Below, in pieces: positions 1 to 64,000 of a stretch of 64,000 nucleotides of DNA. The position numbers and the translations under genes were made by a program. Numbering within the stretch: position 1 is the first letter of the stretch; the number at the start of each line of letters is the position of its first letter. Source of the DNA: Mumia xiangluensis (GTDB taxonomy: Bacteria > Actinomycetota > Actinomycetes > Propionibacteriales > Nocardioidaceae); assembly GCF_010994095.1 (NCBI RefSeq), contig NZ_WJYO01000006.1:1-64000 (forward strand). The letters are read 5' to 3'. The notes beneath the pieces were generated by a model. The model saw only the letters and a list, made by a program, of their open reading frames with translations, was not told where the DNA came from and made no database searches.

Positions 1-7
1 CCGTAGG

Positions 8-125
8 GTTACGGCGGCCATGGCGAAGGGGAAACACCCGGTAACATTCCGAACCCGGAAGTTAAGCCCTTCAGCGCCGATGGTACTGCACGGGAGACTG
101 TGTGGGAGAGTAGGACGCCGCCGGA
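8..125 (+). rRNA. rrf: 5S ribosomal RNA
   Basis: This is a 5S rRNA of the usual actinobacterial form. It opens with GTTACGGCGGCC, carries the conserved core around CCCGGTAACATTCCGAACCC, and ends with GTAGGACGCCGCCGGAC, whose end pairs with the 5' end to form helix I. The length of about 118 nt is normal. It is followed within 15 bases by a strong terminator, so it is the last gene of an rRNA operon whose 16S and 23S genes lie before the window. The exact ends are accurate to a few bases. Confidence 0.95.
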
Positions 126-138
126 CATACTTTTAAGG

Positions 139-172
139 CCGAAGGCCGTCACCACCAGGTGACGGCCTTCGG
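139..172 (+). terminator. Intrinsic terminator of the rRNA operon
   Basis: A perfect 15-bp stem (CCGAAGGCCGTCACC pairing with GGTGACGGCCTTCGG) closes a 4-nt ACCA loop. It is followed by a modestly T-containing stretch, TCATTTCGTCATT. It sits 13 bases after the 5S gene, as expected for an rRNA operon terminator. Confidence 0.9.
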
Positions 173-258
173 TCATTTCGTCATTCCCAGAACGATTCCG
201 CGTCGTCGCTCAGACCATTCTGTCGACCCAAAAAGAATCGACACCTGCGTCGTCGGGC

Positions 259-1359
259 TCAGGCCCAGGAACGCATGACCATCCCGACCCGCGGCTTCGG
301 CCGGAACCACGACGACTTGTGCGGGAGAAGCCTTCCGGTCGTGGCGGCACGGGTGATCGTGGCGATGGTCGGCGTGGACAGGAGCAGTGCGACACCCCCG
401 CCTTCGGCCACGGTGCGGGCCGCGGCACGCAGGTCCGGCTCGTACGACACCGCGTCCGACTCGAGGCCGTGGTGCGGGGTGAACACGTCCTCGACCCAGC
501 ACGGCGCGCACTCGTAGGGGTCGACGCCGAGGAACCGGACGCCGTCGGTGAGGACGCATCGCGACTCGCCCTCGCTCACGAAGCGCGCTGCGGCGTCGAC
601 GCCGCTGAGGTCCACGGCCGGCAGAGGCAGTCCCTTGACCGCCTCGTCGAGGTCGAGCGAGCCGACGACGCGGTGGATCGGGCCGACGGCGAGCGCGGGC
701 GGATCGAAGACGAGGGTCAGCGCGAGCCTGCCCTCGCGCTCGTACGACGTGCGCCAGGCGGCGTACCGGTGGTGACCGTCGGCGATGACCAGCGGCTGGC
801 CGTCGAGATGCGCCCGGATGCGTGCGACGGAGCTCGCTGACGTGATCGCCCAGATCTCGTCCGTACGGTCGCCGTCGACCGCGACGCGGTCAGCGGGCCG
901 GTCGAGCTCGTCCATGATCAGCGGGGCCACGGGATCGCCGGTCGTGTAGGCGGTGATCGGCTCCCACTGGGCCCGCGTCGCCTCGGCGAGACGGGCTTGG
1001 CGGATCGCGTACGAGGCGATCACGTCCTCGTGCGGGCGGAGATGACCGGCGTCGAGGTCGACCAGCGCGACGACGCCGACCGACGCACTCCCCTCGAGAG
1101 TGAGGCGGTACGCGTAGAAGGCCGGCTCCGCGTCGGTCGTCAGCACCCCGTCCGCGAACCACGCCCGAGCGGTCTCGGCAGCGCGCGCCGGAGCGTCGTC
1201 GCGGAACGCGGGCTCGAGAAGCCGCAGGACGTGGTGCTCGGGAAGCGTCGACGGGAGGTTGGCCCAGCCGACCGACGGCACGTAGGTGCGGGCCGAGACG
1301 GCAGGCGTACCGCCGTCGAAACCCACAGCCCGGAAGGGCACGATCGCGCCGTTGTCCAC
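259..1359 (-). CDS. DUF1015 family protein
   Basis: This is a member of the DUF1015 family, which is conserved in many bacteria but has no firmly assigned reaction. Visible family marks are VPFRAV near the start, HEDVI, the IADGHHRYAAW motif in the middle and PHKSSWFRPKPRVG near the end. The GTG at 1359 is preferred because TACGAT lies exactly 6 nt upstream (1366-1371), which fits a leaderless start, and the protein then begins just before the family core. An upstream in-frame ATG at 1437 would run across the divergent HAD gene start. It is transcribed away from the HAD hydrolase, and the two promoters share the 1360-1402 gap. From this start the protein has 366 residues. Family assignment is firm; function is unknown. 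Confidence 0.85.
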   Translation of the reverse strand: MDNGAIVPFRAVGFDGGTPAVSARTYVPSVGWANLPSTLPEHHVLRLLEPAFRDDAPARAAETARAWFADGVLTTDAEPAFYAYRLTLEGSASVGVVALVDLDAGHLRPHEDVIASYAIRQARLAEATRAQWEPITAYTTGDPVAPLIMDELDRPADRVAVDGDRTDEIWAITSASSVARIRAHLDGQPLVIADGHHRYAAWRTSYEREGRLALTLVFDPPALAVGPIHRVVGSLDLDEAVKGLPLPAVDLSGVDAAARFVSEGESRCVLTDGVRFLGVDPYECAPCWVEDVFTPHHGLESDAVSYEPDLRAAARTVAEGGGVALLLSTPTIATITRAATTGRLLPHKSSWFRPKPRVGMVMRSWA

Positions 1360-1402
1360 CGGTGCATCGTAGGCCAGGTCTCCGGGCCCTACGCTGGTCG
1401 TG

Positions 1403-2527
1403 ATGCCTGACCACGCGACCGACCCCCACGCTTCCATGTCCTCGTCCCCCTTCGACGCGCGTCGCCGCGCGGTCTCGCGCCTCGAGGCCAGCAGCGGTCC
1501 GCTGAGGGACGGCTACGACGTGGCGATGCTCGATCTCGACGGTGTGGTCTATCGGGGCGAGGACGCCATCGATCACGTCGCGGAGGCACTCGATGCCGCG
1601 ATCGCCGCCGGCGTGAGGCTCGCCTACGTCACCAACAACGCCGCACGCACCCCCGACGCCGTCGTCGCGAAGCTCCGCGGGCTCGGCATGCCGACCGACG
1701 ACGACTCGGTCGTGACGTCGGCGCAGGCCGCGGGGCGGCTCGTCGCCGGGCTCGTCGGCCCCGGCGCGCGCGTGCTGGTCGTGGGAGGCGCGGGGCTGGT
1801 GCACGCCGTCGAGGAGCACGGTCTCCGACCGGTCGAGTCCGCCGAGGACGACCCCGATGCGGTCGTGCAGGGTTTCTCCCCGGACCTCGGCTGGGCGCAG
1901 CTGGCCGAGGGGTCGTACGCCGTCGCGCGCGGCATCCCCTGGGTGGCGAGCAACACCGACGGCTCGATCCCCACGGCCCGCGGGTTCGCGCCGGGGAACG
2001 GCACTCTCGTGGCCGCGATCGCGACCGCGACGGGGCGCGAGCCGCGAGTGGCCGGCAAGCCGTACCCGCCGCTGTTCGACGAGACCGTGCTCCGCGTCGG
2101 CGGGTCGCAGCCGCTCGTGGTCGGCGACCGGCTGGACACCGACATCGAGGGCGCCAACAACGTGGGCGCTGACAGCCTCCTCGTCCTGACCGGGGTGACC
2201 GACCTCGACGCCCTGGTCGCCGCCGCACCGCCCACGCGGCCGACGTACGTCGCGCCCGACCTGCGTGCGCTCGCCTGGCCGCACCCGGCGGTCGAGGTCG
2301 GGCCGGAGGCGGCCCGCTGCGGTCGCCACTCGGTCCTGGCGGTCGACGGGGCCGTCGTCGCCGACGGCGCAGGGGTGGGTGCTGACGACCACCAGGGTGC
2401 CGTCGAGGTGCTGCGAGCGGCGGTCGCGCTGGCCTGGCACCGCCGCGACCACGTGTCGGGGGAGTCGACGCGACGCCTCGACCTCGGGGCGATCCGTGCC
2501 GCGCTGGAGCCGTGGGGAGTGCGATGA
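1403..2527 (+). CDS. HAD-superfamily (NagD-like, IIA) hydrolase
   Basis: This is a haloacid dehalogenase-type phosphatase of the NagD/IIA subgroup, presumably a cytosolic sugar- or nucleotide-phosphate phosphatase. The nucleophile motif is in MLDLDGVVYRG, motif II in YVTNNAARTPD, the lysine motif in AGKPYPPLF, and the acidic motif in VVGDRLDTDIEGANN. The start is uncertain: GTG 1400, ATG 1403 and ATG 1436 are all in frame. ATG 1403 is preferred because TACGCT (1390-1395) lies 7 nt upstream, matching a leaderless arrangement. The C-terminal 90 or so residues beyond the cap/core are variable. It heads a chain of plus-strand genes leading to tlyA, nadK and recN, a conserved actinobacterial order. 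The substrate cannot be told. Confidence 0.88.
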   Translation: MPDHATDPHASMSSSPFDARRRAVSRLEASSGPLRDGYDVAMLDLDGVVYRGEDAIDHVAEALDAAIAAGVRLAYVTNNAARTPDAVVAKLRGLGMPTDDDSVVTSAQAAGRLVAGLVGPGARVLVVGGAGLVHAVEEHGLRPVESAEDDPDAVVQGFSPDLGWAQLAEGSYAVARGIPWVASNTDGSIPTARGFAPGNGTLVAAIATATGREPRVAGKPYPPLFDETVLRVGGSQPLVVGDRLDTDIEGANNVGADSLLVLTGVTDLDALVAAAPPTRPTYVAPDLRALAWPHPAVEVGPEAARCGRHSVLAVDGAVVADGAGVGADDHQGAVEVLRAAVALAWHRRDHVSGESTRRLDLGAIRAALEPWGVR

Positions 2528-2555
2528 TCGACCCGGTGACACGAAGGAGTGCCAG

Positions 2556-2831
2556 ATGACCGAACCCGTGCCCGAGCAGCCGGCCCCGAGGCCTCCGGTC
2601 CCCGGCCCGCCGCGCCCGCGCCCACCGGTCGCGCCGCCCGCACCGGCGGCAGCGGGGGACCCGGCGGGCGAGGACATCGCTGCCGACCCTCGGGTCGAGG
2701 CGGTCCTGTCCGACCTCGAGCGGCTCGCGGAGCTCCCGGTGTCGGAGCACCTCGCGGTCTACGAGCAGGTCCACGCCAAGCTGCGGGAGGTCCTCCAGTC
2801 GGCCGGCCAGGATCGCCCGAGCGTCTCGTGA
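2556..2831 (+). CDS. Small conserved protein upstream of tlyA
   Basis: A 91-residue protein starts at ATG 2556 with a clear ribosome binding site (AAGGAG, 2544-2549). Its first 40 or so residues are proline- and alanine-rich and look disordered. The remainder is predicted to be helical (DPRVEAVLSDLERLAELPVSEH and onward to QSAG). Its stop codon overlaps the GTG of tlyA by 4 bases, so the two are translationally coupled. Similar short ORFs are often found between the HAD gene and tlyA in actinobacteria. I recognise no domain and assign no function; the coupling suggests a role with the rRNA methyltransferase or the ribosome. Confidence 0.8.
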   Translation: MTEPVPEQPAPRPPVPGPPRPRPPVAPPAPAAAGDPAGEDIAADPRVEAVLSDLERLAELPVSEHLAVYEQVHAKLREVLQSAGQDRPSVS

Positions 2832-3661
2832 GCCGTCGGATCCGTCTCGACGCCGAGCTCGTACGCCGAGGGCTCGCGCGGTCGCGCGAGCAGGCGGCTG
2901 CGCTGATCGCCGCGGGCCGAGTCACCGTGGACGGCGCCAGGGCGGCCAAGCCCGCGACGCAGATCACGACCGACCAGGCCGTGGTGGTGCGCGACGCCGA
3001 GAAGGACCCCGGCTACGCGTCGCGCGGCGCGTACAAGCTGCTCGGGGCGTTGGAGGCGTTCGAACCGCACGGACTGAGCGTCGCCGGGCGGCGGTGCCTC
3101 GACGCCGGAGCATCGACCGGCGGGTTCACCGACGTCCTCCTGCGCCGCGGCGTGAGTGAGGTCGTCGCCGTCGACGTCGGCTACGGGCAGCTCGTCTGGG
3201 CCCTGCAGCAGGATCCTCGTGTCTCCGTCCACGACCGGACGAACGTGCGCGAGCTCGAGCTCGAGACCATCGGCGGTCCGGTCGACCTCGTCGTGTCGGA
3301 CCTGTCCTTCATCTCGCTCACCCTCGTGATGCCGGCGCTCGCCCGGGTCTGCGACGCCGCCGGCGACATGGTCCTGATGGTCAAGCCGCAGTTCGAGGTC
3401 GGCAAGGACCGGGTCGGCAAGAAGGGCGTCGTACGCGACCCAGAGCTGCACGTCGAAGCCGTCCTCGGGGTCTGCCGCGCTGCCGAGCAGGTCGGATGGG
3501 GGACGCGCGCGGTCGCCGCGAGCCCGTTGCCCGGACCGACCGGCAACGTCGAGTACTTTGGGTGGTTCCGGCAGGATGCCCCTGCGGTCGCCGAGGACGC
3601 TGTCCGCACGGCCGTCGCCGAGGGGCCGTTGGGATCACCGAGCGGACGGGAGCACCAGTGA
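2828..3661 (+). CDS. tlyA: TlyA family rRNA 2'-O-methyltransferase
   Basis: TlyA methylates ribose 2'-OH groups of 16S and 23S rRNA using S-adenosylmethionine; in mycobacteria this conditions capreomycin sensitivity. The protein has 277 residues. It opens with an S4-like RNA-binding domain (RIRLDAELVRRGLARSREQA, residues 3-60). A FtsJ-like Rossmann fold follows, with DAGASTGGFTDVLL as the SAM motif, VVAVDVGYGQL, DLVVSDLSFISL and LMVKPQFEVGK. The GTG start at 2828 overlaps the upstream stop (GTGA), and its own stop overlaps the nadK GTG. It is a standard housekeeping member of the cluster. Confidence 0.95.
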   Translation: MSRRIRLDAELVRRGLARSREQAAALIAAGRVTVDGARAAKPATQITTDQAVVVRDAEKDPGYASRGAYKLLGALEAFEPHGLSVAGRRCLDAGASTGGFTDVLLRRGVSEVVAVDVGYGQLVWALQQDPRVSVHDRTNVRELELETIGGPVDLVVSDLSFISLTLVMPALARVCDAAGDMVLMVKPQFEVGKDRVGKKGVVRDPELHVEAVLGVCRAAEQVGWGTRAVAASPLPGPTGNVEYFGWFRQDAPAVAEDAVRTAVAEGPLGSPSGREHQ

Positions 3662-4671
3662 GCACCGCTGCATCATCGCCGAGCAACCGACGGCGCGTGC
3701 TGATCCTCGCCCACACCGGACGCGACGAGGCCAGCAAGATCGCCGCCGAGTTCGCCCGCGCGATCGTGGCCGAGGGCCTCGCCGTGCGCGTGGTCGAGGA
3801 GGATGCGCCGGCCCTCGAGCGCTGGGGACTCCCCGAGGCGGAGGTCGTGGCCGTCGACCCGTGCGCCGGCGAGGGCTGCGAGATCGCCGTCGTGTTCGGT
3901 GGCGACGGCACCCTGCTCCGGGCCGCCGAGCTCGTCCGTGAGTGCGGCACACCGCTGGTCGGTGTCAACCTCGGACACGTCGGTTTCCTCGCCGAGGCCG
4001 ACGTCGACGACCTCGACCACACGGTGCGCCGGGTCGTCGACCGCGAGTACACGGTCGAGGAGCGGATGACCGTCGACGCGCGTGTCTTCGTCGACGACCA
4101 GGAGGTCGCCCGGAGCTGGGCCCTCAACGAGGCCGCGGTCGAGAAGGCGTCGCGTGAGCGGATGCTCGAGGTCGTGGTGGCCATCGACGACCGTCCCGTC
4201 TCGCGGTGGGGGTGCGACGGCATCGTCTGCGCGACGCCGACCGGCTCGACCGCCTACAACTTCAGCGCCGGCGGGCCCGTGGTCTGGCCCGAGGTCCAGG
4301 CACTGCTGATGGTGCCGATCAGCGCGCACGCCCTCTTCGCCCGCCCGATGGTGGTGTCGCCGACGTCGCTGCTGGCGATCCAGGTCATCCCCGACGCACC
4401 GGCCTCGGGAGTCCTGTGGTGCGACGGTCGCAGGACGTACGACCTGCCGCCGGGCGCGCGCGTCGAGGTGCGGCAGGGCGAGAAGCACATCCGGCTCGCA
4501 CGTCTGCACCAGGCGCCGTTCACCGATCGGCTCGTCCGCAAGTTCGATCTGCCGGTCACCGGCTGGCGTGGCGCGGCGGCACAGCGCATGAGCGAAGGCC
4601 GCGACCGCCGCCCCGATGATTCCGCCGAGCGCTCCGCCGATCGGTCCGCTGACCGTCCCGAGGAGGGCTGA
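3658..4671 (+). CDS. nadK: NAD kinase
   Basis: NAD kinase phosphorylates NAD to NADP in the cytosol. The protein has 337 residues starting from a GTG that overlaps the tlyA stop by 4 bases. The diagnostic GGDGTLLRAAEL motif lies near residue 80, the NExx-type motif is seen in ALNEAAVEKAS, and the glycine-rich region DGIVCATPTGSTAYNFSAGGP is complete. The last 25 residues are charged repeats (RSADRSADRPEEG) and appear to be a disordered tail. recN follows after 5 bases. Function is secure by motif content. Confidence 0.96.
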   Translation: MSTAASSPSNRRRVLILAHTGRDEASKIAAEFARAIVAEGLAVRVVEEDAPALERWGLPEAEVVAVDPCAGEGCEIAVVFGGDGTLLRAAELVRECGTPLVGVNLGHVGFLAEADVDDLDHTVRRVVDREYTVEERMTVDARVFVDDQEVARSWALNEAAVEKASRERMLEVVVAIDDRPVSRWGCDGIVCATPTGSTAYNFSAGGPVVWPEVQALLMVPISAHALFARPMVVSPTSLLAIQVIPDAPASGVLWCDGRRTYDLPPGARVEVRQGEKHIRLARLHQAPFTDRLVRKFDLPVTGWRGAAAQRMSEGRDRRPDDSAERSADRSADRPEEG

Positions 4672-4676
4672 TCTCC

Positions 4677-6380
4677 GTGTGGCACGAGATCCGGCTGTCA
4701 TCGCTGGGCGTGATCGCCGACGCCGAGCTCGAGCTCGGCCCGGGCCTGACCGTCCTCACCGGCGAGACCGGTGCGGGCAAGACGATGGTCGTGACCGCGC
4801 TGGGCCTGCTTCGGGGCGCTCGCGCCGACGCAGGGCTCGTACGCCACGGCGCCGACCGCCTGCGGGTGGAGGCCACCGTGGACGTCGGCGCGTTGCCGGA
4901 GGTCAAGGTCCTCCTCGACGAGACGCCGGCCGAGACCGACGGGGACGACCTGGTGCTCGCACGCACGATCGGCAAGGACGGGCGGTCCCGCGCCTACCTC
5001 GGCGGAGCCTCGGTCCCGGCCGGGATGCTCGCGCGCCTGAGCGAGCAGCTGGTCGCCGTCCACGGGCAGTCCGACCAGCACCGCCTGCTGCAGGCCGGTG
5101 CGCAGCGCGCCGCGCTCGACCGGTTCGGTGATCTCACGGCGGCACTGGCGACGTACCGTCCGGGCTACGCGCGCCTGATCGAGAGCCGGCGAGAGCTCGA
5201 GGAGCTCACGTCGGCGAGCCAGGAGCGCGCCCGTGAGCTGGATGTGCTGGTGTTCGGGCTCGACGAGATCGCCGAGGTCGCTCCCGAGGAGGGCGAGGAC
5301 GACGCGCTCAGGGTCGAGGAGAGCAGGCTCGCCCACGCCGAGTCCTTGGCTCTCGCGGCGGCCGAGGCCCACGGCCTCCTCTCCGACACCGACGACGCCG
5401 CGGACGTGCTCGACCTCCTGGGCCGCGCCGGCAGCGTCCTCGACGGCGTTCGCGAGCACGATCCCGCGCTCGACGCACAGGCGCGTCGGCTCGACGAGAT
5501 CCGGTTCACCGTCAGCGACGTGGCGGCGGAGCTGGCGTCGTACGCCGACGGGGTGGAGGTCGATCCTGCACGCCTCGCGGCGGTCTCGGAGCGCAGGGCG
5601 GCGCTGGCGGGACTCACCCGCAAGTACGGGCCGGAGCTGTCCGACGTCCTCGCCTGGGCCGAGGACGCGCGCAGACGTGCGACCGCTCTGCAGGGCGACG
5701 ACGGCCGGATCGCCGAGCTGACCGAGGAGATCGCCCGTCTCGAGGCCGACCTGCTGGCGCAGGCGGCGGACATCACCGCGCGTCGCCGCGAGTCCGCCGT
5801 ACGCCTGGCGGCGGAGGTCGGCACGGAGCTCGAGGCCCTGGCGATGCCGCACGCTCGCATCGACGTGGCGGTGCGCGCACCCGAGGCCCCCGAACCCTCC
5901 GACCTCGGACCGGACGGCATCGACACGGTCGAGCTCCTGCTCGCGGCCAACGCCGGTGCAGCACCGCGTCCTCTCGCCAAGGGAGCCAGCGGCGGCGAGC
6001 TCTCGCGGGTGATGCTCGCGCTCGAGGTGGTCCTCGCGGACAAGGCGAGCGTCCCGACGTTCGTCTTCGACGAGGTCGACGCCGGCATCGGTGGTCGCGC
6101 GGCCATCGAGGTCGGTCGACGCCTCGCGCGACTCGCGTCGGGCGCGCAGGTGCTGGTCGTGACGCACCTGCCGCAGGTCGCCGCGTTCGGCGACCGGCAC
6201 TACCACGTGCTGAAGTCCGACGACGGCACCGTGACGACCAGTGGCGTCGCCCTCCTGGACGACGACGCACGTGTCGCGGAGCTGTCGCGCATGCTCGCCG
6301 GGCTCGAGGGATCCGCGACCGCCGAGGCGCACGCGCGGGAGCTGGTGGCGCTCGCTGCGGAGGACCGCGCCCTGCGGTGA
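4677..6380 (+). CDS. recN: DNA repair protein RecN
   Basis: RecN is an SMC-like ATPase that acts at DNA double-strand breaks. The protein has 567 residues. Walker A is in LTGETGAGKTMVV (around residue 32), there is a long central helical/coiled-coil region, the signature region is KGASGGELSRVMLALE, and Walker B is in TFVFDEVDAGIGG. The H-loop is VVTHLPQVAAFGD. The GTG start has an AGGAGG ribosome binding site at 4661-4666. Neighbouring nadK and steA are in the usual actinobacterial order. Nothing is truncated. Confidence 0.96.
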   Translation: MWHEIRLSSLGVIADAELELGPGLTVLTGETGAGKTMVVTALGLLRGARADAGLVRHGADRLRVEATVDVGALPEVKVLLDETPAETDGDDLVLARTIGKDGRSRAYLGGASVPAGMLARLSEQLVAVHGQSDQHRLLQAGAQRAALDRFGDLTAALATYRPGYARLIESRRELEELTSASQERARELDVLVFGLDEIAEVAPEEGEDDALRVEESRLAHAESLALAAAEAHGLLSDTDDAADVLDLLGRAGSVLDGVREHDPALDAQARRLDEIRFTVSDVAAELASYADGVEVDPARLAAVSERRAALAGLTRKYGPELSDVLAWAEDARRRATALQGDDGRIAELTEEIARLEADLLAQAADITARRRESAVRLAAEVGTELEALAMPHARIDVAVRAPEAPEPSDLGPDGIDTVELLLAANAGAAPRPLAKGASGGELSRVMLALEVVLADKASVPTFVFDEVDAGIGGRAAIEVGRRLARLASGAQVLVVTHLPQVAAFGDRHYHVLKSDDGTVTTSGVALLDDDARVAELSRMLAGLEGSATAEAHARELVALAAEDRALR

Positions 6381-6475
6381 GGCCGTGGGCCAGGTCAGCG
6401 GGACGGTGAACCCGCGCCGACCTGACACGCCGAGCCCGTCGCGGGTCCGAGGATCGTCGCTACCGCGGTGGCAGC

Positions 6476-7651
6476 ATGGCGACGGTGAGCCTGCTTAACC
6501 TGCGCCGTACCCCCCGCGACACCGACCTCGATGTCGCGGGACCTGCGCGCGTCGTCCGCAACCCGCACGACGTGAGACGAGTCCGGGCCGGCGACATCGC
6601 CGTCGTGGATCTCCCGGACCTGGACCGAGCCACCGCCGAGCTGATCTGCGAGCGTCGTGCCGTCGCTGTCGTGAACGTCGCCGCGTCGAGCAGCGGTCGC
6701 TATCCCAACCTCGGGCCGCAGGTGCTGGTGCAGGCCGGCATCCCGCTCATCGACGGCGTCGGGACCGACGTGCTCTCCGTCCTGAAGGACGGGGACAGGG
6801 TCGGGCTCGACGGCGCCTCGCTCGTGCGCGGTGACACCCCGGTCGCGGAGGGCGTGCTGGTCGACGAGGCCCGCGTCGACGAGATGCTCGTGCGTGGACG
6901 CACCGGCATGTCCGTGCAGCTGGAGACGCTGACCGCGAACAGCGGCGAGTACCTGCGCCGCGAGCACGCCCTCCTCCTGGAAGGCGTCGGCATCCCCGAG
7001 CTCGCGACCAGCATCGACGGTCGCGAGGTCGTCGTCGTCCTGCCGGGAGCGGATGCGCGTAGCGAGCTGAAGGGGATGAAGCGCTACCTCAAGGAGCGCA
7101 AGCCCGTCCTGATCGGTGTCGACGCAGGCGCTGACGCGCTGATGGTCGAGGGCTACGAGCCGTCGGTGGTGGTCGGCGACATCGCCCAGATGAGCGACCG
7201 GACCCTGCGCGCCGCCGGCGAGATCGTCGTCACGACGTCACGACGTCACGTCGAGTCCGAGGAGCGGCTCGAACGCCTGCAACGAACCTCGGTCGACTTC
7301 CCCGGAGCAGCGGGCTCCGAGGAGTCGGCCCTGCTGCTCGCCGACGCCCGCGGAGCTCGCGTCGTCGTCACCGTGGGGGGCTTCGGCACGCTCGAGGAGT
7401 TCTTGGACTCTGCGCGATCCGGCGGCGCGACGCGCTACCTCACCCGCTTGCGGCTCGGAGCGAAGCTCGTCGACGCGAAGGCGATGGCCGGGCTGCACAG
7501 GCCACGGTTCACGTGGCTCCAGGTGCTGCTCGTCCTCCTGGTCGCCGTGGTCGCCCTCGGCGCCGCGATCGCGACGACGCCGGTGGGCTCCGACTGGTTC
7601 GAGTCGGCGAGCGACTGGATCTCCGCGCGGACGCAGGAGATCCGAGGTTGA
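6476..7651 (+). CDS. steA: Putative cytokinetic ring protein SteA
   Basis: A 391-residue protein of the SteA family, which in Corynebacterium works with SteB at the division septum and affects cell separation. The body has a thiamin-pyrophosphokinase-like fold (GVDAGADALMVEGYEPSVVVGD near residue 215). A single C-terminal membrane segment follows (LQVLLVLLVAVVALGAAIA, about residues 345-365). The stop codon shares one base with the steB ATG, so the pair is cotranscribed and coupled. The family was formerly annotated as thiamin pyrophosphokinase-like. Membership is clear; the divisome role is by homology. Confidence 0.88.
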   Translation: MATVSLLNLRRTPRDTDLDVAGPARVVRNPHDVRRVRAGDIAVVDLPDLDRATAELICERRAVAVVNVAASSSGRYPNLGPQVLVQAGIPLIDGVGTDVLSVLKDGDRVGLDGASLVRGDTPVAEGVLVDEARVDEMLVRGRTGMSVQLETLTANSGEYLRREHALLLEGVGIPELATSIDGREVVVVLPGADARSELKGMKRYLKERKPVLIGVDAGADALMVEGYEPSVVVGDIAQMSDRTLRAAGEIVVTTSRRHVESEERLERLQRTSVDFPGAAGSEESALLLADARGARVVVTVGGFGTLEEFLDSARSGGATRYLTRLRLGAKLVDAKAMAGLHRPRFTWLQVLLVLLVAVVALGAAIATTPVGSDWFESASDWISARTQEIRG

Positions 7652-8544
7652 TGCCCACACGCTCCGCCCTCGTCGTCACGGGCGCTCTGGTGATGGCCCT
7701 GGCCGGCGGGATCGCGCTCGGTGCAGGGGTCCTCGACGGTGCCGAGCCCGAGCCGGCCTCCGCCGCGCGGGTCGCGCCGCAGGAGACGCCCGCGGACACC
7801 GCCGCGCGTGCGGTCGCCGACGCGTACCGAGCGGGCCTCGGCGAGACCCCGCTCGCCGGGACGCTCACCGGCTCGTCGGTGTCCGTCGTCACGCTGCCCG
7901 GCGCGGACACCACCACCGTCGACCGGGTCACCGCCACGTTGACGTCCGCCGGTGCCACCGTCGTGGGCACGCTCGCGCTCACCGACCGCATGGTCGACCC
8001 TGCCGACCGCCAGTTCGTCGTCGGCGTCGCCGAGCAGTCGCTCGCGGACGTCAAGGACACGCCGACCGACGGTCTCGGCAACTACGAGATCGTCGGGGCG
8101 GCCCTGGGTCGCGCGATCGCGGCCAAGGAGACCACGCCGCCCGACGCCCCCGCACAGACGGTCGTGTCGGCGCTCGGCGAGGCCGGGCTCCTCACGACCG
8201 AGAAGGCCCCGGCGTCGCGAGCACAGCTCACGGTCGTGGTGACCGGGGAGGACGGCGACTACAGCGGGGGACGCGGCGAGCTCGTGGCGACCCTCGCGGC
8301 CGGGATCGATGCGGCAGGAGTCGGCACCGTGGTCGCGGGGCCGGTCGGCTCCGGCAGTGCGGAGGGCGCGGTGGAGGCCGTCCGCGCGTCGGCAGCCGCG
8401 GAGACGGTCACGACCGTCGACGTCGTCGACGTCCCCTTCGGCGACATCGTGCTGGTGACGGCGCTGCAGAAGGAGCGCGCCGGCACAGCAGGGCACTACG
8501 GTACGGCGGGCGCCGCCGACGGCGCGGTGCCGCCCGCCGCGTAG
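7651..8544 (+). CDS. steB: SteB / MctB-type membrane-anchored protein (copper transporter family)
   Basis: A 297-residue protein of the family annotated as copper transporter/MctB; the Corynebacterium member paired with SteA is called SteB. It has one N-terminal membrane segment or uncleaved signal (ALVVTGALVMALAGGIALGAG, residues 6-26). A large alpha/beta extracytoplasmic domain follows, with repeats of the type VVTLPGADTTTVDRVTATL. The ATG overlaps the steA stop by one base. Its place between steA and pyrG is conserved. No cysteine-rich metal site is visible, so a division role seems more likely than copper transport. Confidence 0.85.
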   Translation: MPTRSALVVTGALVMALAGGIALGAGVLDGAEPEPASAARVAPQETPADTAARAVADAYRAGLGETPLAGTLTGSSVSVVTLPGADTTTVDRVTATLTSAGATVVGTLALTDRMVDPADRQFVVGVAEQSLADVKDTPTDGLGNYEIVGAALGRAIAAKETTPPDAPAQTVVSALGEAGLLTTEKAPASRAQLTVVVTGEDGDYSGGRGELVATLAAGIDAAGVGTVVAGPVGSGSAEGAVEAVRASAAAETVTTVDVVDVPFGDIVLVTALQKERAGTAGHYGTAGAADGAVPPAA

Positions 8545-8584
8545 ACCGGCCCACGGGTCACGCGCGGCGGCGTGCGATGCCCGC

Positions 8585-8604
8585 CCACGTCGTACGCGAC
8601 GTGG
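8585..8604 (+). terminator. Hairpin after steB, possible terminator
   Basis: A perfect 8-bp inverted repeat CCACGTCG / CGACGTGG closes a TACG tetraloop, 40 bases after the steB stop. No T-run follows, which is common in high-GC actinobacteria. It could terminate the steAB transcript or be a protein site. Confidence 0.4.
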
Positions 8605-8658
8605 CGCAGGTCGCACGGCAGGTCCCGCGTGGCGGCTCGCGTGGTTGCCAGGCCTTGA

Positions 8659-8664
8659 TAGGGT
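8659..8664 (+). promoter_or_regulatory. Possible -10 element of the pyrG operon
   Basis: TAGGGT in the context TTGATAGGGTG fits the actinobacterial TANNNT -10 element. It would place the start of transcription about 90 bases before the pyrG start codon. No good -35 hexamer is visible at the expected spacing. The leader shows no recognisable pyrimidine attenuator. Confidence 0.35.
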
Positions 8665-8676
8665 GAAATCCCGTGA

Positions 8677-11123
<2,447 letters not shown>

Positions 11124-11133
11124 GATCGACAGC

Positions 11134-12252
11134 GTGTTGGTCGGCGTCCCGCGCGAGGTCAAGGTCCACGAGTACCGCGTGGCGATCACCCCGGCAGGCG
11201 TGCGCGAGCTCCGCGAGGCAGGCCACAGGGTGGTCGTCGAGACTGGCGCGGGTGCGGGTTCGTCGATCTCGGACGACGAGTTCGTCCGCGCAGGGGCCGA
11301 CATCCTGCCCGGGGCCGACGAGGTCTGGGCCGCGGCGGACCTTCTGCTGAAGGTCAAGGAACCGATCCCCGAGGAGTACGCACGCCTCCGGCGCGACCAG
11401 GTGCTCTTCACGTACCTCCACCTCGCCGCATCGCGCGAATGCACGGACGCGCTGGTCCGATCGGGAACGACCGCGATCGCGTACGAGACCGTCCAGACCG
11501 CTGACCGAGCGCTGCCCCTGCTCGCTCCGATGAGCGAGGTCGCCGGACGCCTCGCGTCGCAGGTCGGCGCGTACCACCTGCTCGCGCCCGAGGGTCGCGG
11601 CGTCCTGATGGGCGGCGTCCCCGGCGTGCACCCCGCCGACGTGGTCGTTCTCGGCGGGGGAGTGTCGGGCCGCAACGCTGCAGTGATCGCGCTCGGGATG
11701 GGCGCACGTGTCTCGCTCTTCGACATCAACATCGGACGGCTGCGCCAGCTCGACAACGAGTTCGGTGGGCGGCTGCAGACGGTGGCCTCGAACCGCTACC
11801 AGATCGAGGGCGCGGTGGCGCAGGCCGACCTCGTGATCGGCGCCGTCCTCGTCCCAGGCGCGAAGGCGCCTCACCTGGTCAGCCACGAGATGGTGGCGAC
11901 CATGCGACCGGGCAGCGTGCTCGTCGACATCGCGATCGACCAGGGCGGCTGCTTCGAGGACTCTCGCCCGACCACCCACGACGCCCCGACGTTCGTCGTC
12001 GAGCAGTCGGTGTTCTACTGCGTCGCCAACATGCCGGGTGCCGTGCCGCACACCTCGACGTACGCGCTGACGAACGTGACCCTCCCGTACGTCCTCGCGC
12101 TTGCGGAGCACGGGTGGGAGGAGGCGCTGCGGCGTGACCCGGCCCTCGCGGCTGGGCTCAACGTCCACGCGGGCGACGTCACCAACGAGGGCGTCGCCGA
12201 CGCGCACGGGCTGCCCTACGTCTCACCAGGCGAGGTCGTGGGGCTGACGTGA
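11134..12252 (+). CDS. ald: Alanine dehydrogenase
   Basis: Ald reversibly deaminates L-alanine to pyruvate with NAD. The protein has 372 residues, matching the mycobacterial enzyme. The N-terminus [21 protein letters not shown], the [15 protein letters not shown] segment, the NAD fold at [21 protein letters not shown] and the [16 protein letters not shown] region are all characteristic. GTG 11134 is chosen since the protein starts exactly at the family N-terminus and a TAGGAT box lies 7 nt upstream; no ribosome binding site is seen. Its stop overlaps xerD by 4 bases. Confidence 0.95.
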
Positions 12253-13187
12253 GCGCAGCGGGCCACGGCGCGGTCGGCCGGCTCGTCGAGGACTATCTCA
12301 GCCACCTCGGGGTCGAGCGCGGTCTGGCCGCGAACACGCTGACGTCGTACCGCAGGGATCTGCGCCGGTACGCGGCGTACCTCGACGCGCGAGGGATCGA
12401 GACGCTCGGCGACGTGACCGAGAGCGACGTCTCCGACTTCCTGGCCGCGTTGCGCGAGGGCGACGAGGACCATCCGCCCCTGAGCGCGCCCAGTGCGGCA
12501 CGGACCATCGTGTCGGCGCGGGGCCTGCACCGGTTCGCGTTGCGCGAGGGCGTCGTCGAGCACGACGTGTCCGCGGAGGTGAAGCCACCGACGCCGCCGC
12601 GACGTCTGCCGAAGGCGCTCGCGGTCGACCAGATCGAGGCCCTCCTCGACGCCGCGGGCTCGGCCGGCACGCCGCTCGCCGTACGGGACCGGGCGCTGCT
12701 CGAGGTGCTCTACGGGACCGGTGCCCGGATCTCCGAGGCGGTCGGTCTCGACGTCGACGACCTCGACCTCGAGACCGGTGAGGTGCTGCTGCGCGGCAAG
12801 GGCGGCAAGCAGCGGGTGGTGCCGGTCGGGCGCTACGCGCAGGAGGCGCTCCGCGCGTACCTCGACACCGTACGCCCCGCGCTGACGAGCGCTCGCACGA
12901 CCGGGGGAGCGGTGTTCCTGAACTCGCGTGGCGGCCGGCTGTCGCGGCAGAGCGCGTGGGCTGTGCTCGCGAAGGCGGCTGACCGTGCCGGGATCTCGGT
13001 GGACGTGTCGCCGCACACGCTCAGGCACTCGTACGCGACGCACCTCCTCGACGGCGGCGCCGACGTGCGTGTCGTCCAGGAGCTGCTCGGCCACGCGTCG
13101 GTGACCACGACCCAGGTCTACACGCTGGTGACGATCGACAAGCTCCGCGAGGTGTACGCCACTGCGCACCCCCGCGCCCTCGCGTGA
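12249..13187 (+). CDS. xerD: Site-specific tyrosine recombinase XerD
   Basis: XerD, acting with XerC, resolves chromosome dimers at dif. The protein has 312 residues. It has an N-terminal core-binding SAM-like domain ([23 protein letters not shown]) and a catalytic domain with the first arginine in [13 protein letters not shown], the [14 protein letters not shown] HxxR motif, the later histidine in [11 protein letters not shown] and the tyrosine in VYTLV. The GTG overlaps the ald stop. The position directly before parA-scpAB is the standard chromosomal one, so this is not a phage integrase. Confidence 0.93.
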
Positions 13188-13202
13188 GCCACCCGCCCCC
13201 TC

Positions 13203-13276
13203 CCGTCCCCGATTTGTGGGATTGCGCAAGGAATCAGGGCAACAATTCCTTGCGGAATCCCACAAATCGGGGACGG
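13203..13276 (+). repeat. Near-perfect 32-bp inverted repeat (hairpin) between xerD and parA
   Basis: Two 32-nt arms (13203-13234 and 13245-13276) are reverse complements with one mismatch and enclose a 10-nt loop, CAGGGCAACA. The arms begin CCGTCCCCGATTTGTGGG. Base composition of the inner arms (GATTTGTGGGATT) is more AT-rich than the surroundings. It could terminate the ald-xerD transcript, but it is much longer than a usual terminator and has no T-run. A dispersed palindromic repeat is the alternative. Confidence 0.85.
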
Positions 13277-13322
13277 AGGGGGACACTCCGCGCGGCGTCG
13301 AGGTGGAGACTTGTCGACTTGG

Positions 13323-13328
13323 TACAGT
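13323..13328 (+). promoter_or_regulatory. Possible -10 element of parA-scpAB
   Basis: TACAGT follows the TANNNT pattern 63 bases before the parA ATG. No convincing -35 is seen. The leader between it and parA carries imperfect direct repeats of GACAGCCCA...CACGG at 13332-13348 and 13349-13363, with a third partial copy at 13364. Confidence 0.35.
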
Positions 13329-13391
13329 CCAGACAGCCCAACGCACGGGACAGCCCAGCACGGGACAGCAGAGCAACCGGATCGAGAACGT

Positions 13392-14279
13392 ATGAACCAC
13401 CACAGCGATCTGCTCGGCGAACTCGGACCATCGGCCCGCGCCGAGATCGGCCCGACCGGACGCCCGATGCCGACCTTCCCTCCGGTCCGGCCTCCGAGCG
13501 GGGGACCCGCGTACGTCATCGCTCTCTGCAACCAGAAGGGCGGCGTCGGCAAGACGACCACCACGATCAACCTCGGCGCCGCGCTCGCCGAGGCCGGCCG
13601 CCGTGTGCTGCTCGTCGACTTCGACCCGCAGGCGTCGATGACCGTCGGTCTCGGTTTCCCGGCGCACGACCTCGACGCGACGGTCTACCACCTGCTCATG
13701 CACGACGACGTCGAGGTGTCGGACGTCCTCCTGAAGACGCGCACCGCGAACCTCCACCTGCTCCCGGCGAGCATCGACCTGTCCGGCGCCGAGATGCACC
13801 TCGTCCACGAGGTGGGGCGCGAGCAGACCCTCGCCCGGATGCTGCGGCCGGTGCTCAACGACTACGACGTGATCCTCATCGACTGCCAGCCGTCCCTCGG
13901 CCTGCTCGCGGTCAACGCCCTGACGGCGTGCGACGGGGTCCTGATCCCGCTCGAGTGCGAGTACTTCGCGCTCCGCGGCGTCGCCCTGCTCAAGGAGACC
14001 ATCGAGAAGGTCCGCCAGCGGACCAACTTCGACCTGGAGATCATCGGGCTGCTCGGCACCATGTACGACAGCCGCACGCTGCACAGCCGCGAGGTGCTCC
14101 AGACCCTCGTCGACGGGTGGGGCGACAAGGTCTTCCACACGGTGATCCGCCGTACGGTGAAGTTCTCCGACGCCACGGTGGCGGGGGAGCCGATCACCGA
14201 CTTCGCGCCCGACTCCAAGGGCGCCGACGCCTATCGCCAACTTGCTCGGGAGGTGCTCGTCCGGTGCCCCGGCGTGTGA
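13392..14279 (+). CDS. ParA/Soj family chromosome-partitioning ATPase
   Basis: A 295-residue deviant-Walker ATPase of the ParA/MinD superfamily. The deviant Walker A is KGGVGKTTTTINLGAAL (around residue 55), Walker A' is LLVDFDPQASMTVGLG, and Walker B is VILIDCQPSLGLL. It precedes a ribbon-helix-helix-like protein and scpA/scpB, an arrangement conserved in actinobacteria and distinct from the parAB pair near oriC. The ATG at 13392 lacks a strong ribosome binding site. A role with SMC-ScpAB in chromosome organisation is inferred from position. Confidence 0.9.
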   Translation: MNHHSDLLGELGPSARAEIGPTGRPMPTFPPVRPPSGGPAYVIALCNQKGGVGKTTTTINLGAALAEAGRRVLLVDFDPQASMTVGLGFPAHDLDATVYHLLMHDDVEVSDVLLKTRTANLHLLPASIDLSGAEMHLVHEVGREQTLARMLRPVLNDYDVILIDCQPSLGLLAVNALTACDGVLIPLECEYFALRGVALLKETIEKVRQRTNFDLEIIGLLGTMYDSRTLHSREVLQTLVDGWGDKVFHTVIRRTVKFSDATVAGEPITDFAPDSKGADAYRQLAREVLVRCPGV

Positions 14280-14599
14280 GACTGCCTGGCGCTGACGAGC
14301 TGTTCCGACCGACCACCCTCCCCGAAGCACCGGCCTCGGAGGCCGCGCCCCAGGAGAGCGGGGACGCCGCGCCAGAGGCCAAGCCCAGCGGTCGCGTCAA
14401 GCACGACAGCAAGGTCACCGTCTACATGACGTCCGACGAGCTCCTCGACCTCGAGCACGCCCGGCTCGAGCTGCGGCGCGACCTCGGCCAGAGCCTGGAC
14501 CGCGGCCGGCTGATCCGCGAGGCCGTCGCGATGGCGCTGGCCGAGTACGCCGAGAACGGCGCCGGTGGCGAGCTCGCACGACGTCTCGGAGCATCGTGA
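14264..14599 (+). CDS. Small ribbon-helix-helix-like protein between parA and scpA
   Basis: A 111-residue protein overlaps the end of parA and the start of scpA. The first 45 residues are acidic and proline-rich. The C-terminal part (KVTVYMTSDELLDLEHARLE, then SLDRGRLIREAVAMALAEY) looks like a beta strand and two helices, as in ribbon-helix-helix DNA-binding proteins. GTG 14264 is preferred because GGGAGG (14248-14253) lies about 10 bases upstream; GTG 14276 is an alternative. It may be the DNA-binding partner of the ParA-like ATPase, as ParG is for ParF in plasmids, but that is inference. Confidence 0.75.
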   Translation: MPRRVRLPGADELFRPTTLPEAPASEAAPQESGDAAPEAKPSGRVKHDSKVTVYMTSDELLDLEHARLELRRDLGQSLDRGRLIREAVAMALAEYAENGAGGELARRLGAS

Positions 14600-15474
14600 C
14601 GGAGCCGGTCACCGGCAGCGAGAGCAACGTCGAGGGTGGTTTCGTCGTCCACCTCGACGCGTACGAGGGCCCGTTCGACCTGCTCCTCCAGCTGATCGCG
14701 AAGCACAAGCTCGACATCACCGAGATCGCGCTGTCGAAGGTCACGGTCGAGTTCATCGCTCACCTCAAGGCGATGGGCCCGGAGGGTGACCTGGAGCAGA
14801 CCACGGAGTTCCTGCTCGTCGCGTCGACGCTGCTCGACCTCAAGGCCGCGCGGCTGCTGCCGCAGACCGACGTCGAGGACGAGGAGGACCTGGCGCTGCT
14901 CGAGGCACGCGACCTGCTGTTCGCGCGCCTCCTCCAGTACCGCGCGTTCAAGCTGGTCGCGGCGCGGATGAAGGAGCGCCTCGCGGACGAGTCCACCCGG
15001 TTCCCACGGGCGGTGGCGCTCGAGCCTCGCTTCGCGACGTTGCTGCCCGAGGTGCTGATCGCCGTCGGTCCCGAGGAGCTTGCGCTGCTCGCGGCGAAGG
15101 CGATGGAGCCCAAGGTGCCGCAGATCCTCTCGTTGACCCACCTCCACGCGCCGCAGGTGAGCGTGCGCGACCAGGCGGTGGTGGTGGTCGAGCGGTTGCG
15201 GCGGGGTTCGTCGATGACCTTCCGCTCGCTCGTCGCGGACGCGCCCGACACGTTGACGAAGGTCGCGCGCTTCCTGGCCCTGCTCGAGCTCTTCCGGGAG
15301 GGCGTGGTGGCGTTCGACCAGGCGGCCCCGCTCGCCGAGCTCACCATCCGGTGGACGGGTGGCGAGGACGAGGACGTGGAGGTCAGCGCCGAGTTCGACG
15401 AGGACCAGCTGGTGGGAGCGGACACGACGGACGACAGGCCCGACGAGACGGAGAGTGGCGATGAGCGACAGTGA
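14596..15474 (+). CDS. scpA: Segregation and condensation protein A (kleisin)
   Basis: ScpA is the kleisin subunit that bridges SMC heads in the bacterial condensin complex. The protein has 292 residues with the typical N-terminus (FVVHLDAYEGPFDLLLQLI, KHKLDITEIALSKVT), the conserved TEFLLVASTLLDLKAARLLP and a C-terminal winged-helix part (SSMTFRSLVADAPDTLTKVARFLALLELF). The GTG overlaps the preceding stop by 4 bases, and the 3' end overlaps scpB by 14 bases. Assignment is secure. Confidence 0.95.
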   Translation: MTEPVTGSESNVEGGFVVHLDAYEGPFDLLLQLIAKHKLDITEIALSKVTVEFIAHLKAMGPEGDLEQTTEFLLVASTLLDLKAARLLPQTDVEDEEDLALLEARDLLFARLLQYRAFKLVAARMKERLADESTRFPRAVALEPRFATLLPEVLIAVGPEELALLAAKAMEPKVPQILSLTHLHAPQVSVRDQAVVVVERLRRGSSMTFRSLVADAPDTLTKVARFLALLELFREGVVAFDQAAPLAELTIRWTGGEDEDVEVSAEFDEDQLVGADTTDDRPDETESGDERQ

Positions 15475-16210
15475 CCTGACGGGCGATGCACCCGAGACGA
15501 CGACGGACCCGTCGGCGGACGCAGAGGTGTCGTACCCCCTCCGTCCGGCGCTCGAGGCGATCCTGATGGTCGCCGACCAGCCGTTGGACCACCTGCTCCT
15601 CGCCTCCGCCGTGGCGCACCCGCCGGCGCAGGTCGAGATCGCGCTCGTCGAGCTCGCCCGGTCGTACGACGACGAGGACCGCGGGTTCGAGCTGCGTCAG
15701 GTCGCCGGCGGCTGGCGCTTCTACACACGGTCGGAGTACGCCGGGGCCGTCGAGCGCTTCGTGCTGGAAGGCCAGCAGGCGCGTCTGACCCAGGCCGCGC
15801 TGGAGACGATGGCGGTCGTCGCGTACCGGCAGCCGGTGTCCCGCGCGCGCGTGTCGGCGATCCGCGGCGTCAACGTCGACGGCGTCATGCGCACCCTCGT
15901 GACCCGCGGGCTCGTCGCCGAGGCGGGCACGGACGTGGAGACCGGGGCCGTCCTGTACGCGACCACGCCGTACTTCCTGGAGCGCATGGGGCTGTCGAGC
16001 CTCGACGACCTGCCGGATCTTGCCCCGTTCCTCCCGGACATGGACGACGTGGACGATCCTGAGGTGGTGGCGGCGCCGGAGCCGGCAGCGCCCGAGCCGT
16101 CCGAGCCGTCCGAGCCGGCGTCGGCCGACGACGTACAGGCGGCCGACCCCACGGCCGACCCCACGGCCGATGCCCCGGCAGACCGAGCACCCGACGAGGA
16201 GCAGGCATGA
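15461..16210 (+). CDS. scpB: Segregation and condensation protein B
   Basis: ScpB dimers bind ScpA and complete the SMC condensin complex. The protein has 249 residues. Paired winged-helix domains are seen through PLRPALEAILMVADQPL, FELRQVAGGWRFYTR, LTQAALETMAVVAYRQPVSRA and IRGVNVDGVMRTLVTRGLV. The ATG lies inside the 3' end of scpA (14-base overlap). A low-complexity acidic tail of about 55 residues includes the repeat PTADPTADAPAD; such tails vary between relatives. It overlaps rluB by 4 bases. Confidence 0.94.
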   Translation: MSDSDLTGDAPETTTDPSADAEVSYPLRPALEAILMVADQPLDHLLLASAVAHPPAQVEIALVELARSYDDEDRGFELRQVAGGWRFYTRSEYAGAVERFVLEGQQARLTQAALETMAVVAYRQPVSRARVSAIRGVNVDGVMRTLVTRGLVAEAGTDVETGAVLYATTPYFLERMGLSSLDDLPDLAPFLPDMDDVDDPEVVAAPEPAAPEPSEPSEPASADDVQAADPTADPTADAPADRAPDEEQA

Positions 16211-16944
16211 GCGACCACCCCGACGGCATCCGTCTTCAGAAGGTGCTCGCCCAGGCAGGGCTCGGCTCGCGGCGAGCGTGCGAGGACCTGATGGAGCGCG
16301 GGCGCGTCACCGTCGACGGCGAGGTGGTGACGCAGATGGGTCTGCGCGTGCACCCGGAGACCGCCGTCATCCACGTGGACGGCAAGCGCATCCCGCCCGC
16401 CTCGGACCACGCGTACCTGGTCCTCAACAAGCCGCGCGGCGTCGTCTCCTCGATGAGCGACGAGCGGGGGAGGCGCGACCTCACCGAGTACGTCGCCGGT
16501 CGACCCGAGCGGCTCTTCCACGTCGGCCGCCTCGACACCGACACCAGCGGACTGCTGCTGCTCACCAACGACGGGGAGTTCGCCAACCGGATGGCGCACC
16601 CGTCGTTCGAGATCACCAAGACGTACGTCGCCGAGGTGGAGGGCACGGTCTCCCGTGGCCTCGGCCGCCAGCTGCGCGACGGCATCGAGCTCGACGACGG
16701 ACCGGTGTCGGTCGACCGCTTCGCCGTCAAGCAGACCTCGGACGACCGGAGCATCGTCGAGCTCGACATCCACCTCGGCCGCAACCGCATCGTGCGCCGG
16801 ATGCTGGACGCCGTCGGCCACCCCGTCGTACGCCTCACCAGGACCGCGTTCGGCGGCGTCCACCTCGGCGGGATGAAGCCCGGCGAGCTGCGTGAGCTCA
16901 CGTCCGCCGAGCTCGGGGTGCTGTTGGATAGCGTGAAGCTGTGA
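16207..16944 (+). CDS. rluB: rRNA pseudouridine synthase (RluB/RsuA family)
   Basis: A 245-residue pseudouridine synthase acting on rRNA, probably 23S. An S4 domain (IRLQKVLAQAGLGSRRACEDL, residues 5-60) is followed by the catalytic domain with the aspartate in HVGRLDTDTSGLLLLTNDGE and the C-terminal RKxxRR-like segment GRNRIVRRMLDAVGHPV. The ATG overlaps the scpB stop (ATGA). Its position after scpB is standard in Gram-positive bacteria. RluB rather than RsuA is favoured by context. Confidence 0.92.
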   Translation: MSDHPDGIRLQKVLAQAGLGSRRACEDLMERGRVTVDGEVVTQMGLRVHPETAVIHVDGKRIPPASDHAYLVLNKPRGVVSSMSDERGRRDLTEYVAGRPERLFHVGRLDTDTSGLLLLTNDGEFANRMAHPSFEITKTYVAEVEGTVSRGLGRQLRDGIELDDGPVSVDRFAVKQTSDDRSIVELDIHLGRNRIVRRMLDAVGHPVVRLTRTAFGGVHLGGMKPGELRELTSAELGVLLDSVKL

Positions 16945-18023
16945 GCACCACCCCCCGGCCCACGGCGATCCCCGGCCCCGTCCTCGTGATCGGGTGCGGG
17001 CTCGTCGGCACGTCCGTGGCGCTCGCCCTCACCCGGGCCGGCGCCACCGTCCACCTGCGCGACGTCCTCCCGCAGAACGCGCGTACGGCGGAGATGCTCG
17101 GCGCAGGCACGCTCGCGACACCGGCGACGGTCGCCCTGGCAGTCGTCGCCGTGCCGCCCGACTACGTCGCGGAGGTGGTCGCGGACACGCTGGACGAGTG
17201 GCCGGACGCGGTCGTGACGGACGTGGCCAGCGTGAAGCACCCGCCGCTGCAGGCCCTGTCCGACGCCGGGACGCCCGGGCTCGAGCGGTACGTCGGCAGC
17301 CACCCGATGGCGGGCAGCGAACGCTCGGGCCCGACCGCTGCGTCCGAGACGCTGTTCGAGGGCCGCGCGTGGGCCGTCACGCCGCACGCGACGGCATCGC
17401 CGGAGGCCGTCGAGCTCGTCCGCGAGCTCGGGCGTACGACCGGGGCGACGCTGGTCGAGATGCCGACGGACGAGCACGACTTCGCCGTCGCGCGGGTCTC
17501 GCACCTGCCGCAGGTGATGTCCGTCCTGACCGCGGCACGCCTGCACGGCGGGCCCGCCGACCACCTCGCCCTCGCCGGGCAGGGGCTTCGGGACGTGACC
17601 CGCATCGCGGCCAGCGACCCCGGGCTGTGGCGCCAGATCCTGCACGCGAACCGCCTCCCGCTCGTCGAGCTCCTGAGGGACGTCCGTGACGACCTCGACG
17701 AGCTCCTCGACGGCATCGAGCGCACCCATGTCATCGAGGAGGTCCTCGATCGCGGGGTGTCCGGAACCCGCCTGATCCCGGGCAAGCACGGCGAGGAAGC
17801 CGCCCCGCAGCTGGCCGTCGTCTTCGTCCAGGTGCCCGACCGACCGGGTGAGCTGGGCCGCCTTTTCCGCGATACGGGAGAATCGGGTGTGAACATCGAA
17901 GATCTGCGTATCGATCACGACCTCGGCCGCCCTGTCGGCATCGCCGAGATCGCCGTACGCCCCGAGCGCGCCGAGGACCTCACCTCCGCGCTCACCGAAC
18001 GCGGCTGGACCACCTACGTGTGA
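16941..18023 (+). CDS. tyrA: Prephenate dehydrogenase
   Basis: TyrA converts prephenate to 4-hydroxyphenylpyruvate in tyrosine synthesis. The protein has 360 residues. An N-terminal NAD fold (VLVIGCGLVGTSVALALTRAG) leads into the catalytic region with DVASVKHPPL and GSHPMAGSERSGP, whose histidine is conserved. The last 80 residues form an ACT-like domain (LAVVFVQVPDRPGELGRLF onward), suggesting feedback control by tyrosine. It is coupled to rluB and cmk by short overlaps. Confidence 0.93.
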   Translation: MSTTPRPTAIPGPVLVIGCGLVGTSVALALTRAGATVHLRDVLPQNARTAEMLGAGTLATPATVALAVVAVPPDYVAEVVADTLDEWPDAVVTDVASVKHPPLQALSDAGTPGLERYVGSHPMAGSERSGPTAASETLFEGRAWAVTPHATASPEAVELVRELGRTTGATLVEMPTDEHDFAVARVSHLPQVMSVLTAARLHGGPADHLALAGQGLRDVTRIAASDPGLWRQILHANRLPLVELLRDVRDDLDELLDGIERTHVIEEVLDRGVSGTRLIPGKHGEEAAPQLAVVFVQVPDRPGELGRLFRDTGESGVNIEDLRIDHDLGRPVGIAEIAVRPERAEDLTSALTERGWTTYV

Positions 18024-18769
18024 GAACGCCGCCCAGTGAAGAAGGTTCCAGCTCTGTGAGAAAGGTCGGCTCCGTGCCTCCTGTCGTCATCGCCCTCGAC
18101 GGCCCGTCAGGGTCCGGCAAGTCGAGCACGGCCCGTGGTGTCGCGAGCCGCCTCGGTCTCGCGTACCTCGACACCGGGGCGATGTACCGCGCCATGACCT
18201 GGGCCGTCCTGGAGCGCGGTGTGGACGTCGAGGATGCCGACGCCGTCGCTGCGGCTGCTGCCGAGGTCGTCATCGAGTCTGGTACGGACCCGCAGGCCCC
18301 GACGATCACCGCCGACGGCGTCGACGTCGCCGGACCGATCCGCGAGCAGGCCGTCACCGACGCCGTCAGCCAGGTCAGCCGCGTCCCAGCAGTGCGCGAG
18401 CGCCTCGTCGCGCTCCAACGGCTCACCATCGCCGAGCACGCGGACGGGATCGTCCTCGAGGGGCGTGACATCGGCACCGTCGTCGCGCCGGACGCTCCCC
18501 TGAAGCTCTACCTCGTCGCCGACACCGCCGCCCGCGCTGCCCGCCGAGCGGCTGAGCAGGGGCAGGACGAGGCCGCCCACGTCGAGGCGACCGCAGCCTC
18601 GCTGCAGCGTCGCGACGCGATCGACTCGTCCCGTACGACGTCCCCGCTCGCCAAGGCCGACGACGCGGTCGAGCTCGACACCACCCACCTCACGCTCGAC
18701 GAGGTGGTCGACGAGGTCGTACGCCTCGCCGTCAAGGCCGTACCCGATCTCGGAGGACCCGCATCATGA
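18020..18769 (+). CDS. cmk: Cytidylate kinase
   Basis: Cmk phosphorylates CMP/dCMP with ATP. The P-loop is [17 protein letters not shown] and the CMP-binding region [14 protein letters not shown] and [20 protein letters not shown] is complete. GTG 18020 overlaps the tyrA stop and gives 249 residues. GTG 18056 with AAGG about 10 bases upstream, or GTG 18074, would give a protein beginning nearer the family N-terminus and may be the true start. It is followed by der, overlapping by 4 bases. Confidence 0.93.
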
Positions 18770-20115
18770 CCGAACCCGTCACCGAGCCCGGCAGCGTACG
18801 CCTGCCCGTCCTCGCCGTCGTCGGACGACCCAACGTCGGCAAGTCCACCCTCGTCAACCGCATCCTCGGACGCCGCGAGGCCGTCGTGCAGGACGTGCCC
18901 GGCGTGACTCGCGACCGTGTGTCGTACGAGGCGGAGTGGAACGGACGCGAGTTCACCGTCGTCGACACCGGCGGCTGGGATCCCGACGCGAAGGGCCTGG
19001 CCGAGCGGATCGCCGCGCAGGCCGAGGTCGCCGTCGCCGCCGCGGACGCCGTGCTGTTCGTCGTCGACGCGACGGTGGGCATCACCGACGCCGACGAGGA
19101 GGTCGTGAAGGTCCTGCGACGCTCGGGCAACCCGGTCGTCCTGGTCGCGAACAAGGTCGACGACGAGCGCGGCGAGCTCGAGGCCGCGTCGCTGTGGAAC
19201 CTCGGACTCGGGGAGCCGTTCCCGGTGTCGGCGCTGCACGGCCGCGGAGCCGGCGACCTGCTCGACATCATTCTCGACGTGCTCCCCGAGGCCCCGCTCG
19301 AGACCGACGAGGAGGACGAGGGGCCGCACCGCATCGCTCTGGTCGGCAAGCCCAACGCCGGCAAGTCGAGCCTGCTCAACAAGCTCGCCGGAGCGGAGCG
19401 TGTCGTCGTGGACAGCGTCGCCGGCACGACCGTGGATCCTGTCGACGAGCTCGTCGAGTTCGGCGGTGACGTCTGGCGGTTCATCGACACCGCGGGGATC
19501 CGTCGACGGGTGAAGGAGGCGTCCGGGCACGAGTACTACGCGAGCCTTCGTACGGCTGCCGCCATCGAGCGTGCCGAGGTCGCGGTCGTCGTCCTCGACT
19601 CCAGCGAGTCGATCTCGGAGCAGGACCTGCGGATCATCCGCCAGGTCGAGGAGGCCGGCCGCGCGCTGGTCATCGCGTTCAACAAGTGGGACCTCGTCGA
19701 CGACGAGCGCCGCTACTACCTCGACCGCGAGATCACCCGCGAGCTCGTCCAGGTGCAGTGGGCTCCGCGGGTCAACATCACCGCGCTCACGGGCTGGCAC
19801 GTCGACCGGATCGTCCGCGCGCTCAACACCGCCCTCGACGGCTGGTACACGCGGGTCCCGACCGGGCTCCTCAACTCCTTCCTCGGCCGGCTCGTCGCCG
19901 AGCACCCGCACCCGGTGCGCAGCGGCAAGCAGCCGAAGATCATGTTCGGGACGCAGGCCAGCGTCGCTCCGCCGACGTTCGTGCTGTTCACGTCGGGCAA
20001 GCTCGAGGACCAGTACCTGCGGTTCGTCGAGCGCCGCCTGCGCGAGGAGTTCGGCTTCGAGGGCTCGCCGATCCACCTGACGCAGCGCGTGCGCGAGAAG
20101 CGCAAGCGCCGCTGA
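18766..20115 (+). CDS. der: Ribosome biogenesis GTPase Der (EngA)
   Basis: Der is a double-GTPase required for 50S ribosome maturation. The protein has 449 residues with two G domains: [15 protein letters not shown] ... DTGGW ... NKVD and [16 protein letters not shown] ... DTAGI ... NKWD. A KH-like C-terminal domain follows ([27 protein letters not shown]). It ends the long plus-strand housekeeping chain, and a strong hairpin follows 10 bases later. Confidence 0.96.
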
Positions 20116-20125
20116 CGCCGTACGC

Positions 20126-20179
20126 ACGACGGACTCGACATTCCCGCTGCGCGAGCAGCAGGAATGTCGAGTCCGTCGT
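20126..20179 (+). terminator. Bidirectional terminator between der and the glycosidase gene
   Basis: A perfect 19-bp stem (ACGACGGACTCGACATTCC with its complement at 20161-20179) continues after one mismatch into 5 more pairs closed by a GCGA (GNRA) tetraloop at 20151-20154. It lies between convergent genes and ends with a short T-containing stretch on each side. It can serve both transcripts. Confidence 0.85.
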
Positions 20180-20191
20180 CGTTCGGTGACG

Positions 20192-22255
20192 TCAGCGCGT
20201 GGTGCGGACGGTCACGGTGTGCGTACCGCCGCCGACGCCGTCGACGTAGAGGCGTTCACCGGTACGCCGGACCTCGAACCCGCCGTACGCCTTGCCGGAG
20301 GCTGAGTTCCAGACCAGCTTGCCGTCGAGCTTGACGAGCACGTGCTTGCCGTCGACCGGGACGCCGACCGAGCCCTGTGTGCCCTCCGGTGTCGTGAAGT
20401 CGATCGTCAGGTCCTTGCCCTCGTCGGTCCAGGACACGTCGATCGGACCCTCGGCGGTGACCAGACGTCCTTCGGCGTGCTCGAGACCGGCGATGTGAGG
20501 ATCGACCTCCCAGCGAGCGCCGCCCTCGGTGGGCTGGATGCCGAGGACCTGCTCGGTCAGCGCGCGGGTGGGACCGGTCGACCAGCCATGGGCGTACGAC
20601 TGGTACGAGCTGACGACCTCGCCGGACTCGCGCAGCGACTCCCAGAAGGTGCTCTGCGGGCCCTGCGGGCTCTCGAGCATCCAGCCCCACTGCCGCTCCA
20701 TCAGGTCGACGGCCGCCTCCTGGGCCTCCGGGTCGCCGGCGGCGAGCTGGGCCTGCAGCTCGAAGGAGCCGAACAGCAGCTGGAGGTCGTCGTCGCGCTC
20801 GGGGGTACGGGCACCTCGCTCGACCCAGTTGGTGGTCCGCAGCTGCTCCATCGCCCGGTCGGCGCGCGCCTCGTCGAGCAGGCCCCACCACACAGCGAGG
20901 GAGTTCGCGCTCTGCGGGTGGACGTCGCGACGGTCGGGGTACCAGGCGAGCGCGCCGGCCTCGTCGTCCCACAGGTAGGTGTCGATCGCCTTCGCGACCG
21001 TGTCGGCCTCAGCGCGGAGCTCGGCGGCGAGAGCAGCGTCGCCCACGCGCTCGGCCAGCGTCGCGCCCGTCCCGAGCAACCGCCAGTACATGACGTTCGC
21101 CATCGACTCCTCGCCGTCGGGGATCCGCGACTCGTGAGTGGTGTCGTTGGTCTCGTCGATGAACAGCAGTCCTCGGTCGCTGGTCTTCGCGCGGATGTAG
21201 TCGAGACCGGCGGTGTACTCCGGCCACACCTGCTCGACCCAGTCGAGATCGCCGGTGTTCTCGTAGTTCTCGGCCGTCGCCAGCAGAGTCCACATGTGGT
21301 ACGTGTCCGACCGGTAGAAGCTCAGCTCCGGCCCTGCGTACGGCAGCTCGCCCGTGGACTTCTGGTTCGCGTAGGCGGTCATGATCGAGTTGCGGACCGA
21401 CGTCGTGTCACCGGTCGACACGAACGCCGTGCCCTGCGAGATGCCGAGGTCGCCCGGCCAGACCGTACGGTCCCGCTTCGCGCCGTCGACGAGGATCGAG
21501 GAGCCGACTCCGGTCACCGCGCTGTTGTCCCACAGCGCGCCGGGGGCCGGCCAGCTGCGTCCGGTCGTCGGGTCGATGGTGTTGATCTGGGTCGTGTACG
21601 CACCGGCGTACCAGAGCCGGTTGAGGAGGTCCGACGACGAGTAGAAGTGGTTCTGGTAGTCGCGCAGGTCCTCCATCAGCGGGGCCGCGGTGTAGTCCAC
21701 GACGACGTCGTCGATCGCCACCGAGGCCGCGTCGTCGACGAAGAGCGTCACGTAGCGGAACGCGCCGCGCAGGAGCTCCTTGGGCGCGGACCACGATCCG
21801 TCGGCCTGGGCGTCCACCCAGATGGTGCCGTCGCGGCCGCGAGGACCTCCGGTCGACGCCTCGGACTCGCGACCGACGTACTTGGTGGTCTCGGAGAACG
21901 CGATGCCGACCCGGGCGGGGGAGCCCGTGACCGCGCCGAAGTCGAGGTTGAGGAGGCCGGCGATGTTCACCCCGAAGTCCAAGGTGACCTGTGAGCCCTG
22001 CCCCAGGACCAGGGCACCGTCGCCGAACGCGCCCTCGGCGTTCTGGACGGCGCCGGTGGAGGCGTACACGTCGTCGGCGCGGACGGTCCGCGACTCAGGG
22101 GCGAGGATGTACTTCTCCCAGGGCTGCGCGATGGTGGTGTCACGCTCGGGAGCGGAGGCGGCCGGCGAGCTCAGGCAGAGCGCGAGGGTCGAGGCCGCGA
22201 GCGCGGCGACCGCGAGCGTGGTCCGGCGGCGGGGACGTGGTGATGGGGAATGCAT
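20192..22255 (-). CDS. Secreted GH78-like glycoside hydrolase (alpha-L-rhamnosidase-like)
   Basis: A 687-residue exported protein. The N-terminus (RRRTTLAVAALAASTLALC, then SSPAASA) is a signal peptide, possibly Tat-type. A beta-sandwich region (residues 50-200) is followed by an (alpha/alpha)6 barrel with the GH78 hallmark VDGAKRDRTVWPGDLG holding the likely catalytic acid, FIDETNDTTHESR, and a late YAHGWSTGPT motif. A C-terminal beta domain completes it. It probably removes terminal rhamnose or a related sugar from plant or microbial glycans outside the cell. A LacI-type palindrome lies 76 bases upstream. The exact sugar is not established by sequence. Confidence 0.82.
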   Translation of the reverse strand: MHSPSPRPRRRTTLAVAALAASTLALCLSSPAASAPERDTTIAQPWEKYILAPESRTVRADDVYASTGAVQNAEGAFGDGALVLGQGSQVTLDFGVNIAGLLNLDFGAVTGSPARVGIAFSETTKYVGRESEASTGGPRGRDGTIWVDAQADGSWSAPKELLRGAFRYVTLFVDDAASVAIDDVVVDYTAAPLMEDLRDYQNHFYSSSDLLNRLWYAGAYTTQINTIDPTTGRSWPAPGALWDNSAVTGVGSSILVDGAKRDRTVWPGDLGISQGTAFVSTGDTTSVRNSIMTAYANQKSTGELPYAGPELSFYRSDTYHMWTLLATAENYENTGDLDWVEQVWPEYTAGLDYIRAKTSDRGLLFIDETNDTTHESRIPDGEESMANVMYWRLLGTGATLAERVGDAALAAELRAEADTVAKAIDTYLWDDEAGALAWYPDRRDVHPQSANSLAVWWGLLDEARADRAMEQLRTTNWVERGARTPERDDDLQLLFGSFELQAQLAAGDPEAQEAAVDLMERQWGWMLESPQGPQSTFWESLRESGEVVSSYQSYAHGWSTGPTRALTEQVLGIQPTEGGARWEVDPHIAGLEHAEGRLVTAEGPIDVSWTDEGKDLTIDFTTPEGTQGSVGVPVDGKHVLVKLDGKLVWNSASGKAYGGFEVRRTGERLYVDGVGGGTHTVTVRTTR

Positions 22256-22330
22256 GGTGCCTTCCGGTCAGGCGGCGCCGGTGCCCCTGCGGATGTGCGG
22301 GGCTGGCGGCGTCGATGGGTGGTCGTCCGG

Positions 22331-22344
22331 ATGAAACGTTTCAT
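22331..22344 (-). promoter_or_regulatory. LacI-family operator-like palindrome upstream of the GH78-like gene
   Basis: ATGAAACGTTTCAT is a perfect 14-bp palindrome with a central CG, the form bound by LacI/GalR-family repressors. It lies just downstream of a TATACGG sequence read on the minus strand, so a repressor there would block transcription of the glycosidase. No LacI-type gene is in the window. Confidence 0.7.
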
Positions 22345-22372
22345 TCAGCAGCCACCGTATAAGTGATGTCCG

Positions 22373-23011
22373 TCACGAAGAAGAGGTGTGTCCGGATGCG
22401 GCCAGGAAGGGCAGAACTGCGTCGAGCCATGCCCGCGGCGCCGTGGCGTGGATGAGGTGGCCGACAGGGATCGTGATGCGACGGGCATCGGGGACCCGGC
22501 TGACGAGCTCGTCGATGGTCTCGTCCGGAACGTGACTGGTGGGTCCTCCGGCGAGCACGAGCGTCGGCGCCTCGATGCGTGCGAGCGCGTCGCGCCAGCG
22601 CGGATCGGGCGAGTCGATCTGGCGCCGTACGGCCAGGACCATGTCCCAGTCGAAGAGCAGCGGGCCGGGCGGCCGCTGGGGGGTGCTCGGCGTCCGTCGT
22701 CGTAGCGCGCCGACGTCCTCGAGCACGAGCCGACGCACGCGGTCCGGGTAGGACGAGGCGACGTGGCAGGCGACCGCCCCACCCCACGAGTGGCCGACGA
22801 GGTCGACCTGCTGCCAGCCGCGCTCGTCGAGGAGCGCGGCGACGTCGTCGCGCATCTGCGCGAACGTGTACGGCGGTTCCCAGGCGGCCTCACCATGGCC
22901 GCGGAGATCGACGGCGAGGACCTCACGGCCGTCGGCGAGTGCCGGCACGACGCCGTCCCAGTCCGCGCGCGTCTCACCCAGCGCCGGCAGCAGGACGATC
23001 GGGACGGCCAT
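22373..23011 (-). CDS. Alpha/beta fold hydrolase
   Basis: A 212-residue alpha/beta hydrolase, on the short side for the family. The oxyanion region is LLPALGETRADWD, the nucleophile elbow is VGHSWGGAVA and the catalytic histidine is probably in PVGHLIHATAP. ATG 23011 is preceded by TACGGT with a 6-nt gap (23018-23023), suggesting a leaderless transcript. It is followed by the divergently controlled glycosidase on the same strand. The substrate is unknown; esterase or lactonase activity is possible. Confidence 0.85.
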   Translation of the reverse strand: MAVPIVLLPALGETRADWDGVVPALADGREVLAVDLRGHGEAAWEPPYTFAQMRDDVAALLDERGWQQVDLVGHSWGGAVACHVASSYPDRVRRLVLEDVGALRRRTPSTPQRPPGPLLFDWDMVLAVRRQIDSPDPRWRDALARIEAPTLVLAGGPTSHVPDETIDELVSRVPDARRITIPVGHLIHATAPRAWLDAVLPFLAASGHTSSS

Positions 23012-23035
23012 GACCCGACCGTACGCCGAGCGGCG

Positions 23036-24283
23036 TCATCGGCGGCGTACGAGGTAGACCGTCGCGCCGACGGCGAGGACGGCGACCCCCATGAGCACCG
23101 ACGCGAGCGGGAGCGCGAGGGCGAGCACGAGGCAGCCCGCGAGTCCGAACCAGGCGAGGGCCGGGGGCGGACGGCGGTCGTCCGCGCCGAGCGTCAGCGC
23201 CGACGCGTTGGCGATCGCGTAGTAGACCAGCACCCCGAACGACGAGAAGCCGATCGATCCGCGCAGGTCGGACGCGACGGCGAGCACCGCGACCACAGCC
23301 CCGACCCCGATGGTCGCGTGGTGCGGGACCCTGGCACGCGGGTGCACCGCTGAAAGCGTGCGCGGAAGGTGTCCGTCGCGGGACATCGCGAGGACGGTGC
23401 GGGAGATGCCGAGGACCAGGGCGAGGAGCGAGCCCGCCGCTGCGACGCAGGCGGTCACGCGCACCGCCGGGACGAGGGCGGGAGCACCAGCCGCCGCGAC
23501 CGCGGCGGCGACGGGGTCTGTGGACGCGGCCAGTCCGTCGGCGCCGAGGACCGCGAGCGCGGCGTAGGCGACGGCGGCGTAGGTGACGACCGCGATGCCG
23601 AGCGCGAGAGGGACCGCGCGCCCGAGGGTGCGGACAGGGTCCCGCACCTCCTCGCCGAGGGTCGCGATGCGGGCGAAGCCGGCGAACGCGAAGAACAGCA
23701 GACCGGCACCCTGGAGGACACCGGCCGCGGTCACGCCCTCGAGCCTCAGGGTGCCGGCGTCCGCAGACCCGCTGGCGAGACACACGACCACCACGACGAC
23801 GAGTACGAGGAGGACCACGCCGACGACGACCTGAGCGACCGCCGACGACCGCTGCACGCCGAGGGCGTCCACGACCGTGACCGCGACGACGACGGCCACC
23901 GCGACCGCGCGGGAGTGCTCCGGCCACGCGTACGCACCGACGGTGAGCGCCATCGCCGCGCACGAGGCGGTCTTCCCGACGACGAACGCCCAGCCTGCGA
24001 GGTATCCCCAGAACGGGCCGAGGCGCTCCCGGCCGTACACGTACGTGCCGCCGGACGCGGGATAGCGCATGGCGAGGTGCGCGGACGACGTGGCGTTGGC
24101 GTACGCGACCGCCGCGGCGAGCGCGAGAGACACCAGGAGAGCCTCGCCAGCGGCCTCGGCGGCGGGGGAGAGCGCCGCGAAGATGCCGGCGCCGACCATC
24201 GCGGCGAGGCCGATGCCGACGGCGTCGCGGACGCCGAGCCTGCGCTCGAGCCGTGCATCCTCCACGGCCTCATCCGACCACAT
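23036..24283 (-). CDS. APC family amino acid permease
   Basis: A 415-residue membrane transporter of the amino acid-polyamine-organocation superfamily with about 12 hydrophobic segments. The first helix carries the substrate motif GIGLAAMVGAGIFAALSP, and the YPASGGTYVYGRERLGP segment follows. ATG 24283 is chosen because the protein then starts a few residues before the first family segment; a longer frame runs into the tRNA gene and is rejected. Substrate is not predictable. It ends 24 bases before the alpha/beta hydrolase gene on the same strand. Confidence 0.88.
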   Translation of the reverse strand: MWSDEAVEDARLERRLGVRDAVGIGLAAMVGAGIFAALSPAAEAAGEALLVSLALAAAVAYANATSSAHLAMRYPASGGTYVYGRERLGPFWGYLAGWAFVVGKTASCAAMALTVGAYAWPEHSRAVAVAVVVAVTVVDALGVQRSSAVAQVVVGVVLLVLVVVVVVCLASGSADAGTLRLEGVTAAGVLQGAGLLFFAFAGFARIATLGEEVRDPVRTLGRAVPLALGIAVVTYAAVAYAALAVLGADGLAASTDPVAAAVAAAGAPALVPAVRVTACVAAAGSLLALVLGISRTVLAMSRDGHLPRTLSAVHPRARVPHHATIGVGAVVAVLAVASDLRGSIGFSSFGVLVYYAIANASALTLGADDRRPPPALAWFGLAGCLVLALALPLASVLMGVAVLAVGATVYLVRRR

Positions 24284-24324
24284 CGAACGGGCATGGCGGT
24301 GACTGTCGCGTGAACGGCGACTGC

Positions 24325-24330
24325 TAGGGT
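24325..24330 (+). promoter_or_regulatory. Possible -10 element of the tRNA-Pro gene
   Basis: TAGGGT lies 35 bases before the tRNA. A weak TGACTG sequence sits 19 bases upstream of it. The position suits a tRNA promoter, but the match is modest. Confidence 0.35.
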
Positions 24331-24365
24331 TGCTTCGCGGGTTCGGAGGCGGTTTCTCCGAGCTT

Positions 24366-24439
<74 letters not shown>

Positions 24440-24445
24440 CCGAAG

Positions 24446-24482
24446 ACCGGCTCTGATCTGCGGAAGCGAGATCAGAGCCGGT
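24446..24482 (+). terminator. Intrinsic terminator of tRNA-Pro
   Basis: A perfect 14-bp stem ACCGGCTCTGATCT / AGATCAGAGCCGGT closes a 9-nt loop and is followed by TCTGCGTT. It starts 6 bases after the tRNA. Confidence 0.85.
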
Positions 24483-24488
24483 TCTGCG

Positions 24489-24516
24489 TTAACCGAGCCG
24501 GGAACTCTTGTATAGG
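24489..24516 (+). promoter_or_regulatory. Candidate promoter of the sigma-factor operon
   Basis: TTAACC and TATAGG are separated by 16 bases about 65 bases before the first gene of the operon. A GGTT ... GGGTAC pair nearby (24515-24535) recalls SigF promoters but its 11-base spacing is too short, so autoregulation by SigF is not shown. Confidence 0.4.
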
Positions 24517-24581
24517 TTCCCCTGAACCTGGGTACGAACCGCCCGGAACGAACGTGCCCGGAGTCAGGAGAACGTGAGCAT

Positions 24582-25016
24582 ATGCGTGACGTGCAGCGGC
24601 AGGTGCCCCTTGCTCCCGTCCCAGAGTCCATCGGGATCGCCCGCTCGACGGTGCGGGCCGTGGTGGCCGGTATGGACGTGCGCGTGGCTGGTGATGTCGA
24701 GCTCTTGACCTCGGAGCTGGTGACCAACGCGATCCGGCACGGCGGCTCTCAGATCGACCTGGAAGTGGTCCTCGCGGCGAACTGCCTGACCGTGACCGTT
24801 CACGACGACGGCGAGGCGCTTCCGCAGGTCGGCGACCGCGAGGTCCCGATGGAGGCCGTCTCGGGTCGCGGGCTGCAGCTGGTCGCGCAGGTCGCCGACT
24901 CGTGGGGCGTCGCGCAGGTACCGGACCGCGCCGGCAAGAGAGTGTGGTTCACGATGGCTGTCGATGACGCGCGGAGCCCGGGCCCCACGCCACTGGAAAG
25001 CGCACGAACGACGTGA
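24582..25016 (+). CDS. RsbW-like ATP-binding anti-sigma regulator
   Basis: A 144-residue GHKL-type ATPase domain protein like the serine kinases RsbW/SpoIIAB. The N box is canonical (ELLTSELVTNAIRHGG), the G1 box is VTVHDDGEALP and the G2 region is VSGRGLQLV. Such proteins bind a sigma factor or phosphorylate a STAS partner on serine. AGGAG lies about 11 bases before the ATG. It starts a run of STAS, second RsbW-like and sigma genes, indicating a partner-switching module. Whether it acts as kinase on the adjoining STAS protein is inferred. Confidence 0.85.
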   Translation: MRDVQRQVPLAPVPESIGIARSTVRAVVAGMDVRVAGDVELLTSELVTNAIRHGGSQIDLEVVLAANCLTVTVHDDGEALPQVGDREVPMEAVSGRGLQLVAQVADSWGVAQVPDRAGKRVWFTMAVDDARSPGPTPLESARTT

Positions 25017-25100
25017 GGCACCGAGGTGGTTTGATGGTCGACCACGCGCCTGAACTGCTGCCCCGTACCCCCACCCCCCACCACGACTAGGAAGCGAACC

Positions 25101-25448
25101 GTGACCCCCTTCGAAGCATTCCGTCACGCCGGTCAGGACGGTCGGACGACCCTCGTCGTCCGCGGTGAACTCGATCTGGCGACTGCGCACCACGTCGTGA
25201 CTCGAGCGAAAGAGTGGGCCGCGGAGGTTCCTGCGGACACGGGTCCGCAGGGGTCGATCCAGCTTGATCTCTCCGGAGTCACGTTCCTCGACTCCACCGG
25301 TCTCGGTGCGCTGATCGAGACTCGGTCCATCGCACTCGCGGCCGGACGCGCGGTCGAGCTCTGCGCGGCGTCCGCTGCGGTGGAGCGCGTGCTGGCTCTG
25401 GCAGGACTCACGTCGCTCTTCGCCGAGCCGGCCGGCGGCCAGGAGTGA
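25101..25448 (+). CDS. STAS-domain anti-sigma factor antagonist
   Basis: A 115-residue single STAS domain. The phosphorylatable serine motif is present as FLDSTGLGALI, following IQLDLSGVT. When unphosphorylated, such proteins sequester the anti-sigma kinase and free the sigma factor. The GTG start has AGGAA (25090-25094) in front. The stop overlaps the next gene by 4 bases, coupling it to the second RsbW-like protein. Confidence 0.9.
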   Translation: MTPFEAFRHAGQDGRTTLVVRGELDLATAHHVVTRAKEWAAEVPADTGPQGSIQLDLSGVTFLDSTGLGALIETRSIALAAGRAVELCAASAAVERVLALAGLTSLFAEPAGGQE

Positions 25449-25876
25449 CGAACACCGGCCCGAAGGGTCTCCCTGAGGGCGCTTCCGCGGACGTGTCCTG
25501 GCCGCCGAACTCGACCGTGATCACGGTCCCGGCACATCCCGACTTCGTGGCCTCGATCCGGTCGGTCGCGAGGTCCGCAGCCGTGCTGGCCGACCTGTCG
25601 TTGGACGACGTCGAGGAGCTCCAGATCGGAGTCGACGAGGCGGCAGCCCTCCTGCTGCCGCTGGTCGACACCGAGGGCACGTGGCTACGGGCCCGGTTCG
25701 AGATCGACCCCGGCGGCGTCGTCATCACGCTCGACCTCGTCGCCCGTGACGGGGCCCGGCTGGACCGTTCCGGGCTCGCCTGGATGATGCTGACCGCCAT
25801 CGACCCGGATGTCGCCGTGACCGAGGACGGCGCCTTCGTCGCGATCACGATCGTCCGCCGGCGGACGACCACCTGA
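25445..25876 (+). CDS. RsbW-like anti-sigma factor with divergent ATP site
   Basis: A 143-residue protein resembling the anti-sigma factors encoded just before SigF-type sigma genes in actinobacteria. The N-box region reads ELQIGVDEAAALLL, in which the usual ATP/Mg-binding asparagine is not at its normal place. No clear DxGxG box follows. It may bind the sigma factor without being an efficient kinase, or use a variant site. It is coupled to the STAS gene and sits one base before the sigma gene, so it is the best candidate for the cognate anti-sigma factor. Confidence 0.8.
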   Translation: MTNTGPKGLPEGASADVSWPPNSTVITVPAHPDFVASIRSVARSAAVLADLSLDDVEELQIGVDEAAALLLPLVDTEGTWLRARFEIDPGGVVITLDLVARDGARLDRSGLAWMMLTAIDPDVAVTEDGAFVAITIVRRRTTT

Positions 25877-25877
25877 C

Positions 25878-26657
25878 GTGCCCCAGACCGACGACGGTCC
25901 GACTGGACCGCGCGACGAGACTGACGCACTCTTCGACGCGCTCTCCGCCCTGCCGAGCACCTCCGACGACGAGCGTGCCGCTCTGCGGACGCGACTGATC
26001 GAGCTCAACGTGTCGCTGGTACGGCAGGTCGCGCGGAGATACGCGTCGTGGAACTTCCCGCTGGACGATGCCGTCCAGATCGGGTCCGTCGGCCTGATCA
26101 AGGCGGTCGACTCCTTCGATCCGACGCTCGGACATGCGTTCTCGTCGTACGCAGTCCCCAAGATCGTGGGCGAGATTCGACACTTTCTCCGCGACTCGAA
26201 CTGGATCGTCCGTGTGCCACGGCGGGCCCAGGAGCTGCAGGGCGCCGTCGCCAAGGCGCGCGACGACCTCACGCACGAGCTCGGCCGTAGTCCCGCCATC
26301 TCCGAGATCGCGGAACGCCTTGGCGCCTCGCCGGAGGACGTCGTCGGGGCGGTCGAGAGCTTCCGGCTCCGTTCGGCGAACTCGCTCGACTCCGTCAACC
26401 CCGATGGGGCGCCGGACCTCGCCATCGAAGCGGCGATCAGCGTCGAGGAGCGCGGATTCGCCCACACCGAGAACTCGCTCGACCTGAAGGCCGCCCTCGA
26501 GCGGCTCACCGACGACGAGCGACACCTGCTCGTACGCCGTTTCGACGAGGAGATGTCGCAGAGCCAGATCGCAGCGGAGCTCGGGGTGTCCCAGGTCCAG
26601 GTGTCACGGCTGCTTCGACGCACGCTCGAACGCCTGCGCGGTCACATGGGCGAGTGA
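25878..26657 (+). CDS. sigF: SigB/SigF/SigG family RNA polymerase sigma factor
   Basis: A 259-residue group 3 sigma factor of the general stress type. Region 2 is seen in LNVSLVRQVARRYASWNFPLDD and VGLIKAVDSFDPTLGHAFSSYAVPKIVGEIRHFLRD. Region 3 includes VPRRAQELQGAVAKARDDLTHELGRSP, and region 4 has an HTH at MSQSQIAAELGVSQVQVSRLLRR. The preceding RsbW-like and STAS genes are its presumed regulators. SigF is favoured by context, but SigB/G paralogues cannot be separated by eye. Confidence 0.92.
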   Translation: MPQTDDGPTGPRDETDALFDALSALPSTSDDERAALRTRLIELNVSLVRQVARRYASWNFPLDDAVQIGSVGLIKAVDSFDPTLGHAFSSYAVPKIVGEIRHFLRDSNWIVRVPRRAQELQGAVAKARDDLTHELGRSPAISEIAERLGASPEDVVGAVESFRLRSANSLDSVNPDGAPDLAIEAAISVEERGFAHTENSLDLKAALERLTDDERHLLVRRFDEEMSQSQIAAELGVSQVQVSRLLRRTLERLRGHMGE

Positions 26658-26705
26658 GTCCCGCGAGTCCTTCTCCGGGGTGAGACCCGCCGGCGCCGGC
26701 TCGAA

Positions 26706-27146
26706 TCAGCGTCCGGGCAGCCGCACGACGGTGACGAAGAACTCGTCGATCTGACGGACCGCGGCGATGAACTGGTCCAGATCGACCGGCTTGGTCACAT
26801 AGGCGTTGGCATGGAGCTTGTAGCTGCGCAGGATGTCCTCCTCGGCCGAGGACGTCGTGAGCACGACCACCGGGATCACGGAAAGCTCCGCGTCGGACTT
26901 GATGACCTGCAGGACCTCCCGACCGTCGTACTTGGGCAGGTTGAGGTCGAGCAGGATCAGGTCCGGCCGCGGCGCCGCCGTGTGCGCGCCGCGACGGTAC
27001 AGGAAGTCGAGCGCTTCCTCGCCGTCACGCACCACGTGGAGCGTGTTGGCGATCTTGTTGTCCTCGAACGCCTCCCGCGTCATCAGCTCGTCGCCGGCGT
27101 CGTCCTCGACAAGCAGGACCTCGATCGGCTTCGCTGCGGCGTTCAT
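26706..27146 (-). CDS. Rcp1-type stand-alone response regulator
   Basis: A 146-residue single receiver domain of the Rcp1 type that pairs with phytochrome-like or CHASE3 kinases. The acidic pair is E14-D15/D16, the phosphoacceptor D67 is in DLILLDLNLPKYDG, T97/T98 is in VVVLTTSSAEED and K119 is in YVTKPVDL. There is no output domain, so it probably signals through protein contacts. The ATG overlaps the stop of the histidine kinase gene by 4 bases and an AAGGAAG binding site lies upstream. It is the last gene of the minus-strand operon. Confidence 0.9.
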   Translation of the reverse strand: MNAAAKPIEVLLVEDDAGDELMTREAFEDNKIANTLHVVRDGEEALDFLYRRGAHTAAPRPDLILLDLNLPKYDGREVLQVIKSDAELSVIPVVVLTTSSAEEDILRSYKLHANAYVTKPVDLDQFIAAVRQIDEFFVTVVRLPGR

Positions 27147-28828
27147 GGGTGACTTCCTTCGCTGCCGGTGAGGGCTGTGGGGGTCGCGGACGCGGTGGCG
27201 CTCGCGAGGGCTTCGGCGTGTGCGCGAGCGGAGCTCGCACGGCGGGGGAGAGTGAAGCAGATCCGGGCGCCGTCGACGTGCTCGGTGTCGACCCAGATCC
27301 GACCGCCGTGGTGGTCGACGATCTTCTTGCACAGTGACAAGCCGATCCCGGTGCCCGCATAGGCCTCGCGGCTGTGCAGGCGCTGGAAGATGACGAACAC
27401 CTTCTCGGCGAACTCCGGCGGGATGCCGATGCCGTTGTCGGTGACGGTGACCAGCAGAGAACCGCTGTCGTCGTGCTCCGGTGCGGGGACGCACGTGATG
27501 GTGATGACGGGCGCTCGGTCGGGTGCTCGGAACTTGACGGCGTTGGCGAGGAGGTTCTGCCACAGCATCGTCAGCAGGGTGGGGTCGCCGTCGATGGTCG
27601 GCAGCACCGCGGGCCGCTCCACCCGAGCATGCGCCTCCTCCAACGCGGTCGCGAGATTGGCGACAGCCTCGTCGAGCGCGCTGTCGAGGGCGACCTGTTC
27701 AGTCTGGTCGTTGAGGCGGCCGACGCGGGAGAACGTGAGCAGGTCGGTGATGAGCACCTGCATCCGCTTGGCGCCATCGACGGCGAAGTCGATGTACTGC
27801 TTGCCGCGTTCGTCGAGGCTGTCGGCGTACCGTTTCTCCAGCAGCTGGCAGAACGAGGCAACCTTGCGTAGCGGCTCCTGGAGATCGTGCGAGGCGACGT
27901 AGGCGAACTGCTCGAGCTCGGCGTTCGATCGGCGCAGGTCGGCGGCCTGGGCGTCGAGCTCTGCTGACTGCGCCTGGAGGAGCCGTTCCTGGGCGAGGGA
28001 GGCGTCGAGCGCCTCGACGATCCGGTGTCGCATCAGCTCGACGTCGTTGGCCACAGCACGGATGTCGCTCGGCCCGTTCTGGGAGATGGTGTGGCTGAAG
28101 TCTCCGTCCGCGATCGTCCGCGAGGACGACTGGAGAATGGCGAGGGGGCGAGTCACCAGCATGCGGACCAGCAGCGTCATCAACGCTCCCGCCACGAAGA
28201 AGGCGCAGATCAGGGTGACGAAGACCCAGGTCTGCAGATCGCGGGCATCGTCGAGGTTCTGCTTGCTGGTGTTGCGCGTCGCGAGCAGATTCGCGTTCTG
28301 CTCGTCGAACATGGTCCGGAGCTCGTCGAAGGCCACCTTCGCCTGTCGCGAGACCGCCGGATCGAACGCCTGCGCGCCACCGGCCCCGACGGTGGCCATC
28401 ATCGGCTCGGCGTAGTCGCGCCGCCACGTCTCCGCCGCGTCCTGGATCCGGTCGAGATCGCTCGTGACCGTGGGATCGTCGGGCAGCAGGCGTCGGAGCG
28501 CTGCCGCCGCGTCCTGTTCTGTCTCCATACCCTCGGTGTAAGGCCTGGAGAACTCGGGATCGGCGGTGAGAACGTAGCCGCGGGCTCCGGTCTCCTGATC
28601 GAGGAGCGCTTTCTGAAAGCGGTACGCCTCGGACCGCGCGGGCTGGATCTGGTCGATGAGCTGGTCCGAGGCCGATGCTGTGCGCCCGAGCAGCTGCGCT
28701 CCGACGACGGTGCCGACGGCGACGAGGAGCACCATGATCGCCAGCACGACGAAGAACCAGCCCTGGACCGTCACCCGGGCCATGGCGGAGTAGACCCAGC
28801 GCCGTGCGCGGCGCGCCCTGGTGGTCAT
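27143..28828 (-). CDS. CHASE3-HAMP sensor histidine kinase
   Basis: A 561-residue membrane kinase. The order is TM1 (FFVVLAIMVLLVAVGTVVGA), a CHASE3-type extracytoplasmic sensor with DQETGARGYVLTADPEF, TM2 (VFVTLICAFFVAGALMTLLV), HAMP, a coiled segment, HisKA with the phospho-histidine in YVASHDLQEPLRKV, and HATPase with LWQNLLANAVKF, VTDNGIGIPPEF and GTGIGLSLCKKIV. ATG 28828 overlaps the upstream phosphatase gene (ATGA), and the stop overlaps the Rcp1-like gene. It likely phosphorylates the Rcp1-like protein and perhaps the receiver of the adjacent phosphatase. Confidence 0.92.
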   Translation of the reverse strand: MTTRARRARRWVYSAMARVTVQGWFFVVLAIMVLLVAVGTVVGAQLLGRTASASDQLIDQIQPARSEAYRFQKALLDQETGARGYVLTADPEFSRPYTEGMETEQDAAAALRRLLPDDPTVTSDLDRIQDAAETWRRDYAEPMMATVGAGGAQAFDPAVSRQAKVAFDELRTMFDEQNANLLATRNTSKQNLDDARDLQTWVFVTLICAFFVAGALMTLLVRMLVTRPLAILQSSSRTIADGDFSHTISQNGPSDIRAVANDVELMRHRIVEALDASLAQERLLQAQSAELDAQAADLRRSNAELEQFAYVASHDLQEPLRKVASFCQLLEKRYADSLDERGKQYIDFAVDGAKRMQVLITDLLTFSRVGRLNDQTEQVALDSALDEAVANLATALEEAHARVERPAVLPTIDGDPTLLTMLWQNLLANAVKFRAPDRAPVITITCVPAPEHDDSGSLLVTVTDNGIGIPPEFAEKVFVIFQRLHSREAYAGTGIGLSLCKKIVDHHGGRIWVDTEHVDGARICFTLPRRASSARAHAEALASATASATPTALTGSEGSHP

Positions 28829-30105
28829 CGGTCCTGCCTCCATGTCACGTGCAGAACGGCGACGTCGTCGTCGAGTCCGCCGAATCCCTCGGCCAGCCCC
28901 TGCGCGTGCCCGATCAGCTCGTCCACGAACGACGCGCCGGGCAGGCTACCGAGAGCCCGTGCGGCGGCGAGCAGGCGCTCCTCGCCGAGTCGCGCGCCGC
29001 TGGCGGCGATGCGGCCCTCGAACAGCCCGTCGGTGAACAGGACCAGCGCCCCACGCTCGGGCAGAGCGAGCTCATAGCGAGGCCAGTCTGCATCGGGAAG
29101 GATGCCCAGTGCCGGCCCACCGGGAACCTCCAGCCACGCGACGTCGCTTCCGGAGCGCACCATCACGCCGGGGTGGCCGGCGCGGACGATGAAGGCCGTC
29201 CGGCGGTCGGCGAGCAGCGAGACGCAGGTCAGCGTCGCGAAGGTGTGGTCCTGGGCGCGCTCGGCAGCAAGGATCTGGTCGAGCCGACGCAGTCGCTCGG
29301 TGCCCGAGATACCGCTGAGCACCAGGGTGCGCCACGCGATCCGGAGCGCGACGCCGAGCGCCGCCTCGTCGGGGCCGTGCCCTGACACGTCACCGATGAG
29401 CACCTCCACCGTCCCGTCGGGGAGCTGGACGACGTCGTAGAAGTCACCGCCGAGCAGCGACTGCGCTCGCCCGGGGTGATATCGGGCGACGATCTCGGGT
29501 GCGTCGATCCCCTCGAGAAGCGGTGTGGGCAGGAGTCCACGCTCCAGGCGGGCATTCTCCTCGGCGCGCAGCTGACTGGCTTGCAGCGCGGCAGCCGACT
29601 GCTCCGTCTGCGTGCGTTGGACGGCGTACCGGATCGCGCGACCGAGCCACTCCGGGTCGACCCGCCCCTTGACGAGGTAGTCCTGCGCCCCGGCGGCCAC
29701 CGCGGCCAGACCGGACTCCTCCTCCGCGAGCCCGGTGAGCACGACAACGGCGGTGCCACCGGTCCATTCCCGGAGGGCCTCCAGGGCGTCGAGCCCGTGT
29801 GCGTCGGGAAGGTGCAGGTCGAGGAGCACGCAGTCGACCGGCTCGGACTGGAGCGCTGCCATGGCCTCCTCGATCGACCGCGCCCACCGCAGAGACATCC
29901 GCGGGCGGCAGTCGGCGACCAGCTCCTCGACGAGCAGCGCGTCGCCCGGATCGTCCTCGACGAGGAGCACGACAGGCTCGCGGCGATCGTGGAGGAGGCC
30001 GCCGAGCGCCGAGCGGGTCACCAGCCCGAGGTCTCGGCCGCCGGGGGACTCCGGCGTGGAGGTTTCTTGCACTCTGTTAGCACCGTTCTGCGCCGGATCC
30101 GACAT
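28825..30105 (-). CDS. Receiver-PP2C (SpoIIE/RsbU-type) phosphatase
   Basis: A 426-residue protein with an N-terminal receiver (VVLLVEDDPGD, phosphoacceptor D96 in CVLLDLHLPDAHG, lysine in QDYLVKGRV) and a C-terminal SpoIIE-type PP2C domain (LLGGDFYDVVQLPDGTVEVL, IGDVSGHGPDEAALG, LFTDGLFEGR, DDDVAVL). Such enzymes dephosphorylate STAS proteins and thereby release stress sigma factors. No good ribosome binding site precedes ATG 30105; GTG/TTG codons 5-6 positions upstream are also in frame. The genes around it supply both a kinase input and STAS substrates. Confidence 0.92.
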   Translation of the reverse strand: MSDPAQNGANRVQETSTPESPGGRDLGLVTRSALGGLLHDRREPVVLLVEDDPGDALLVEELVADCRPRMSLRWARSIEEAMAALQSEPVDCVLLDLHLPDAHGLDALEALREWTGGTAVVVLTGLAEEESGLAAVAAGAQDYLVKGRVDPEWLGRAIRYAVQRTQTEQSAAALQASQLRAEENARLERGLLPTPLLEGIDAPEIVARYHPGRAQSLLGGDFYDVVQLPDGTVEVLIGDVSGHGPDEAALGVALRIAWRTLVLSGISGTERLRRLDQILAAERAQDHTFATLTCVSLLADRRTAFIVRAGHPGVMVRSGSDVAWLEVPGGPALGILPDADWPRYELALPERGALVLFTDGLFEGRIAASGARLGEERLLAAARALGSLPGASFVDELIGHAQGLAEGFGGLDDDVAVLHVTWRQDR

Positions 30106-30194
30106 CCGCGCAGTCAACACGGCTGTGGAGTCACGATACACAGCGCGCGAAGCAGGAGGGGGCACGGTCCGTCGGCAGGCTCGTCGGCAGACGC

Positions 30195-30578
30195 TCACGC
30201 CTCGAGGTCTGCGAGCGCCTCCTCGAGAGTGGGATGGACTCGCAACGCCTGCAGGAGGCCGGTGAGAGCGAGCAGGCGGTGTGCAGGGCCGTCTTTCGGG
30301 CAGACGAGGATGAACGGCGTCCGCAGCACCCACGCCTTCTTGTGAGCGCGGACCAGGAGGCCGAGACCGATGGAGTCGATGAACTCGAGTGCGGAGAGGT
30401 CGACGACGAGCGCTGGCACACCCTCGACCAGGAACTCGTCCAGCGCGATTCGCGCCGGCGCGAGGGACAGCAGCTCCAGCTCTCCGCGATACGTCACGAC
30501 GATGGCCCCGGGGCGCTGTTCGGTCGTGATGGAGAACGAGGACTCGTCGAGCTCGCCCTGCGGGATGGTGCCGGTCAT
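30195..30578 (-). CDS. STAS-domain anti-sigma factor antagonist (second copy)
   Basis: A 127-residue STAS protein. The phosphorylatable serine is in FIDSIGLGLLVRA after ALVVDLSALE. ATG 30578 is chosen since GGAG lies 7 bases upstream; ATG 30599 is in frame and would add 7 residues. It lies 89 bases before the REC-PP2C gene on the same strand and is a likely substrate of it. It differs clearly from the STAS gene at 25101, so it is a paralogue and not a recent duplicate. Confidence 0.88.
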   Translation of the reverse strand: MTGTIPQGELDESSFSITTEQRPGAIVVTYRGELELLSLAPARIALDEFLVEGVPALVVDLSALEFIDSIGLGLLVRAHKKAWVLRTPFILVCPKDGPAHRLLALTGLLQALRVHPTLEEALADLEA

Positions 30579-30675
30579 CTGTTGTCTCCGCTTCGTCATG
30601 TGAGCGCCCGTGCGGGTGCCCTAACCTCTGCCACCCACTGAGGTGGCGCGATGGTTGTACCCGCAATCGCCTCGC

Positions 30676-31602
30676 CTAGACCGCTTGGAGCCGGATTTGT
30701 TCACGCTCGGGTTCGTCGGCCTGCTCGAGCGGGGGCGCAGCGGGCAGCGTCCGCGTCGGCCACTGGACGGCTACGACCGCCGACAGCACGAGCAGCCCGC
30801 CGAGCCACTGGACCACGCTGAGCGTCTCGCCGAACACCAGCGCGGCGGCTCCGACGGTGACGACGGGTTCGAGGATCGAGAGGATCGCCGCCATCGACGG
30901 ACCGACGCGAGCCATCCCGGCGAAGAAGAAGAGGATCCCGCCGACGGTGCTCACGAGGGCGATCGCCGCGAGCCACAGCCATCCCGCGGGCGCGATGTCG
31001 AGATCGGTGCCTCCGCGTACGGCGCCGGTGACCAGGAACGTCCCGGTGGCGCCTGTGCACACCAGCGCGGCAAGGGCGAGCGGCGGAACGTCGCCGGTGA
31101 CGCGGTCGCCGACGAGGATGTAGACGGTGTACGTGACCCCGGCGCCGAGGCCGAGGAGCACCCCGAGCAGGTCGAGGTGTCCCGACGTCGCGCCGCCGAG
31201 CACCAGCCCGATCCCCGCCAGAGCGGTGACGAGCGCGAAGACCCGGCGCGCGGAGGCGCGTTCACGTCGTAGCGCCACAGCTCCGACCATGACGAGCACC
31301 GGATACACGTAGAGGAGCAGGGCGACCAGCGAGGCGTCGATCCGGGTGAGGGCTGAGAAGTACAGGCCCGACTGCAGGGCGTAGCCGAACACACCCATGC
31401 CCAGACCGGTCAGCACGGCACGGCGCGGGAGGCCGCGAAGCGCCCCGCGCGCCAGGGCGACAGGCACCAGCACCGCGGCCGCCAACCCGAAACGGACCAG
31501 CAGGAGCGCGTCGACGGTCACGCCGGACTCGTACGCGAGCTTGCCGAAGACAGCCATCGCGCCGAAGGCGGTGGCGGAGAGCATGCAGAAGAGGCGACCC
31601 AC
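30676..31602 (-). CDS. EamA/DMT family transporter
   Basis: A 308-residue membrane protein with ten hydrophobic segments forming two EamA repeats (GRLFCMLSATAFGAMAVFGK ... and GVLLGLGAGVTYTVYILVGD ...). Members export small metabolites or amino acids. GTG 31602 begins the protein directly at the first helix. It is divergent from a LysR-type gene with 77 bases between them, and that regulator probably controls it. The substrate is unknown. Confidence 0.9.
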   Translation of the reverse strand: MGRLFCMLSATAFGAMAVFGKLAYESGVTVDALLLVRFGLAAAVLVPVALARGALRGLPRRAVLTGLGMGVFGYALQSGLYFSALTRIDASLVALLLYVYPVLVMVGAVALRRERASARRVFALVTALAGIGLVLGGATSGHLDLLGVLLGLGAGVTYTVYILVGDRVTGDVPPLALAALVCTGATGTFLVTGAVRGGTDLDIAPAGWLWLAAIALVSTVGGILFFFAGMARVGPSMAAILSILEPVVTVGAAALVFGETLSVVQWLGGLLVLSAVVAVQWPTRTLPAAPPLEQADEPEREQIRLQAV

Positions 31603-31679
31603 CCGTCCATCGTCGGGTCAGGGAACCGTTCACGTCTATCACGACTTCTCGCACATCATCGTGTAGGTATTCTGAACAG

Positions 31680-32609
31680 ATGCTGGATCTACACCGCCTG
31701 CGCCTCCTCCGCGAGGTGGACAGCCGTGGCACGGTGCACGCCGCCGCGCGTGCGCTCGGATACACACCGAGCGCTATCTCGCAGCAGCTCGCCGTGCTCG
31801 AGCGGGAGGCGGGGACCCCGCTCCTGGAACGGATCGGGCGCAACGTCCGCCTCACCGAGGCCGGGCAGGTCCTCGTGGAGCACGCGACCCGCCTCCTCGA
31901 CGGCATGGAGGCCGCCGAGGCCGAGCTCGCGATGGTCGCCGCCGGACGCGCTGCCGGGGTCGTACGGATCGCGTCGTTCCAGTCGGCGTTCCTGAGCGTC
32001 GTGGCACCGGCGATCCGGTCGCTGGCCACCAGCCATCCCGCCGTCCGGGTCGAGGCGACCGAGCTCGAGGTCGAGCAGGCGGCACCCGCGCTACGCCTGC
32101 ACCAGCTGGATGTCGTCGTCGGGGACGAGTACGACGGCCAGCCCCGCGCCGTCCACGCGGACCTCGAGCGCGAGCACCTGCTCCGCGAGGACATCTACGT
32201 CCTGCTGCCGCTCGACCATCCGGCGGCGGCGGTGGACCCGGTGCCGGTGGCGCGGTTGTCCGACATCGCGTGGGCGGCGTGCCAACCGGGCACCGGGCAC
32301 CGTGAGATGCAGGTGCGGGTCTGCCGCGAGCTCGGCGGGTTCGAGCCGGACCTGCGCTACAGCTCCGACGACTTCCTGATCCTGCTGGAGCTGGTCAGAA
32401 CCGCGGGTGCCGCGGCGCTCCTGCCTGATCTGGTGCTCCACCACGGGGCCCCCGGAGTCGCCGTACGCCGTCCCGCTGAGGGCCTGGTCGGCCGCGAGGT
32501 GTTCATGCTCACCCGACGGAGTCGTACGGCGGCGGTCGCTGCGGTCGCCGACGCGCTGCGTGACGCAGCCGCCGCCGCTGGGCGCGAGACCAGCCAGCCG
32601 CTCCCGTAG
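31680..32609 (+). CDS. LysR family transcriptional regulator
   Basis: A 309-residue LysR-type regulator. The winged HTH is at residues 1-60 (LDLHRLRLLREVDSRGTVHAAARALGYTPSAISQQLAVLE), followed by a linker and a periplasmic-binding-protein-like effector domain. ATG 31680 is preceded by TATTCT with a 6-nt gap (31668-31673), consistent with a leaderless message. It is divergent from the EamA gene and probably regulates it. It ends 6 bases from the convergent response regulator remnant. Confidence 0.92.
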   Translation: MLDLHRLRLLREVDSRGTVHAAARALGYTPSAISQQLAVLEREAGTPLLERIGRNVRLTEAGQVLVEHATRLLDGMEAAEAELAMVAAGRAAGVVRIASFQSAFLSVVAPAIRSLATSHPAVRVEATELEVEQAAPALRLHQLDVVVGDEYDGQPRAVHADLEREHLLREDIYVLLPLDHPAAAVDPVPVARLSDIAWAACQPGTGHREMQVRVCRELGGFEPDLRYSSDDFLILLELVRTAGAAALLPDLVLHHGAPGVAVRRPAEGLVGREVFMLTRRSRTAAVAAVADALRDAAAAAGRETSQPLP

Positions 32610-32615
32610 CCGATG

Positions 32616-33226
32616 TCAACCGGTGACGTCCTCGCCGCGGAAGCGGATCACCGCCTGCGTCCGGTTCTTCACCTGGAGCTTCGCCAAGATGGCGCTGACG
32701 TGGTTGCGAACCGTGACCGGCGAGATCACCAGCGACGCCGCGATCTCGGCATTGGTCATCCCACGAGCCACGCACTCGAGGACCTCACGCTCGCGGCCGG
32801 AGAGCTCGGGCAGGTCTACCTCGTGGGGAGCGAGGAGCCGGGCTGCCAGCCCGGGACCGAGCACCGCGTGGCCGTCCGCCACCGCACGCACGGCGTTGAC
32901 GAGACGGTCGGCGGAACCCCCTTGACCAGGTATCCGTCGGCGCCGGCGCGGATGCACGCCAGAACCGTGGCGTCCTCCTCGGCGAGGGTCAGGACAAGGA
33001 CCCGTGCTCCTAGGCCGAGCAGGTCCGGGAGCGCCGTCGCACCGTCCACGACCGGCATCGCGAGATCGAGGAGGACGACGTCGGGCTTGTGCCTTCGCGC
33101 CTGCGAGAGCGCCTCGCGACCGTCGCTCGCCTCGCCCACGACCGCGATCCCTTCGGCGCGGGCGAGCTCGAACACGACGCCCTCACGGAACCAGGGATGG
33201 TCGTCCACCACGAGCACCCGGATCAT
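32616..33226 (-). pseudogene. NarL/LuxR-type response regulator, frameshifted
   Basis: The start at ATG 33226 overlaps the histidine kinase stop by 4 bases. The first ~105 codons encode a receiver (MIRVLVVDDHPWFREG, VVLLDLAMPVVDG, GADGYLVKG). At a run of five C's (32917-32921; G's on the coding strand) the frame is lost. The downstream frame continues with SADRLVNAVRAVADGHAVLG and a complete LuxR HTH (LSGREREVLECVARGMTNAEIAA through VRNHVSAILAKLQV). One extra G would restore a normal regulator of about 203 residues. It is either a real mutation or an error at the homopolymer. Confidence 0.88.
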
Positions 33227-35193
33227 CGCGGCGCCACCGACGAGTCCCCGTCGGGGAGCACGGCGACGACGGTGAGGCCGCCGCCGGGTGTCGGACACAG
33301 CGCGAGGGTGCCACCGAGCTCAGCCGCCCGCTGACGCATCGAGGTGAGCCCGGTGCCCGCCTCGGTGCCCGACATCCCGGGCCCGGTGTCGCTCACCTCC
33401 AGGACCAACCCGTCGACCTCGTGACGGAGAACCACGTCGACCTGCTCGCTACCGGCGTGCCGTCGGGCATTCAGGATCGCCTCGCACGCGATCCGGTACG
33501 CCGCCACCTCGACCGCAGCGGACAGCAGGGCGGGTCGGTCGCCGGTGACCTGCACCCGGACTCCGAGCGACCGGCCGGCATCGACGAGGGCACCGATGAA
33601 GCCGAGCTCGTCGAGCGCCGGTGGTCGCAGGTCCCGGCTGATCCTGCGGGTCCGTTCCAGTGCGGTCCGGGCCTCTGCCTCGAGGCGCTGGAGCCGCGTG
33701 CTTGCCAGGTCGGAATCGGTGGCGACGAGGGCTGGCAACGATCCGAGCTGCATCGCGAGCCCCGCAAGAATCGGGCCCAGGTCGTCGTGGAGCTCCTGGC
33801 GAAGGCGCGCGCGTTCGTCCTCGCGGCTCGCCACCAACGTCTGGCGCGCCGCTGCCAGGTCGGCTGCCATGCACATCACCCGAGCCGCCCTGGCGCCGTG
33901 CTCCGCGAGGTCGTGGACCAGCTCGCGCTCGCTCGTCCGCAGCGATCGCCCGGGCGCGAGCCCCACGGACAGGCTTCCCGCGTCTCCTTCGCCGCCGTCC
34001 AGCACGACGACCTCGGCGGGGGTGGCCGGCGTGGGCGGCCGGCCGTCGAGCACGGTGCTGCCCCGGAACTCGACGACCACCCACCGCGCACGGACCGACA
34101 ACCGCACCGTGTGCGCGAGGCCCTGGAGGAGCCCGTCGAGATCGTCCGACGTCGCCACTGACGCGCTGAGGCGACGGAGCGCGCGCTGCGGCTCCGAGCC
34201 GTCGCCGTACATCGCCCTGCTCAGCATCCGCTGGAGGAGCGATCGGGCGGGCAGCAGCGCCAACGCGACGCCAGCGGTCAGGAGCGCCGTCAGCTGCTCC
34301 GACGCTCCGACCGCGGTCGACGCAGCGACGAGAGACGCGTAGGCCACGAGAAGCGTCACGGTGAGGAGGCTGTAGACCACGGCGTGCGAGACGACGACCT
34401 GGACGTGGTCGACCCTGCCGCGCAGCACCGCTGCCACGATCGATCCGGTGAGAATCAGCGCACCGGCGAGGTGGAACCACTCAGCGGCAGCGGGCCACAC
34501 CAGGTCGGGAACCGTCAGCATCAGGACGAAGACCACGACCCCGGCCAGAATGCTCACCGCTGGTGCCCGCTCCTGCGGGACTCTGAGGCGGTGGACGACA
34601 GCCGGGAGGCCGAGCACGAAGGGGACGACGAGGACAGGCTCGAGGGCCTCGAAGGCAGTGGCCCAGGTCTCGGGCAACACGCCGATCGGGTTCTCGAGGC
34701 TGCCGCTCGACGGGCTCCCGACGGTCGCGGAACCGCTGACCAGGCACCAGCCGGCGATCACGAGCAGCTGGGCGGCGACCACCGTCGCGACGAGCGGTCG
34801 CCAGCGCACCGACGGCAGCCGTCCGTCAGGGAGGAGCACCACGAGCAGGAACGTCGCAGGGACGATCACGGCGCTGCCGCGATCCACCCACCACGCGGCC
34901 CACGGTGCGCCCCATCCACCGCCCGCCGAGAGCCAGGCGAGGGCCAGAGCGGTCCCACCGAACGCGACGCCGACAAGCACCATCAGCCACCCGACAGGGT
35001 TACGAGGCAGTCGGGCGGCGATGAGGCCTCCGGGAGGCCCGAACACCATCGCGAAGGCCACCGCACCGGAGGCGACCGTCTCGCCCGCACCGATGACGAC
35101 GGCGAGCGCCGCCGAGGCGACCGACGTCGCGGCGAGCGACCATGCGACCCACGAGGGTCGGCGACGCATGGCGGGAGCGGTGCGTGCTCTCAC
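33223..35193 (-). CDS. Membrane sensor histidine kinase (HisKA_3, NarX-like)
   Basis: A 656-residue kinase with about eight N-terminal membrane segments (residues 15-330), a GAF-like stretch, a coiled region, a HisKA_3 domain with the histidine in RARLRQELHDDLGPILAGLA, and an HATPase with ILNARRHAGSEQVDV, VSDTGPGMSG and GTGLTSMRQRAAELGG. GTG 35193 is chosen as it lies 11 bases after the preceding gene; ATG 35169 is an alternative. The partner regulator downstream is frameshifted, which may leave the system without output. Confidence 0.9.
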   Translation of the reverse strand: MRARTAPAMRRRPSWVAWSLAATSVASAALAVVIGAGETVASGAVAFAMVFGPPGGLIAARLPRNPVGWLMVLVGVAFGGTALALAWLSAGGGWGAPWAAWWVDRGSAVIVPATFLLVVLLPDGRLPSVRWRPLVATVVAAQLLVIAGWCLVSGSATVGSPSSGSLENPIGVLPETWATAFEALEPVLVVPFVLGLPAVVHRLRVPQERAPAVSILAGVVVFVLMLTVPDLVWPAAAEWFHLAGALILTGSIVAAVLRGRVDHVQVVVSHAVVYSLLTVTLLVAYASLVAASTAVGASEQLTALLTAGVALALLPARSLLQRMLSRAMYGDGSEPQRALRRLSASVATSDDLDGLLQGLAHTVRLSVRARWVVVEFRGSTVLDGRPPTPATPAEVVVLDGGEGDAGSLSVGLAPGRSLRTSERELVHDLAEHGARAARVMCMAADLAAARQTLVASREDERARLRQELHDDLGPILAGLAMQLGSLPALVATDSDLASTRLQRLEAEARTALERTRRISRDLRPPALDELGFIGALVDAGRSLGVRVQVTGDRPALLSAAVEVAAYRIACEAILNARRHAGSEQVDVVLRHEVDGLVLEVSDTGPGMSGTEAGTGLTSMRQRAAELGGTLALCPTPGGGLTVVAVLPDGDSSVAPR

Positions 35194-35203
35194 GGTCCCA
35201 GTA

Positions 35204-35926
35204 TCACCGGAGCGGGTCGGCAGGCAGCGCGGATTGACCGAGCCACTCCCGCTGAGGCATCCGTGCCACGGCCACCCCGAGCCACACGAGCGCGACGAGG
35301 AGGAGCACATGCGGTTCGACGATCCCGATCGGTGAGAGGGCGAAGTCCCAGACGAGGAAGACGATCAGGAGGACGGCCGGAACCTTGGGGAGCCCAGCCC
35401 GCCAGCAGGCGACGGCGAGCAGGAGCACGCCGAAGAACGAACCGACCAGGTGAGGCACGAGCGATCCAGCCACCATGCCCCAGTCCTTCAGGTAGCCGTC
35501 CTCGACCAGGGTGACGGCAGCGTCGACGCCGAGCACGTCCGGCACGACGACATGAGCGACGTACGTCCCTGCCAGGACGTTGCCGAAGCCCCACATCCCG
35601 AGGACGGTGAGAACGGTCGCGACGGCGGTGAGCCGGGGCGCGCGCCATCGCGTGATCTGTGCGAGGCCGAGGAGGCCGAGCAGGAGGCAGACGCTCGAGA
35701 GCATCACGCCGAACCACACCGCCTGGTAGACGGCGTGGTGCTCGAGTCCCCAGACGAGCAGCTCGCGCCGCTCCGGGTCGCCGGCGAGGAGATGGTCGGC
35801 GTACTGGAGACCGCCGTTGAGAAGACCGCCCAGGATCAGGCAGGTCGCGACTCCGAGCTGGATCGCTCGGGACAGGGGCGGGACGGGGCGTACGGTCCCT
35901 ACGGTGGAGAGCGTGGTGTCGGTCAT
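35204..35926 (-). CDS. Hypothetical multipass membrane protein upstream of a histidine kinase
   Basis: A 240-residue protein with seven or so hydrophobic segments (for instance LGVATCLILGGLLNGGL, GVMLSSVCLLLGLLGLA and VPAVLLIVFLVWDFA). I recognise no named family. It is the first gene of an operon with the histidine kinase and the broken LuxR regulator. A sensory accessory or regulated membrane function is possible but not shown. Confidence 0.75.
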   Translation of the reverse strand: MTDTTLSTVGTVRPVPPLSRAIQLGVATCLILGGLLNGGLQYADHLLAGDPERRELLVWGLEHHAVYQAVWFGVMLSSVCLLLGLLGLAQITRWRAPRLTAVATVLTVLGMWGFGNVLAGTYVAHVVVPDVLGVDAAVTLVEDGYLKDWGMVAGSLVPHLVGSFFGVLLLAVACWRAGLPKVPAVLLIVFLVWDFALSPIGIVEPHVLLLVALVWLGVAVARMPQREWLGQSALPADPLR

Positions 35927-36017
35927 GACACGAGGATCGATGCGCGAGCCGCGCCCGCGCATGGTGCAGATGTCCCAACCGGGGCGGGAAAGATCGACGT
36001 CCCTGCGGCCGGCGACG

Positions 36018-36659
36018 TCAGGTCGTGACGACGGTGCCCTCGAGCTGAGGCGCCGTCGTCCGGAGCTTCCCGCGACGCCAGGCGGTGTGGATCGCGAGCG
36101 CGGCGACGACGCACCCCAGCAGCCCGAGCGTGAGATCGCCCAAGGTGTCCGTGTAGGCGCTGCGGCGCTCGGTGGACTCGCTGATGAAGGCGAAGTACTC
36201 GGCGAGCTCCCACCCGATCGCGGCGGTCGCACCGAAGGCGAGAGCCCGCTCGAGCGTTGCGCCGAGGCCCGCGCTGCGCGGCAGCGTCAGGAGGATCACC
36301 GCAGCCGCGAGGAGGCCGGTGTTCATGAAGTGCATCCAGTCGTCGAACCACACGACGGTGTCGTACAGGTCGATGCGGTTGCCCAGGATGTCCGTGAAGC
36401 AGGTGATCGTGATGAGAAGGTCCGCGAGCCACGGGAAGGACGCGCGCTCGCGCCACCACACGTGCCACACCACCGGGACCGTGAACGCGAGCGCCGGGTA
36501 GGCGACGGCGCGTGCCACGGCGCCCTTGCCCTCGAGGTTGCCGAGCTCAGGGAACGCGAGCGCGGTGCCGAGCATCAGCACCAGCAGGGCCTTGCCTGCG
36601 ATGTCGAGACGTCGCACGAGCGCGGGGGCAGGATGCCGGACAGCGGCGACGTCGGTCAT
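36018..36659 (-). CDS. DUF2238/YjdF-like membrane protein
   Basis: A 213-residue membrane protein with six hydrophobic segments. The motifs VWFDDWMHFMNTG, GWELAEYFAF and YTDTLGDLTLGLLG resemble the DUF2238 (YjdF) family, whose function is unknown. ATG 36659 is chosen because TAGCGT precedes it with a 6-nt gap (36666-36671), fitting a leaderless start; GTG 36665 is also in frame. It ends 92 bases before the preceding operon start on the same strand. Confidence 0.78.
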   Translation of the reverse strand: MTDVAAVRHPAPALVRRLDIAGKALLVLMLGTALAFPELGNLEGKGAVARAVAYPALAFTVPVVWHVWWRERASFPWLADLLITITCFTDILGNRIDLYDTVVWFDDWMHFMNTGLLAAAVILLTLPRSAGLGATLERALAFGATAAIGWELAEYFAFISESTERRSAYTDTLGDLTLGLLGCVVAALAIHTAWRRGKLRTTAPQLEGTVVTT

Positions 36660-36694
36660 GCGCACACGCTAACGGAGGGGTCGGGGCTCTCCGT

Positions 36695-37114
36695 TCACCC
36701 GGTCTGGCCGGAGTCCTTCATCGCACCCCAGCCGTGCCACCGGTCGACCTCGATCCAGGCGCTCACCCGGGCACGGTCACGGTTCGTGTACGCGTGCCCG
36801 GTGTAGTGGGTCGAGAGCCGGTCGATGTCGGCGAGCCCGTCGTCGTCGTACAGCTCGACGACCCGGCCGATCACCGTCAGGTGCGTCGACCAGCCGTCCT
36901 CCGCGAGAGCGGTGAGGCTGACGCGCGGGTCACGGCGGAGGTGCGCGAGGCGTACGCGTCCTTCGTCCATGTTGACCAGCACGCGGCCGTCGTCCCAGAG
37001 GTACCAGGTGGCTGCGGTGACCGGTGAGCCGTCCTTGCGCAGGGTGGCGATGACGGCAGGGTTCGGCCGTCGCAGCATGGTGACGGCCTCGTCCGGCAGC
37101 GGTGGCTTCGACAC
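36695..37114 (-). CDS. PNPOx-like (pyridoxamine 5'-phosphate oxidase family) flavin/F420-binding protein
   Basis: A 139-residue split-barrel protein. The pattern PNPAVIATLRKDGSPVTAATWYLWDDGRVLVNM followed by RVRLAHLRRDPRVSLTALAED is typical of actinobacterial F420- or flavin-dependent PNPOx-like proteins. The GTG start has a GAAGGAG binding site upstream. It is divergent from the P-type ATPase gene. The reaction, probably a reductase or oxidase using F420 or FMN, cannot be specified. Confidence 0.87.
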   Translation of the reverse strand: MSKPPLPDEAVTMLRRPNPAVIATLRKDGSPVTAATWYLWDDGRVLVNMDEGRVRLAHLRRDPRVSLTALAEDGWSTHLTVIGRVVELYDDDGLADIDRLSTHYTGHAYTNRDRARVSAWIEVDRWHGWGAMKDSGQTG

Positions 37115-37271
37115 GGGGACTCCTTCGCTCGAGGGCGGCGGTCACCCGTCACGCTACTGCGCCCACGTCGGGATCGCCTCGCGCCGCGAACCGCGGGAAA
37201 GAGTCCTGCGGCGAGGGTCCCCAGGGCATACGTTCTCTCCGAGGACCTCGCGTCCGCCGAAGGGAGCACCC

Positions 37272-40037
37272 GTGAGCGACGAACCACCACCCCCGTACGC
37301 ACTCACTGCCGAGGAGGCCGTCGCCGCCGGTGGGTCGGACGCCTCCACAGGCCTCACCGCCGCCGAGGCAGCAGCCCGGCTCGCGTCGTACGGGCCCAAC
37401 CAGATCGCTGCCGAGAAACCACCGACCGCCTGGGCGATCGCGGCGCTCCAGCTCCGCGACCCGATGAACATCATGCTCGTCGCGGTCGCCGTCGTCAGCC
37501 TGGTCATCGGCGAGGTCTCGACCGGTGTCGTCGTCGCCTTCCTGATCCTCCTCAACGTCGTGCTCGGGACCCGCCAGGAGCTGACCGCGCGGGCGAGCGT
37601 CGACGCCCTGGCGAAGATCCAGGTCCCGCAGGCACGCGTGGTCCGCGACGGCGAGCAGCGGCTCGTGCCCGCGACCGAGGTGGTCCCCGGAGACGTGCTG
37701 CAGGTCGAGGCCGGCGACATCGTCGCCGCCGACGGCCGCATCCTCCGGTCCGCGACGCTCGAGGCGCAGGAGGCGGCGCTGACCGGCGAGAGCGCGCCGA
37801 TCCCGAAGGATGCGCACGCGCTGCCGTCGGCCGAGGTGCCGCTGGGGGACCGCACGAACATGCTCTTCCAGAACACGTCGGTGACCCGCGGGACCGGGGC
37901 GCTCGTGGTGACCGCCACGGGCATGCAGACGCAGATGGGCCAGATCGCGACGATGCTGACCTCGGTGACCCGCAGCCGGTCGCCGCTGCAGAAGGAGCTC
38001 GACGCGCTGACGAAGGTGCTCGGCCTCGTCGCCTGGGGGGCGGTGGCGATCATCGTGGTCGTCGGTCTCCTCCGCGGCATCCCGGGGAAGGACCTCCTGC
38101 TGCTGGGGACGGCGATGGCGATCTCCGCGATCCCGACCGGCATGCCCGCCTTCGTGTCGGGCCTGCTGTCGCTCGGAGCGAAGCAGCTCGCGGAGGCGAA
38201 GGCGGTCGTGAAGAACCTCACCGACGTCGAGACCCTCGGCGCCACCAGCGCGATCAACACCGACAAGACCGGCACCCTCACGCTCAACCAGATGATGGTG
38301 TCGATGCTGTACGCGTCCGGCGAGTGGTTCACCGTCGAGGGCGAGGGCTACCGCAAGACGGGAGAGATCCGTGCCGTCGCCGGTGCGCCGGCCCCGGACT
38401 TCACCAGGCTCGGGCTGGGTCTCGTCCTGGACAGCGACGCCGTGGTCGGCGACGACCAGACGGTGATCGGAGACCCGACCGAGGCGGCACTCGTCGTCCT
38501 CGCCGCGAAGCTGGGGATCGACGCCGAGGAGACCCGGCGTGCGTACCCGCGGCTGGCCGAGGTCCCGTTCGACTCCGACTACAAGTTCATGGCGACGTTC
38601 CACCGCGTCCACGTCGACGGCGCCGAGCACGTGATGGCGCTCGTGAAAGGTGGGCCGGACGTCGTCCTCGCCCGATGCAGCAGCGCCGGCGGGCCGCTGA
38701 GCAGATCGGTCGTCCCCATCGCGGAGGCGGAGGCGGGGATCGACGCCGCGAACGAGCGGATGGGCGAGAAGGGGCTGCGCGTCCTCGCGTTCGCCGCAAG
38801 GATCATCGACGATGCCGACCTGCAGCGGATGACCGACGACCCGATGTCGCTCGTGACGGATCTGGGCTTCGTGGCGCTCGCCGGCATCATCGACCCGCTG
38901 CGCGCCGAGGCCAAGGACGCCGTACGCGTCGCGCTGACCGCCGGCATCGACGTACGCATGATCACCGGCGACCACGCCGTGACCGCACGGGCGATCGGCG
39001 AGGATCTCGGCCTAGGCGCCGGAGCGATCAGCGGTACGGAGCTCCAGGCGATGACCGACACCGAGCTGAAGGAGCGCCTCCCGCAGCTGCACGTCTTCGG
39101 GCGCGTGACCCCGGAGGACAAGCTGCGGCTCGCCCGCGCGATGCAGGAGGAGGGCCTCATCGTCGCGATGACCGGCGACGCGGTGAACGACGCCGCCGCC
39201 CTCAAGCAGGCCGACATCGGCGTGGCGATGGGTAGCGGCAGCGAGGTCACGAAGCAGGCCGGGCGGATGATCCTCACCGACGACAACTTCGGCACGCTCG
39301 TCCATGCCGTCGAGATCGGGCGGCGCGCGTACGACAAGGTGGTCGCCTACGTGCGGTTCCAGATGACCCAGCTGCTCGGGCTCGTCCTCCTGTTCCTTGC
39401 CGCGACCGTGTTCGACATCAACGACGGCGTCGCCATGCAGCCGACCATGGTGCTGTTCCTGCTGTTCTTCGCGACCGCCGTCGGTGTCGTCGTGATCGCG
39501 GTCGACCCGGGCGATCCCGACGTGATGCACCGCCCACCACGCGACCCCGCGCTGACGATCTCCAACCGCAAGGCTGTGATCCAGTGGCTCGTGTACGCCG
39601 CTGCGCTGTTCGTCGCCGGACTCATTCCTCTCGTCGCCGGCCCCGACGAGCCGCGTACGGACGCCGCGTCGGTGTCGATGACGATGACGTTCGTCGTGAT
39701 GGGTCTCGGGACGGCCTTCAACGCGGTCGTGAACCGGCGCGACCCGGCGAGCGGCCTCGAGCCGCCGGTCCTGAAGGCTGTGGGCATCGCGTCCGTGACG
39801 TTCGTGGCGGTGCTGCTCGCGACCGAGCTGCCGACCTTGCGCGAGGGCCTGGGGACGACGCCGCTGACGCCGAGGGAGTGGCTCGTCTGCTTCGGTCTCG
39901 CTGCGCTGCTCCCGCTGGTCGTCGAGGTCGGCAAGCTCGTACGACGTCGGCGTGAGGGCCCGTCCTCGCTCCTCGCGGCGGACGCGGCGGTGGCTCCGGA
40001 GCGGGCTCAGTCCGCGGTGGTGAGCGGGTCGCGCTGA
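37272..40037 (+). CDS. P-type cation ATPase with atypical ion-binding helices
   Basis: A 921-residue P2-like ATPase. It has an N-terminal cation-ATPase domain (TAAEAAARLASYGPNQIA), an actuator domain with LTGESAPIPKD (about residue 171), the phosphorylation motif NTDKTGTLTLNQM (about 330), MITGDHAVTARAIG and a hinge reading TGDAVNDAAALKQADIGVAMG (about 634). The M4 motif is PTGMPAFVSG where Ca2+ pumps have PEGLP, and the M6 region (PTMVLFLLFFATAVGVVVIAVD) lacks the usual NLVTD. Both remove expected cation ligands, so the ion is uncertain. GTG 37272 follows AAGGGA. It shares one base with the next gene. Confidence 0.92.
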   Translation: MSDEPPPPYALTAEEAVAAGGSDASTGLTAAEAAARLASYGPNQIAAEKPPTAWAIAALQLRDPMNIMLVAVAVVSLVIGEVSTGVVVAFLILLNVVLGTRQELTARASVDALAKIQVPQARVVRDGEQRLVPATEVVPGDVLQVEAGDIVAADGRILRSATLEAQEAALTGESAPIPKDAHALPSAEVPLGDRTNMLFQNTSVTRGTGALVVTATGMQTQMGQIATMLTSVTRSRSPLQKELDALTKVLGLVAWGAVAIIVVVGLLRGIPGKDLLLLGTAMAISAIPTGMPAFVSGLLSLGAKQLAEAKAVVKNLTDVETLGATSAINTDKTGTLTLNQMMVSMLYASGEWFTVEGEGYRKTGEIRAVAGAPAPDFTRLGLGLVLDSDAVVGDDQTVIGDPTEAALVVLAAKLGIDAEETRRAYPRLAEVPFDSDYKFMATFHRVHVDGAEHVMALVKGGPDVVLARCSSAGGPLSRSVVPIAEAEAGIDAANERMGEKGLRVLAFAARIIDDADLQRMTDDPMSLVTDLGFVALAGIIDPLRAEAKDAVRVALTAGIDVRMITGDHAVTARAIGEDLGLGAGAISGTELQAMTDTELKERLPQLHVFGRVTPEDKLRLARAMQEEGLIVAMTGDAVNDAAALKQADIGVAMGSGSEVTKQAGRMILTDDNFGTLVHAVEIGRRAYDKVVAYVRFQMTQLLGLVLLFLAATVFDINDGVAMQPTMVLFLLFFATAVGVVVIAVDPGDPDVMHRPPRDPALTISNRKAVIQWLVYAAALFVAGLIPLVAGPDEPRTDAASVSMTMTFVVMGLGTAFNAVVNRRDPASGLEPPVLKAVGIASVTFVAVLLATELPTLREGLGTTPLTPREWLVCFGLAALLPLVVEVGKLVRRRREGPSSLLAADAAVAPERAQSAVVSGSR

Positions 40038-41698
40038 TGGCCAAGCCCACCATCGTGACCGTCGACGACGACGAGAGCGTGTCCACCGCGATCGCTCGCG
40101 ACCTGCGGACCCGATACGGCGACGACTACCGCGTCGTGCGGGCGACGTCGGGAGCCGGAGGTCTCGACGTCCTGCGCCGGCTCGCGCGCCGTGGTCAGCC
40201 GGTCGCGCTTGTCGCCGCCGACGAGCGGATGCCCGGAATGACAGGCATCCAGATGCTCTCGCAGGTGCGTGAGTACGCGCCGACCGCGAAGCTGCTGCTG
40301 CTCACCGCATACGCCGACATGGACGCCGCGATCGCCGGGATCAACGACATCGGGCTCGACCAGTTCCTCCTGAAACCATGGGACCCACCCCAGGAACGGC
40401 TCTATCCGGCGGTCGACGAGCTCCTCGACGACTGGCTGCGCGCCAACCCCGACCACACGAGCGACATCCGCGTGGTCGGGCACCGGTGGTCGGACCGCAC
40501 GCACGACATCAAGACCTTCCTCGCGCGCAACCACATCCCGTACCACTGGTACGACGTCGAGGACGACGCCGACGAGGCCGCCCGGCTGCTCGGGCTGGGC
40601 GGCGCGGCGGTCGCCGACGTGCCGGTCGTCCTGACGCCGGAGGGCGTGACGCTGCGCTCGCCGTCGACGTACGACCTGGCGACAGCGCTCGGCCTTCGCA
40701 CCCAGGCGGAGCAGCCCGTGTACGACCTCGCGATCGTCGGTGCCGGTCCGGCAGGTCTGGCGGCCGCCGTGTACGCGGCGTCCGAGGGACTCAGCACCGT
40801 CGTCATCGAGGGCGAGGCGCCTGGCGGACAGGCGGGTCAGAGCGCGGCGATCGAGAACTACCTCGGGTTCCCGCGCGGCCTGACCGGCGGGGATCTCGCG
40901 CAGCGCGCCATCGCCCAGGTGGGCCGCTTCGGTGCCGAGCTCGTGGTGGCGCGCGACGTCGTCGGCCTCGAGCGCCGCGGACCTGTGCGCGCGCTGACGC
41001 TCGCGGGCGGCGGTTCCGTCGAGGCGCGCGCGATCGTCGTCGCGACCGGCATGTCGTACCGGCTCCTGCCCGCGAAGGGCGTCCCGGACCTCACCGGGAG
41101 GGGTCTCTACTACGGCGTCGGGGCAGGGGAGGCGTCGCAGTGCGAGGGCGATGTCGTGCACGTCGTCGGTGCCGCCAACTCCGCGGGCCAGGCGGTGCTC
41201 AACCTCGCCCGGTACGCGAAACGGGTGGTCGTCCTGGCGCGCGGCACATCGCTCGACGACTCGATGTCGCGCTACCTCGTCGAGCGGATCGAGGCCGCAC
41301 CGAACGTCGAGGTCCGGTATCGCGCCGAGGTGCTCGAGGTGAAAGGAGAGGGCCACGTCGAGTCGCTCGTCATCGGCGACCGCGACACCGGGGACCGCGA
41401 GGTGGTGGCGAGCAGCTGGCTGTTCGTGTTCATCGGCGCCACGCCGCACACCGACTGGCTCGGCGGCGAGGTCGTCCGCGACGACGAGGGCTATCTGCTG
41501 ACGGGGCGATGGTTGCAGCGCGACGAGGAGTCACGCGGGTGGCCGCTCGCCCGTGCCCCGTACGCACTCGAGACCAGCGTCCCAGGCGTGTTCGCCGCCG
41601 GCGACGCGCGCCACGACTCGATGAAGCGGGTCGCCTCGGCGGTCGGCGAGGGCGCGATGGCCGTCGCGCTCGTGCACCGCTACCTGGCGGCGACGTGA
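40037..41698 (+). CDS. Receiver-thioredoxin reductase-like flavoprotein fusion
   Basis: A 553-residue fusion. Residues 1-125 are a receiver with D62 in ADERMPGMTG and the lysine in FLLKPWD. Residues 150-215 look like a thioredoxin-fold insert. From about 225 on there is a thioredoxin reductase-like FAD/NADP fold (LAIVGAGPAGLAAAVYAASEG, GGQAGQSAAIENYLGFP, VVGAANSAGQAVLNLARYA, VFAAGDARHDSMKRVASAVGEGA). Where TrxR has CxxC, this reads YGVGAGEASQCEG with a single cysteine, so it cannot perform the usual disulfide relay. It is coupled to the ATPase gene before and the kinase gene after. Confidence 0.9.
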   Translation: MAKPTIVTVDDDESVSTAIARDLRTRYGDDYRVVRATSGAGGLDVLRRLARRGQPVALVAADERMPGMTGIQMLSQVREYAPTAKLLLLTAYADMDAAIAGINDIGLDQFLLKPWDPPQERLYPAVDELLDDWLRANPDHTSDIRVVGHRWSDRTHDIKTFLARNHIPYHWYDVEDDADEAARLLGLGGAAVADVPVVLTPEGVTLRSPSTYDLATALGLRTQAEQPVYDLAIVGAGPAGLAAAVYAASEGLSTVVIEGEAPGGQAGQSAAIENYLGFPRGLTGGDLAQRAIAQVGRFGAELVVARDVVGLERRGPVRALTLAGGGSVEARAIVVATGMSYRLLPAKGVPDLTGRGLYYGVGAGEASQCEGDVVHVVGAANSAGQAVLNLARYAKRVVVLARGTSLDDSMSRYLVERIEAAPNVEVRYRAEVLEVKGEGHVESLVIGDRDTGDREVVASSWLFVFIGATPHTDWLGGEVVRDDEGYLLTGRWLQRDEESRGWPLARAPYALETSVPGVFAAGDARHDSMKRVASAVGEGAMAVALVHRYLAAT

Positions 41699-43080
41699 TC
41701 ACCGTCGATGACCTGCGCGCCCTCCCGTTGTTCGACGGGATGCGCGACGACCAGCTGGCCGACCTCGTCGCCGTCGGTGAGGAGGTCGCGATCGAGCCCG
41801 GCGCGGAGCTCTTCCACGAGGGCGACGATGCCGACGCCTGGTGGCTGCTCATCGACGGCGCGCTCGATCTCCTGCGCCACGTGGGGCGGGAGGACACCGT
41901 TGTACGCCAGATGGACCAGCCCGGGCAGTGGGCGGGCGGGTTCCGGGCGTGGGACGAGCACGGCCGCTACCTCGCCTCCGGACGTGGGGCGCGGCCCGGA
42001 CGGCTCCTGCGGGTGCCGGCTCCGGCGCTGCGGGACCTGTCCCAGGAGTGGTTCCCGTTCGCGGTGCGCCTCATCGAAGGCCTGTACAGCACCGCCCGGA
42101 GCATCGAGTCGACCGTCAGGCAGCGCGAGTCGCTCGTCACGCTCGGCACGCTCGCAGCGGGGCTCGCCCACGAGATCAACAATCCCGCGGCTGCCGCCGT
42201 ACGCGCCGTCGACGCCCTCGAGACGTCCGCCTCGAACGTCCTCGCCTCGGTCGGTGGGCTCGCCGACCAGCAGGTCTCCTCCCAGGACGTCGCCACCCTC
42301 GAGGCGCTGCGACGGGAGATCACACCCCTCGGGGCGGGTGCTGACCCGATCGACCTCGCCGACACCGAGGAGGCGCTCACCGACTGGCTCGAGGCGCACG
42401 ACGTCGAGCGGAGATGGCGGCTCGCGACGACGCTGGCTGCTGCGGGCGCCGACGTCGCGTGGTGCGAGCGGGTCGCGGGATCCGTGGCGCCGTCCGCACT
42501 CGGGCCCGGCATCGCCTGGCTCGCGGCCACCGCCGAGACGGCTCAGCTGCTGAACGAGGTGAAGGTCGCGACGGGTCGTGTCTCTGCTCTGGTCAAGGCG
42601 GTGAAGTCCTACTCGCAGGTCGACCGCGGCGAGACGCGAGCGATCGACGTCACCGAGGGCATCGAGAGCAGCCTGCTCGTGCTCGGTCACCAGCTGCGCG
42701 CCGGCGTCGTCGTGACACGGGACTTCGCGGCCGACCTCCCGACGATCGAGGCGAACGCCGGCGAGCTCAACCAGGTCTGGACGAACCTCGTCGACAACGC
42801 CGTCGATGCGATGGACGGCGCCGGGAGTCTGCGGATCTCCACCCGCGCCACGGACGACGGCGGCGTCGAGGTGGCGGTCGCGGACTCGGGACCGGGCGCA
42901 CCGGAGGCGGTGCTCGCGCGGGCCTTCGACGCGTTCTACACGACGAAGGACGTCGGCAAGGGGACCGGCCTCGGCCTCGACATCGCGCGGCGGATCGTGG
43001 AGGAGCGCCACCGGGGGACGATCGCGCTGGTGCGCGAGGGCGACGAGACGGTGGCACGGGTGACCCTGCCGCCACGGTGA
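41695..43080 (+). CDS. Cyclic nucleotide-binding-domain histidine kinase
   Basis: A 461-residue soluble kinase. Residues 1-125 form a cNMP-type effector domain (LFDGMRDDQLADLVAVGEE, LFHEGDDADAWWLLIDGALDLL). A helical region with the probable phospho-histidine in AAGLAHEINNPAAAAVRAV follows. The HATPase has VWTNLVDNAVDAMDG, ADSGPGAPEAV and GTGLGLDIARRIV. GTG 41695 overlaps the flavoprotein stop (GTGA). It is the natural kinase for the receiver of the preceding fusion protein. No membrane segment is present, so the input is cytosolic. Confidence 0.9.
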   Translation: MITVDDLRALPLFDGMRDDQLADLVAVGEEVAIEPGAELFHEGDDADAWWLLIDGALDLLRHVGREDTVVRQMDQPGQWAGGFRAWDEHGRYLASGRGARPGRLLRVPAPALRDLSQEWFPFAVRLIEGLYSTARSIESTVRQRESLVTLGTLAAGLAHEINNPAAAAVRAVDALETSASNVLASVGGLADQQVSSQDVATLEALRREITPLGAGADPIDLADTEEALTDWLEAHDVERRWRLATTLAAAGADVAWCERVAGSVAPSALGPGIAWLAATAETAQLLNEVKVATGRVSALVKAVKSYSQVDRGETRAIDVTEGIESSLLVLGHQLRAGVVVTRDFAADLPTIEANAGELNQVWTNLVDNAVDAMDGAGSLRISTRATDDGGVEVAVADSGPGAPEAVLARAFDAFYTTKDVGKGTGLGLDIARRIVEERHRGTIALVREGDETVARVTLPPR

Positions 43081-43127
43081 CGCGGCCTCGACCGCTTCGC
43101 GCCTCGACCTTCGAGGGCGGGGCGGAG

Positions 43128-44531
43128 TCAGCGCGGAGTCAGGTCGGCGGGTGAGGCCAGGCGTCCGGCGACGGCGGTCGCCGCCGCGACGAGCGGCGAC
43201 ACGAGGTGGGTGCGCCCGCCCTTGCCCTGCCGGCCCTCGAAGTTGCGGTTGGACGTCGAGGCGCTGCGCTCCCCGGGGGCGAGCCGGTCGGCGTTGAGCC
43301 CCTGGCACATCGAGCAGCCCGCGCCACGCCACTCGCCACCCGCCGCGGTGAACACCCGGTCGAGCCCCTCCGCCTCCGCCTCCAGCCGGATGCGGGTGGA
43401 GCCGGGGACCACGAGGAGGCGGGTCCCGTCGGCGACCCGGCGCCCGTCCAGGACGGCGGCCGCGGCGCGCAGGTCCTCGAGCCGGCCGTTGGTGCACGAG
43501 CCCACGAACACCGTGTCGATCACGATGTCCCTCAACGGCGTGCCCGCTGCCAGGCCCATGTAGTCGAGCGCGCGAGCGGCAGCCGCCTGCGCGGCGGCGT
43601 CGGCGAAGTCGCCGGGGGAGGGCACGACGGACCCGAGGGGTACGCCGTGCGCGGGGTTGGTGCCCCACGTGACGAAGGGCGTCAGCTCGGAGGCGTCCAC
43701 GACGATCTCGCGGTCGAAGACTGCCCCGTCGTCGGTCCTGAGCGTCCGCCAGTAGGCGAGCGCCGACGCCCACGCCTCGCCGCTCGGGGCCTCGGGACGA
43801 CCGCGGAGGTAGGCGAACGTGGTCTCGTCGGGGGCGATCATCCCCGCCTTCGCGCCCCACTCGATCGACATGTTGCACAGCGTCATCCGCGCCTCCATCG
43901 AGAGCGCCTCGACGACCGGGCCCCGGTACTCGACGACGTAGCCCTGCCCGCCGCCGGTGCCGGTGCGGGCGATGAGACCGAGGGCGAGGTCCTTCGCGGT
44001 GACCCCCGGCGGCAGTGCACCAGTCACGGTCACGGCCATCGTCCGCGGGCGGGCCTGGGGCACGGTCTGAGTGGCCAGCACGTGCTCGACCTCGCTCGTG
44101 CCGATGCCGAAGGCGAGCGCCCCGAACGCGCCGTGGGTCGAGGTGTGGGAGTCGCCGCAGACGATCGTCATGCCCGGCTGGGAGAGTCCGAGCTGGGGGC
44201 CGACGACGTGCACGATGCCCTGCTCGACGTCGCCCATCGGGTGGAGGCGTACGCCGAAGTCGGCGCAGTTGCGGCGCAGGGTCTCGACCTGCGTCCGTGA
44301 CAGCAGGTCGGCGATGGGCTTGTCGAGGTCGTGCGTCGGGACGTTGTGGTCCTCCGTGGCCAGCGTCAGGTCGGGACGTCGGACCGGCCGTCCTGCGAGC
44401 CGCAGGCCCTCGAACGCCTGCGGGGACGTGACCTCGTGGAGGAGGTGGAGATCGACGTAGAGCAGGTCGGGCTCCTCGCCCTCGCCGCGTCGTACGACGT
44501 GCTCGTCCCACAGCTTCTCGCTCAAGGTCAT
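43128..44531 (-). CDS. leuC: 3-isopropylmalate dehydratase large subunit (orphan)
   Basis: LeuC with LeuD isomerises 2- to 3-isopropylmalate in leucine synthesis. The protein has 467 residues. The 4Fe-4S ligands are in [13 protein letters not shown] and [14 protein letters not shown], and substrate loops [21 protein letters not shown] and [13 protein letters not shown] are conserved. ATG 44531 is chosen because a good promoter lies just upstream. No leuD lies next to it: the flanking gene downstream is a convergent kinase. The small subunit must be elsewhere, or this is a second large-subunit copy for a related hydro-lyase. Confidence 0.92.
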
Positions 44532-44546
44532 CGCCACGGACGCGAG

Positions 44547-44576
44547 AATATACGATCCGTCGCGAGCGGTTGTCAG
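44547..44576 (-). promoter_or_regulatory. Sigma-70-type promoter of leuC
   Basis: Read on the minus strand, CTGACA (44571-44576) and TATATT (44547-44552) are spaced by 18 bases. This is the best consensus promoter in the window. It leaves a leader of about 8 bases before the leuC ATG. Confidence 0.7.
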
Positions 44577-45211
44577 ACGAGCTTCGGGAAAGACAGCAGG
44601 ATCCCGCTGAGGATGATGCATCCCACGATGCCGAGGCCGAGGAGTGCCCACTGGCTGCGCGGATCGCGCATCCGTCCGGAGAGAGCTCCGAAGAAGAGCA
44701 CGACCGCGAACGCGATCGTCATCATCGTGTAGTTGTCGCCACGCTGGTTGTTGCGCAGCGCCTCGCGGAACTTCGCGTCAGCACGACCGTCGGCCGCTGC
44801 GGACTCGGTGGCCTCCGGGATCACGTACCCGGGCATCTCGAACGGGCTGGCGGGCGCCGACGGGTCCTGGAGCGGCCGGCTCGCCAGCCACTCCGGGAAC
44901 ACCGTCGCGAGCGGCTCGGGAAAGCGCTCCTGCAGGAAGGCGGTGAGCGTCTGGTCGTCGTCCTGGTAGGCCGCGAGCCACTGCGTGAACAGGCCGACCT
45001 GGATGGTCTGGCGGCGGTTGGCGTCCGCATCCAGGCGGGCGGCCTCGATCCGAGCCGACGACGCCTGGCTGAACGAGATCGACATCGCGCCGCCCCACTT
45101 GCTCGCCTGGAAGCCGGTCCACGCGGTGAGGATGGCGGTGACGGAGAGGAGGAGCACGGTGACGAGCTCACGCCAGTCGGTGCGATCGTGCGTCGCTGCC
45201 CTCGCATCCAT
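44573..45211 (-). CDS. Hypothetical membrane protein, three predicted TM segments
   Basis: A 212-residue protein. One TM segment is near the N-terminus ([21 protein letters not shown]) and two are at the C-terminus ([17 protein letters not shown] and [21 protein letters not shown]), with a 110-residue hydrophilic loop rich in alanine and charged residues between them. I do not recognise the family with confidence. It lies 20 bases after the broken alpha/beta hydrolase gene and before leuC on the same strand. Confidence 0.72.
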
Positions 45212-45231
45212 GCTCGGAGTATGTCCGAGCC

Positions 45232-46066
45232 TCACGCCGTCCGCTGGCCCACGGCGTCGTCGAGCCAGCGGCGGAGCTCCGTCGCCAGCGCCACCGGAGC
45301 GTCGAGCTGGATGAGGTGCCCGGCGTCCGGGACGACGGTCACCGTGCTCCCGGGGATCGCCGCGTGGAGCCGCTCCGCGCGGTCGGGCGGGATCCAGGTG
45401 TCCTCGGCTCCCCACACGATGTGCGTCGGGGCTGCAACGTCGCCCAGGAGCGGCTCGAGGTCGGCCGTGAAGCGCTCGTCGGCCTGGGCGATCTGGCGGT
45501 AGAACGCGGCCTGGCCGATGGGACCGAGCCAGGGGTCGGTGAGCATCGCCAGCGCTTCCGGCGTCAGTCCGACCTGACTGGCGGTCGCGACGTACGCCTC
45601 GAGCGCTCCACGGTGGACGGCCGCAGGCAGCTGGGCGAACACGTCGGCGTGCTCCTTGACCAGTCGGAAGAAGGGCGAGCCCCACGGGCGCAGCGCCACG
45701 ACGTCGACCAGGCAGAGGGACCCGTACGGCACGCCGTGCAGGAGGTGCCCGCGCAGCGCCACGGCGCCCCCGAAGTCGTGCGCGACGACGTGCGGGCGGT
45801 TCGAGGCTCCAGTGCTGGAGCAGCGCGGCGAAGACCTCGCCCTGAACGCCGAGGTCGACGGCGTGCCCGGCGTCCTTCGACGATGCGCCGTAGCCCGGCA
45901 TGTCCCACAGGTGCACCGTGAAGTCGGCCGCGAGCGCGTCGGCGTACGGCCGCCAGAGCGACGAGGACCAAGGCGTCCCGTGGCACATCACCACCGGCGG
46001 TCCGCTTCCGGCAGTACGCCAGGCGATCCGCCGTCCCTGCCACGAGAACTCTCCGTCGCGTCTCAT
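45232..46066 (-). pseudogene. Alpha/beta hydrolase, frameshifted
   Basis: The first ~90 codons from ATG 46066 encode a normal alpha/beta hydrolase N-terminus (RIAWRTAGSGPPVVMCHGTPWSS, VHLWDMPGYGASSKD, FAALLQHWSLEPP). Near 45794-45796 (GGG on the plus strand) the frame is lost. The second frame continues with HVVAHDFGGAVALRGHLLHG, which has an aspartate nucleophile as in haloalkane dehalogenase-like enzymes, and runs to PDAGHLIQLDAPVALATELRRWL with the catalytic histidine. Removing one base restores a protein of about 277 residues. The ATG overlaps the stop of the WYL regulator gene, so the two form an operon. Confidence 0.85.
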
Positions 46067-47031
46067 TCCTCGAGTCTGTCAAGCGCGTGCGCCGCGCGCG
46101 CGTACCTCCCGCTGATCCGACGGAACGCGGCCGCCAGCTCGGGAGGCCCGTCGACGGTGAAGTCGGCGTCGAGCAGGCCGATCCACAGGGCGAGCTGGTC
46201 AGGGGAGTCCGATCCCACGTGCGCGACGCAGCGCGTCGCGTCGACCTCCTCGACGATCACCGCCGGGGGCACCCGGGCGATGATGTCCGCCGCGGGTGCG
46301 TCGACGTACGCACGTGCCCTGACCTGCCAGGTCGCCGTGCCGACCGAGCGCTCGACGAAGCCGATCAGATCGCCCTCGGGCTCGTCGCGGGGGACGAAAC
46401 GTGGCCCGTTGGGGGTGCGGAGACGCATCCTGTCGACCCGGAACGTCCGCCACGCGTGCCGCTCGACGTCCCATGCGGCGAGGTACCAGCGGCCGCGGGT
46501 GTGCACCAGCCGGTGCGGCTCGGCCGTACGGCGGGTGGAGGTGCCGTCACCCGCCTCGTAGCTGAACCGCACACCCTCGCGGCAGCGGACGGCGTCGGCG
46601 ATGGCGGTGAGCCGCTCGACCGGGACGGCGGAGCACTCCGTCGGCATCGCCACCGTGGCAGCGACGAGGTCCTCGAGGCGGTGGCGCAGCGGAGCGGGAA
46701 GGGACTGCTCGAGCTTGACGAGTGCGCGCAGCGCCGTCTCCTCGAACCCGGCGACGCCGGCAGCCGCCGTCCGCAGCCCGATCGCGACCGCGAGCGCCTC
46801 CTCGTCGTCGAGCAGCAGCGGCGGGATCGCGGCGCCGTGACCGAGGCGGTAGCCGCCCGCGACGCCCGGCGCTGCCTCCACGGGATAGCCGAGGCTGCGC
46901 AGCCTCCCGACGTCGCTGCGGATCGTGCGGGTGCTGACCTCGAGCCGCTCGGCCAGCGCGGGGCCGTTCCAGTCACGCTGCGACTGCAGCAGGGACAGGA
47001 GGCGGAGCAGGCGTGCCGACGTCGAGAGCAC
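46063..47031 (-). CDS. WYL-domain transcriptional regulator
   Basis: A 322-residue DeoR-like HTH and WYL regulator. The HTH is STSARLLRLLSLLQSQRDWNGPALAERLEVSTRTIRSDVGRL, followed by a WYL domain (TRGRWYLAAWDVERHAWRTFRVDRM). GTG 47031 is chosen as it begins directly before the HTH; a codon at 47073 would add 14 atypical residues and overlap the divergent promoter. It is divergent from an epoxide hydrolase gene and overlaps the broken hydrolase gene downstream, so it may control both. Confidence 0.9.
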   Translation of the reverse strand: MLSTSARLLRLLSLLQSQRDWNGPALAERLEVSTRTIRSDVGRLRSLGYPVEAAPGVAGGYRLGHGAAIPPLLLDDEEALAVAIGLRTAAAGVAGFEETALRALVKLEQSLPAPLRHRLEDLVAATVAMPTECSAVPVERLTAIADAVRCREGVRFSYEAGDGTSTRRTAEPHRLVHTRGRWYLAAWDVERHAWRTFRVDRMRLRTPNGPRFVPRDEPEGDLIGFVERSVGTATWQVRARAYVDAPAADIIARVPPAVIVEEVDATRCVAHVGSDSPDQLALWIGLLDADFTVDGPPELAAAFRRISGRYARAAHALDRLEE

Positions 47032-47053
47032 CCCACCATCCTGCCTCGGATCG

Positions 47054-47070
47054 CGGAAGCAAGCCTTCCG
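47054..47070. promoter_or_regulatory. Inverted repeat between WYL regulator and epoxide hydrolase genes
   Basis: CGGAAG-CAAGC-CTTCCG is a 6-bp inverted repeat. It sits 10 bases before the TACGGT -10 element of the epoxide hydrolase gene. It is a candidate operator for the divergent WYL regulator. Confidence 0.4.
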
Positions 47071-47092
47071 CAAGGCCTCCTACGGTCGCGAC

Positions 47093-48289
47093 ATGGACGA
47101 CAACACAGCAATCCGGCCGTACCGTCTCGACATCCCGCAGAGCGACCTCGACGACCTCCACGACAGGCTGAGGCGTACGCGGTGGCCCGACTTCTCGGCG
47201 GGCTCCGACTGGAGCAGGGGAGTGCCGCCCGACTACCTCCACGGGCTCGCCGACTACTGGCTCGACGGCTTTGACTGGCGGGCCCAGGAGGCCCGGCTCA
47301 ACGAGATCCCGCAGTTCGTCACGACCGTCGACGGGCAGGACGTGCACTTCTTCCACGTGCGCGCGGCCGAGCCCGGCGCGATGCCGCTGGTGCTGACGCA
47401 CGGCTGGCCGAGCTCCTCTGTCGAGTTCCTCCAAGTGATCGGCCCGCTGACCGACCCCAAGGCCTCGGGCGGCGAGTCCGCGGACGCGTTCGACGTCGTC
47501 GTGCCGACGCTGCCCGGCTACGGCTTGTCCACACCGTTCCACGCGGGGTGGGGCAACCTCTTCCAGGTCGCGCAGGCGTGGACGGAGCTCATGCGGCGCC
47601 TCGGCTACGACCGCTACGGCCTGCAGGCGACCGATGCTGGCGCCGGCGTCGCCGGGATGGTCGCGATGGTCGCTCCCCAGCAGGTCATCGGCATGCACCT
47701 GACCGGCACGGCCGCGGGGACGCCGTTCGGGCCACCCCTGGACCCCGACGACTTCGAGGGTGAGGACCGCGACCGCATCGTACGGTTCAACGAGTACCGC
47801 GACGACGGTCTCGGCTACTTCCAGCTGCAGGCGACGCGGCCGCAGACGATCGCGTACGCGTTGACCGACTCGCCCGTGGGCCAGCTCGCGTGGATCGTCG
47901 AGAAGTTCCACGAGTGGACCGATCCCGCCGTGGAGCTGCCCGACGAGGCCGTCGACCGTGACCAACTCCTCACGAACGTGTCGTTGAGCTGGTTCCGGCA
48001 GGCGGGTGCCACGTCGGCGCACGGCACCTACGAGGGCATCCAGGCGTGGAAGCAGATGATGGCGCAGGCCGGGGACTCGGGTCACGGATCCGAGGGGTGG
48101 GAGTCGCCCGAGGCGCCGCCCACCGGGTACGCGGTGTTCGCGGCAGACACCACGGTGCGCTCGCTCGCCGACCCGGCAGGGGAGATCGCGCACTGGTCGA
48201 ACTTCGACCGCGGCGGACACTTCCCCGCGATGGAGGTGCCGGACCTGTGGGTCGACGACGTCCGGGAGTTCTACCGGCCGTTGCGCTGA
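47093..48289 (+). CDS. Epoxide hydrolase (EHN-domain family)
   Basis: A 398-residue epoxide hydrolase of the microsomal-like family. The N-terminal EHN domain (IRPYRLDIPQSDLDDLHDRLRRTRWPD) is followed by the alpha/beta hydrolase fold with oxyanion HGWPSSSVEFLQ, nucleophile aspartate in LQATDAGAGVAGMV and late histidine in DRGGHFPAMEVPD. ATG 47093 is preceded by TACGGT with a 6-nt gap (47081-47086), suggesting a leaderless message. The nucleophile elbow DAG differs slightly from the common DWG. Natural substrate unknown. Confidence 0.9.
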   Translation: MDDNTAIRPYRLDIPQSDLDDLHDRLRRTRWPDFSAGSDWSRGVPPDYLHGLADYWLDGFDWRAQEARLNEIPQFVTTVDGQDVHFFHVRAAEPGAMPLVLTHGWPSSSVEFLQVIGPLTDPKASGGESADAFDVVVPTLPGYGLSTPFHAGWGNLFQVAQAWTELMRRLGYDRYGLQATDAGAGVAGMVAMVAPQQVIGMHLTGTAAGTPFGPPLDPDDFEGEDRDRIVRFNEYRDDGLGYFQLQATRPQTIAYALTDSPVGQLAWIVEKFHEWTDPAVELPDEAVDRDQLLTNVSLSWFRQAGATSAHGTYEGIQAWKQMMAQAGDSGHGSEGWESPEAPPTGYAVFAADTTVRSLADPAGEIAHWSNFDRGGHFPAMEVPDLWVDDVREFYRPLR

Positions 48290-48296
48290 GGACACG

Positions 48297-49061
48297 TCAC
48301 GAGGGTGCGCGCCCGCGTGCTGCCCACGCGCTGGCCCTGAGGGTGAACGGTGCGTCCGGGAGCCGCGCGCGACAGCGTTCGCGCACCGCGGCGACGCCCG
48401 CGGGGTCACGACCCGCGACGTACGCTCCTGCAGGTCCCACGCCGAGGGTGAACGGCTCCCACCACTCCTCGAACGTCGAGAACGGCACTGCGACCGTGAG
48501 GACCGACGTCTCGGGGTCGGTGAAGCCGGCCTGAGCGAACAGCTCGGCGAGGTGGCCCTCGCGGCTGCCCGCGAGACCGGACTCGTCCGGGGCATGTGGG
48601 TCGACGTCGTGCACGGCGCTCCAGAACGGCGAGAGCGGACCGGTCCCGCCCTCGTGGTCCCACACGCACGCGGCCACCCACGCGTACGGCGCCGCAACCC
48701 GCCGCATCTCGCGCAGGCCCTCGACCGGGTCGGCCATGAAGTGGACGACGAGCTGGGCGAGGACCGCGTCGAAGGTGCCGTCGGGGAACGGGAGGTTCTC
48801 CGCGGAGGCGCGTCGCACGTCGACCTCGGGAAGCCGCGCGCGGACGGCCGCGATGAACGGCGCCGACGGGTCCACGGCGGCGACCGACGCCGCTCCGACG
48901 ACCGCCGCGAGCCGGGAGGTGAGCGCGCCCGGTCCGCATCCGACGTCCAGCGCCCGCCGACCTCTCTCGAGGTCGGCGAGCCGGACGAACTCGTCGGCGA
49001 GCGGCTCGGAGAACCGGCCCATGAACCGCTGGTACGACGTGGCAGCGACGTCGAACGACAT
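48297..49061 (-). CDS. Class I SAM-dependent methyltransferase
   Basis: A 254-residue methyltransferase of the UbiE/type-11 kind. Motif I is ALDVGCGPGALTSRLA, with VAAVDPSAPFI, then ENLPFPDGTFDAVLAQLVVHF. ATG 49061 is chosen because TAGATT lies 7 nt upstream (49069-49074); an earlier TTG at 49070 would overlap that element. It is convergent with the epoxide hydrolase gene, 7 bases apart. Substrate unknown. Confidence 0.9.
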   Translation of the reverse strand: MSFDVAATSYQRFMGRFSEPLADEFVRLADLERGRRALDVGCGPGALTSRLAAVVGAASVAAVDPSAPFIAAVRARLPEVDVRRASAENLPFPDGTFDAVLAQLVVHFMADPVEGLREMRRVAAPYAWVAACVWDHEGGTGPLSPFWSAVHDVDPHAPDESGLAGSREGHLAELFAQAGFTDPETSVLTVAVPFSTFEEWWEPFTLGVGPAGAYVAGRDPAGVAAVRERCRARLPDAPFTLRASAWAARGRAPS

Positions 49062-49071
49062 GGTCCGCAAT

Positions 49072-49524
49072 CTACGACGTGTGCTGTGCCGTTGCCTCGG
49101 TCCTTGCCTGCGTCCTTGCCGCCAGGATCTCGAGGTAGTGCGGGTTGGACATGATCCCGAGGATGTTGCCGAACGGGTCGACCACGGACGCCGTCACGAA
49201 CCCGGAGTCGTCGCCCTGCTCGGTGACCGGGAGGTGGAGCGTGGCGCCGAGGGCGAGAAGCCGGTCGAGCGAGGCCTGCAGGTCGTCGACGTGCCAGTAG
49301 GCGACGACGCCGCCCGGCTGGTCAGGACGGTCGGCGGGGGCGTACCGGCTGTCGATGATCCCGAGCTCGTGCTCGTAGTCGCCGATCCGGAACTCGACGT
49401 ACGCCGGGGTGCCCTCGGCGGGAAAGGCGTAGTACGCGTCGATGCCGAGAACCTCGGCGTACCAGGATCGCGCGGCGGTGAGGTCGTCGGCGTAGAAGCT
49501 GAGGGTGGTCAGTCCGCGAAGCAT
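49072..49524 (-). CDS. VOC superfamily (glyoxalase/dioxygenase-fold) protein
   Basis: A 150-residue vicinal-oxygen-chelate fold protein with two beta-alpha-beta-beta-beta halves. Key segments are LTTLSFYADDLTAARSWYAEVLG, YVEFRIGDYEHELGIID and TASVVDPFGNILGIMSNPHY. A GAGGAA binding site precedes the ATG. It is divergent from a WYL regulator with an 87-base gap full of inverted repeats, and is probably its target. Metal and substrate are not predictable. Confidence 0.87.
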   Translation of the reverse strand: MLRGLTTLSFYADDLTAARSWYAEVLGIDAYYAFPAEGTPAYVEFRIGDYEHELGIIDSRYAPADRPDQPGGVVAYWHVDDLQASLDRLLALGATLHLPVTEQGDDSGFVTASVVDPFGNILGIMSNPHYLEILAARTQARTEATAQHTS

Positions 49525-49543
49525 GTCGTGTTCCTCTCGTGGG

Positions 49544-49593
49544 GTTGGTGAGATCCATCATTCCCTTCAAAGTGCTCACCAACTGATCACTTT
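49544..49593. promoter_or_regulatory. Nested inverted repeats between VOC and WYL genes
   Basis: GTTGGTGAG (49544-49552) is repeated inverted as CTCACCAAC (49575-49583). AAAGTG (49569-49574) pairs with CACTTT (49588-49593). Such overlapping palindromes between divergent genes suggest operators for the WYL regulator. Confidence 0.5.
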
Positions 49594-49611
49594 CTTTGCG
49601 AGACTCGGGAC

Positions 49612-50556
49612 ATGCGCGCAGACCGGCTCGTCGCCACCCTCCTGCTCATGCAGTCACGCGGGCGTGTCACGGCCGCCGAGCTCGCCGGTGAGCTCGAGGT
49701 CTCGGTCGCGACGGCGCGGCGAGACCTCGAGGCGCTGTCGGCAGCAGGCGTGCCGGTCTATCCGCAGCCCGGACGCAACGGCGGTTGGTCGCTGGTCGGA
49801 GGCGCACGCACCGACCTCTCCGGCCTGACCTCGACCGAGGCTCGCGCGCTGTTCCTGCTCGCCGGGCCGGCGGCGGCGAGGACACCTGAGCTGCGGTCGG
49901 CGCTGCGCAAGCTCGTCCGTGCCCTTCCTCAGACCTTCCGGTCCGAGGCTGAGGCCGCGGCAGAGGCGGTGCACGTCGACGCGACGCCGTGGGGCGGCGC
50001 CGACCGTCCGCGGCCGCCACTGGTCGACGAGATCCAGGACGCTGTCGTACGCCGACGTCGGGTGAGGCTGTCGTACGCGGGACGCACCGGGACGAGCGAG
50101 CGGCTCGTCGATCCGTGGGGCCTCGTCGACAAGGACGACCGCTGGTACCTGATCGCGGGGACGGAGGCCGGGCGGCGGACCTTCCGCGTGGACCGTGTGC
50201 GCGCGGTCGAGATCACCGAGGAGCCGTTCGATCGCCCGGACGACCTGGCGCTGGAGACGGCGTGGGCGGAGGTCGTCGACACGATGGAGCAGCGGCGTTC
50301 GCCGGTCTCGGCGGTGGTGCTCGCGGACGCACGGTTCGTACCGATCCTGCGCGACCACTTCGGGCGGCACTGCACCCCCGAGCCGTCCAGCGGCTCCGAC
50401 GGTGTGGTGCGGGTGCGGGTCGCGGCTCACACGGCGGTCTCGGTCGCCGAGCAGCTCGCGGGTTGGGGGGCACGCGTGCGCGTGGTCGAGGGCGACGCCG
50501 TACGCGCCGAGCTAACGCGGATCGGTGCCGAGCTGGTCGCGCAGTACGAAGTGTGA
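49612..50556 (+). CDS. HTH-WYL transcriptional regulator
   Basis: A 314-residue regulator. The N-terminal HTH is DRLVATLLLMQSRGRVTAAELAGELEVSVATARRDLEAL, followed by a WYL domain (DRWYLIAGTEAGRRTFRVDRVR) and a C-terminal WCX-like domain. The start is directly at the family N-terminus. It is divergent from the VOC gene. It is related to the WYL regulator at 46063 only at family level. Confidence 0.92.
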   Translation: MRADRLVATLLLMQSRGRVTAAELAGELEVSVATARRDLEALSAAGVPVYPQPGRNGGWSLVGGARTDLSGLTSTEARALFLLAGPAAARTPELRSALRKLVRALPQTFRSEAEAAAEAVHVDATPWGGADRPRPPLVDEIQDAVVRRRRVRLSYAGRTGTSERLVDPWGLVDKDDRWYLIAGTEAGRRTFRVDRVRAVEITEEPFDRPDDLALETAWAEVVDTMEQRRSPVSAVVLADARFVPILRDHFGRHCTPEPSSGSDGVVRVRVAAHTAVSVAEQLAGWGARVRVVEGDAVRAELTRIGAELVAQYEV

Positions 50557-50625
50557 CCTCGCGTGGCGCCGCCCACACCGGCCACCCCGCGGAATGCACG
50601 CCGGCGGCGGTCGGTTTGGACCGGT

Positions 50626-51552
50626 ATGAGAGCTGTTGCGTACGAGAAGTTCGGGAACGCCGACGTCCTGGAGGTCCGCGACCTCCCCGAGCCGCACATC
50701 GGCCCTGACACGGTGGTCGTGAGGGTCGTCGCCGCCGGGGTCAACCCGGTCGACTACAAGATCCGCGAGGGCTACCTGCAGGGGCTGATCGACGTCGACT
50801 TCCCGGTGGTCCCCGGCTGGGACGTCGCCGGTGTGGTCGAGAAGGCCGGGCTCGACACGCCCGAGCTGGAGGTCGGTGACGAGGTCTTCGCGTACGCCCG
50901 CAAGGACGTGGTCGGCGGAGGGACGCTCGCCGAGTACGTCGCGGTCCCCGTGCGGACCGCTGCCAAGAAACCGGAATCGGTGTCGTTCGAGCAGGCAGCG
51001 GCGGTCCCGCTGGCCGGGCTGACGGCGCTCCAGACCGTCCGGCGCTCCGGACTCGACGAGGGGTCGACCGTCCTGGTGCACGCCGCCGCCGGTGGCGTCG
51101 GCTCGTTCGCCGTCCAGCTCGCCGTGCATGCCGGTGCCCGCGTGGTCGGCACCGCCTCCGAGGGCAACCACGACTACGTACGCTCGCTCGGCGCCGAGGC
51201 GGTGGAGTACGACGACGGCCTCGTCGAGCGTGCGCTGCGCGTCGCGCCGGACGGGTTCGACGTGATCCTCGACTACGTCGGCGGCGACGCGATCGACACG
51301 GCCGCAGCGCTGCTGAAGCCCGGCGGCAGGATCGTCTCCATCACCGACCCACGCGCTCGTTCGGAGCTCGGAGGCGACTACGCGTGGGTCCGTCCCGACG
51401 CCGCCGATCTGGCCGAGCTCGCGCGGCTGGTCGACGACGGCGTCCTGCGGGTCGAGGTCGCGGAGGTGTTCGACCTCGAGCACGCCGCCGACGCGTACCG
51501 CGCCGTCGAGACCGGCCACACGCGCGGCAAGGTCGTGGTGAGGGTCGGCTGA
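50626..51552 (+). CDS. NADPH:quinone reductase-like MDR oxidoreductase
   Basis: A 308-residue medium-chain dehydrogenase/reductase of the zinc-free quinone oxidoreductase type. It begins MRAVAYEKFGNADVLEVRDLPEP, with GVNPVDYKIREGYLQG and the NADP fold VLVHAAAGGVGSFAVQLAVHAGARVVGT. No zinc ligands are visible. ATG 50626 gives the family N-terminus. It follows the WYL gene by 69 bases and may be cotranscribed with it. It likely reduces quinones or enones with NADPH. Confidence 0.92.
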   Translation: MRAVAYEKFGNADVLEVRDLPEPHIGPDTVVVRVVAAGVNPVDYKIREGYLQGLIDVDFPVVPGWDVAGVVEKAGLDTPELEVGDEVFAYARKDVVGGGTLAEYVAVPVRTAAKKPESVSFEQAAAVPLAGLTALQTVRRSGLDEGSTVLVHAAAGGVGSFAVQLAVHAGARVVGTASEGNHDYVRSLGAEAVEYDDGLVERALRVAPDGFDVILDYVGGDAIDTAAALLKPGGRIVSITDPRARSELGGDYAWVRPDAADLAELARLVDDGVLRVEVAEVFDLEHAADAYRAVETGHTRGKVVVRVG

Positions 51553-51603
51553 TCGTCCGGCTCGACGCGCCGGGGTGAGCACGCGGTGGCGTAGGTTGCT
51601 GGG

Positions 51604-52773
51604 ATGCGACGTGCGTACGCCCCGCTCCTCGTGAGCGCGCTGGTGCTGCTGTCCGCGTGCGCGTCCTCGACCGTCGACGGCACGGACTCCGAGGGCTCTG
51701 ACTCCCCGAGCGTGACGGTGCCGAGCGCGGCCGTCCCGAGCGCAGCCACTCCGCCCGCCTCGACGACGGCACCGACGACGGCGCCGTCCGCCGTGGATGC
51801 GTCGGTGCTGCGCGTCCGCGCGACACAGCGGCCGACGACGCGCTCGTGCGGACCGGAGGACGTGACGCTCTCGCTCACCCCGATCGAGGCGGCACTCGGG
51901 CACCGCTACTCCCGGGTGTCGCTCCGCAACGTCTCGGCCGCGCCCTGCACGGTCGAGGGCTATCCCGGTGTCGGCGGTCGCGGCGAGAGCGGCGACCCGC
52001 TCGCCTTCAGGGCGGAGCAGCAGCAACGTACGGGGGAGCCCACCCAGGTCGCTGTGGTCTCGTTGCGGCCGGCGGGGGAGGCGTACGCGAACGTCGAGTG
52101 GGGCGGTGCGCTCGCCGGCGCGGAGACCGAGCGGATCACGGGCCTCGCCCTTCAGCTCGCGCGAGGGCAGCGGCCGGTCGTGGCGGGGACCACCGAGTCC
52201 CTCGACATCGGGAACGGTACCCGCGTGCGCGTCGGGCCGTGGGAAGCAGGGTCCGCGACGGCGCGTGCAGCGGCGTGCAAGGTCGGGCCGCGCCGTACGC
52301 CGTCAGGGGTGAAGCGGTTCTGGACGAAGGACAAGCGCTGCTACACCTCGGTCTGGTTCGCCGGCGCTCACCGGCGGATGATCCCGTACGGATGCACGCG
52401 CGCGCCTTGGTACGCGCCCTCGTCGCGCTGCACGGGCGGCAGGGGGTTCCACCACGGGCTCGACATCGACATGCCGAGGCGCACCCCTGTCTACGCGGGG
52501 GTGTCCGGCCGGATCGTCACGCGGGGGATCGGCACGGCGTACGGCAGCCGGGCGGTGATCATCAGGTCCCGCGGCCGTGACGTCCTCGTCGGTCACCTGC
52601 GCTCGCGGGCCGTGAAGCACGGGGACCGCGTCCGCAAGGGTGACCTGATCGGTCGGAGCGGAGCTCGCGGGGCGCCGGACGGACCTCACCTGCACCTGGA
52701 GGTGCGACCGGCACGCGGGTCGTACCGGTCTGCCGTCAACCCGCGTCGCGTGGCGGGGCTCCAGGTCGTCTGA
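51604..52773 (+). CDS. Lipoprotein with DUF4232 and M23 peptidase domains
   Basis: A 389-residue exported lipoprotein. The lipobox is LSAC with C19 as the lipidated residue. A Ser/Thr/Pro-rich linker (residues 20-75) is followed by a DUF4232 domain (SCGPEDVTLSLTPIEAALGHRY through SAAPCTVEGYPGV, about 80-215). The C-terminal M23 endopeptidase domain has the zinc ligands in FHHGLDIDM and HLHLEV plus the HGDRVRKGDLIG segment. ATG 51604 is preceded by TAGGTT and a 6-nt gap. It probably cuts peptidoglycan cross-links at the outer face of the membrane. The domain pairing is unusual. Confidence 0.88.
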   Translation: MRRAYAPLLVSALVLLSACASSTVDGTDSEGSDSPSVTVPSAAVPSAATPPASTTAPTTAPSAVDASVLRVRATQRPTTRSCGPEDVTLSLTPIEAALGHRYSRVSLRNVSAAPCTVEGYPGVGGRGESGDPLAFRAEQQQRTGEPTQVAVVSLRPAGEAYANVEWGGALAGAETERITGLALQLARGQRPVVAGTTESLDIGNGTRVRVGPWEAGSATARAAACKVGPRRTPSGVKRFWTKDKRCYTSVWFAGAHRRMIPYGCTRAPWYAPSSRCTGGRGFHHGLDIDMPRRTPVYAGVSGRIVTRGIGTAYGSRAVIIRSRGRDVLVGHLRSRAVKHGDRVRKGDLIGRSGARGAPDGPHLHLEVRPARGSYRSAVNPRRVAGLQVV

Positions 52774-52803
52774 CCGTCGGCGTGCGGCGCGATCGAGAGC
52801 CGT

Positions 52804-54147
52804 TCACTCCCCGGCGCCCTCGTGCGGGTCCCTGGTCACACCACCGGCGACCAGGTGCAGGCCGACACCGACGAGGAGAAGCCCGGCGCCGTACAGCCAC
52901 ACCTCCCACGACTGCTGCGTGAGGAGGAGGACGCACGACAGCACACCGAGGACCGGGACGAAGGTCCAGACGCGGAAGTGCTCGTGCCCCACCTCGTCTC
53001 GCCGAAGCACCAGCACCGCAACGTTGGTGCTGATGAAGACGAGCAGGAGGAGCAGCACAACCGTCTCGGCCAGCGTGCCGAGGTCACCGACGAGGGTGAG
53101 TCCCATCGCGACGAGCGTCGTGGCGAGGATCGCCGCCCACGGCGTACGGCGGTTCGGCAGGACCGCTCCGAGCGCTGCCGGCAGCAGGCCTCGTTCCGCC
53201 ATCCCGTACGTCAGGCGGCTCGCCATGATCATCGTCAGCAAGGCGCCGTTCGCGACCGCCACGAGCGCGATCGCGCTGAAGAGCTCGTCGGGGATGCCCA
53301 GGTCGGTCGCCTCGACCACGGCCGTCAGCGGGCCGGACGAGGCGGCGAGCTCCGAAGGCGGCAGCGCGATCGCGCTCGCGACGCCCACGGCGACGTACAC
53401 GAGGCCGGCGACGACGAGTGCACCGAAGAGCGCCCGCGGATAGACACGCGAAGGGTCACGGATCTCCTCGGCGATGTTCGCCGACGTCTCGAAGCCGACG
53501 AAGGAGTAGTACGCGATGATCGCCGCGCTCAGCGTCACCGTGACCGGGGTCGCGCCGTCGGGAAACTCGAGCACCCGTTCTGCGTCGCCCCTGCCGTCGC
53601 CGACCATGATGGCGACGGCGACCACCACGAGGACCAGGCCACTCACCTCGATCACGGTCATCACCAGGTTGGTGCCCATGGACTCACGGATGCCGCGGGC
53701 GTTCAGCGCGGCCACGACCGCGAGAAAGACGATCGCGGCGAGCGTCGTCGGCACGTCGGCGAAGGTGCCGAGGTAGTCACCCGAGAAGGCGAGCGCGAGC
53801 CCTGCGGCGCTGGTCACACCCGCGGCCAGCATGCAGAACCCGACGAGGAACGCGAGCAATGGAGACCCGAAGGCCCGCTCTGCGTAGATCGCCGCACCGC
53901 CCGCTCGGGGGTACTTGGTCACCAGCTCTGCGTACGACCCGGCCGTCAGAAGAGCGAGCAGGAGAGCGACAAGGAGCGGCAGCCACACCACCCCTCCCAC
54001 GTCTCCCGCGAGCACCCCGATGAGGGCGTAGATCCCTGCTCCGAGGACGTCGCCGAGGATGAAGGCGAACAGGAGCGGCCCCGTGATCCGGCGGTCGAGC
54101 CGTGTCTCGCTCGAGGTGAGATCGGTCGCGCTATCGGTGGAGGCCAT
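52804..54147 (-). CDS. APC family amino acid permease
   Basis: A 447-residue transporter with about 12-13 membrane segments. TM1 carries FILGDVLGAGIYALIGVLAGD, and the YPRAGGAAIYAERAFGSP and YYSFVGFETSANIAEEIRDPSR segments are family features. ATG 54147 is chosen since the longer frame begins in a non-family stretch. It is convergent with the lipoprotein gene. Not closely similar to the APC permease at 23036. Substrate unknown. Confidence 0.9.
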   Translation of the reverse strand: MASTDSATDLTSSETRLDRRITGPLLFAFILGDVLGAGIYALIGVLAGDVGGVVWLPLLVALLLALLTAGSYAELVTKYPRAGGAAIYAERAFGSPLLAFLVGFCMLAAGVTSAAGLALAFSGDYLGTFADVPTTLAAIVFLAVVAALNARGIRESMGTNLVMTVIEVSGLVLVVVAVAIMVGDGRGDAERVLEFPDGATPVTVTLSAAIIAYYSFVGFETSANIAEEIRDPSRVYPRALFGALVVAGLVYVAVGVASAIALPPSELAASSGPLTAVVEATDLGIPDELFSAIALVAVANGALLTMIMASRLTYGMAERGLLPAALGAVLPNRRTPWAAILATTLVAMGLTLVGDLGTLAETVVLLLLLVFISTNVAVLVLRRDEVGHEHFRVWTFVPVLGVLSCVLLLTQQSWEVWLYGAGLLLVGVGLHLVAGGVTRDPHEGAGE

Positions 54148-54209
54148 CTTTCGACCCTGGCAGAGCGCTGCCTCGAGCGCCGACAGCCGTGGCAGCGAAC
54201 GGGGACGCG

Positions 54210-54863
54210 TCAGCGCGCGAACGGGCCGCTCAGGACCGCCCACTGAAGAAGCATGATGGTCTTGGCGTCGACGACGTCGTGTCCGATCCGCGCGATCGCG
54301 TCATCGATCCCGAGCTCGACGACCTCGATGTCCTCGCCCTCCTCGGCGATGCCGGCGCTGGTCCCCGCCCAGCGGTCGCCCTCGTACGGGGCGGCGAAGA
54401 AGTGCAGCTTCTCGGTGACTGAGCCGGGGCTCATGTAGACGTCGAACACGTGCGTCACCTCGCCGACCTCCACGCCGGTCTCCTCGGCGGCCTCGCGCCG
54501 GATGGCGGTCTTGGGGTCGTCCTCGTCGAGGAGGCCGGCGGCGGCCTCGAGGAGCATCCCGTCGGGGTGCCCGTTGACGTAGACGGGGTAGCGGAACTGC
54601 CGTGTCAGGAGGACGGTACGGCGCTCCAGGTCGTACAGGAGGATCGTCGCGCCGTTCCCGCGGTCGTACGTCTCTCGGCGCTCTGTCGTGACCGTTCCAT
54701 CCGGACGCCGCCGGTCGTACGTGGTCGCGCGCAGCACGAACCAGTCGCTGGCGAGCAGCTCGACCTCGCGGACGGAGATGTCGGGGTTGCCGTCGAGGTC
54801 GAGTCCGGTCAGGTGCAGGCCCGTACGTCCCCGACGGTCCGGCGTGTCAGCTCCTGCGATCAT
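54210..54863 (-). CDS. NudK-like NUDIX hydrolase
   Basis: A 217-residue NUDIX protein resembling GDP-mannose/ADP-ribose pyrophosphatases. The Nudix box is GLLDEDDPKTAIRREAAEETGVEVGE (around 113-138), preceded by LTRQFRYPVYVNGHPDGMLLEAAAG and followed by DVYMSPGSVTEKLHFF. The N-terminal half (EVELLASDWFVLRATTYDRRRPDG) fits NudK. It is divergent from the GH16-like gene. Substrate is inferred only from subfamily resemblance. Confidence 0.9.
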   Translation of the reverse strand: MIAGADTPDRRGRTGLHLTGLDLDGNPDISVREVELLASDWFVLRATTYDRRRPDGTVTTERRETYDRGNGATILLYDLERRTVLLTRQFRYPVYVNGHPDGMLLEAAAGLLDEDDPKTAIRREAAEETGVEVGEVTHVFDVYMSPGSVTEKLHFFAAPYEGDRWAGTSAGIAEEGEDIEVVELGIDDAIARIGHDVVDAKTIMLLQWAVLSGPFAR

Positions 54864-54922
54864 CTGCGTCGCCTCGTTCGTGGCCGTCTGCGGCGCGACC
54901 CGGATGCGTCGATGCTGGCCTC

Positions 54923-55759
54923 ATGCAGCGTGACACGGCCGGCGGAGGCGACCGCATCCGCCCCGGCGACTTCGTCGAGGACTTCGCGGGGGCCGACCTG
55001 GACCCGACGGTCTGGATCGCCAGCTACCTGCCGGCGTGGAGCTCCCGTGCTGCGGCCGCGGCGACGTACGCGGTGGCCGACGGCGCGCTGACGCTGTCGA
55101 TCCCGCCGGCGCACCCGCTGTGGTGCCCCGACCTGCACGACGGCCCGCTCCGTGTCTCGGCGGTGCAGTCGGGGAGCTGGTCGGGCCCGGTCGGGAGCAC
55201 GCGCGGTCAGCAGCCGTTCCGCGAGGGACTCGTTGTCCGGGAGGCGCAGCCGACGCTGGCCGGGTTCACTCCCACGTACGGGGTGGTCGAGGTGACCTGC
55301 CGTGCGGAGATCGGTCCGCGCTCGATGTTCTCCGCGTGGATGGTCGGCGTCGAGGACGAGCCTGAGCGGTGCGGCGAGATCTGCCTGGTCGAGGTGTTCG
55401 GAGACGCGGTGACCGTGGGAGAGGACGGGCGACCCGTGGTCGCGTACGGCGCCGGGATCCACGCGTTCCGCGACCCTGCGCTCGTCGAGGAGTTCCGGAC
55501 GGAGCCGGTCGCGCTCGACGTCGCGCAGAGTCACACGTACGGGGTCGACTGGCGGCCCGGTGCCGTCGACTTCCTCCTCGACGGCGCTGTGGCGAGGACG
55601 GTCGCCCAGGCTCCTGCCTACCCGATGCAGCTGATCCTCGGGGTGTTCGACTTTCCTGATCGAGCGAGCGCGGGGGAGCGCGAGGGCCGGCTCCCGACAC
55701 CGACGGCGCGGCTGGTGGTCGAGCGGGTTGTCGGACGCCTGTACGAGGATGGGCGGTGA
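54923..55759 (+). CDS. GH16-like concanavalin-fold protein with altered catalytic motif
   Basis: A 278-residue protein with a GH16-type beta-jelly-roll ([62 protein letters not shown]). The active-site line reads [10 protein letters not shown] (E152, C154, E157). In GH16 the motif is ExDxxE, so both glutamates remain while the aspartate is replaced by cysteine. There is no signal peptide, also unusual for GH16. It may be a cytosolic or non-catalytic glycan-binding relative. The stop overlaps the aminotransferase start. Confidence 0.82.
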
Positions 55760-56913
55760 TGGACACCGTGAACCCGCTCGAGCAGCTGACCCTGGACGAC
55801 CTGCGCACCCGGACGAGCGCGAAGTGGCGGGTCTACCCGCCTGACGTGCTTCCTTCGTTCGTGGCGGAGATGGACGTGCCCCTCGCGGAGCCCGTCGTGC
55901 GCGCGGTGACCGACGCCGTACGCCGTGGCGACACGGGGTATCCGAGCGGGACCGGGTACGCCGAGGCGCTCGCCGCCTTCGCGTCGAAGCGGTGGACCTG
56001 GGACGGGATCACGGTCGCCCGGACGGCGATGGTGGCGGACGTCATGACGGGACTGACGGAGGTGGTCAGGCTCGTGACAGAGCCGGGATCCCCGGTGGTC
56101 GTGAGTCCGCCCGTGTACCCGCCGTTCTACGGATTCATGGCCGCGGCGGACCGCGATGTGGTGGAGGCCCCGCTGGGCGCCGACGCGCGGCTCGACCTCG
56201 AGACCCTGGGCGACGCGTTCGAGCGCGCGGCCGCGTCCGGCCGACCCGCTGCGTACCTGCTGTGCAACCCGCACAACCCGACGGGCGTCGCCCACACGCC
56301 CGCCGAGCTGGCGGGCGTCGCCCGGCTGGCGCGCGCCTTCGGGGTCCGGGTGGTGGCGGACGAGATCCATGCCCCGGTCGTGCTGGACGGATCGAGCTTC
56401 ACCCCGTACCTGTCGGTCGACGGAGCGGAGGACGCCTTCTCGGTGATGTCCGCCTCGAAGGCCTGGAACCTCGCGGGGATGAAGGCAGCCATCGTGCTCG
56501 CGGGCGAGTCGGCGGAGAGTGACCTCGCACGGATGCCGGAAGTCGTCGCGCACGGTGCGAGCCACCTGGGCGTCGTCGCGCACACCGCGGCGCTGCGCGA
56601 GGGTGCGGAGTGGCTCGACGCCGTGCTCGCGGGGCTGGCGGTCAACCGCGACCACCTTGCGGCGGAGCTGACGGCGCGGCTGCCGGAGGTCGGGTTCCGA
56701 GCACCGGAGGCGACCTACCTGGCGTGGTTGGACTGCCGCGGTCTCGGGCTCGGGGACGACCCCGCCGAGGTGTTCCTGGAACGCGGGCGGGTGGCGCTCG
56801 GGTCGGGCCTGCCGTTCGGGGCCGGGGGCGCCGGGCACGTCCGCGTCACCACGGCGACCTCGCGAGCCGTCTTGTCGGACATCGTGGAGCGGATGGCGAC
56901 GGCGGTGGCCTAG
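55756..56913 (+). CDS. MalY/PatB-type PLP aminotransferase (probable C-S lyase)
   Basis: A 385-residue fold-type I PLP enzyme. The NPHNPTG motif ([16 protein letters not shown]), the [11 protein letters not shown] motif typical of MalY/PatB, and the PLP lysine in [14 protein letters not shown] are all present. Members cleave cystathionine or related thioethers. The GTG at 55756 overlaps the GH16-like stop, with ATG at 55759 as an alternative. Activity as beta-C-S lyase is more likely than true aminotransfer, judging from subfamily. Confidence 0.9.
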
Positions 56914-57008
56914 CCACGACTCGCCCACAGGGTCGGGGGAGGCGATGTCGTCCACAGGGCAGGTCACGGGTCGGGCGAGATGTCGGACGGGTGCGAGACC
57001 CTGGACAC

Positions 57009-58526
57009 ATGTTCGATTCGGGCATCATCGATGATCTTCGCGAGGCGTTCGACGCCGTCGCGTCGATGCCTGTCGGGCTGGCCGACGCCGCTCAGACGCG
57101 TGCCGTGATCAGAGACCTGCAAGCGATGTCTGACCGCATCGAAGGGCTCCGGGCGACCTATCTGCACCACATGGACGAGACTGGCGCGTACGCAGACGAG
57201 GGCGCGTCGTCGACGCTGGCCTGGGCGCGTCGCGAGCTCCGGCTGAACGACGCCACCACGAGGCGGCTCAGAGCGGCCGGACACACGATGCGGGTTCTTC
57301 CGGGAGTCGGCGAGGCGATGCTCGCAGGAGACGTGCGTCTGGACCACGTCGCCCACTTCACGAGCGGCCTCCGCCGGATCGACCCAGCAGTCTTCGCCGA
57401 CGCGACGGACGCCATCCTGCTTCCGCTGGCGAAGCAGGCCGCTCCGAGTGACCTTGCCTCGGCCATCGACCGGCTCGACGAGGTGACGCACCCGGAGAAG
57501 CTCGACGAGGCGTGGAAGCGCGGGATGGACAAGCGGGACGTGCAGGTGAACCGCGCCGGCGACGGATACCACCTCGCCGGGTTCGTCGACATCACGCTCG
57601 GCGCGAAGCTCAGGGCGTTCCTGGTGGCCGCGTCGGCGCCGCGAGGTCCCGGCGGTTGTGAGGAGGTCGGGGACGGTGCCAATGGTGGTGATGGTGCCGG
57701 TGGTGGTGGTAGTGCCGGTGGTGGTGGTGGTGGTGCCGGTGCTGTTGGTGCCGCGGTGAAGGACGACCGGACGCCGGCGCAGCGTCGTGCCGATGCGCTG
57801 CACGACCTCGTGGACGCCGTCATGGTCGACGGGCTCCCCGGCGAGGGCGGCGTGCGACCGCAGCTTCACGTGACCGCCGACGCCGAGTGGCTCGTACGCC
57901 AGCCGGGAGCGGCGCCTCCGGCCCTCGACGGGTTCGGTGTCGTCGGCCCCGAGCTGTACGGCCTGCTCGCCTGCGGTGCAGACCGCACACCGGTGCTGAC
58001 CAGCGGGACGACCGACGGGCCGACGCCCTATGCGTCTGTCCTCAACGTGGGCCGGACCCGCCGACTTGCGACGCGCGCGCAGCGGGTGGCCGCGCGCGTG
58101 CGCCAAGGTGGTCACTGCGCCAACCCCGGCTGCGGCAACACGCATCTCGAGCTCCACCACGTCGCGTGGTGGAAGCGTGACGGCGGACCGACCGACCTCG
58201 ACAACCTGGCCGGCCTCTGCCGCACGTGCCACATGGCGGTGCATGCCGGACAGCTGCACGTCGAGGCGGACGGACACGGTGGGTTCGTCTTCCGTCGAGC
58301 CTTCGGCACCCCGCGCGCAGTGATCGAGGACCGGGAGCGGCTGCATCGGACCCGTCTGCGTGACTACCTGCGCGACCTGAGCGCCGCGCGGGACGGCTCG
58401 CCGGTCAGAGTCCGCGAGCAGCGTGCTGACGGGCCCTCGAATGCGGCCCGGCACGTAGGCGCGGCGTCGCCACAAGGCAGCCTCGAGCGCCATCGCGACC
58501 GCCACACGATGACTCCCCGGACGTGA
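57009..58526 (+). CDS. DUF222 and HNH endonuclease domain protein (13E12 family)
   Basis: A 505-residue protein of the DUF222-HNH family that is abundant and repetitive in actinobacterial genomes. DUF222 covers residues 30-300. The HNH motif is CANPGCGNTHLELHHVAWW ... LCRTCHMAVHAG with paired cysteines as metal ligands. Between them is a glycine-rich tract (about residues 222-248) encoded by GGT/GGTGCC repeats. ATG 57009 is the first in-frame codon near the family start. Function is unknown; family members are sometimes called REP13E12 and may be mobile-associated. Confidence 0.88.
   Translation: MFDSGIIDDLREAFDAVASMPVGLADAAQTRAVIRDLQAMSDRIEGLRATYLHHMDETGAYADEGASSTLAWARRELRLNDATTRRLRAAGHTMRVLPGVGEAMLAGDVRLDHVAHFTSGLRRIDPAVFADATDAILLPLAKQAAPSDLASAIDRLDEVTHPEKLDEAWKRGMDKRDVQVNRAGDGYHLAGFVDITLGAKLRAFLVAASAPRGPGGCEEVGDGANGGDGAGGGGSAGGGGGGAGAVGAAVKDDRTPAQRRADALHDLVDAVMVDGLPGEGGVRPQLHVTADAEWLVRQPGAAPPALDGFGVVGPELYGLLACGADRTPVLTSGTTDGPTPYASVLNVGRTRRLATRAQRVAARVRQGGHCANPGCGNTHLELHHVAWWKRDGGPTDLDNLAGLCRTCHMAVHAGQLHVEADGHGGFVFRRAFGTPRAVIEDRERLHRTRLRDYLRDLSAARDGSPVRVREQRADGPSNAARHVGAASPQGSLERHRDRHTMTPRT
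57675..57755 (+). repeat. GGT/GGTGCC microsatellite-like tract in the HNH gene
   Basis: Repeated GGTGGT, GGTGCC and GGTAGTGCC units encode a Gly/Ala/Ser linker. Runs of up to six GGT are present. Lengths divisible by three keep the frame, so copy number could vary without breaking the gene. Confidence 0.8.
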
Positions 58527-58579
58527 CCCGCCGGGCCGCCCACTCGGTGCGTCCTCGCCGTGAGCGCGCTGATCGCGGG

Positions 58580-58966
58580 TCAGACCGCGATCGACAGGGC
58601 GAGGAGCCCGACAGCCAGGAGCGGCATGGTTCCTTGAGCGACGGCCGCGCGCAGTCGTTCTGGCGAGCGCGCGACGAGCACCACGGCGGCGGCGAGCATC
58701 GATCCGCAGCCCGCGAAGACGAGCGCACGGCCCGCGTCGGTCTGGTCCGTGGCAAGCAGCACGAGGCCGACGACGGTCACGACGGCGAGGAACAGGTTGT
58801 AGAAGCCCTGGTTGTACGCCATCTCCCGCGTGGCGGCAGCCTCGTCGGCTGTCATCTGAAACGTGCGACGGGTGCTGGGGTGCTCCCACCGCAGCGACTC
58901 CATGACGAAGATCCAGACGTGGAGCACGGCGGCGAGGGCAGCGAAGACGGCGGCGAGAACGGTCAT
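58580..58966 (-). CDS. DUF1304 family membrane protein
   Basis: A 128-residue protein with four hydrophobic segments. The features LHVWIFVMESLRWEHPSTRRTF and EMAYNQGFYNLFLAVVTVVG are characteristic of DUF1304, a small integral membrane family of unknown role. It lies between the HNH gene and an alcohol dehydrogenase, convergent with the former. Confidence 0.9.
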   Translation of the reverse strand: MTVLAAVFAALAAVLHVWIFVMESLRWEHPSTRRTFQMTADEAAATREMAYNQGFYNLFLAVVTVVGLVLLATDQTDAGRALVFAGCGSMLAAAVVLVARSPERLRAAVAQGTMPLLAVGLLALSIAV

Positions 58967-58993
58967 GCCTGCATGATCCGCCCTCCTGGACGC

Positions 58994-60040
58994 TCAGCCG
59001 GGGATGGTTGCCGTGTCGATGACGAACCTGTAGCGGACGTCCGACGCGACGACGCGCTCATACGCCTTGTCGACGTCGTCTGCCGTGATCGTCTCGATCT
59101 CCGCGCCGATGCCGTGCTGAGCGCAGAAGTCGAGCATCTCCTGGGTCTCGCGGATGCCTCCGATGTTGGACCCGGCGAGGCGGCGGCGACCGCCGATCAG
59201 GGAGAACGCGTGGAACGACTGCTTGTTCTCAGGGGCGCCGACGAAGACCATCGTGCCGTCGAGCTTGAGAGTGCGGAGATAGGCATCGACCGGGAGGTCG
59301 GCGGACACCGTGTTGATGATGAGGTCGAACGCGCCCCGCAGGCGGCGCAGCGTGTCCCGGTCCCCGGTCTCGTAGTGGTCAGCGCCGAAGCGGAGACCGT
59401 CGTCCTTCTTCGAGAGCGTGTGGCTGATGACCGTGACCTCGGCGCCGAGCGCATGCGCGATCTTCACGCCGAGGTGGCCGAGCCCGCCCATGCCGACGAC
59501 GGCGACCTTCGTGCCGGGCCCGGCGCCCCAGTGCTTGAGCGGCGAGTACGTGGTGATCCCGGCGCACAGCAGGGGAGCGGCGACGTCGAGCGAGATGCCC
59601 TCCGGGATCCCCAGGACGTAGTTCTCGTCGACGACGATCTGCGTCGAGTATCCGCCGTACGTCACGGAGCCGTCGGCGTACCGGCCGTTGTACGTCTGCA
59701 CGTTGCCGCGGCTGCAGAACTGCTCCTCGCCCGCGACACACGCCTCGCACTCTCGGCACGAGTCGACGAAGCAGCCCACGCCGACGCGGTCGCCCACGCG
59801 GTAGCGCGTCACGCCAGGTCCCACCGCGGCTACGACGCCCGCGATCTCGTGGCCGGGAACCATCGGGAAGATGGCGGTGCCCCACTCCTCGCGTGCCTGG
59901 TGGATGTCGGAGTGGCAGATGCCCGCGTAGGCGATGTCGATGAGCACGTCGTGCTCGCCGATCTCGCGCCTCTCGACGGTGGCGCGCTCGAACGCAGCCC
60001 CGGCGGATGCGGTGACCAGGGCAGGGACGGTGATGCTCAT
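58994..60040 (-). CDS. Zinc-dependent NAD(P) alcohol dehydrogenase
   Basis: A 348-residue MDR alcohol/aldehyde dehydrogenase of the YahK/CAD-like group. Catalytic zinc ligands are in [15 protein letters not shown] and [10 protein letters not shown], the structural zinc site is [15 protein letters not shown], and the NADP fold is [33 protein letters not shown] binding site precedes the ATG. It ends 28 bases before the DUF1304 gene. Probably a broad aldehyde reductase. Confidence 0.93.
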
Positions 60041-60109
60041 CGGCTCTCCTCGACGGCGCGGGTGGGGACTCGGCGAGTCTTTCAGACCGGTGGTCGCGCG
60101 TCCGAGGGC

Positions 60110-60991
60110 CTATCGCCTTCGGCCCACCTCGGCACCCGCCAGCCACGCCGGTAGATCCTCGGGAGCACTCGGCTCCGGATCGGTGATCCGGGTGGCGAGC
60201 CCGTCGGGGTGGAGCATCGCCGGCCACGGGTCTGCGAGCGCGGCGATCACGGCGTCCTCGTCGAGCCCTGCGCGCACCATCGCGGCGATCTCCCGGGCGT
60301 TGATCGCGAGCGGCAGCTCGCCGTTGCCGAGGTCTGTCCCGTAGAGGACGCGGCCGCCGGCGGCGTGGAAGCGCGCCAGGTTGTCGATGGCGACCTGCTG
60401 GGACTCCACGTCGTCGCGGTGGATGTCGAGGGTCGTGATCCAGCGCTGGCCGCGTGAGACCGCCTCACGGACGAGGGTGTCGTCGAGCCGCTCGGACCAG
60501 GGCGTGTGCGCGAGGACGTCGACGCCCGCGCCGATCGCGAGCTCGGCGGTGCCCGACCCTTCGACGTGCGCGACGACGGGGACTCCTCGCTCGCCCGCTG
60601 CATGCACGAGGGCGCCGAGCGTCGGTCCGTCGGGCACGGGCCCGGCCTCGCGGTTGAGGGTCACCTTGATCGCGGAGGCGCCGAAGGAGACCTGTTCGTC
60701 GATCGCGTCCGCGGCCTCGGCGGGGGAGCGGACCTCTCGAACCGCGCCGTCGGGGCACCATGCGCGATCACTCGGGTAGCCGCCCGGCGCCGTGAGGAAG
60801 GCGCCGACGAAACGGACGTACGGGGCGCCCTGGTCGCCAGCCCCGGTCGCCTCCCGCGCCATCGCCGCGACGACCGCTGCGTTCCCGCCGAGGTCGACCA
60901 CCCCCGCCAGACCTCCGCCGCGCAGACGCAGGCTGTCGATGAGCTGGAGGTGCACGTGATGGTCGACGAACGGGGGGAGCCAGACCGCCAC
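60110..60991 (-). CDS. Amidohydrolase family protein cotranscribed with tryptophan dioxygenase
   Basis: A 293-residue TIM-barrel amidohydrolase. Metal-ligand motifs are FVDHHVHLQL (HxH), the histidine in VPVVAHVEGSG, DVLAHTPWS and the late aspartate in VLYGTDLGNG. The lysine in SAIKVTLNREAG could be a bridging residue. GTG 60991 lies one base after the dioxygenase stop, so the two are translationally coupled. It could hydrolyse N-formylkynurenine or a later intermediate, but no known kynurenine formamidase has exactly this look, so the role is inference. Confidence 0.85.
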   Translation of the reverse strand: MAVWLPPFVDHHVHLQLIDSLRLRGGGLAGVVDLGGNAAVVAAMAREATGAGDQGAPYVRFVGAFLTAPGGYPSDRAWCPDGAVREVRSPAEAADAIDEQVSFGASAIKVTLNREAGPVPDGPTLGALVHAAGERGVPVVAHVEGSGTAELAIGAGVDVLAHTPWSERLDDTLVREAVSRGQRWITTLDIHRDDVESQQVAIDNLARFHAAGGRVLYGTDLGNGELPLAINAREIAAMVRAGLDEDAVIAALADPWPAMLHPDGLATRITDPEPSAPEDLPAWLAGAEVGRRR

Positions 60992-60992
60992 G

Positions 60993-61913
60993 TCAGCTGC
61001 CGATCTCGGTCCGGACCGCGAAGAGCTCCGGGAAGAAGGTCAGGTCGAGCGCGCGCTGGAGGAACGGAACCCCGCTCGAGCCTCCGGTGCCGCGCTTGGT
61101 GCCGATGATGCGCGACACCGTCTTGAGGTGACGGAACCGCCAGAGCTGGAAGTTGTCCTCGAGGTCGACGAGCTCTTCGCACGTCTCGTACGCCGCCCAG
61201 TTCGCGTCGGCGTCGGCGTAGATCGCCGTGAGCACGGGGACGAGGTCGGAGCGGAACGTCCATGCCTTCGTGACGTCGCGCTCGAGGATCTCAGCGGGTA
61301 CGGGGTAGCCGGCACGGGCGAGGTAGCGGAGGAACTCGTCGTACAGGCTGGGCGCGTCCAGCACCGCGCGCAGGATCTCGCGGTGCGCTGGCTCGGCGTC
61401 GAAGACCGCGAGCATGGCGGCGTTCTTGTTGCCCAGCACGAACTCGACCGCACGGTACTGGTACGACTGGAAGCCGCTGGCGTTGCCGAGGACACCGCGG
61501 AACTCGGCGTACTCCGTCGGGGTCAGCGTGGCGAGGACCGACCACTGCTCGGCGAGCGTCCGCTGCACGTGCTTCACGCGCGCGATGCGCTTGAGCGCTG
61601 GGCCGAGCTCGTCGTCGCGCAGGTGCTGGCACGCGCTCTCGAGCTCGTGCAGGACCAGCTTGAGCCACAGCTCGGTGGTCTGGTGCTGGACGATGAAGAG
61701 CAGCTCGTCGTGGTGCTCGGGGCGGCTGATCGGCCGCTGCGCCGACAGCAGCGTGTCGAGGTCGAGGTACCCGCCGTAGCTCATCCGGTCGTGGAAGTCG
61801 GTGACGACGCCGGCCTCGACCGCGCGGGTGTTGTCGCGCACGCCCTGCTGTCGTTCTGGGGTGCCGGCTTCTGCGGGATCTGACTCTGGGTGGCTCGACT
61901 CTGGGTGGCTCAC
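60993..61913 (-). CDS. kynA: Tryptophan 2,3-dioxygenase
   Basis: A heme enzyme that opens the indole ring of L-tryptophan to N-formylkynurenine. The protein has 306 residues. The conserved [53 protein letters not shown] and SGVPFL segments are present, including the heme-proximal histidine region. GTG 61913 is preceded by TACCGT with a 6-nt gap (61920-61925), suggesting leaderless transcription. The first 35 residues contain the repeat [10 protein letters not shown] and are probably disordered. No kynureninase gene is adjacent. Confidence 0.94.
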
Positions 61914-61946
61914 CCCATCACGGTAGCGATGTGACGGGCGCCACGG

Positions 61947-61974
61947 TTCACCCTCGACGCAGGTGCGCTAACTT
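61947..61974 (+). promoter_or_regulatory. Promoter of the siderophore genes
   Basis: TTCACC and TAACTT are spaced by 16 bases. The -10 hexamer overlaps the iron box at 61973, so metal-bound repressor would occlude RNA polymerase. Confidence 0.5.
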
Positions 61975-61991
61975 AGGCAAGCCAAACCTAA
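61973..61991 (+). promoter_or_regulatory. DtxR/IdeR iron box
   Basis: TTAGGCAAGCCAAACCTAA closely matches the 19-bp DtxR/IdeR consensus, with perfect outer half-sites TTAGG and CCTAA. It lies 55 bases before desA. With iron replete, the repressor would block the siderophore operon. Confidence 0.88.
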
Positions 61992-62045
61992 TTTCTCGAA
62001 CTCGCGCACACTGTCCGACGTCGTAGGACCGCCACAGGAGTCCGC

Positions 62046-63557
62046 ATGAACCTATCGCCCTTGCTGACCAACAGCACCGCCGACGAGTACGCCCGGACGG
62101 TGCACGCCGTGGTCGAACGGATCGCCGGCCAGGTCCGTGACTGCGACGCGCCCTTCTCCGGGACCGCGCGGGAGGTCCTCGAGCGCAAGGTCACGAGCGT
62201 CGACCTCGACGGCTCGCCGATCGGCACCGACCGTGCCCTCGACGAGGTCGACGCCTTGTTCGTGCAGGACGCCGTGTGGTTCCACCACCCCGCGTACGCC
62301 GCACACCTCAACTGCCCCGTCGCCATCCCGGCCGTCGCCGCGGAGGCCGTCCTCGCCGCGGTCAACACCTCGGTCGACACCTACGACCAGTCGACCGTCG
62401 GCACGTACATGGAGCGTCACCTGATCGGCTGGACCGCTCGCCGGATCGGTTTCGACGGGGGCGCGGGCGTGTTCACCTCCGGCGGGACCCAGTCGAACCT
62501 CCACGCTCTCTTCCTCGCCCGCGAGCACGCCCTGTCAGTCCACGGGTCCGGGGTCCTCGCGGCGGCCGAGCGCAGCACGCTGCAGCAGCGGATGCTCGTC
62601 CTCGCGACGGAGCACAGCCATTTCAGCGTCCAGAAGTCGGCCCTGCTCCTCGGGCTCGGCGAAGGCGCCGTCATCTGCGTGCCGACCGACCGGGACGGGC
62701 GGATGGACGCGGACGCTCTCCGGCTGACGCTGGACGTCATCGAACGGACGGGACGCATCGCGATGGCGGTGGTCGCCACCGCAGGCACGACCGACCGGGG
62801 ATGCATCGATCCGCTCCGAGGCGTCGCGGACGCGTGCGACAGCGCCAGGACCTGGATGCACGTCGACGCCGCGTACGGGGGTGGCCTCCTCGTGTCGCCG
62901 ACCCGCCGCCACCTCCTCGACGGCATCGAGCGTGCGCACTCCGTGACGGTCGACTTCCACAAGAGCTTCTTCCAGCCCGTCTCGTCGAGTGCGATCCTCG
63001 TCCGAGAAGCAGCGGACCTGGCACGTTCGGGGTGGCACGCCGACTACCTGAACCCCGACGACGCCGACGAGCCGAACCAGGTCGACACCTCGCTCCAGAC
63101 CACCCGGCGCTTCGACGCCCTCAAGCTCTGGACGACGCTGCGGGCCCTGGGCGCCGATCGGATCGGAGCGATGTTCGACCGCGTGCTCGACCTGACGGTC
63201 CAGGTCCACCGCATCGTGGAGGACGCCCCGGACCTGCACCTTCTCGCGCGGACGGACCTCAGCACCGTCCTGTTCCGCTACCAGCACGGAGGCATGTCCG
63301 ACCTGGAGGCGGACCGCCTGGTGCCGGTGATCCGCGCCGCCATGCTGGCGTCCGGTCGGGCCCTGGTCGCGAAGACGGTGGTCGACGGCCGGCCGTGCCT
63401 CAAGCTCACTCTCCTCAACCCGGACACTACGGCGGAAGACGTGCGCGGCGTCCTGGCGATCGTGAGGGCGACAGGGGAGCGGGGTCTCGACTCCCTGCGT
63501 TCGCTCGACCTGGCGGAGGATCGCGCGCTCCTCGCGAGCGGGGCGGTGGCGCGATGA
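62046..63557 (+). CDS. desA: PLP-dependent lysine decarboxylase for siderophore synthesis (DesA-like)
   Basis: A 503-residue group II PLP decarboxylase of the siderophore type; DesA makes cadaverine from lysine for desferrioxamine. Key segments are HPAYAAHLNCPVAIPAVAAE, FTSGGTQSNLHALFLAREH, ATAGTTDRGCIDPL and the PLP lysine in VTVDFHKSFFQPVSSS. A CAGGAG binding site precedes the ATG. It is under a DtxR box and is coupled to the following monooxygenase (ATGA overlap). Diaminobutyrate decarboxylase is the alternative, but the partner gene favours a hydroxamate pathway. Confidence 0.9.
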   Translation: MNLSPLLTNSTADEYARTVHAVVERIAGQVRDCDAPFSGTAREVLERKVTSVDLDGSPIGTDRALDEVDALFVQDAVWFHHPAYAAHLNCPVAIPAVAAEAVLAAVNTSVDTYDQSTVGTYMERHLIGWTARRIGFDGGAGVFTSGGTQSNLHALFLAREHALSVHGSGVLAAAERSTLQQRMLVLATEHSHFSVQKSALLLGLGEGAVICVPTDRDGRMDADALRLTLDVIERTGRIAMAVVATAGTTDRGCIDPLRGVADACDSARTWMHVDAAYGGGLLVSPTRRHLLDGIERAHSVTVDFHKSFFQPVSSSAILVREAADLARSGWHADYLNPDDADEPNQVDTSLQTTRRFDALKLWTTLRALGADRIGAMFDRVLDLTVQVHRIVEDAPDLHLLARTDLSTVLFRYQHGGMSDLEADRLVPVIRAAMLASGRALVAKTVVDGRPCLKLTLLNPDTTAEDVRGVLAIVRATGERGLDSLRSLDLAEDRALLASGAVAR

Positions 63558-64000
63558 CGTACGACATCGTCGGCATCGGCATCGGGCCGTTCAACCTCGG
63601 CCTCGCCTGCCTCACAGACCCGCTCGCCGACCTCGAGGCGGTGTTCCTCGACGAGTCACCCGGGTTCCGCTGGCACCCGGGGATGATGATCGAGGGCGCG
63701 ACGATCCAGGTCCCGTTCCTCGCCGACCTCGTGACCATGGCGGACCCGACCTCCCGCTTCTCCTTCCTGAGCTTCCTGAAGGCCAGCGGCCGCCTCTACC
63801 CGTTCTACATCCGGGAGAGCTTCTACCCTCTGCGGGCGGAGTACGACGCGTACTGCCGGTGGGCGGCGGACCAGCTCACGTCGCTGCGGTGGGGGCGGCG
63901 GGTCGTGGCGGTCGAGCACGACCCCGGCGGCGACACGTACGTCGTGCGCGCGCGGCTCGGTGACGGGACCGTCGAGGCGTACCGGGCAAGGCACGTCATC
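63554..64000 (+). CDS. desB: Lysine/ornithine/cadaverine N-monooxygenase, partial (DesB-like)
   Basis: The first 149 residues of a flavin-dependent N-hydroxylase of the IucD/SidA/DesB family; the gene runs off the window end. It starts YDIVGIGIGPFNLGLACLTDP, the FAD-binding pattern of this family, followed by FLDESPGFRWHPGMMIEGATIQVPFLADLVTMADPTSRFSFLSFL. It overlaps desA by 4 bases. In the desferrioxamine pathway it hydroxylates cadaverine; acyltransferase (DesC) and NIS synthetase (DesD) genes are expected just beyond 64000. Confidence 0.92.
   Translation, partial: MTYDIVGIGIGPFNLGLACLTDPLADLEAVFLDESPGFRWHPGMMIEGATIQVPFLADLVTMADPTSRFSFLSFLKASGRLYPFYIRESFYPLRAEYDAYCRWAADQLTSLRWGRRVVAVEHDPGGDTYVVRARLGDGTVEAYRARHVI

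Follow-up and report, generated by a model that had tools for sequence, protein, structure and literature searches.

A conserved gene pair for a receiver-flavoprotein and a CNB-fold histidine kinase, with an adjoining P-type ATPase gene, in Mumia xiangluensis

Genes and domains at the locus

The window, a 64,000-nucleotide stretch of contig NZ_WJYO01000006.1 from Mumia xiangluensis, carries three plus-strand open reading frames that encode a P-type ATPase, a receiver-flavoprotein and a soluble histidine kinase (Table 1). A preliminary description of this DNA had reported that the three genes overlap, and they do: the ATPase and flavoprotein genes share 1 base (TGATG) and the flavoprotein and kinase genes share 4 bases (GTGA). 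We examined all 24 NCBIfam matches of the ATPase and the best 25 of 114 and best 25 of 74 for the other two proteins, and among these matches the generic P-type ATPase model alone exceeded its cut-off. A defense system was set aside, a PADLOC search having returned no match for the ATPase, the flavoprotein or the kinase.

Table 1. Coordinates of genes and protein features in the window
Feature	Positions	Strand	Remarks
P-type ATPase gene	37272-40037	+	start GTG, 921 aa
Receiver-flavoprotein gene	40037-41698	+	start ATG, 553 aa
Receiver domain, residues 1-120	40037-40396	+	D10/D11, T90, K113 present
Predicted phospho-acceptor D62 codon	40220-40222	+	residue 62 is D
Putative glutaredoxin-fold domain, residues 145-220	40469-40696	+	AF2 element order b-a-b-a-b-b-a
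TrxR-like FAD/NAD(P)H core, residues 228-552	40718-41692	+	no CxxC; C369 near that site
CNB-fold histidine kinase gene (soluble)	41695-43080	+	start GTG, 461 aa
CNB-fold sensor domain, residues 1-118	41695-42048	+	usual cNMP phosphate-binding Glu and Arg (presumed mapping) absent
DHp-type long helices, residues 120-191 and 266-311	42052-42627	+	H159 codon 42169-42171
HATPase_c catalytic domain, residues 314-460	42634-43074	+	N, D-x-G and G-x-G boxes

The ATPase matches the Pfam families Cation_ATPase and E1-E2_ATPase. We take the stretches IPEA and NLVND to be the ion-site motifs of M4 and M6, respectively. In an alignment with the Listeria Ca2+-ATPase (PDB 6zhf), the best solved-structure match of the window protein (residues 25-892), IPEA is changed to IPTG and NLVND is lost, which bears out the earlier view of this pump as atypical. 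Against TIGR01522, the model for Ca2+-transporting P-type ATPases, it scores 495.5 bits, below the curated cut-off of 798.3. Judged from its sequence, the protein is a type II P-type ATPase with non-canonical M4 and M6 motifs.

The flavoprotein consists of a receiver followed by a putative glutaredoxin-fold domain and a TrxR-like core. Pfam recognizes Response_reg and Pyr_redox_2, in agreement with the proposal that the receiver has an enzyme-like and not a DNA-binding output. The Response_reg (PF00072) match reaches 53 bits against a cut-off of 30.2, as befits a receiver, and D10, D11, D62, T90 and K113 are present in all 57 receivers of alignment A2, made of the window protein and 56 of 80 named loci. 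Since we call a receiver intact when all five residues are there, their presence in every intact receiver is no finding. L135, which was left out of A2, has the change D62V and nonetheless a kinase.

Residues 145-220, overlooked in the preliminary description, fit a glutaredoxin fold by the order of elements in the predicted structure. Here S152 and T155 stand at the would-be CxxC and P196 is present. The Pfam family Glutaredoxin (PF00462) matches 7 of 57 relatives, with a best E of 6.4e-6, and gives no match for the window protein at an E threshold of 0.01 or of 0.1.

No CxxC occurs anywhere in the 553-residue flavoprotein, as had been noted before, and none is found at the usual TrxR place in any of 178 cores, four of which have a CxxC elsewhere. 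The nearby C369 is present in 106 of 117 intact-receiver forms vs 3 of 47 decayed ones and is not invariant. By the motif that we take to mark the TrxR NADPH arginines, R402 alone is conserved. With both CxxC sites absent and the arginines so reduced, the flavin core might be catalytically idle, with the receiver setting oligomerization or localization or serving as a phosphate sink. We consider this very unlikely in view of the retention of N381, S382, Q385, G263, Q265 and D523 in 178/178 cores, decayed-receiver forms included, and of R402 in 175/178, which argues for retained use of FAD and a pyridine nucleotide.

For the kinase, Pfam reports cNMP_binding at 27.7 bits (cut-off 27.5) and HATPase_c at 78.8 bits, with HisKA under its cut-off. 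H159, N162, N163, P164 and the ATP-site residues are invariant in all 47 sequences of alignment A3 (the window kinase and 46 relatives); the invariant boxes, H159, N364/N368, D397-x-G399 and G421/G423/G425, are those of a histidine kinase. In the structural model, a helical insert at residues 196-263 appears to separate the two DHp-type helices.

The sensor had been described as being of the cyclic-nucleotide type. This holds for the fold, with a cNMP_binding (PF00027) match in 47/47 kinases; the usual phosphate-binding residues are mostly absent. When the Glu/Arg motif of the cNMP phosphate-binding cassette is placed on the kinase by what we presume to be the right correspondence, the Glu is found in 8/47 sequences (G82 in the window kinase), and the Arg column holds no Arg among 46 residues compared (A94 in the window kinase). 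This mapping falls short of proof because Arg97, present in 34/47 kinases, could stand in, an observation that counters a rejection of cAMP. We do not favor cAMP sensing by the kinase, whose CNB-fold domain is unlikely to bind this nucleotide in the standard manner.

Conservation of the pair and of its ATPase neighbor

Loci were sampled by likeness to the window protein, so that all 24 window-type matches are included and other forms are partly included, one search contributing the best 80 of its 590 matches. In 99 of 123 loci the kinase gene immediately follows the flavoprotein gene on the same strand, and 113 loci have it no more than 5 kb away, with two pairs counted twice both in these 123 and in the 119 intact receivers below (L051 is the same as L082, and L083 overlaps L052). 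Two split flavoprotein genes (L047, L064) and one with an internal stop (L214) were used unmended. The pair is found in Actinomycetota, Cyanobacteriota, Acidobacteriota and Chloroflexota, and the kinase lies upstream of the flavoprotein in three Bacteroidota loci. An adjacent same-strand kinase accompanies 104/119 intact receivers (upstream in 4), vs 2/48 decayed receivers and 0/13 CNB-fused forms. The 15 intact receivers without one comprise three loci cut by contig ends (L043, L092, L103), nine cyanobacterial loci with ample sequence, and L104, L120 and L155.

Over 97 pairs, kinase distances correlate with those of the receiver (r = 0.87) and of the flavin core (r = 0.92), the best of 999 shuffles being 0.21, and the receiver-kinase correlation given the core is 0.38; correlated distances of this kind are also expected from plain co-inheritance. 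On a FastTree tree of 119 sequences, which leaves out every second intact-receiver row and also L047, L064, L071, L082, L083, L092, L103, L176 and L214, receiver integrity changed about twice. The independent-pairs test of receiver integrity against kinase presence had 2 pairs (p = 1), too few for significance, for which at least 6 informative pairs would be required, and the association is one of clade versus clade.

The preliminary description had joined all three genes into one system and had named linkage of the ATPase outside this genome as the test that could overturn this. That linkage was not found in the loci covered. No ATPase lies beside any of the 24 window-type orthologs (upstream sequence reaches 1 kb or more in 20 of them), and in the 123 neighborhoods (at least 1 kb upstream in 112) the single ATPase next to the pair is that of the window itself. 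Among 61 genomes of the family, the nearest ATPase ortholog (62%) belongs to G413, a genome where a search for the flavoprotein gave nothing at E <= 1e-70. Weaker relatives (45%) occur in G402, G406 and G450, and one in G402 lies ∼33 kb from a flavoprotein on the same contig.

We also searched for four kinds of ion transporter, with a single query per kind. Six were found in 1.53 Mb around intact-receiver loci and two in 0.80 Mb of control sequence, no clear enrichment; the control, 40 stretches of 20 kb at positions that we picked in 20 actinomycete genomes from the same sets, holds actinomycetes alone, whereas the test set also takes in other phyla. Near intact receivers these are the ATPases of the window and of L065, CPA1 in L009 and L073, and CPA2 in L066 and L159; the control stretches contain one CPA1 and one NhaA. 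NhaA is also found near two CNB-type loci (L171, L174).

A three-part system, in which the kinase-flavoprotein relay would control the ATPase by contact or shared expression and so couple redox state to ion export, could draw on the gene overlaps of 1 and 4 bases, on a paralog in the same genome that is preceded, at a distance of 79 bp, by a CPA1-type Na+/H+ exchanger, on the fusion of zf-UBP to the CPA2 antiporter in L066 and L159, and on the 45% ATPase ∼5 kb upstream in L065, from which it is parted by opposite-strand genes. With the ortholog neighborhoods, the G413 genome and the transporter densities all against it, and with zf-UBP near 0/24 window-type loci, we hold this arrangement to be improbable, and a pump partnership as a conserved link was dropped after the ortholog neighborhoods and control stretches. 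The conserved unit is the flavoprotein with its CNB-fold kinase, present in several phyla, and the ATPase is not part of it. The earlier claim of one system therefore stands for the co-inherited kinase and receiver-flavoprotein and fails for the pump. The ATPase looks like a local neighbor outside this unit, and local recruitment with translational coupling is the most that we would claim for it.

Proposed signal flow and sister forms

We infer phosphotransfer, allosteric switching and a reaction for the pair. In the reading that we favor, and consider reasonably probable, the two proteins form a two-component pair with an enzyme output, the kinase phosphorylating D62 and thereby switching a non-dithiol NAD(P)H flavoenzyme. 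The soluble kinase would sense an intracellular cue via its CNB-fold domain and autophosphorylate at H159, and D62 in the receiver would then take over the phosphate. The receiver would be a regulatory slot that precedes two dithiol-free parts, the putative glutaredoxin-fold lobe and the TrxR-like FAD/NAD(P)H core; its phosphorylation may alter the coupling between slot and flavin core, which would set the NAD(P)H-driven flow of electrons to an acceptor other than a disulfide.

Related proteins carry other inputs. In one sister clade, a CNB domain replaces the receiver and no kinase is nearby, which points to the N-terminus as an input slot. In another clade the receiver is decayed and the kinase almost never present; 11 of the 48 decayed-receiver loci have an adenylate/guanylate-cyclase-like gene just downstream, all eleven in one clade and from the window's family. 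Like Arg97, two features of these forms speak against dismissing cAMP: 10 of the 12 CNB-fused sequences compared retain the cassette Glu, with Asp in the remaining 2, and some decayed-receiver forms have the adenylate cyclase as a neighbor, which makes a nucleotide link possible.

These forms also bear on a flow in the reverse direction, in which the flavoprotein would be a redox sensor: its NAD(P)H/FAD state would act on the receiver and, through it, on the kinase or, for the decayed clade, on the neighboring cyclase. A decayed receiver should refuse phosphate, yet the flavin core behind it is intact and in eleven loci a cyclase-like gene follows; loss of the dithiols, moreover, is as compatible with a sensor as with an enzyme. 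We nevertheless find this direction unlikely: the kinase carries a sensor-like CNB-fold domain of its own, the receiver retains its full set of phosphotransfer residues, and the cyclase link was seen in the one clade only.

More broadly, and only tentatively, the dithiol-free NAD(P)H-flavoprotein of glutaredoxin fold and TrxR-like core could be a redox signaling hub with interchangeable inputs in one N-terminal slot: a receiver with its CNB-fold kinase, a fused CNB domain, or a decayed receiver, in one clade with a class III cyclase. The zinc finger zf-UBP, a recurrent neighbor of related loci, often lies beside the first two forms, outside the window's subgroup. Phosphate and nucleotide-type signals would then be alternative switches of one flavoenzyme.

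Many response regulators act on DNA. If the two-component reading with an enzyme output is right, the target of the phospho-switch is a flavoenzyme without its fold's namesake dithiol chemistry, whose cofactor motifs are nevertheless kept in several phyla. To label members of this flavoprotein-kinase family "thioredoxin reductase" or "cyclic nucleotide-binding" would then be misleading, and the occurrence of a receiver or a CNB domain before the same core would amount to a natural swap experiment on enzyme switching.

Relation to known systems

In the literature searched, largely at the level of titles and abstract beginnings, we found no functional study of the receiver-flavoprotein family and no earlier mention of the interchangeable N-terminal inputs or the zf-UBP neighbor. 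Fusions of REC with thioredoxin reductase are already in print, as a "Mycobacterium-like combination" that is listed with other response regulators predicted to carry an enzymatic domain (PMC5847659). They share the receiver and TrxR fusion with the window flavoprotein; the glutaredoxin-fold domain, dithiol loss, partner kinase, CNB-fused form and cyclase link go unmentioned in the accessible part of that paper. The kinase sensor has its fold in common with CRP/FNR-type CNB domains (PF00027) and differs in that the cassette Glu/Arg is mostly missing.

AhpF has an N-terminal thioredoxin-fold lobe with a CxxC and a TrxR core with another, and electrons pass via these dithiols. Its structures (PDB 4o5q, 4xvg, 1hyu) are the top three Foldseek matches of the flavoprotein by E-value, over 560-612 alignment columns, and likewise place a thioredoxin-fold lobe before a TrxR-like core. 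TM-scores of 0.36-0.40 and an rmsd of 20-27 Å indicate that the domain order agrees and the arrangement does not; Foldseek TM-scores are low for the whole models of both flavoprotein and kinase. The window protein differs in lacking both CxxC sites and in having a receiver at its N-terminus, and its 151.5 bits against TIGR03140 (AhpF), vs 502.9, place it outside that family.

Bacterial thioredoxin reductase (TIGR01292) has the same FAD/NAD(P)H core, which scores 202.7 bits against a curated cut-off of 343.45; with no CxxC and the NADPH arginines down to one, the flavoprotein falls outside this family as well. TrxR-like ferredoxin-NADP reductases function without a dithiol. Two of them (PDB 3ab1, 3lzw) appear as profile matches to the core only, weaker than TrxR, and by analogy a dithiol-free chemistry like that of ferredoxin-NADP reductases is possible for the flavoprotein.

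Conservation of the pair and its gene neighbourhood

As proposed in the preliminary description, the three genes overlap on the plus strand, and Pfam agrees with the domain content given there for the P-type ATPase, the receiver fused to a thioredoxin reductase (TrxR)-like flavoprotein and the histidine kinase with a CNB fold (see the table). The window has ∼71% GC, and the genome is 4.6 Mb. The sigma factor, kinase and phosphatase set upstream looks like general-stress-type regulation.

Features in the window and at related flavoprotein loci (L-numbers)
Feature	Location	Strand	Remark
Sigma-70-type factor (+), CHASE3-HAMP histidine kinase (-), REC-SpoIIE phosphatase (-)	window 25878-30666	+/-	single-receiver ORF between members (our reading)
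HisKA_3-type histidine kinase	window 33223-35310	-	N-terminal half membrane-like (our reading)
PNPOx_N-family gene	window 36695-37114		divergent from ATPase
P-type ATPase	window 37272-40037	+	ORF, Pfam
Receiver-flavoprotein	window 40037-41698	+	1-base overlap with ATPase
Histidine kinase	window 41695-43080	+	4-base overlap with flavoprotein
Putative helical insert of kinase	window 42280-42483		residues 196-263, model only
Aconitase-family gene	window 43128-44651		convergent to kinase
zf-UBP at C-terminus of CPA2-type antiporter	L066 11042-13111; L159 3634-5772		near receiver-flavoprotein loci
Decayed-receiver flavoprotein, then class III cyclase	L010 7214-10370; L187-L190, L207-L209, L213-L215	same	N-terminal part of cyclase membrane-like

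Flavoprotein relatives (E <= 1e-70, all forms, own genome included) were found in 88 of 396 genomes of the phylum and 37 of 61 of the family, and the best 80 of 590 named loci from a further scan extend the spread to Cyanobacteriota, Acidobacteriota, Chloroflexota, Thermomicrobiota, and Bacteroidota. A same-strand kinase lies directly downstream in 99 of 123 loci and a kinase within 5 kb in 113. It directly follows the flavoprotein in all 24 window-type loci (cut by the contig end in L043), which comprise every window-type match (61-72% identity) of the phylum and family searches. Over 97 intact pairs, kinase distances correlated with those of the receiver (r = 0.87) and of the TrxR-like core (r = 0.92), an agreement that co-inheritance predicts; given the core, the receiver-kinase correlation was 0.38. 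Tandem CNB-kinases, two behind one receiver-flavoprotein, occur in L073 and L075.

The genome itself encodes three such flavoproteins. The paralog at position 471414 of contig C1 (52% identity) is followed by a CNB-kinase of its own, and a Na+/H+ exchanger gene lies 79 bp upstream of it. Downstream of the paralog at 199630 of contig C2 (41% identity) comes a class III cyclase, and a search of the 18 kb retrieved there showed no kinase.

The neighbourhoods do not support the proposal that the ATPase forms one system with the pair. The ATPase adjoins the pair in 1 of 123 loci, that of the window, with at least 1 kb of upstream sequence at 112 of them, and it occurs in none of the 24 window-type loci, 20 of which have at least 1 kb upstream. 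The nearest ATPase ortholog among the 61 family genomes (62%) is in G413, a genome in which the flavoprotein search gave no match at E <= 1e-70. We counted ion transporters of four kinds, 6 in 1.53 Mb around 119 intact-receiver loci versus 2 in a 0.80-Mb control (forty 20-kb stretches at positions of our choosing, from actinomycete genomes of the same sets), with no clear enrichment. The exchanger beside the C1 paralog and the zf-UBP-CPA2 fusions are suggestive only; a three-gene pump system is not supported.

A further recurring neighbour is a zf-UBP zinc-finger sequence, found no more than 5 kb from the core at 28 of 119 loci with an intact receiver (in 23 of these it immediately follows the kinase in the same orientation) and at 8 of 13 loci with a fused CNB domain; none was found in the 0.80-Mb control. 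Neither the part of the window that was searched (32001-50000) nor any of the 24 window-type loci has it, and it is therefore outside the window's own unit. The sole zf-UBP found in the genome is separated from the C1 paralog by ∼30 kb and sits next to genes that we read as NhaA-like and DsbA-like. The L066 fusion, the one run through Pfam, also has TrkA_N.

Architecture of the flavoprotein and the kinase

Both parts assigned to the flavoprotein are present, but the description missed a third, a predicted glutaredoxin-fold domain that AlphaFold2 places between them. The model (mean pLDDT 88.8) runs from the receiver through residues 145-220 to the TrxR-like core, and the strand-helix-strand-helix-strand-strand-helix order of residues 145-220 is that of the glutaredoxin fold. 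The Pfam Glutaredoxin model recognised 7 of 57 relatives, with E 6.4e-6 at best, but not the window flavoprotein itself. The top three Foldseek matches were AhpF, in which a thioredoxin-fold lobe precedes the TrxR core; the two are alike in domain order but unlike in arrangement (TM-scores 0.36-0.40, rmsd 20-27 Å).

The reported lack of a TrxR-type CxxC was confirmed, both usual CxxC sites being absent. Among the relatives, the glutaredoxin-fold domain carries S152 (54/57), Ser at 155 (46/57), and P196 (57/57), and most show YYGAA-T/S-EA..C at the TrxR-core site, C369 being kept in 51 of 57. Across 178 cores, drawn from all forms, a CxxC never occupies the TrxR site; G263, Q265, N381, S382, Q385, and D523 occur in all 178 and R402 in 175. 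Because these core residues are kept and the CxxC sites are gone, FAD and nucleotide use looks retained and dithiol chemistry lost, as judged from sequence.

All 47 kinases match Pfam cNMP_binding and HATPase_c, with H159, N162, N163, P164, and the ATP-site residues invariant. The window kinase model (mean pLDDT 88.7) has long helices at 120-191 and 266-311, and its predicted insert of ∼70 residues would separate two DHp-like helices; there, E225 is fully kept across the 47 kinases and D223, W231, and W241 nearly so. Of the two usual residues of the phosphate cassette, mapped onto the kinase's CNB domain by the presumed motif, Glu is found in 8 of 47 kinases, and the column where Arg would be expected shows none among its 46 listed residues. 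Position 97, an Arg in 34 of 47, could make up for the loss, and canonical cAMP binding appears doubtful.

Receiver state and the N-terminal slot

We sorted 183 loci by profile searches, intact receivers being defined by residues 10, 11, 62, 90, and 113. An adjacent same-strand kinase accompanies 104 of the 119 intact receivers (upstream in 4 of the 104); of the 15 without one, 3 are cut by contig ends and 9 are cyanobacterial with sequence to spare. The 48 decayed receivers (25 scored decayed, 18 gapped at key sites, and 5 whose open frame has no recognised receiver, including L214, which has an internal stop) have a kinase beside them in two cases, L135 and L210; L135 carries D62V and groups with the intact clade. 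A CNB domain is fused in the receiver's place at 13 loci, none with a kinase. That leaves three loci: in L047 and L064 the window-type gene is split and a kinase is present, and L174 is placed by the tree with the CNB forms.

In the core tree (FastTree), the CNB forms cluster together and, separately, so do the decayed forms except L135; the intact-receiver/kinase association therefore rests on about two changes, for which an independent-pairs test can give no support.

At 11 of the 48 decayed-receiver loci, every one of them in the window's family, an L010-like cyclase gene (E <= 1e-145; adenylate/guanylate cyclase by Pfam in L010) lies 56-165 bp downstream of the core in the same orientation; the other ten cyclases share 60-86% identity with that of L010. 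By our reading of gene names, the flavoprotein adjoins a ribosomal-protein/rpoA-like cluster in both clades: in L067, L074, L077, L124, and L140 and likewise in several decayed-receiver loci (e.g., L182, L193).

Proposed mechanism and known systems

The pair is most likely a two-component system with an enzyme output, for which we infer the phosphotransfer, the switch and the reaction: the adjacent kinase would deliver phosphate that switches the flavoprotein, which has no dithiols, through its N-terminal slot. In related proteins this slot holds a CNB domain or else a receiver that has decayed. Less likely, signalling may run in reverse, with the flavoprotein as the sensor.

Receiver-TrxR fusions go under the NCBI product name 'fused response regulator/thioredoxin-disulfide reductase'. 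A literature search at the level of listings, with subscription papers mostly outside it, brought up neither a functional study nor a description of interchangeable inputs. The REC-TrxR fusion itself is already known: a census of archaeal two-component systems lists it under the label Mycobacterium-like (PMC5847659).
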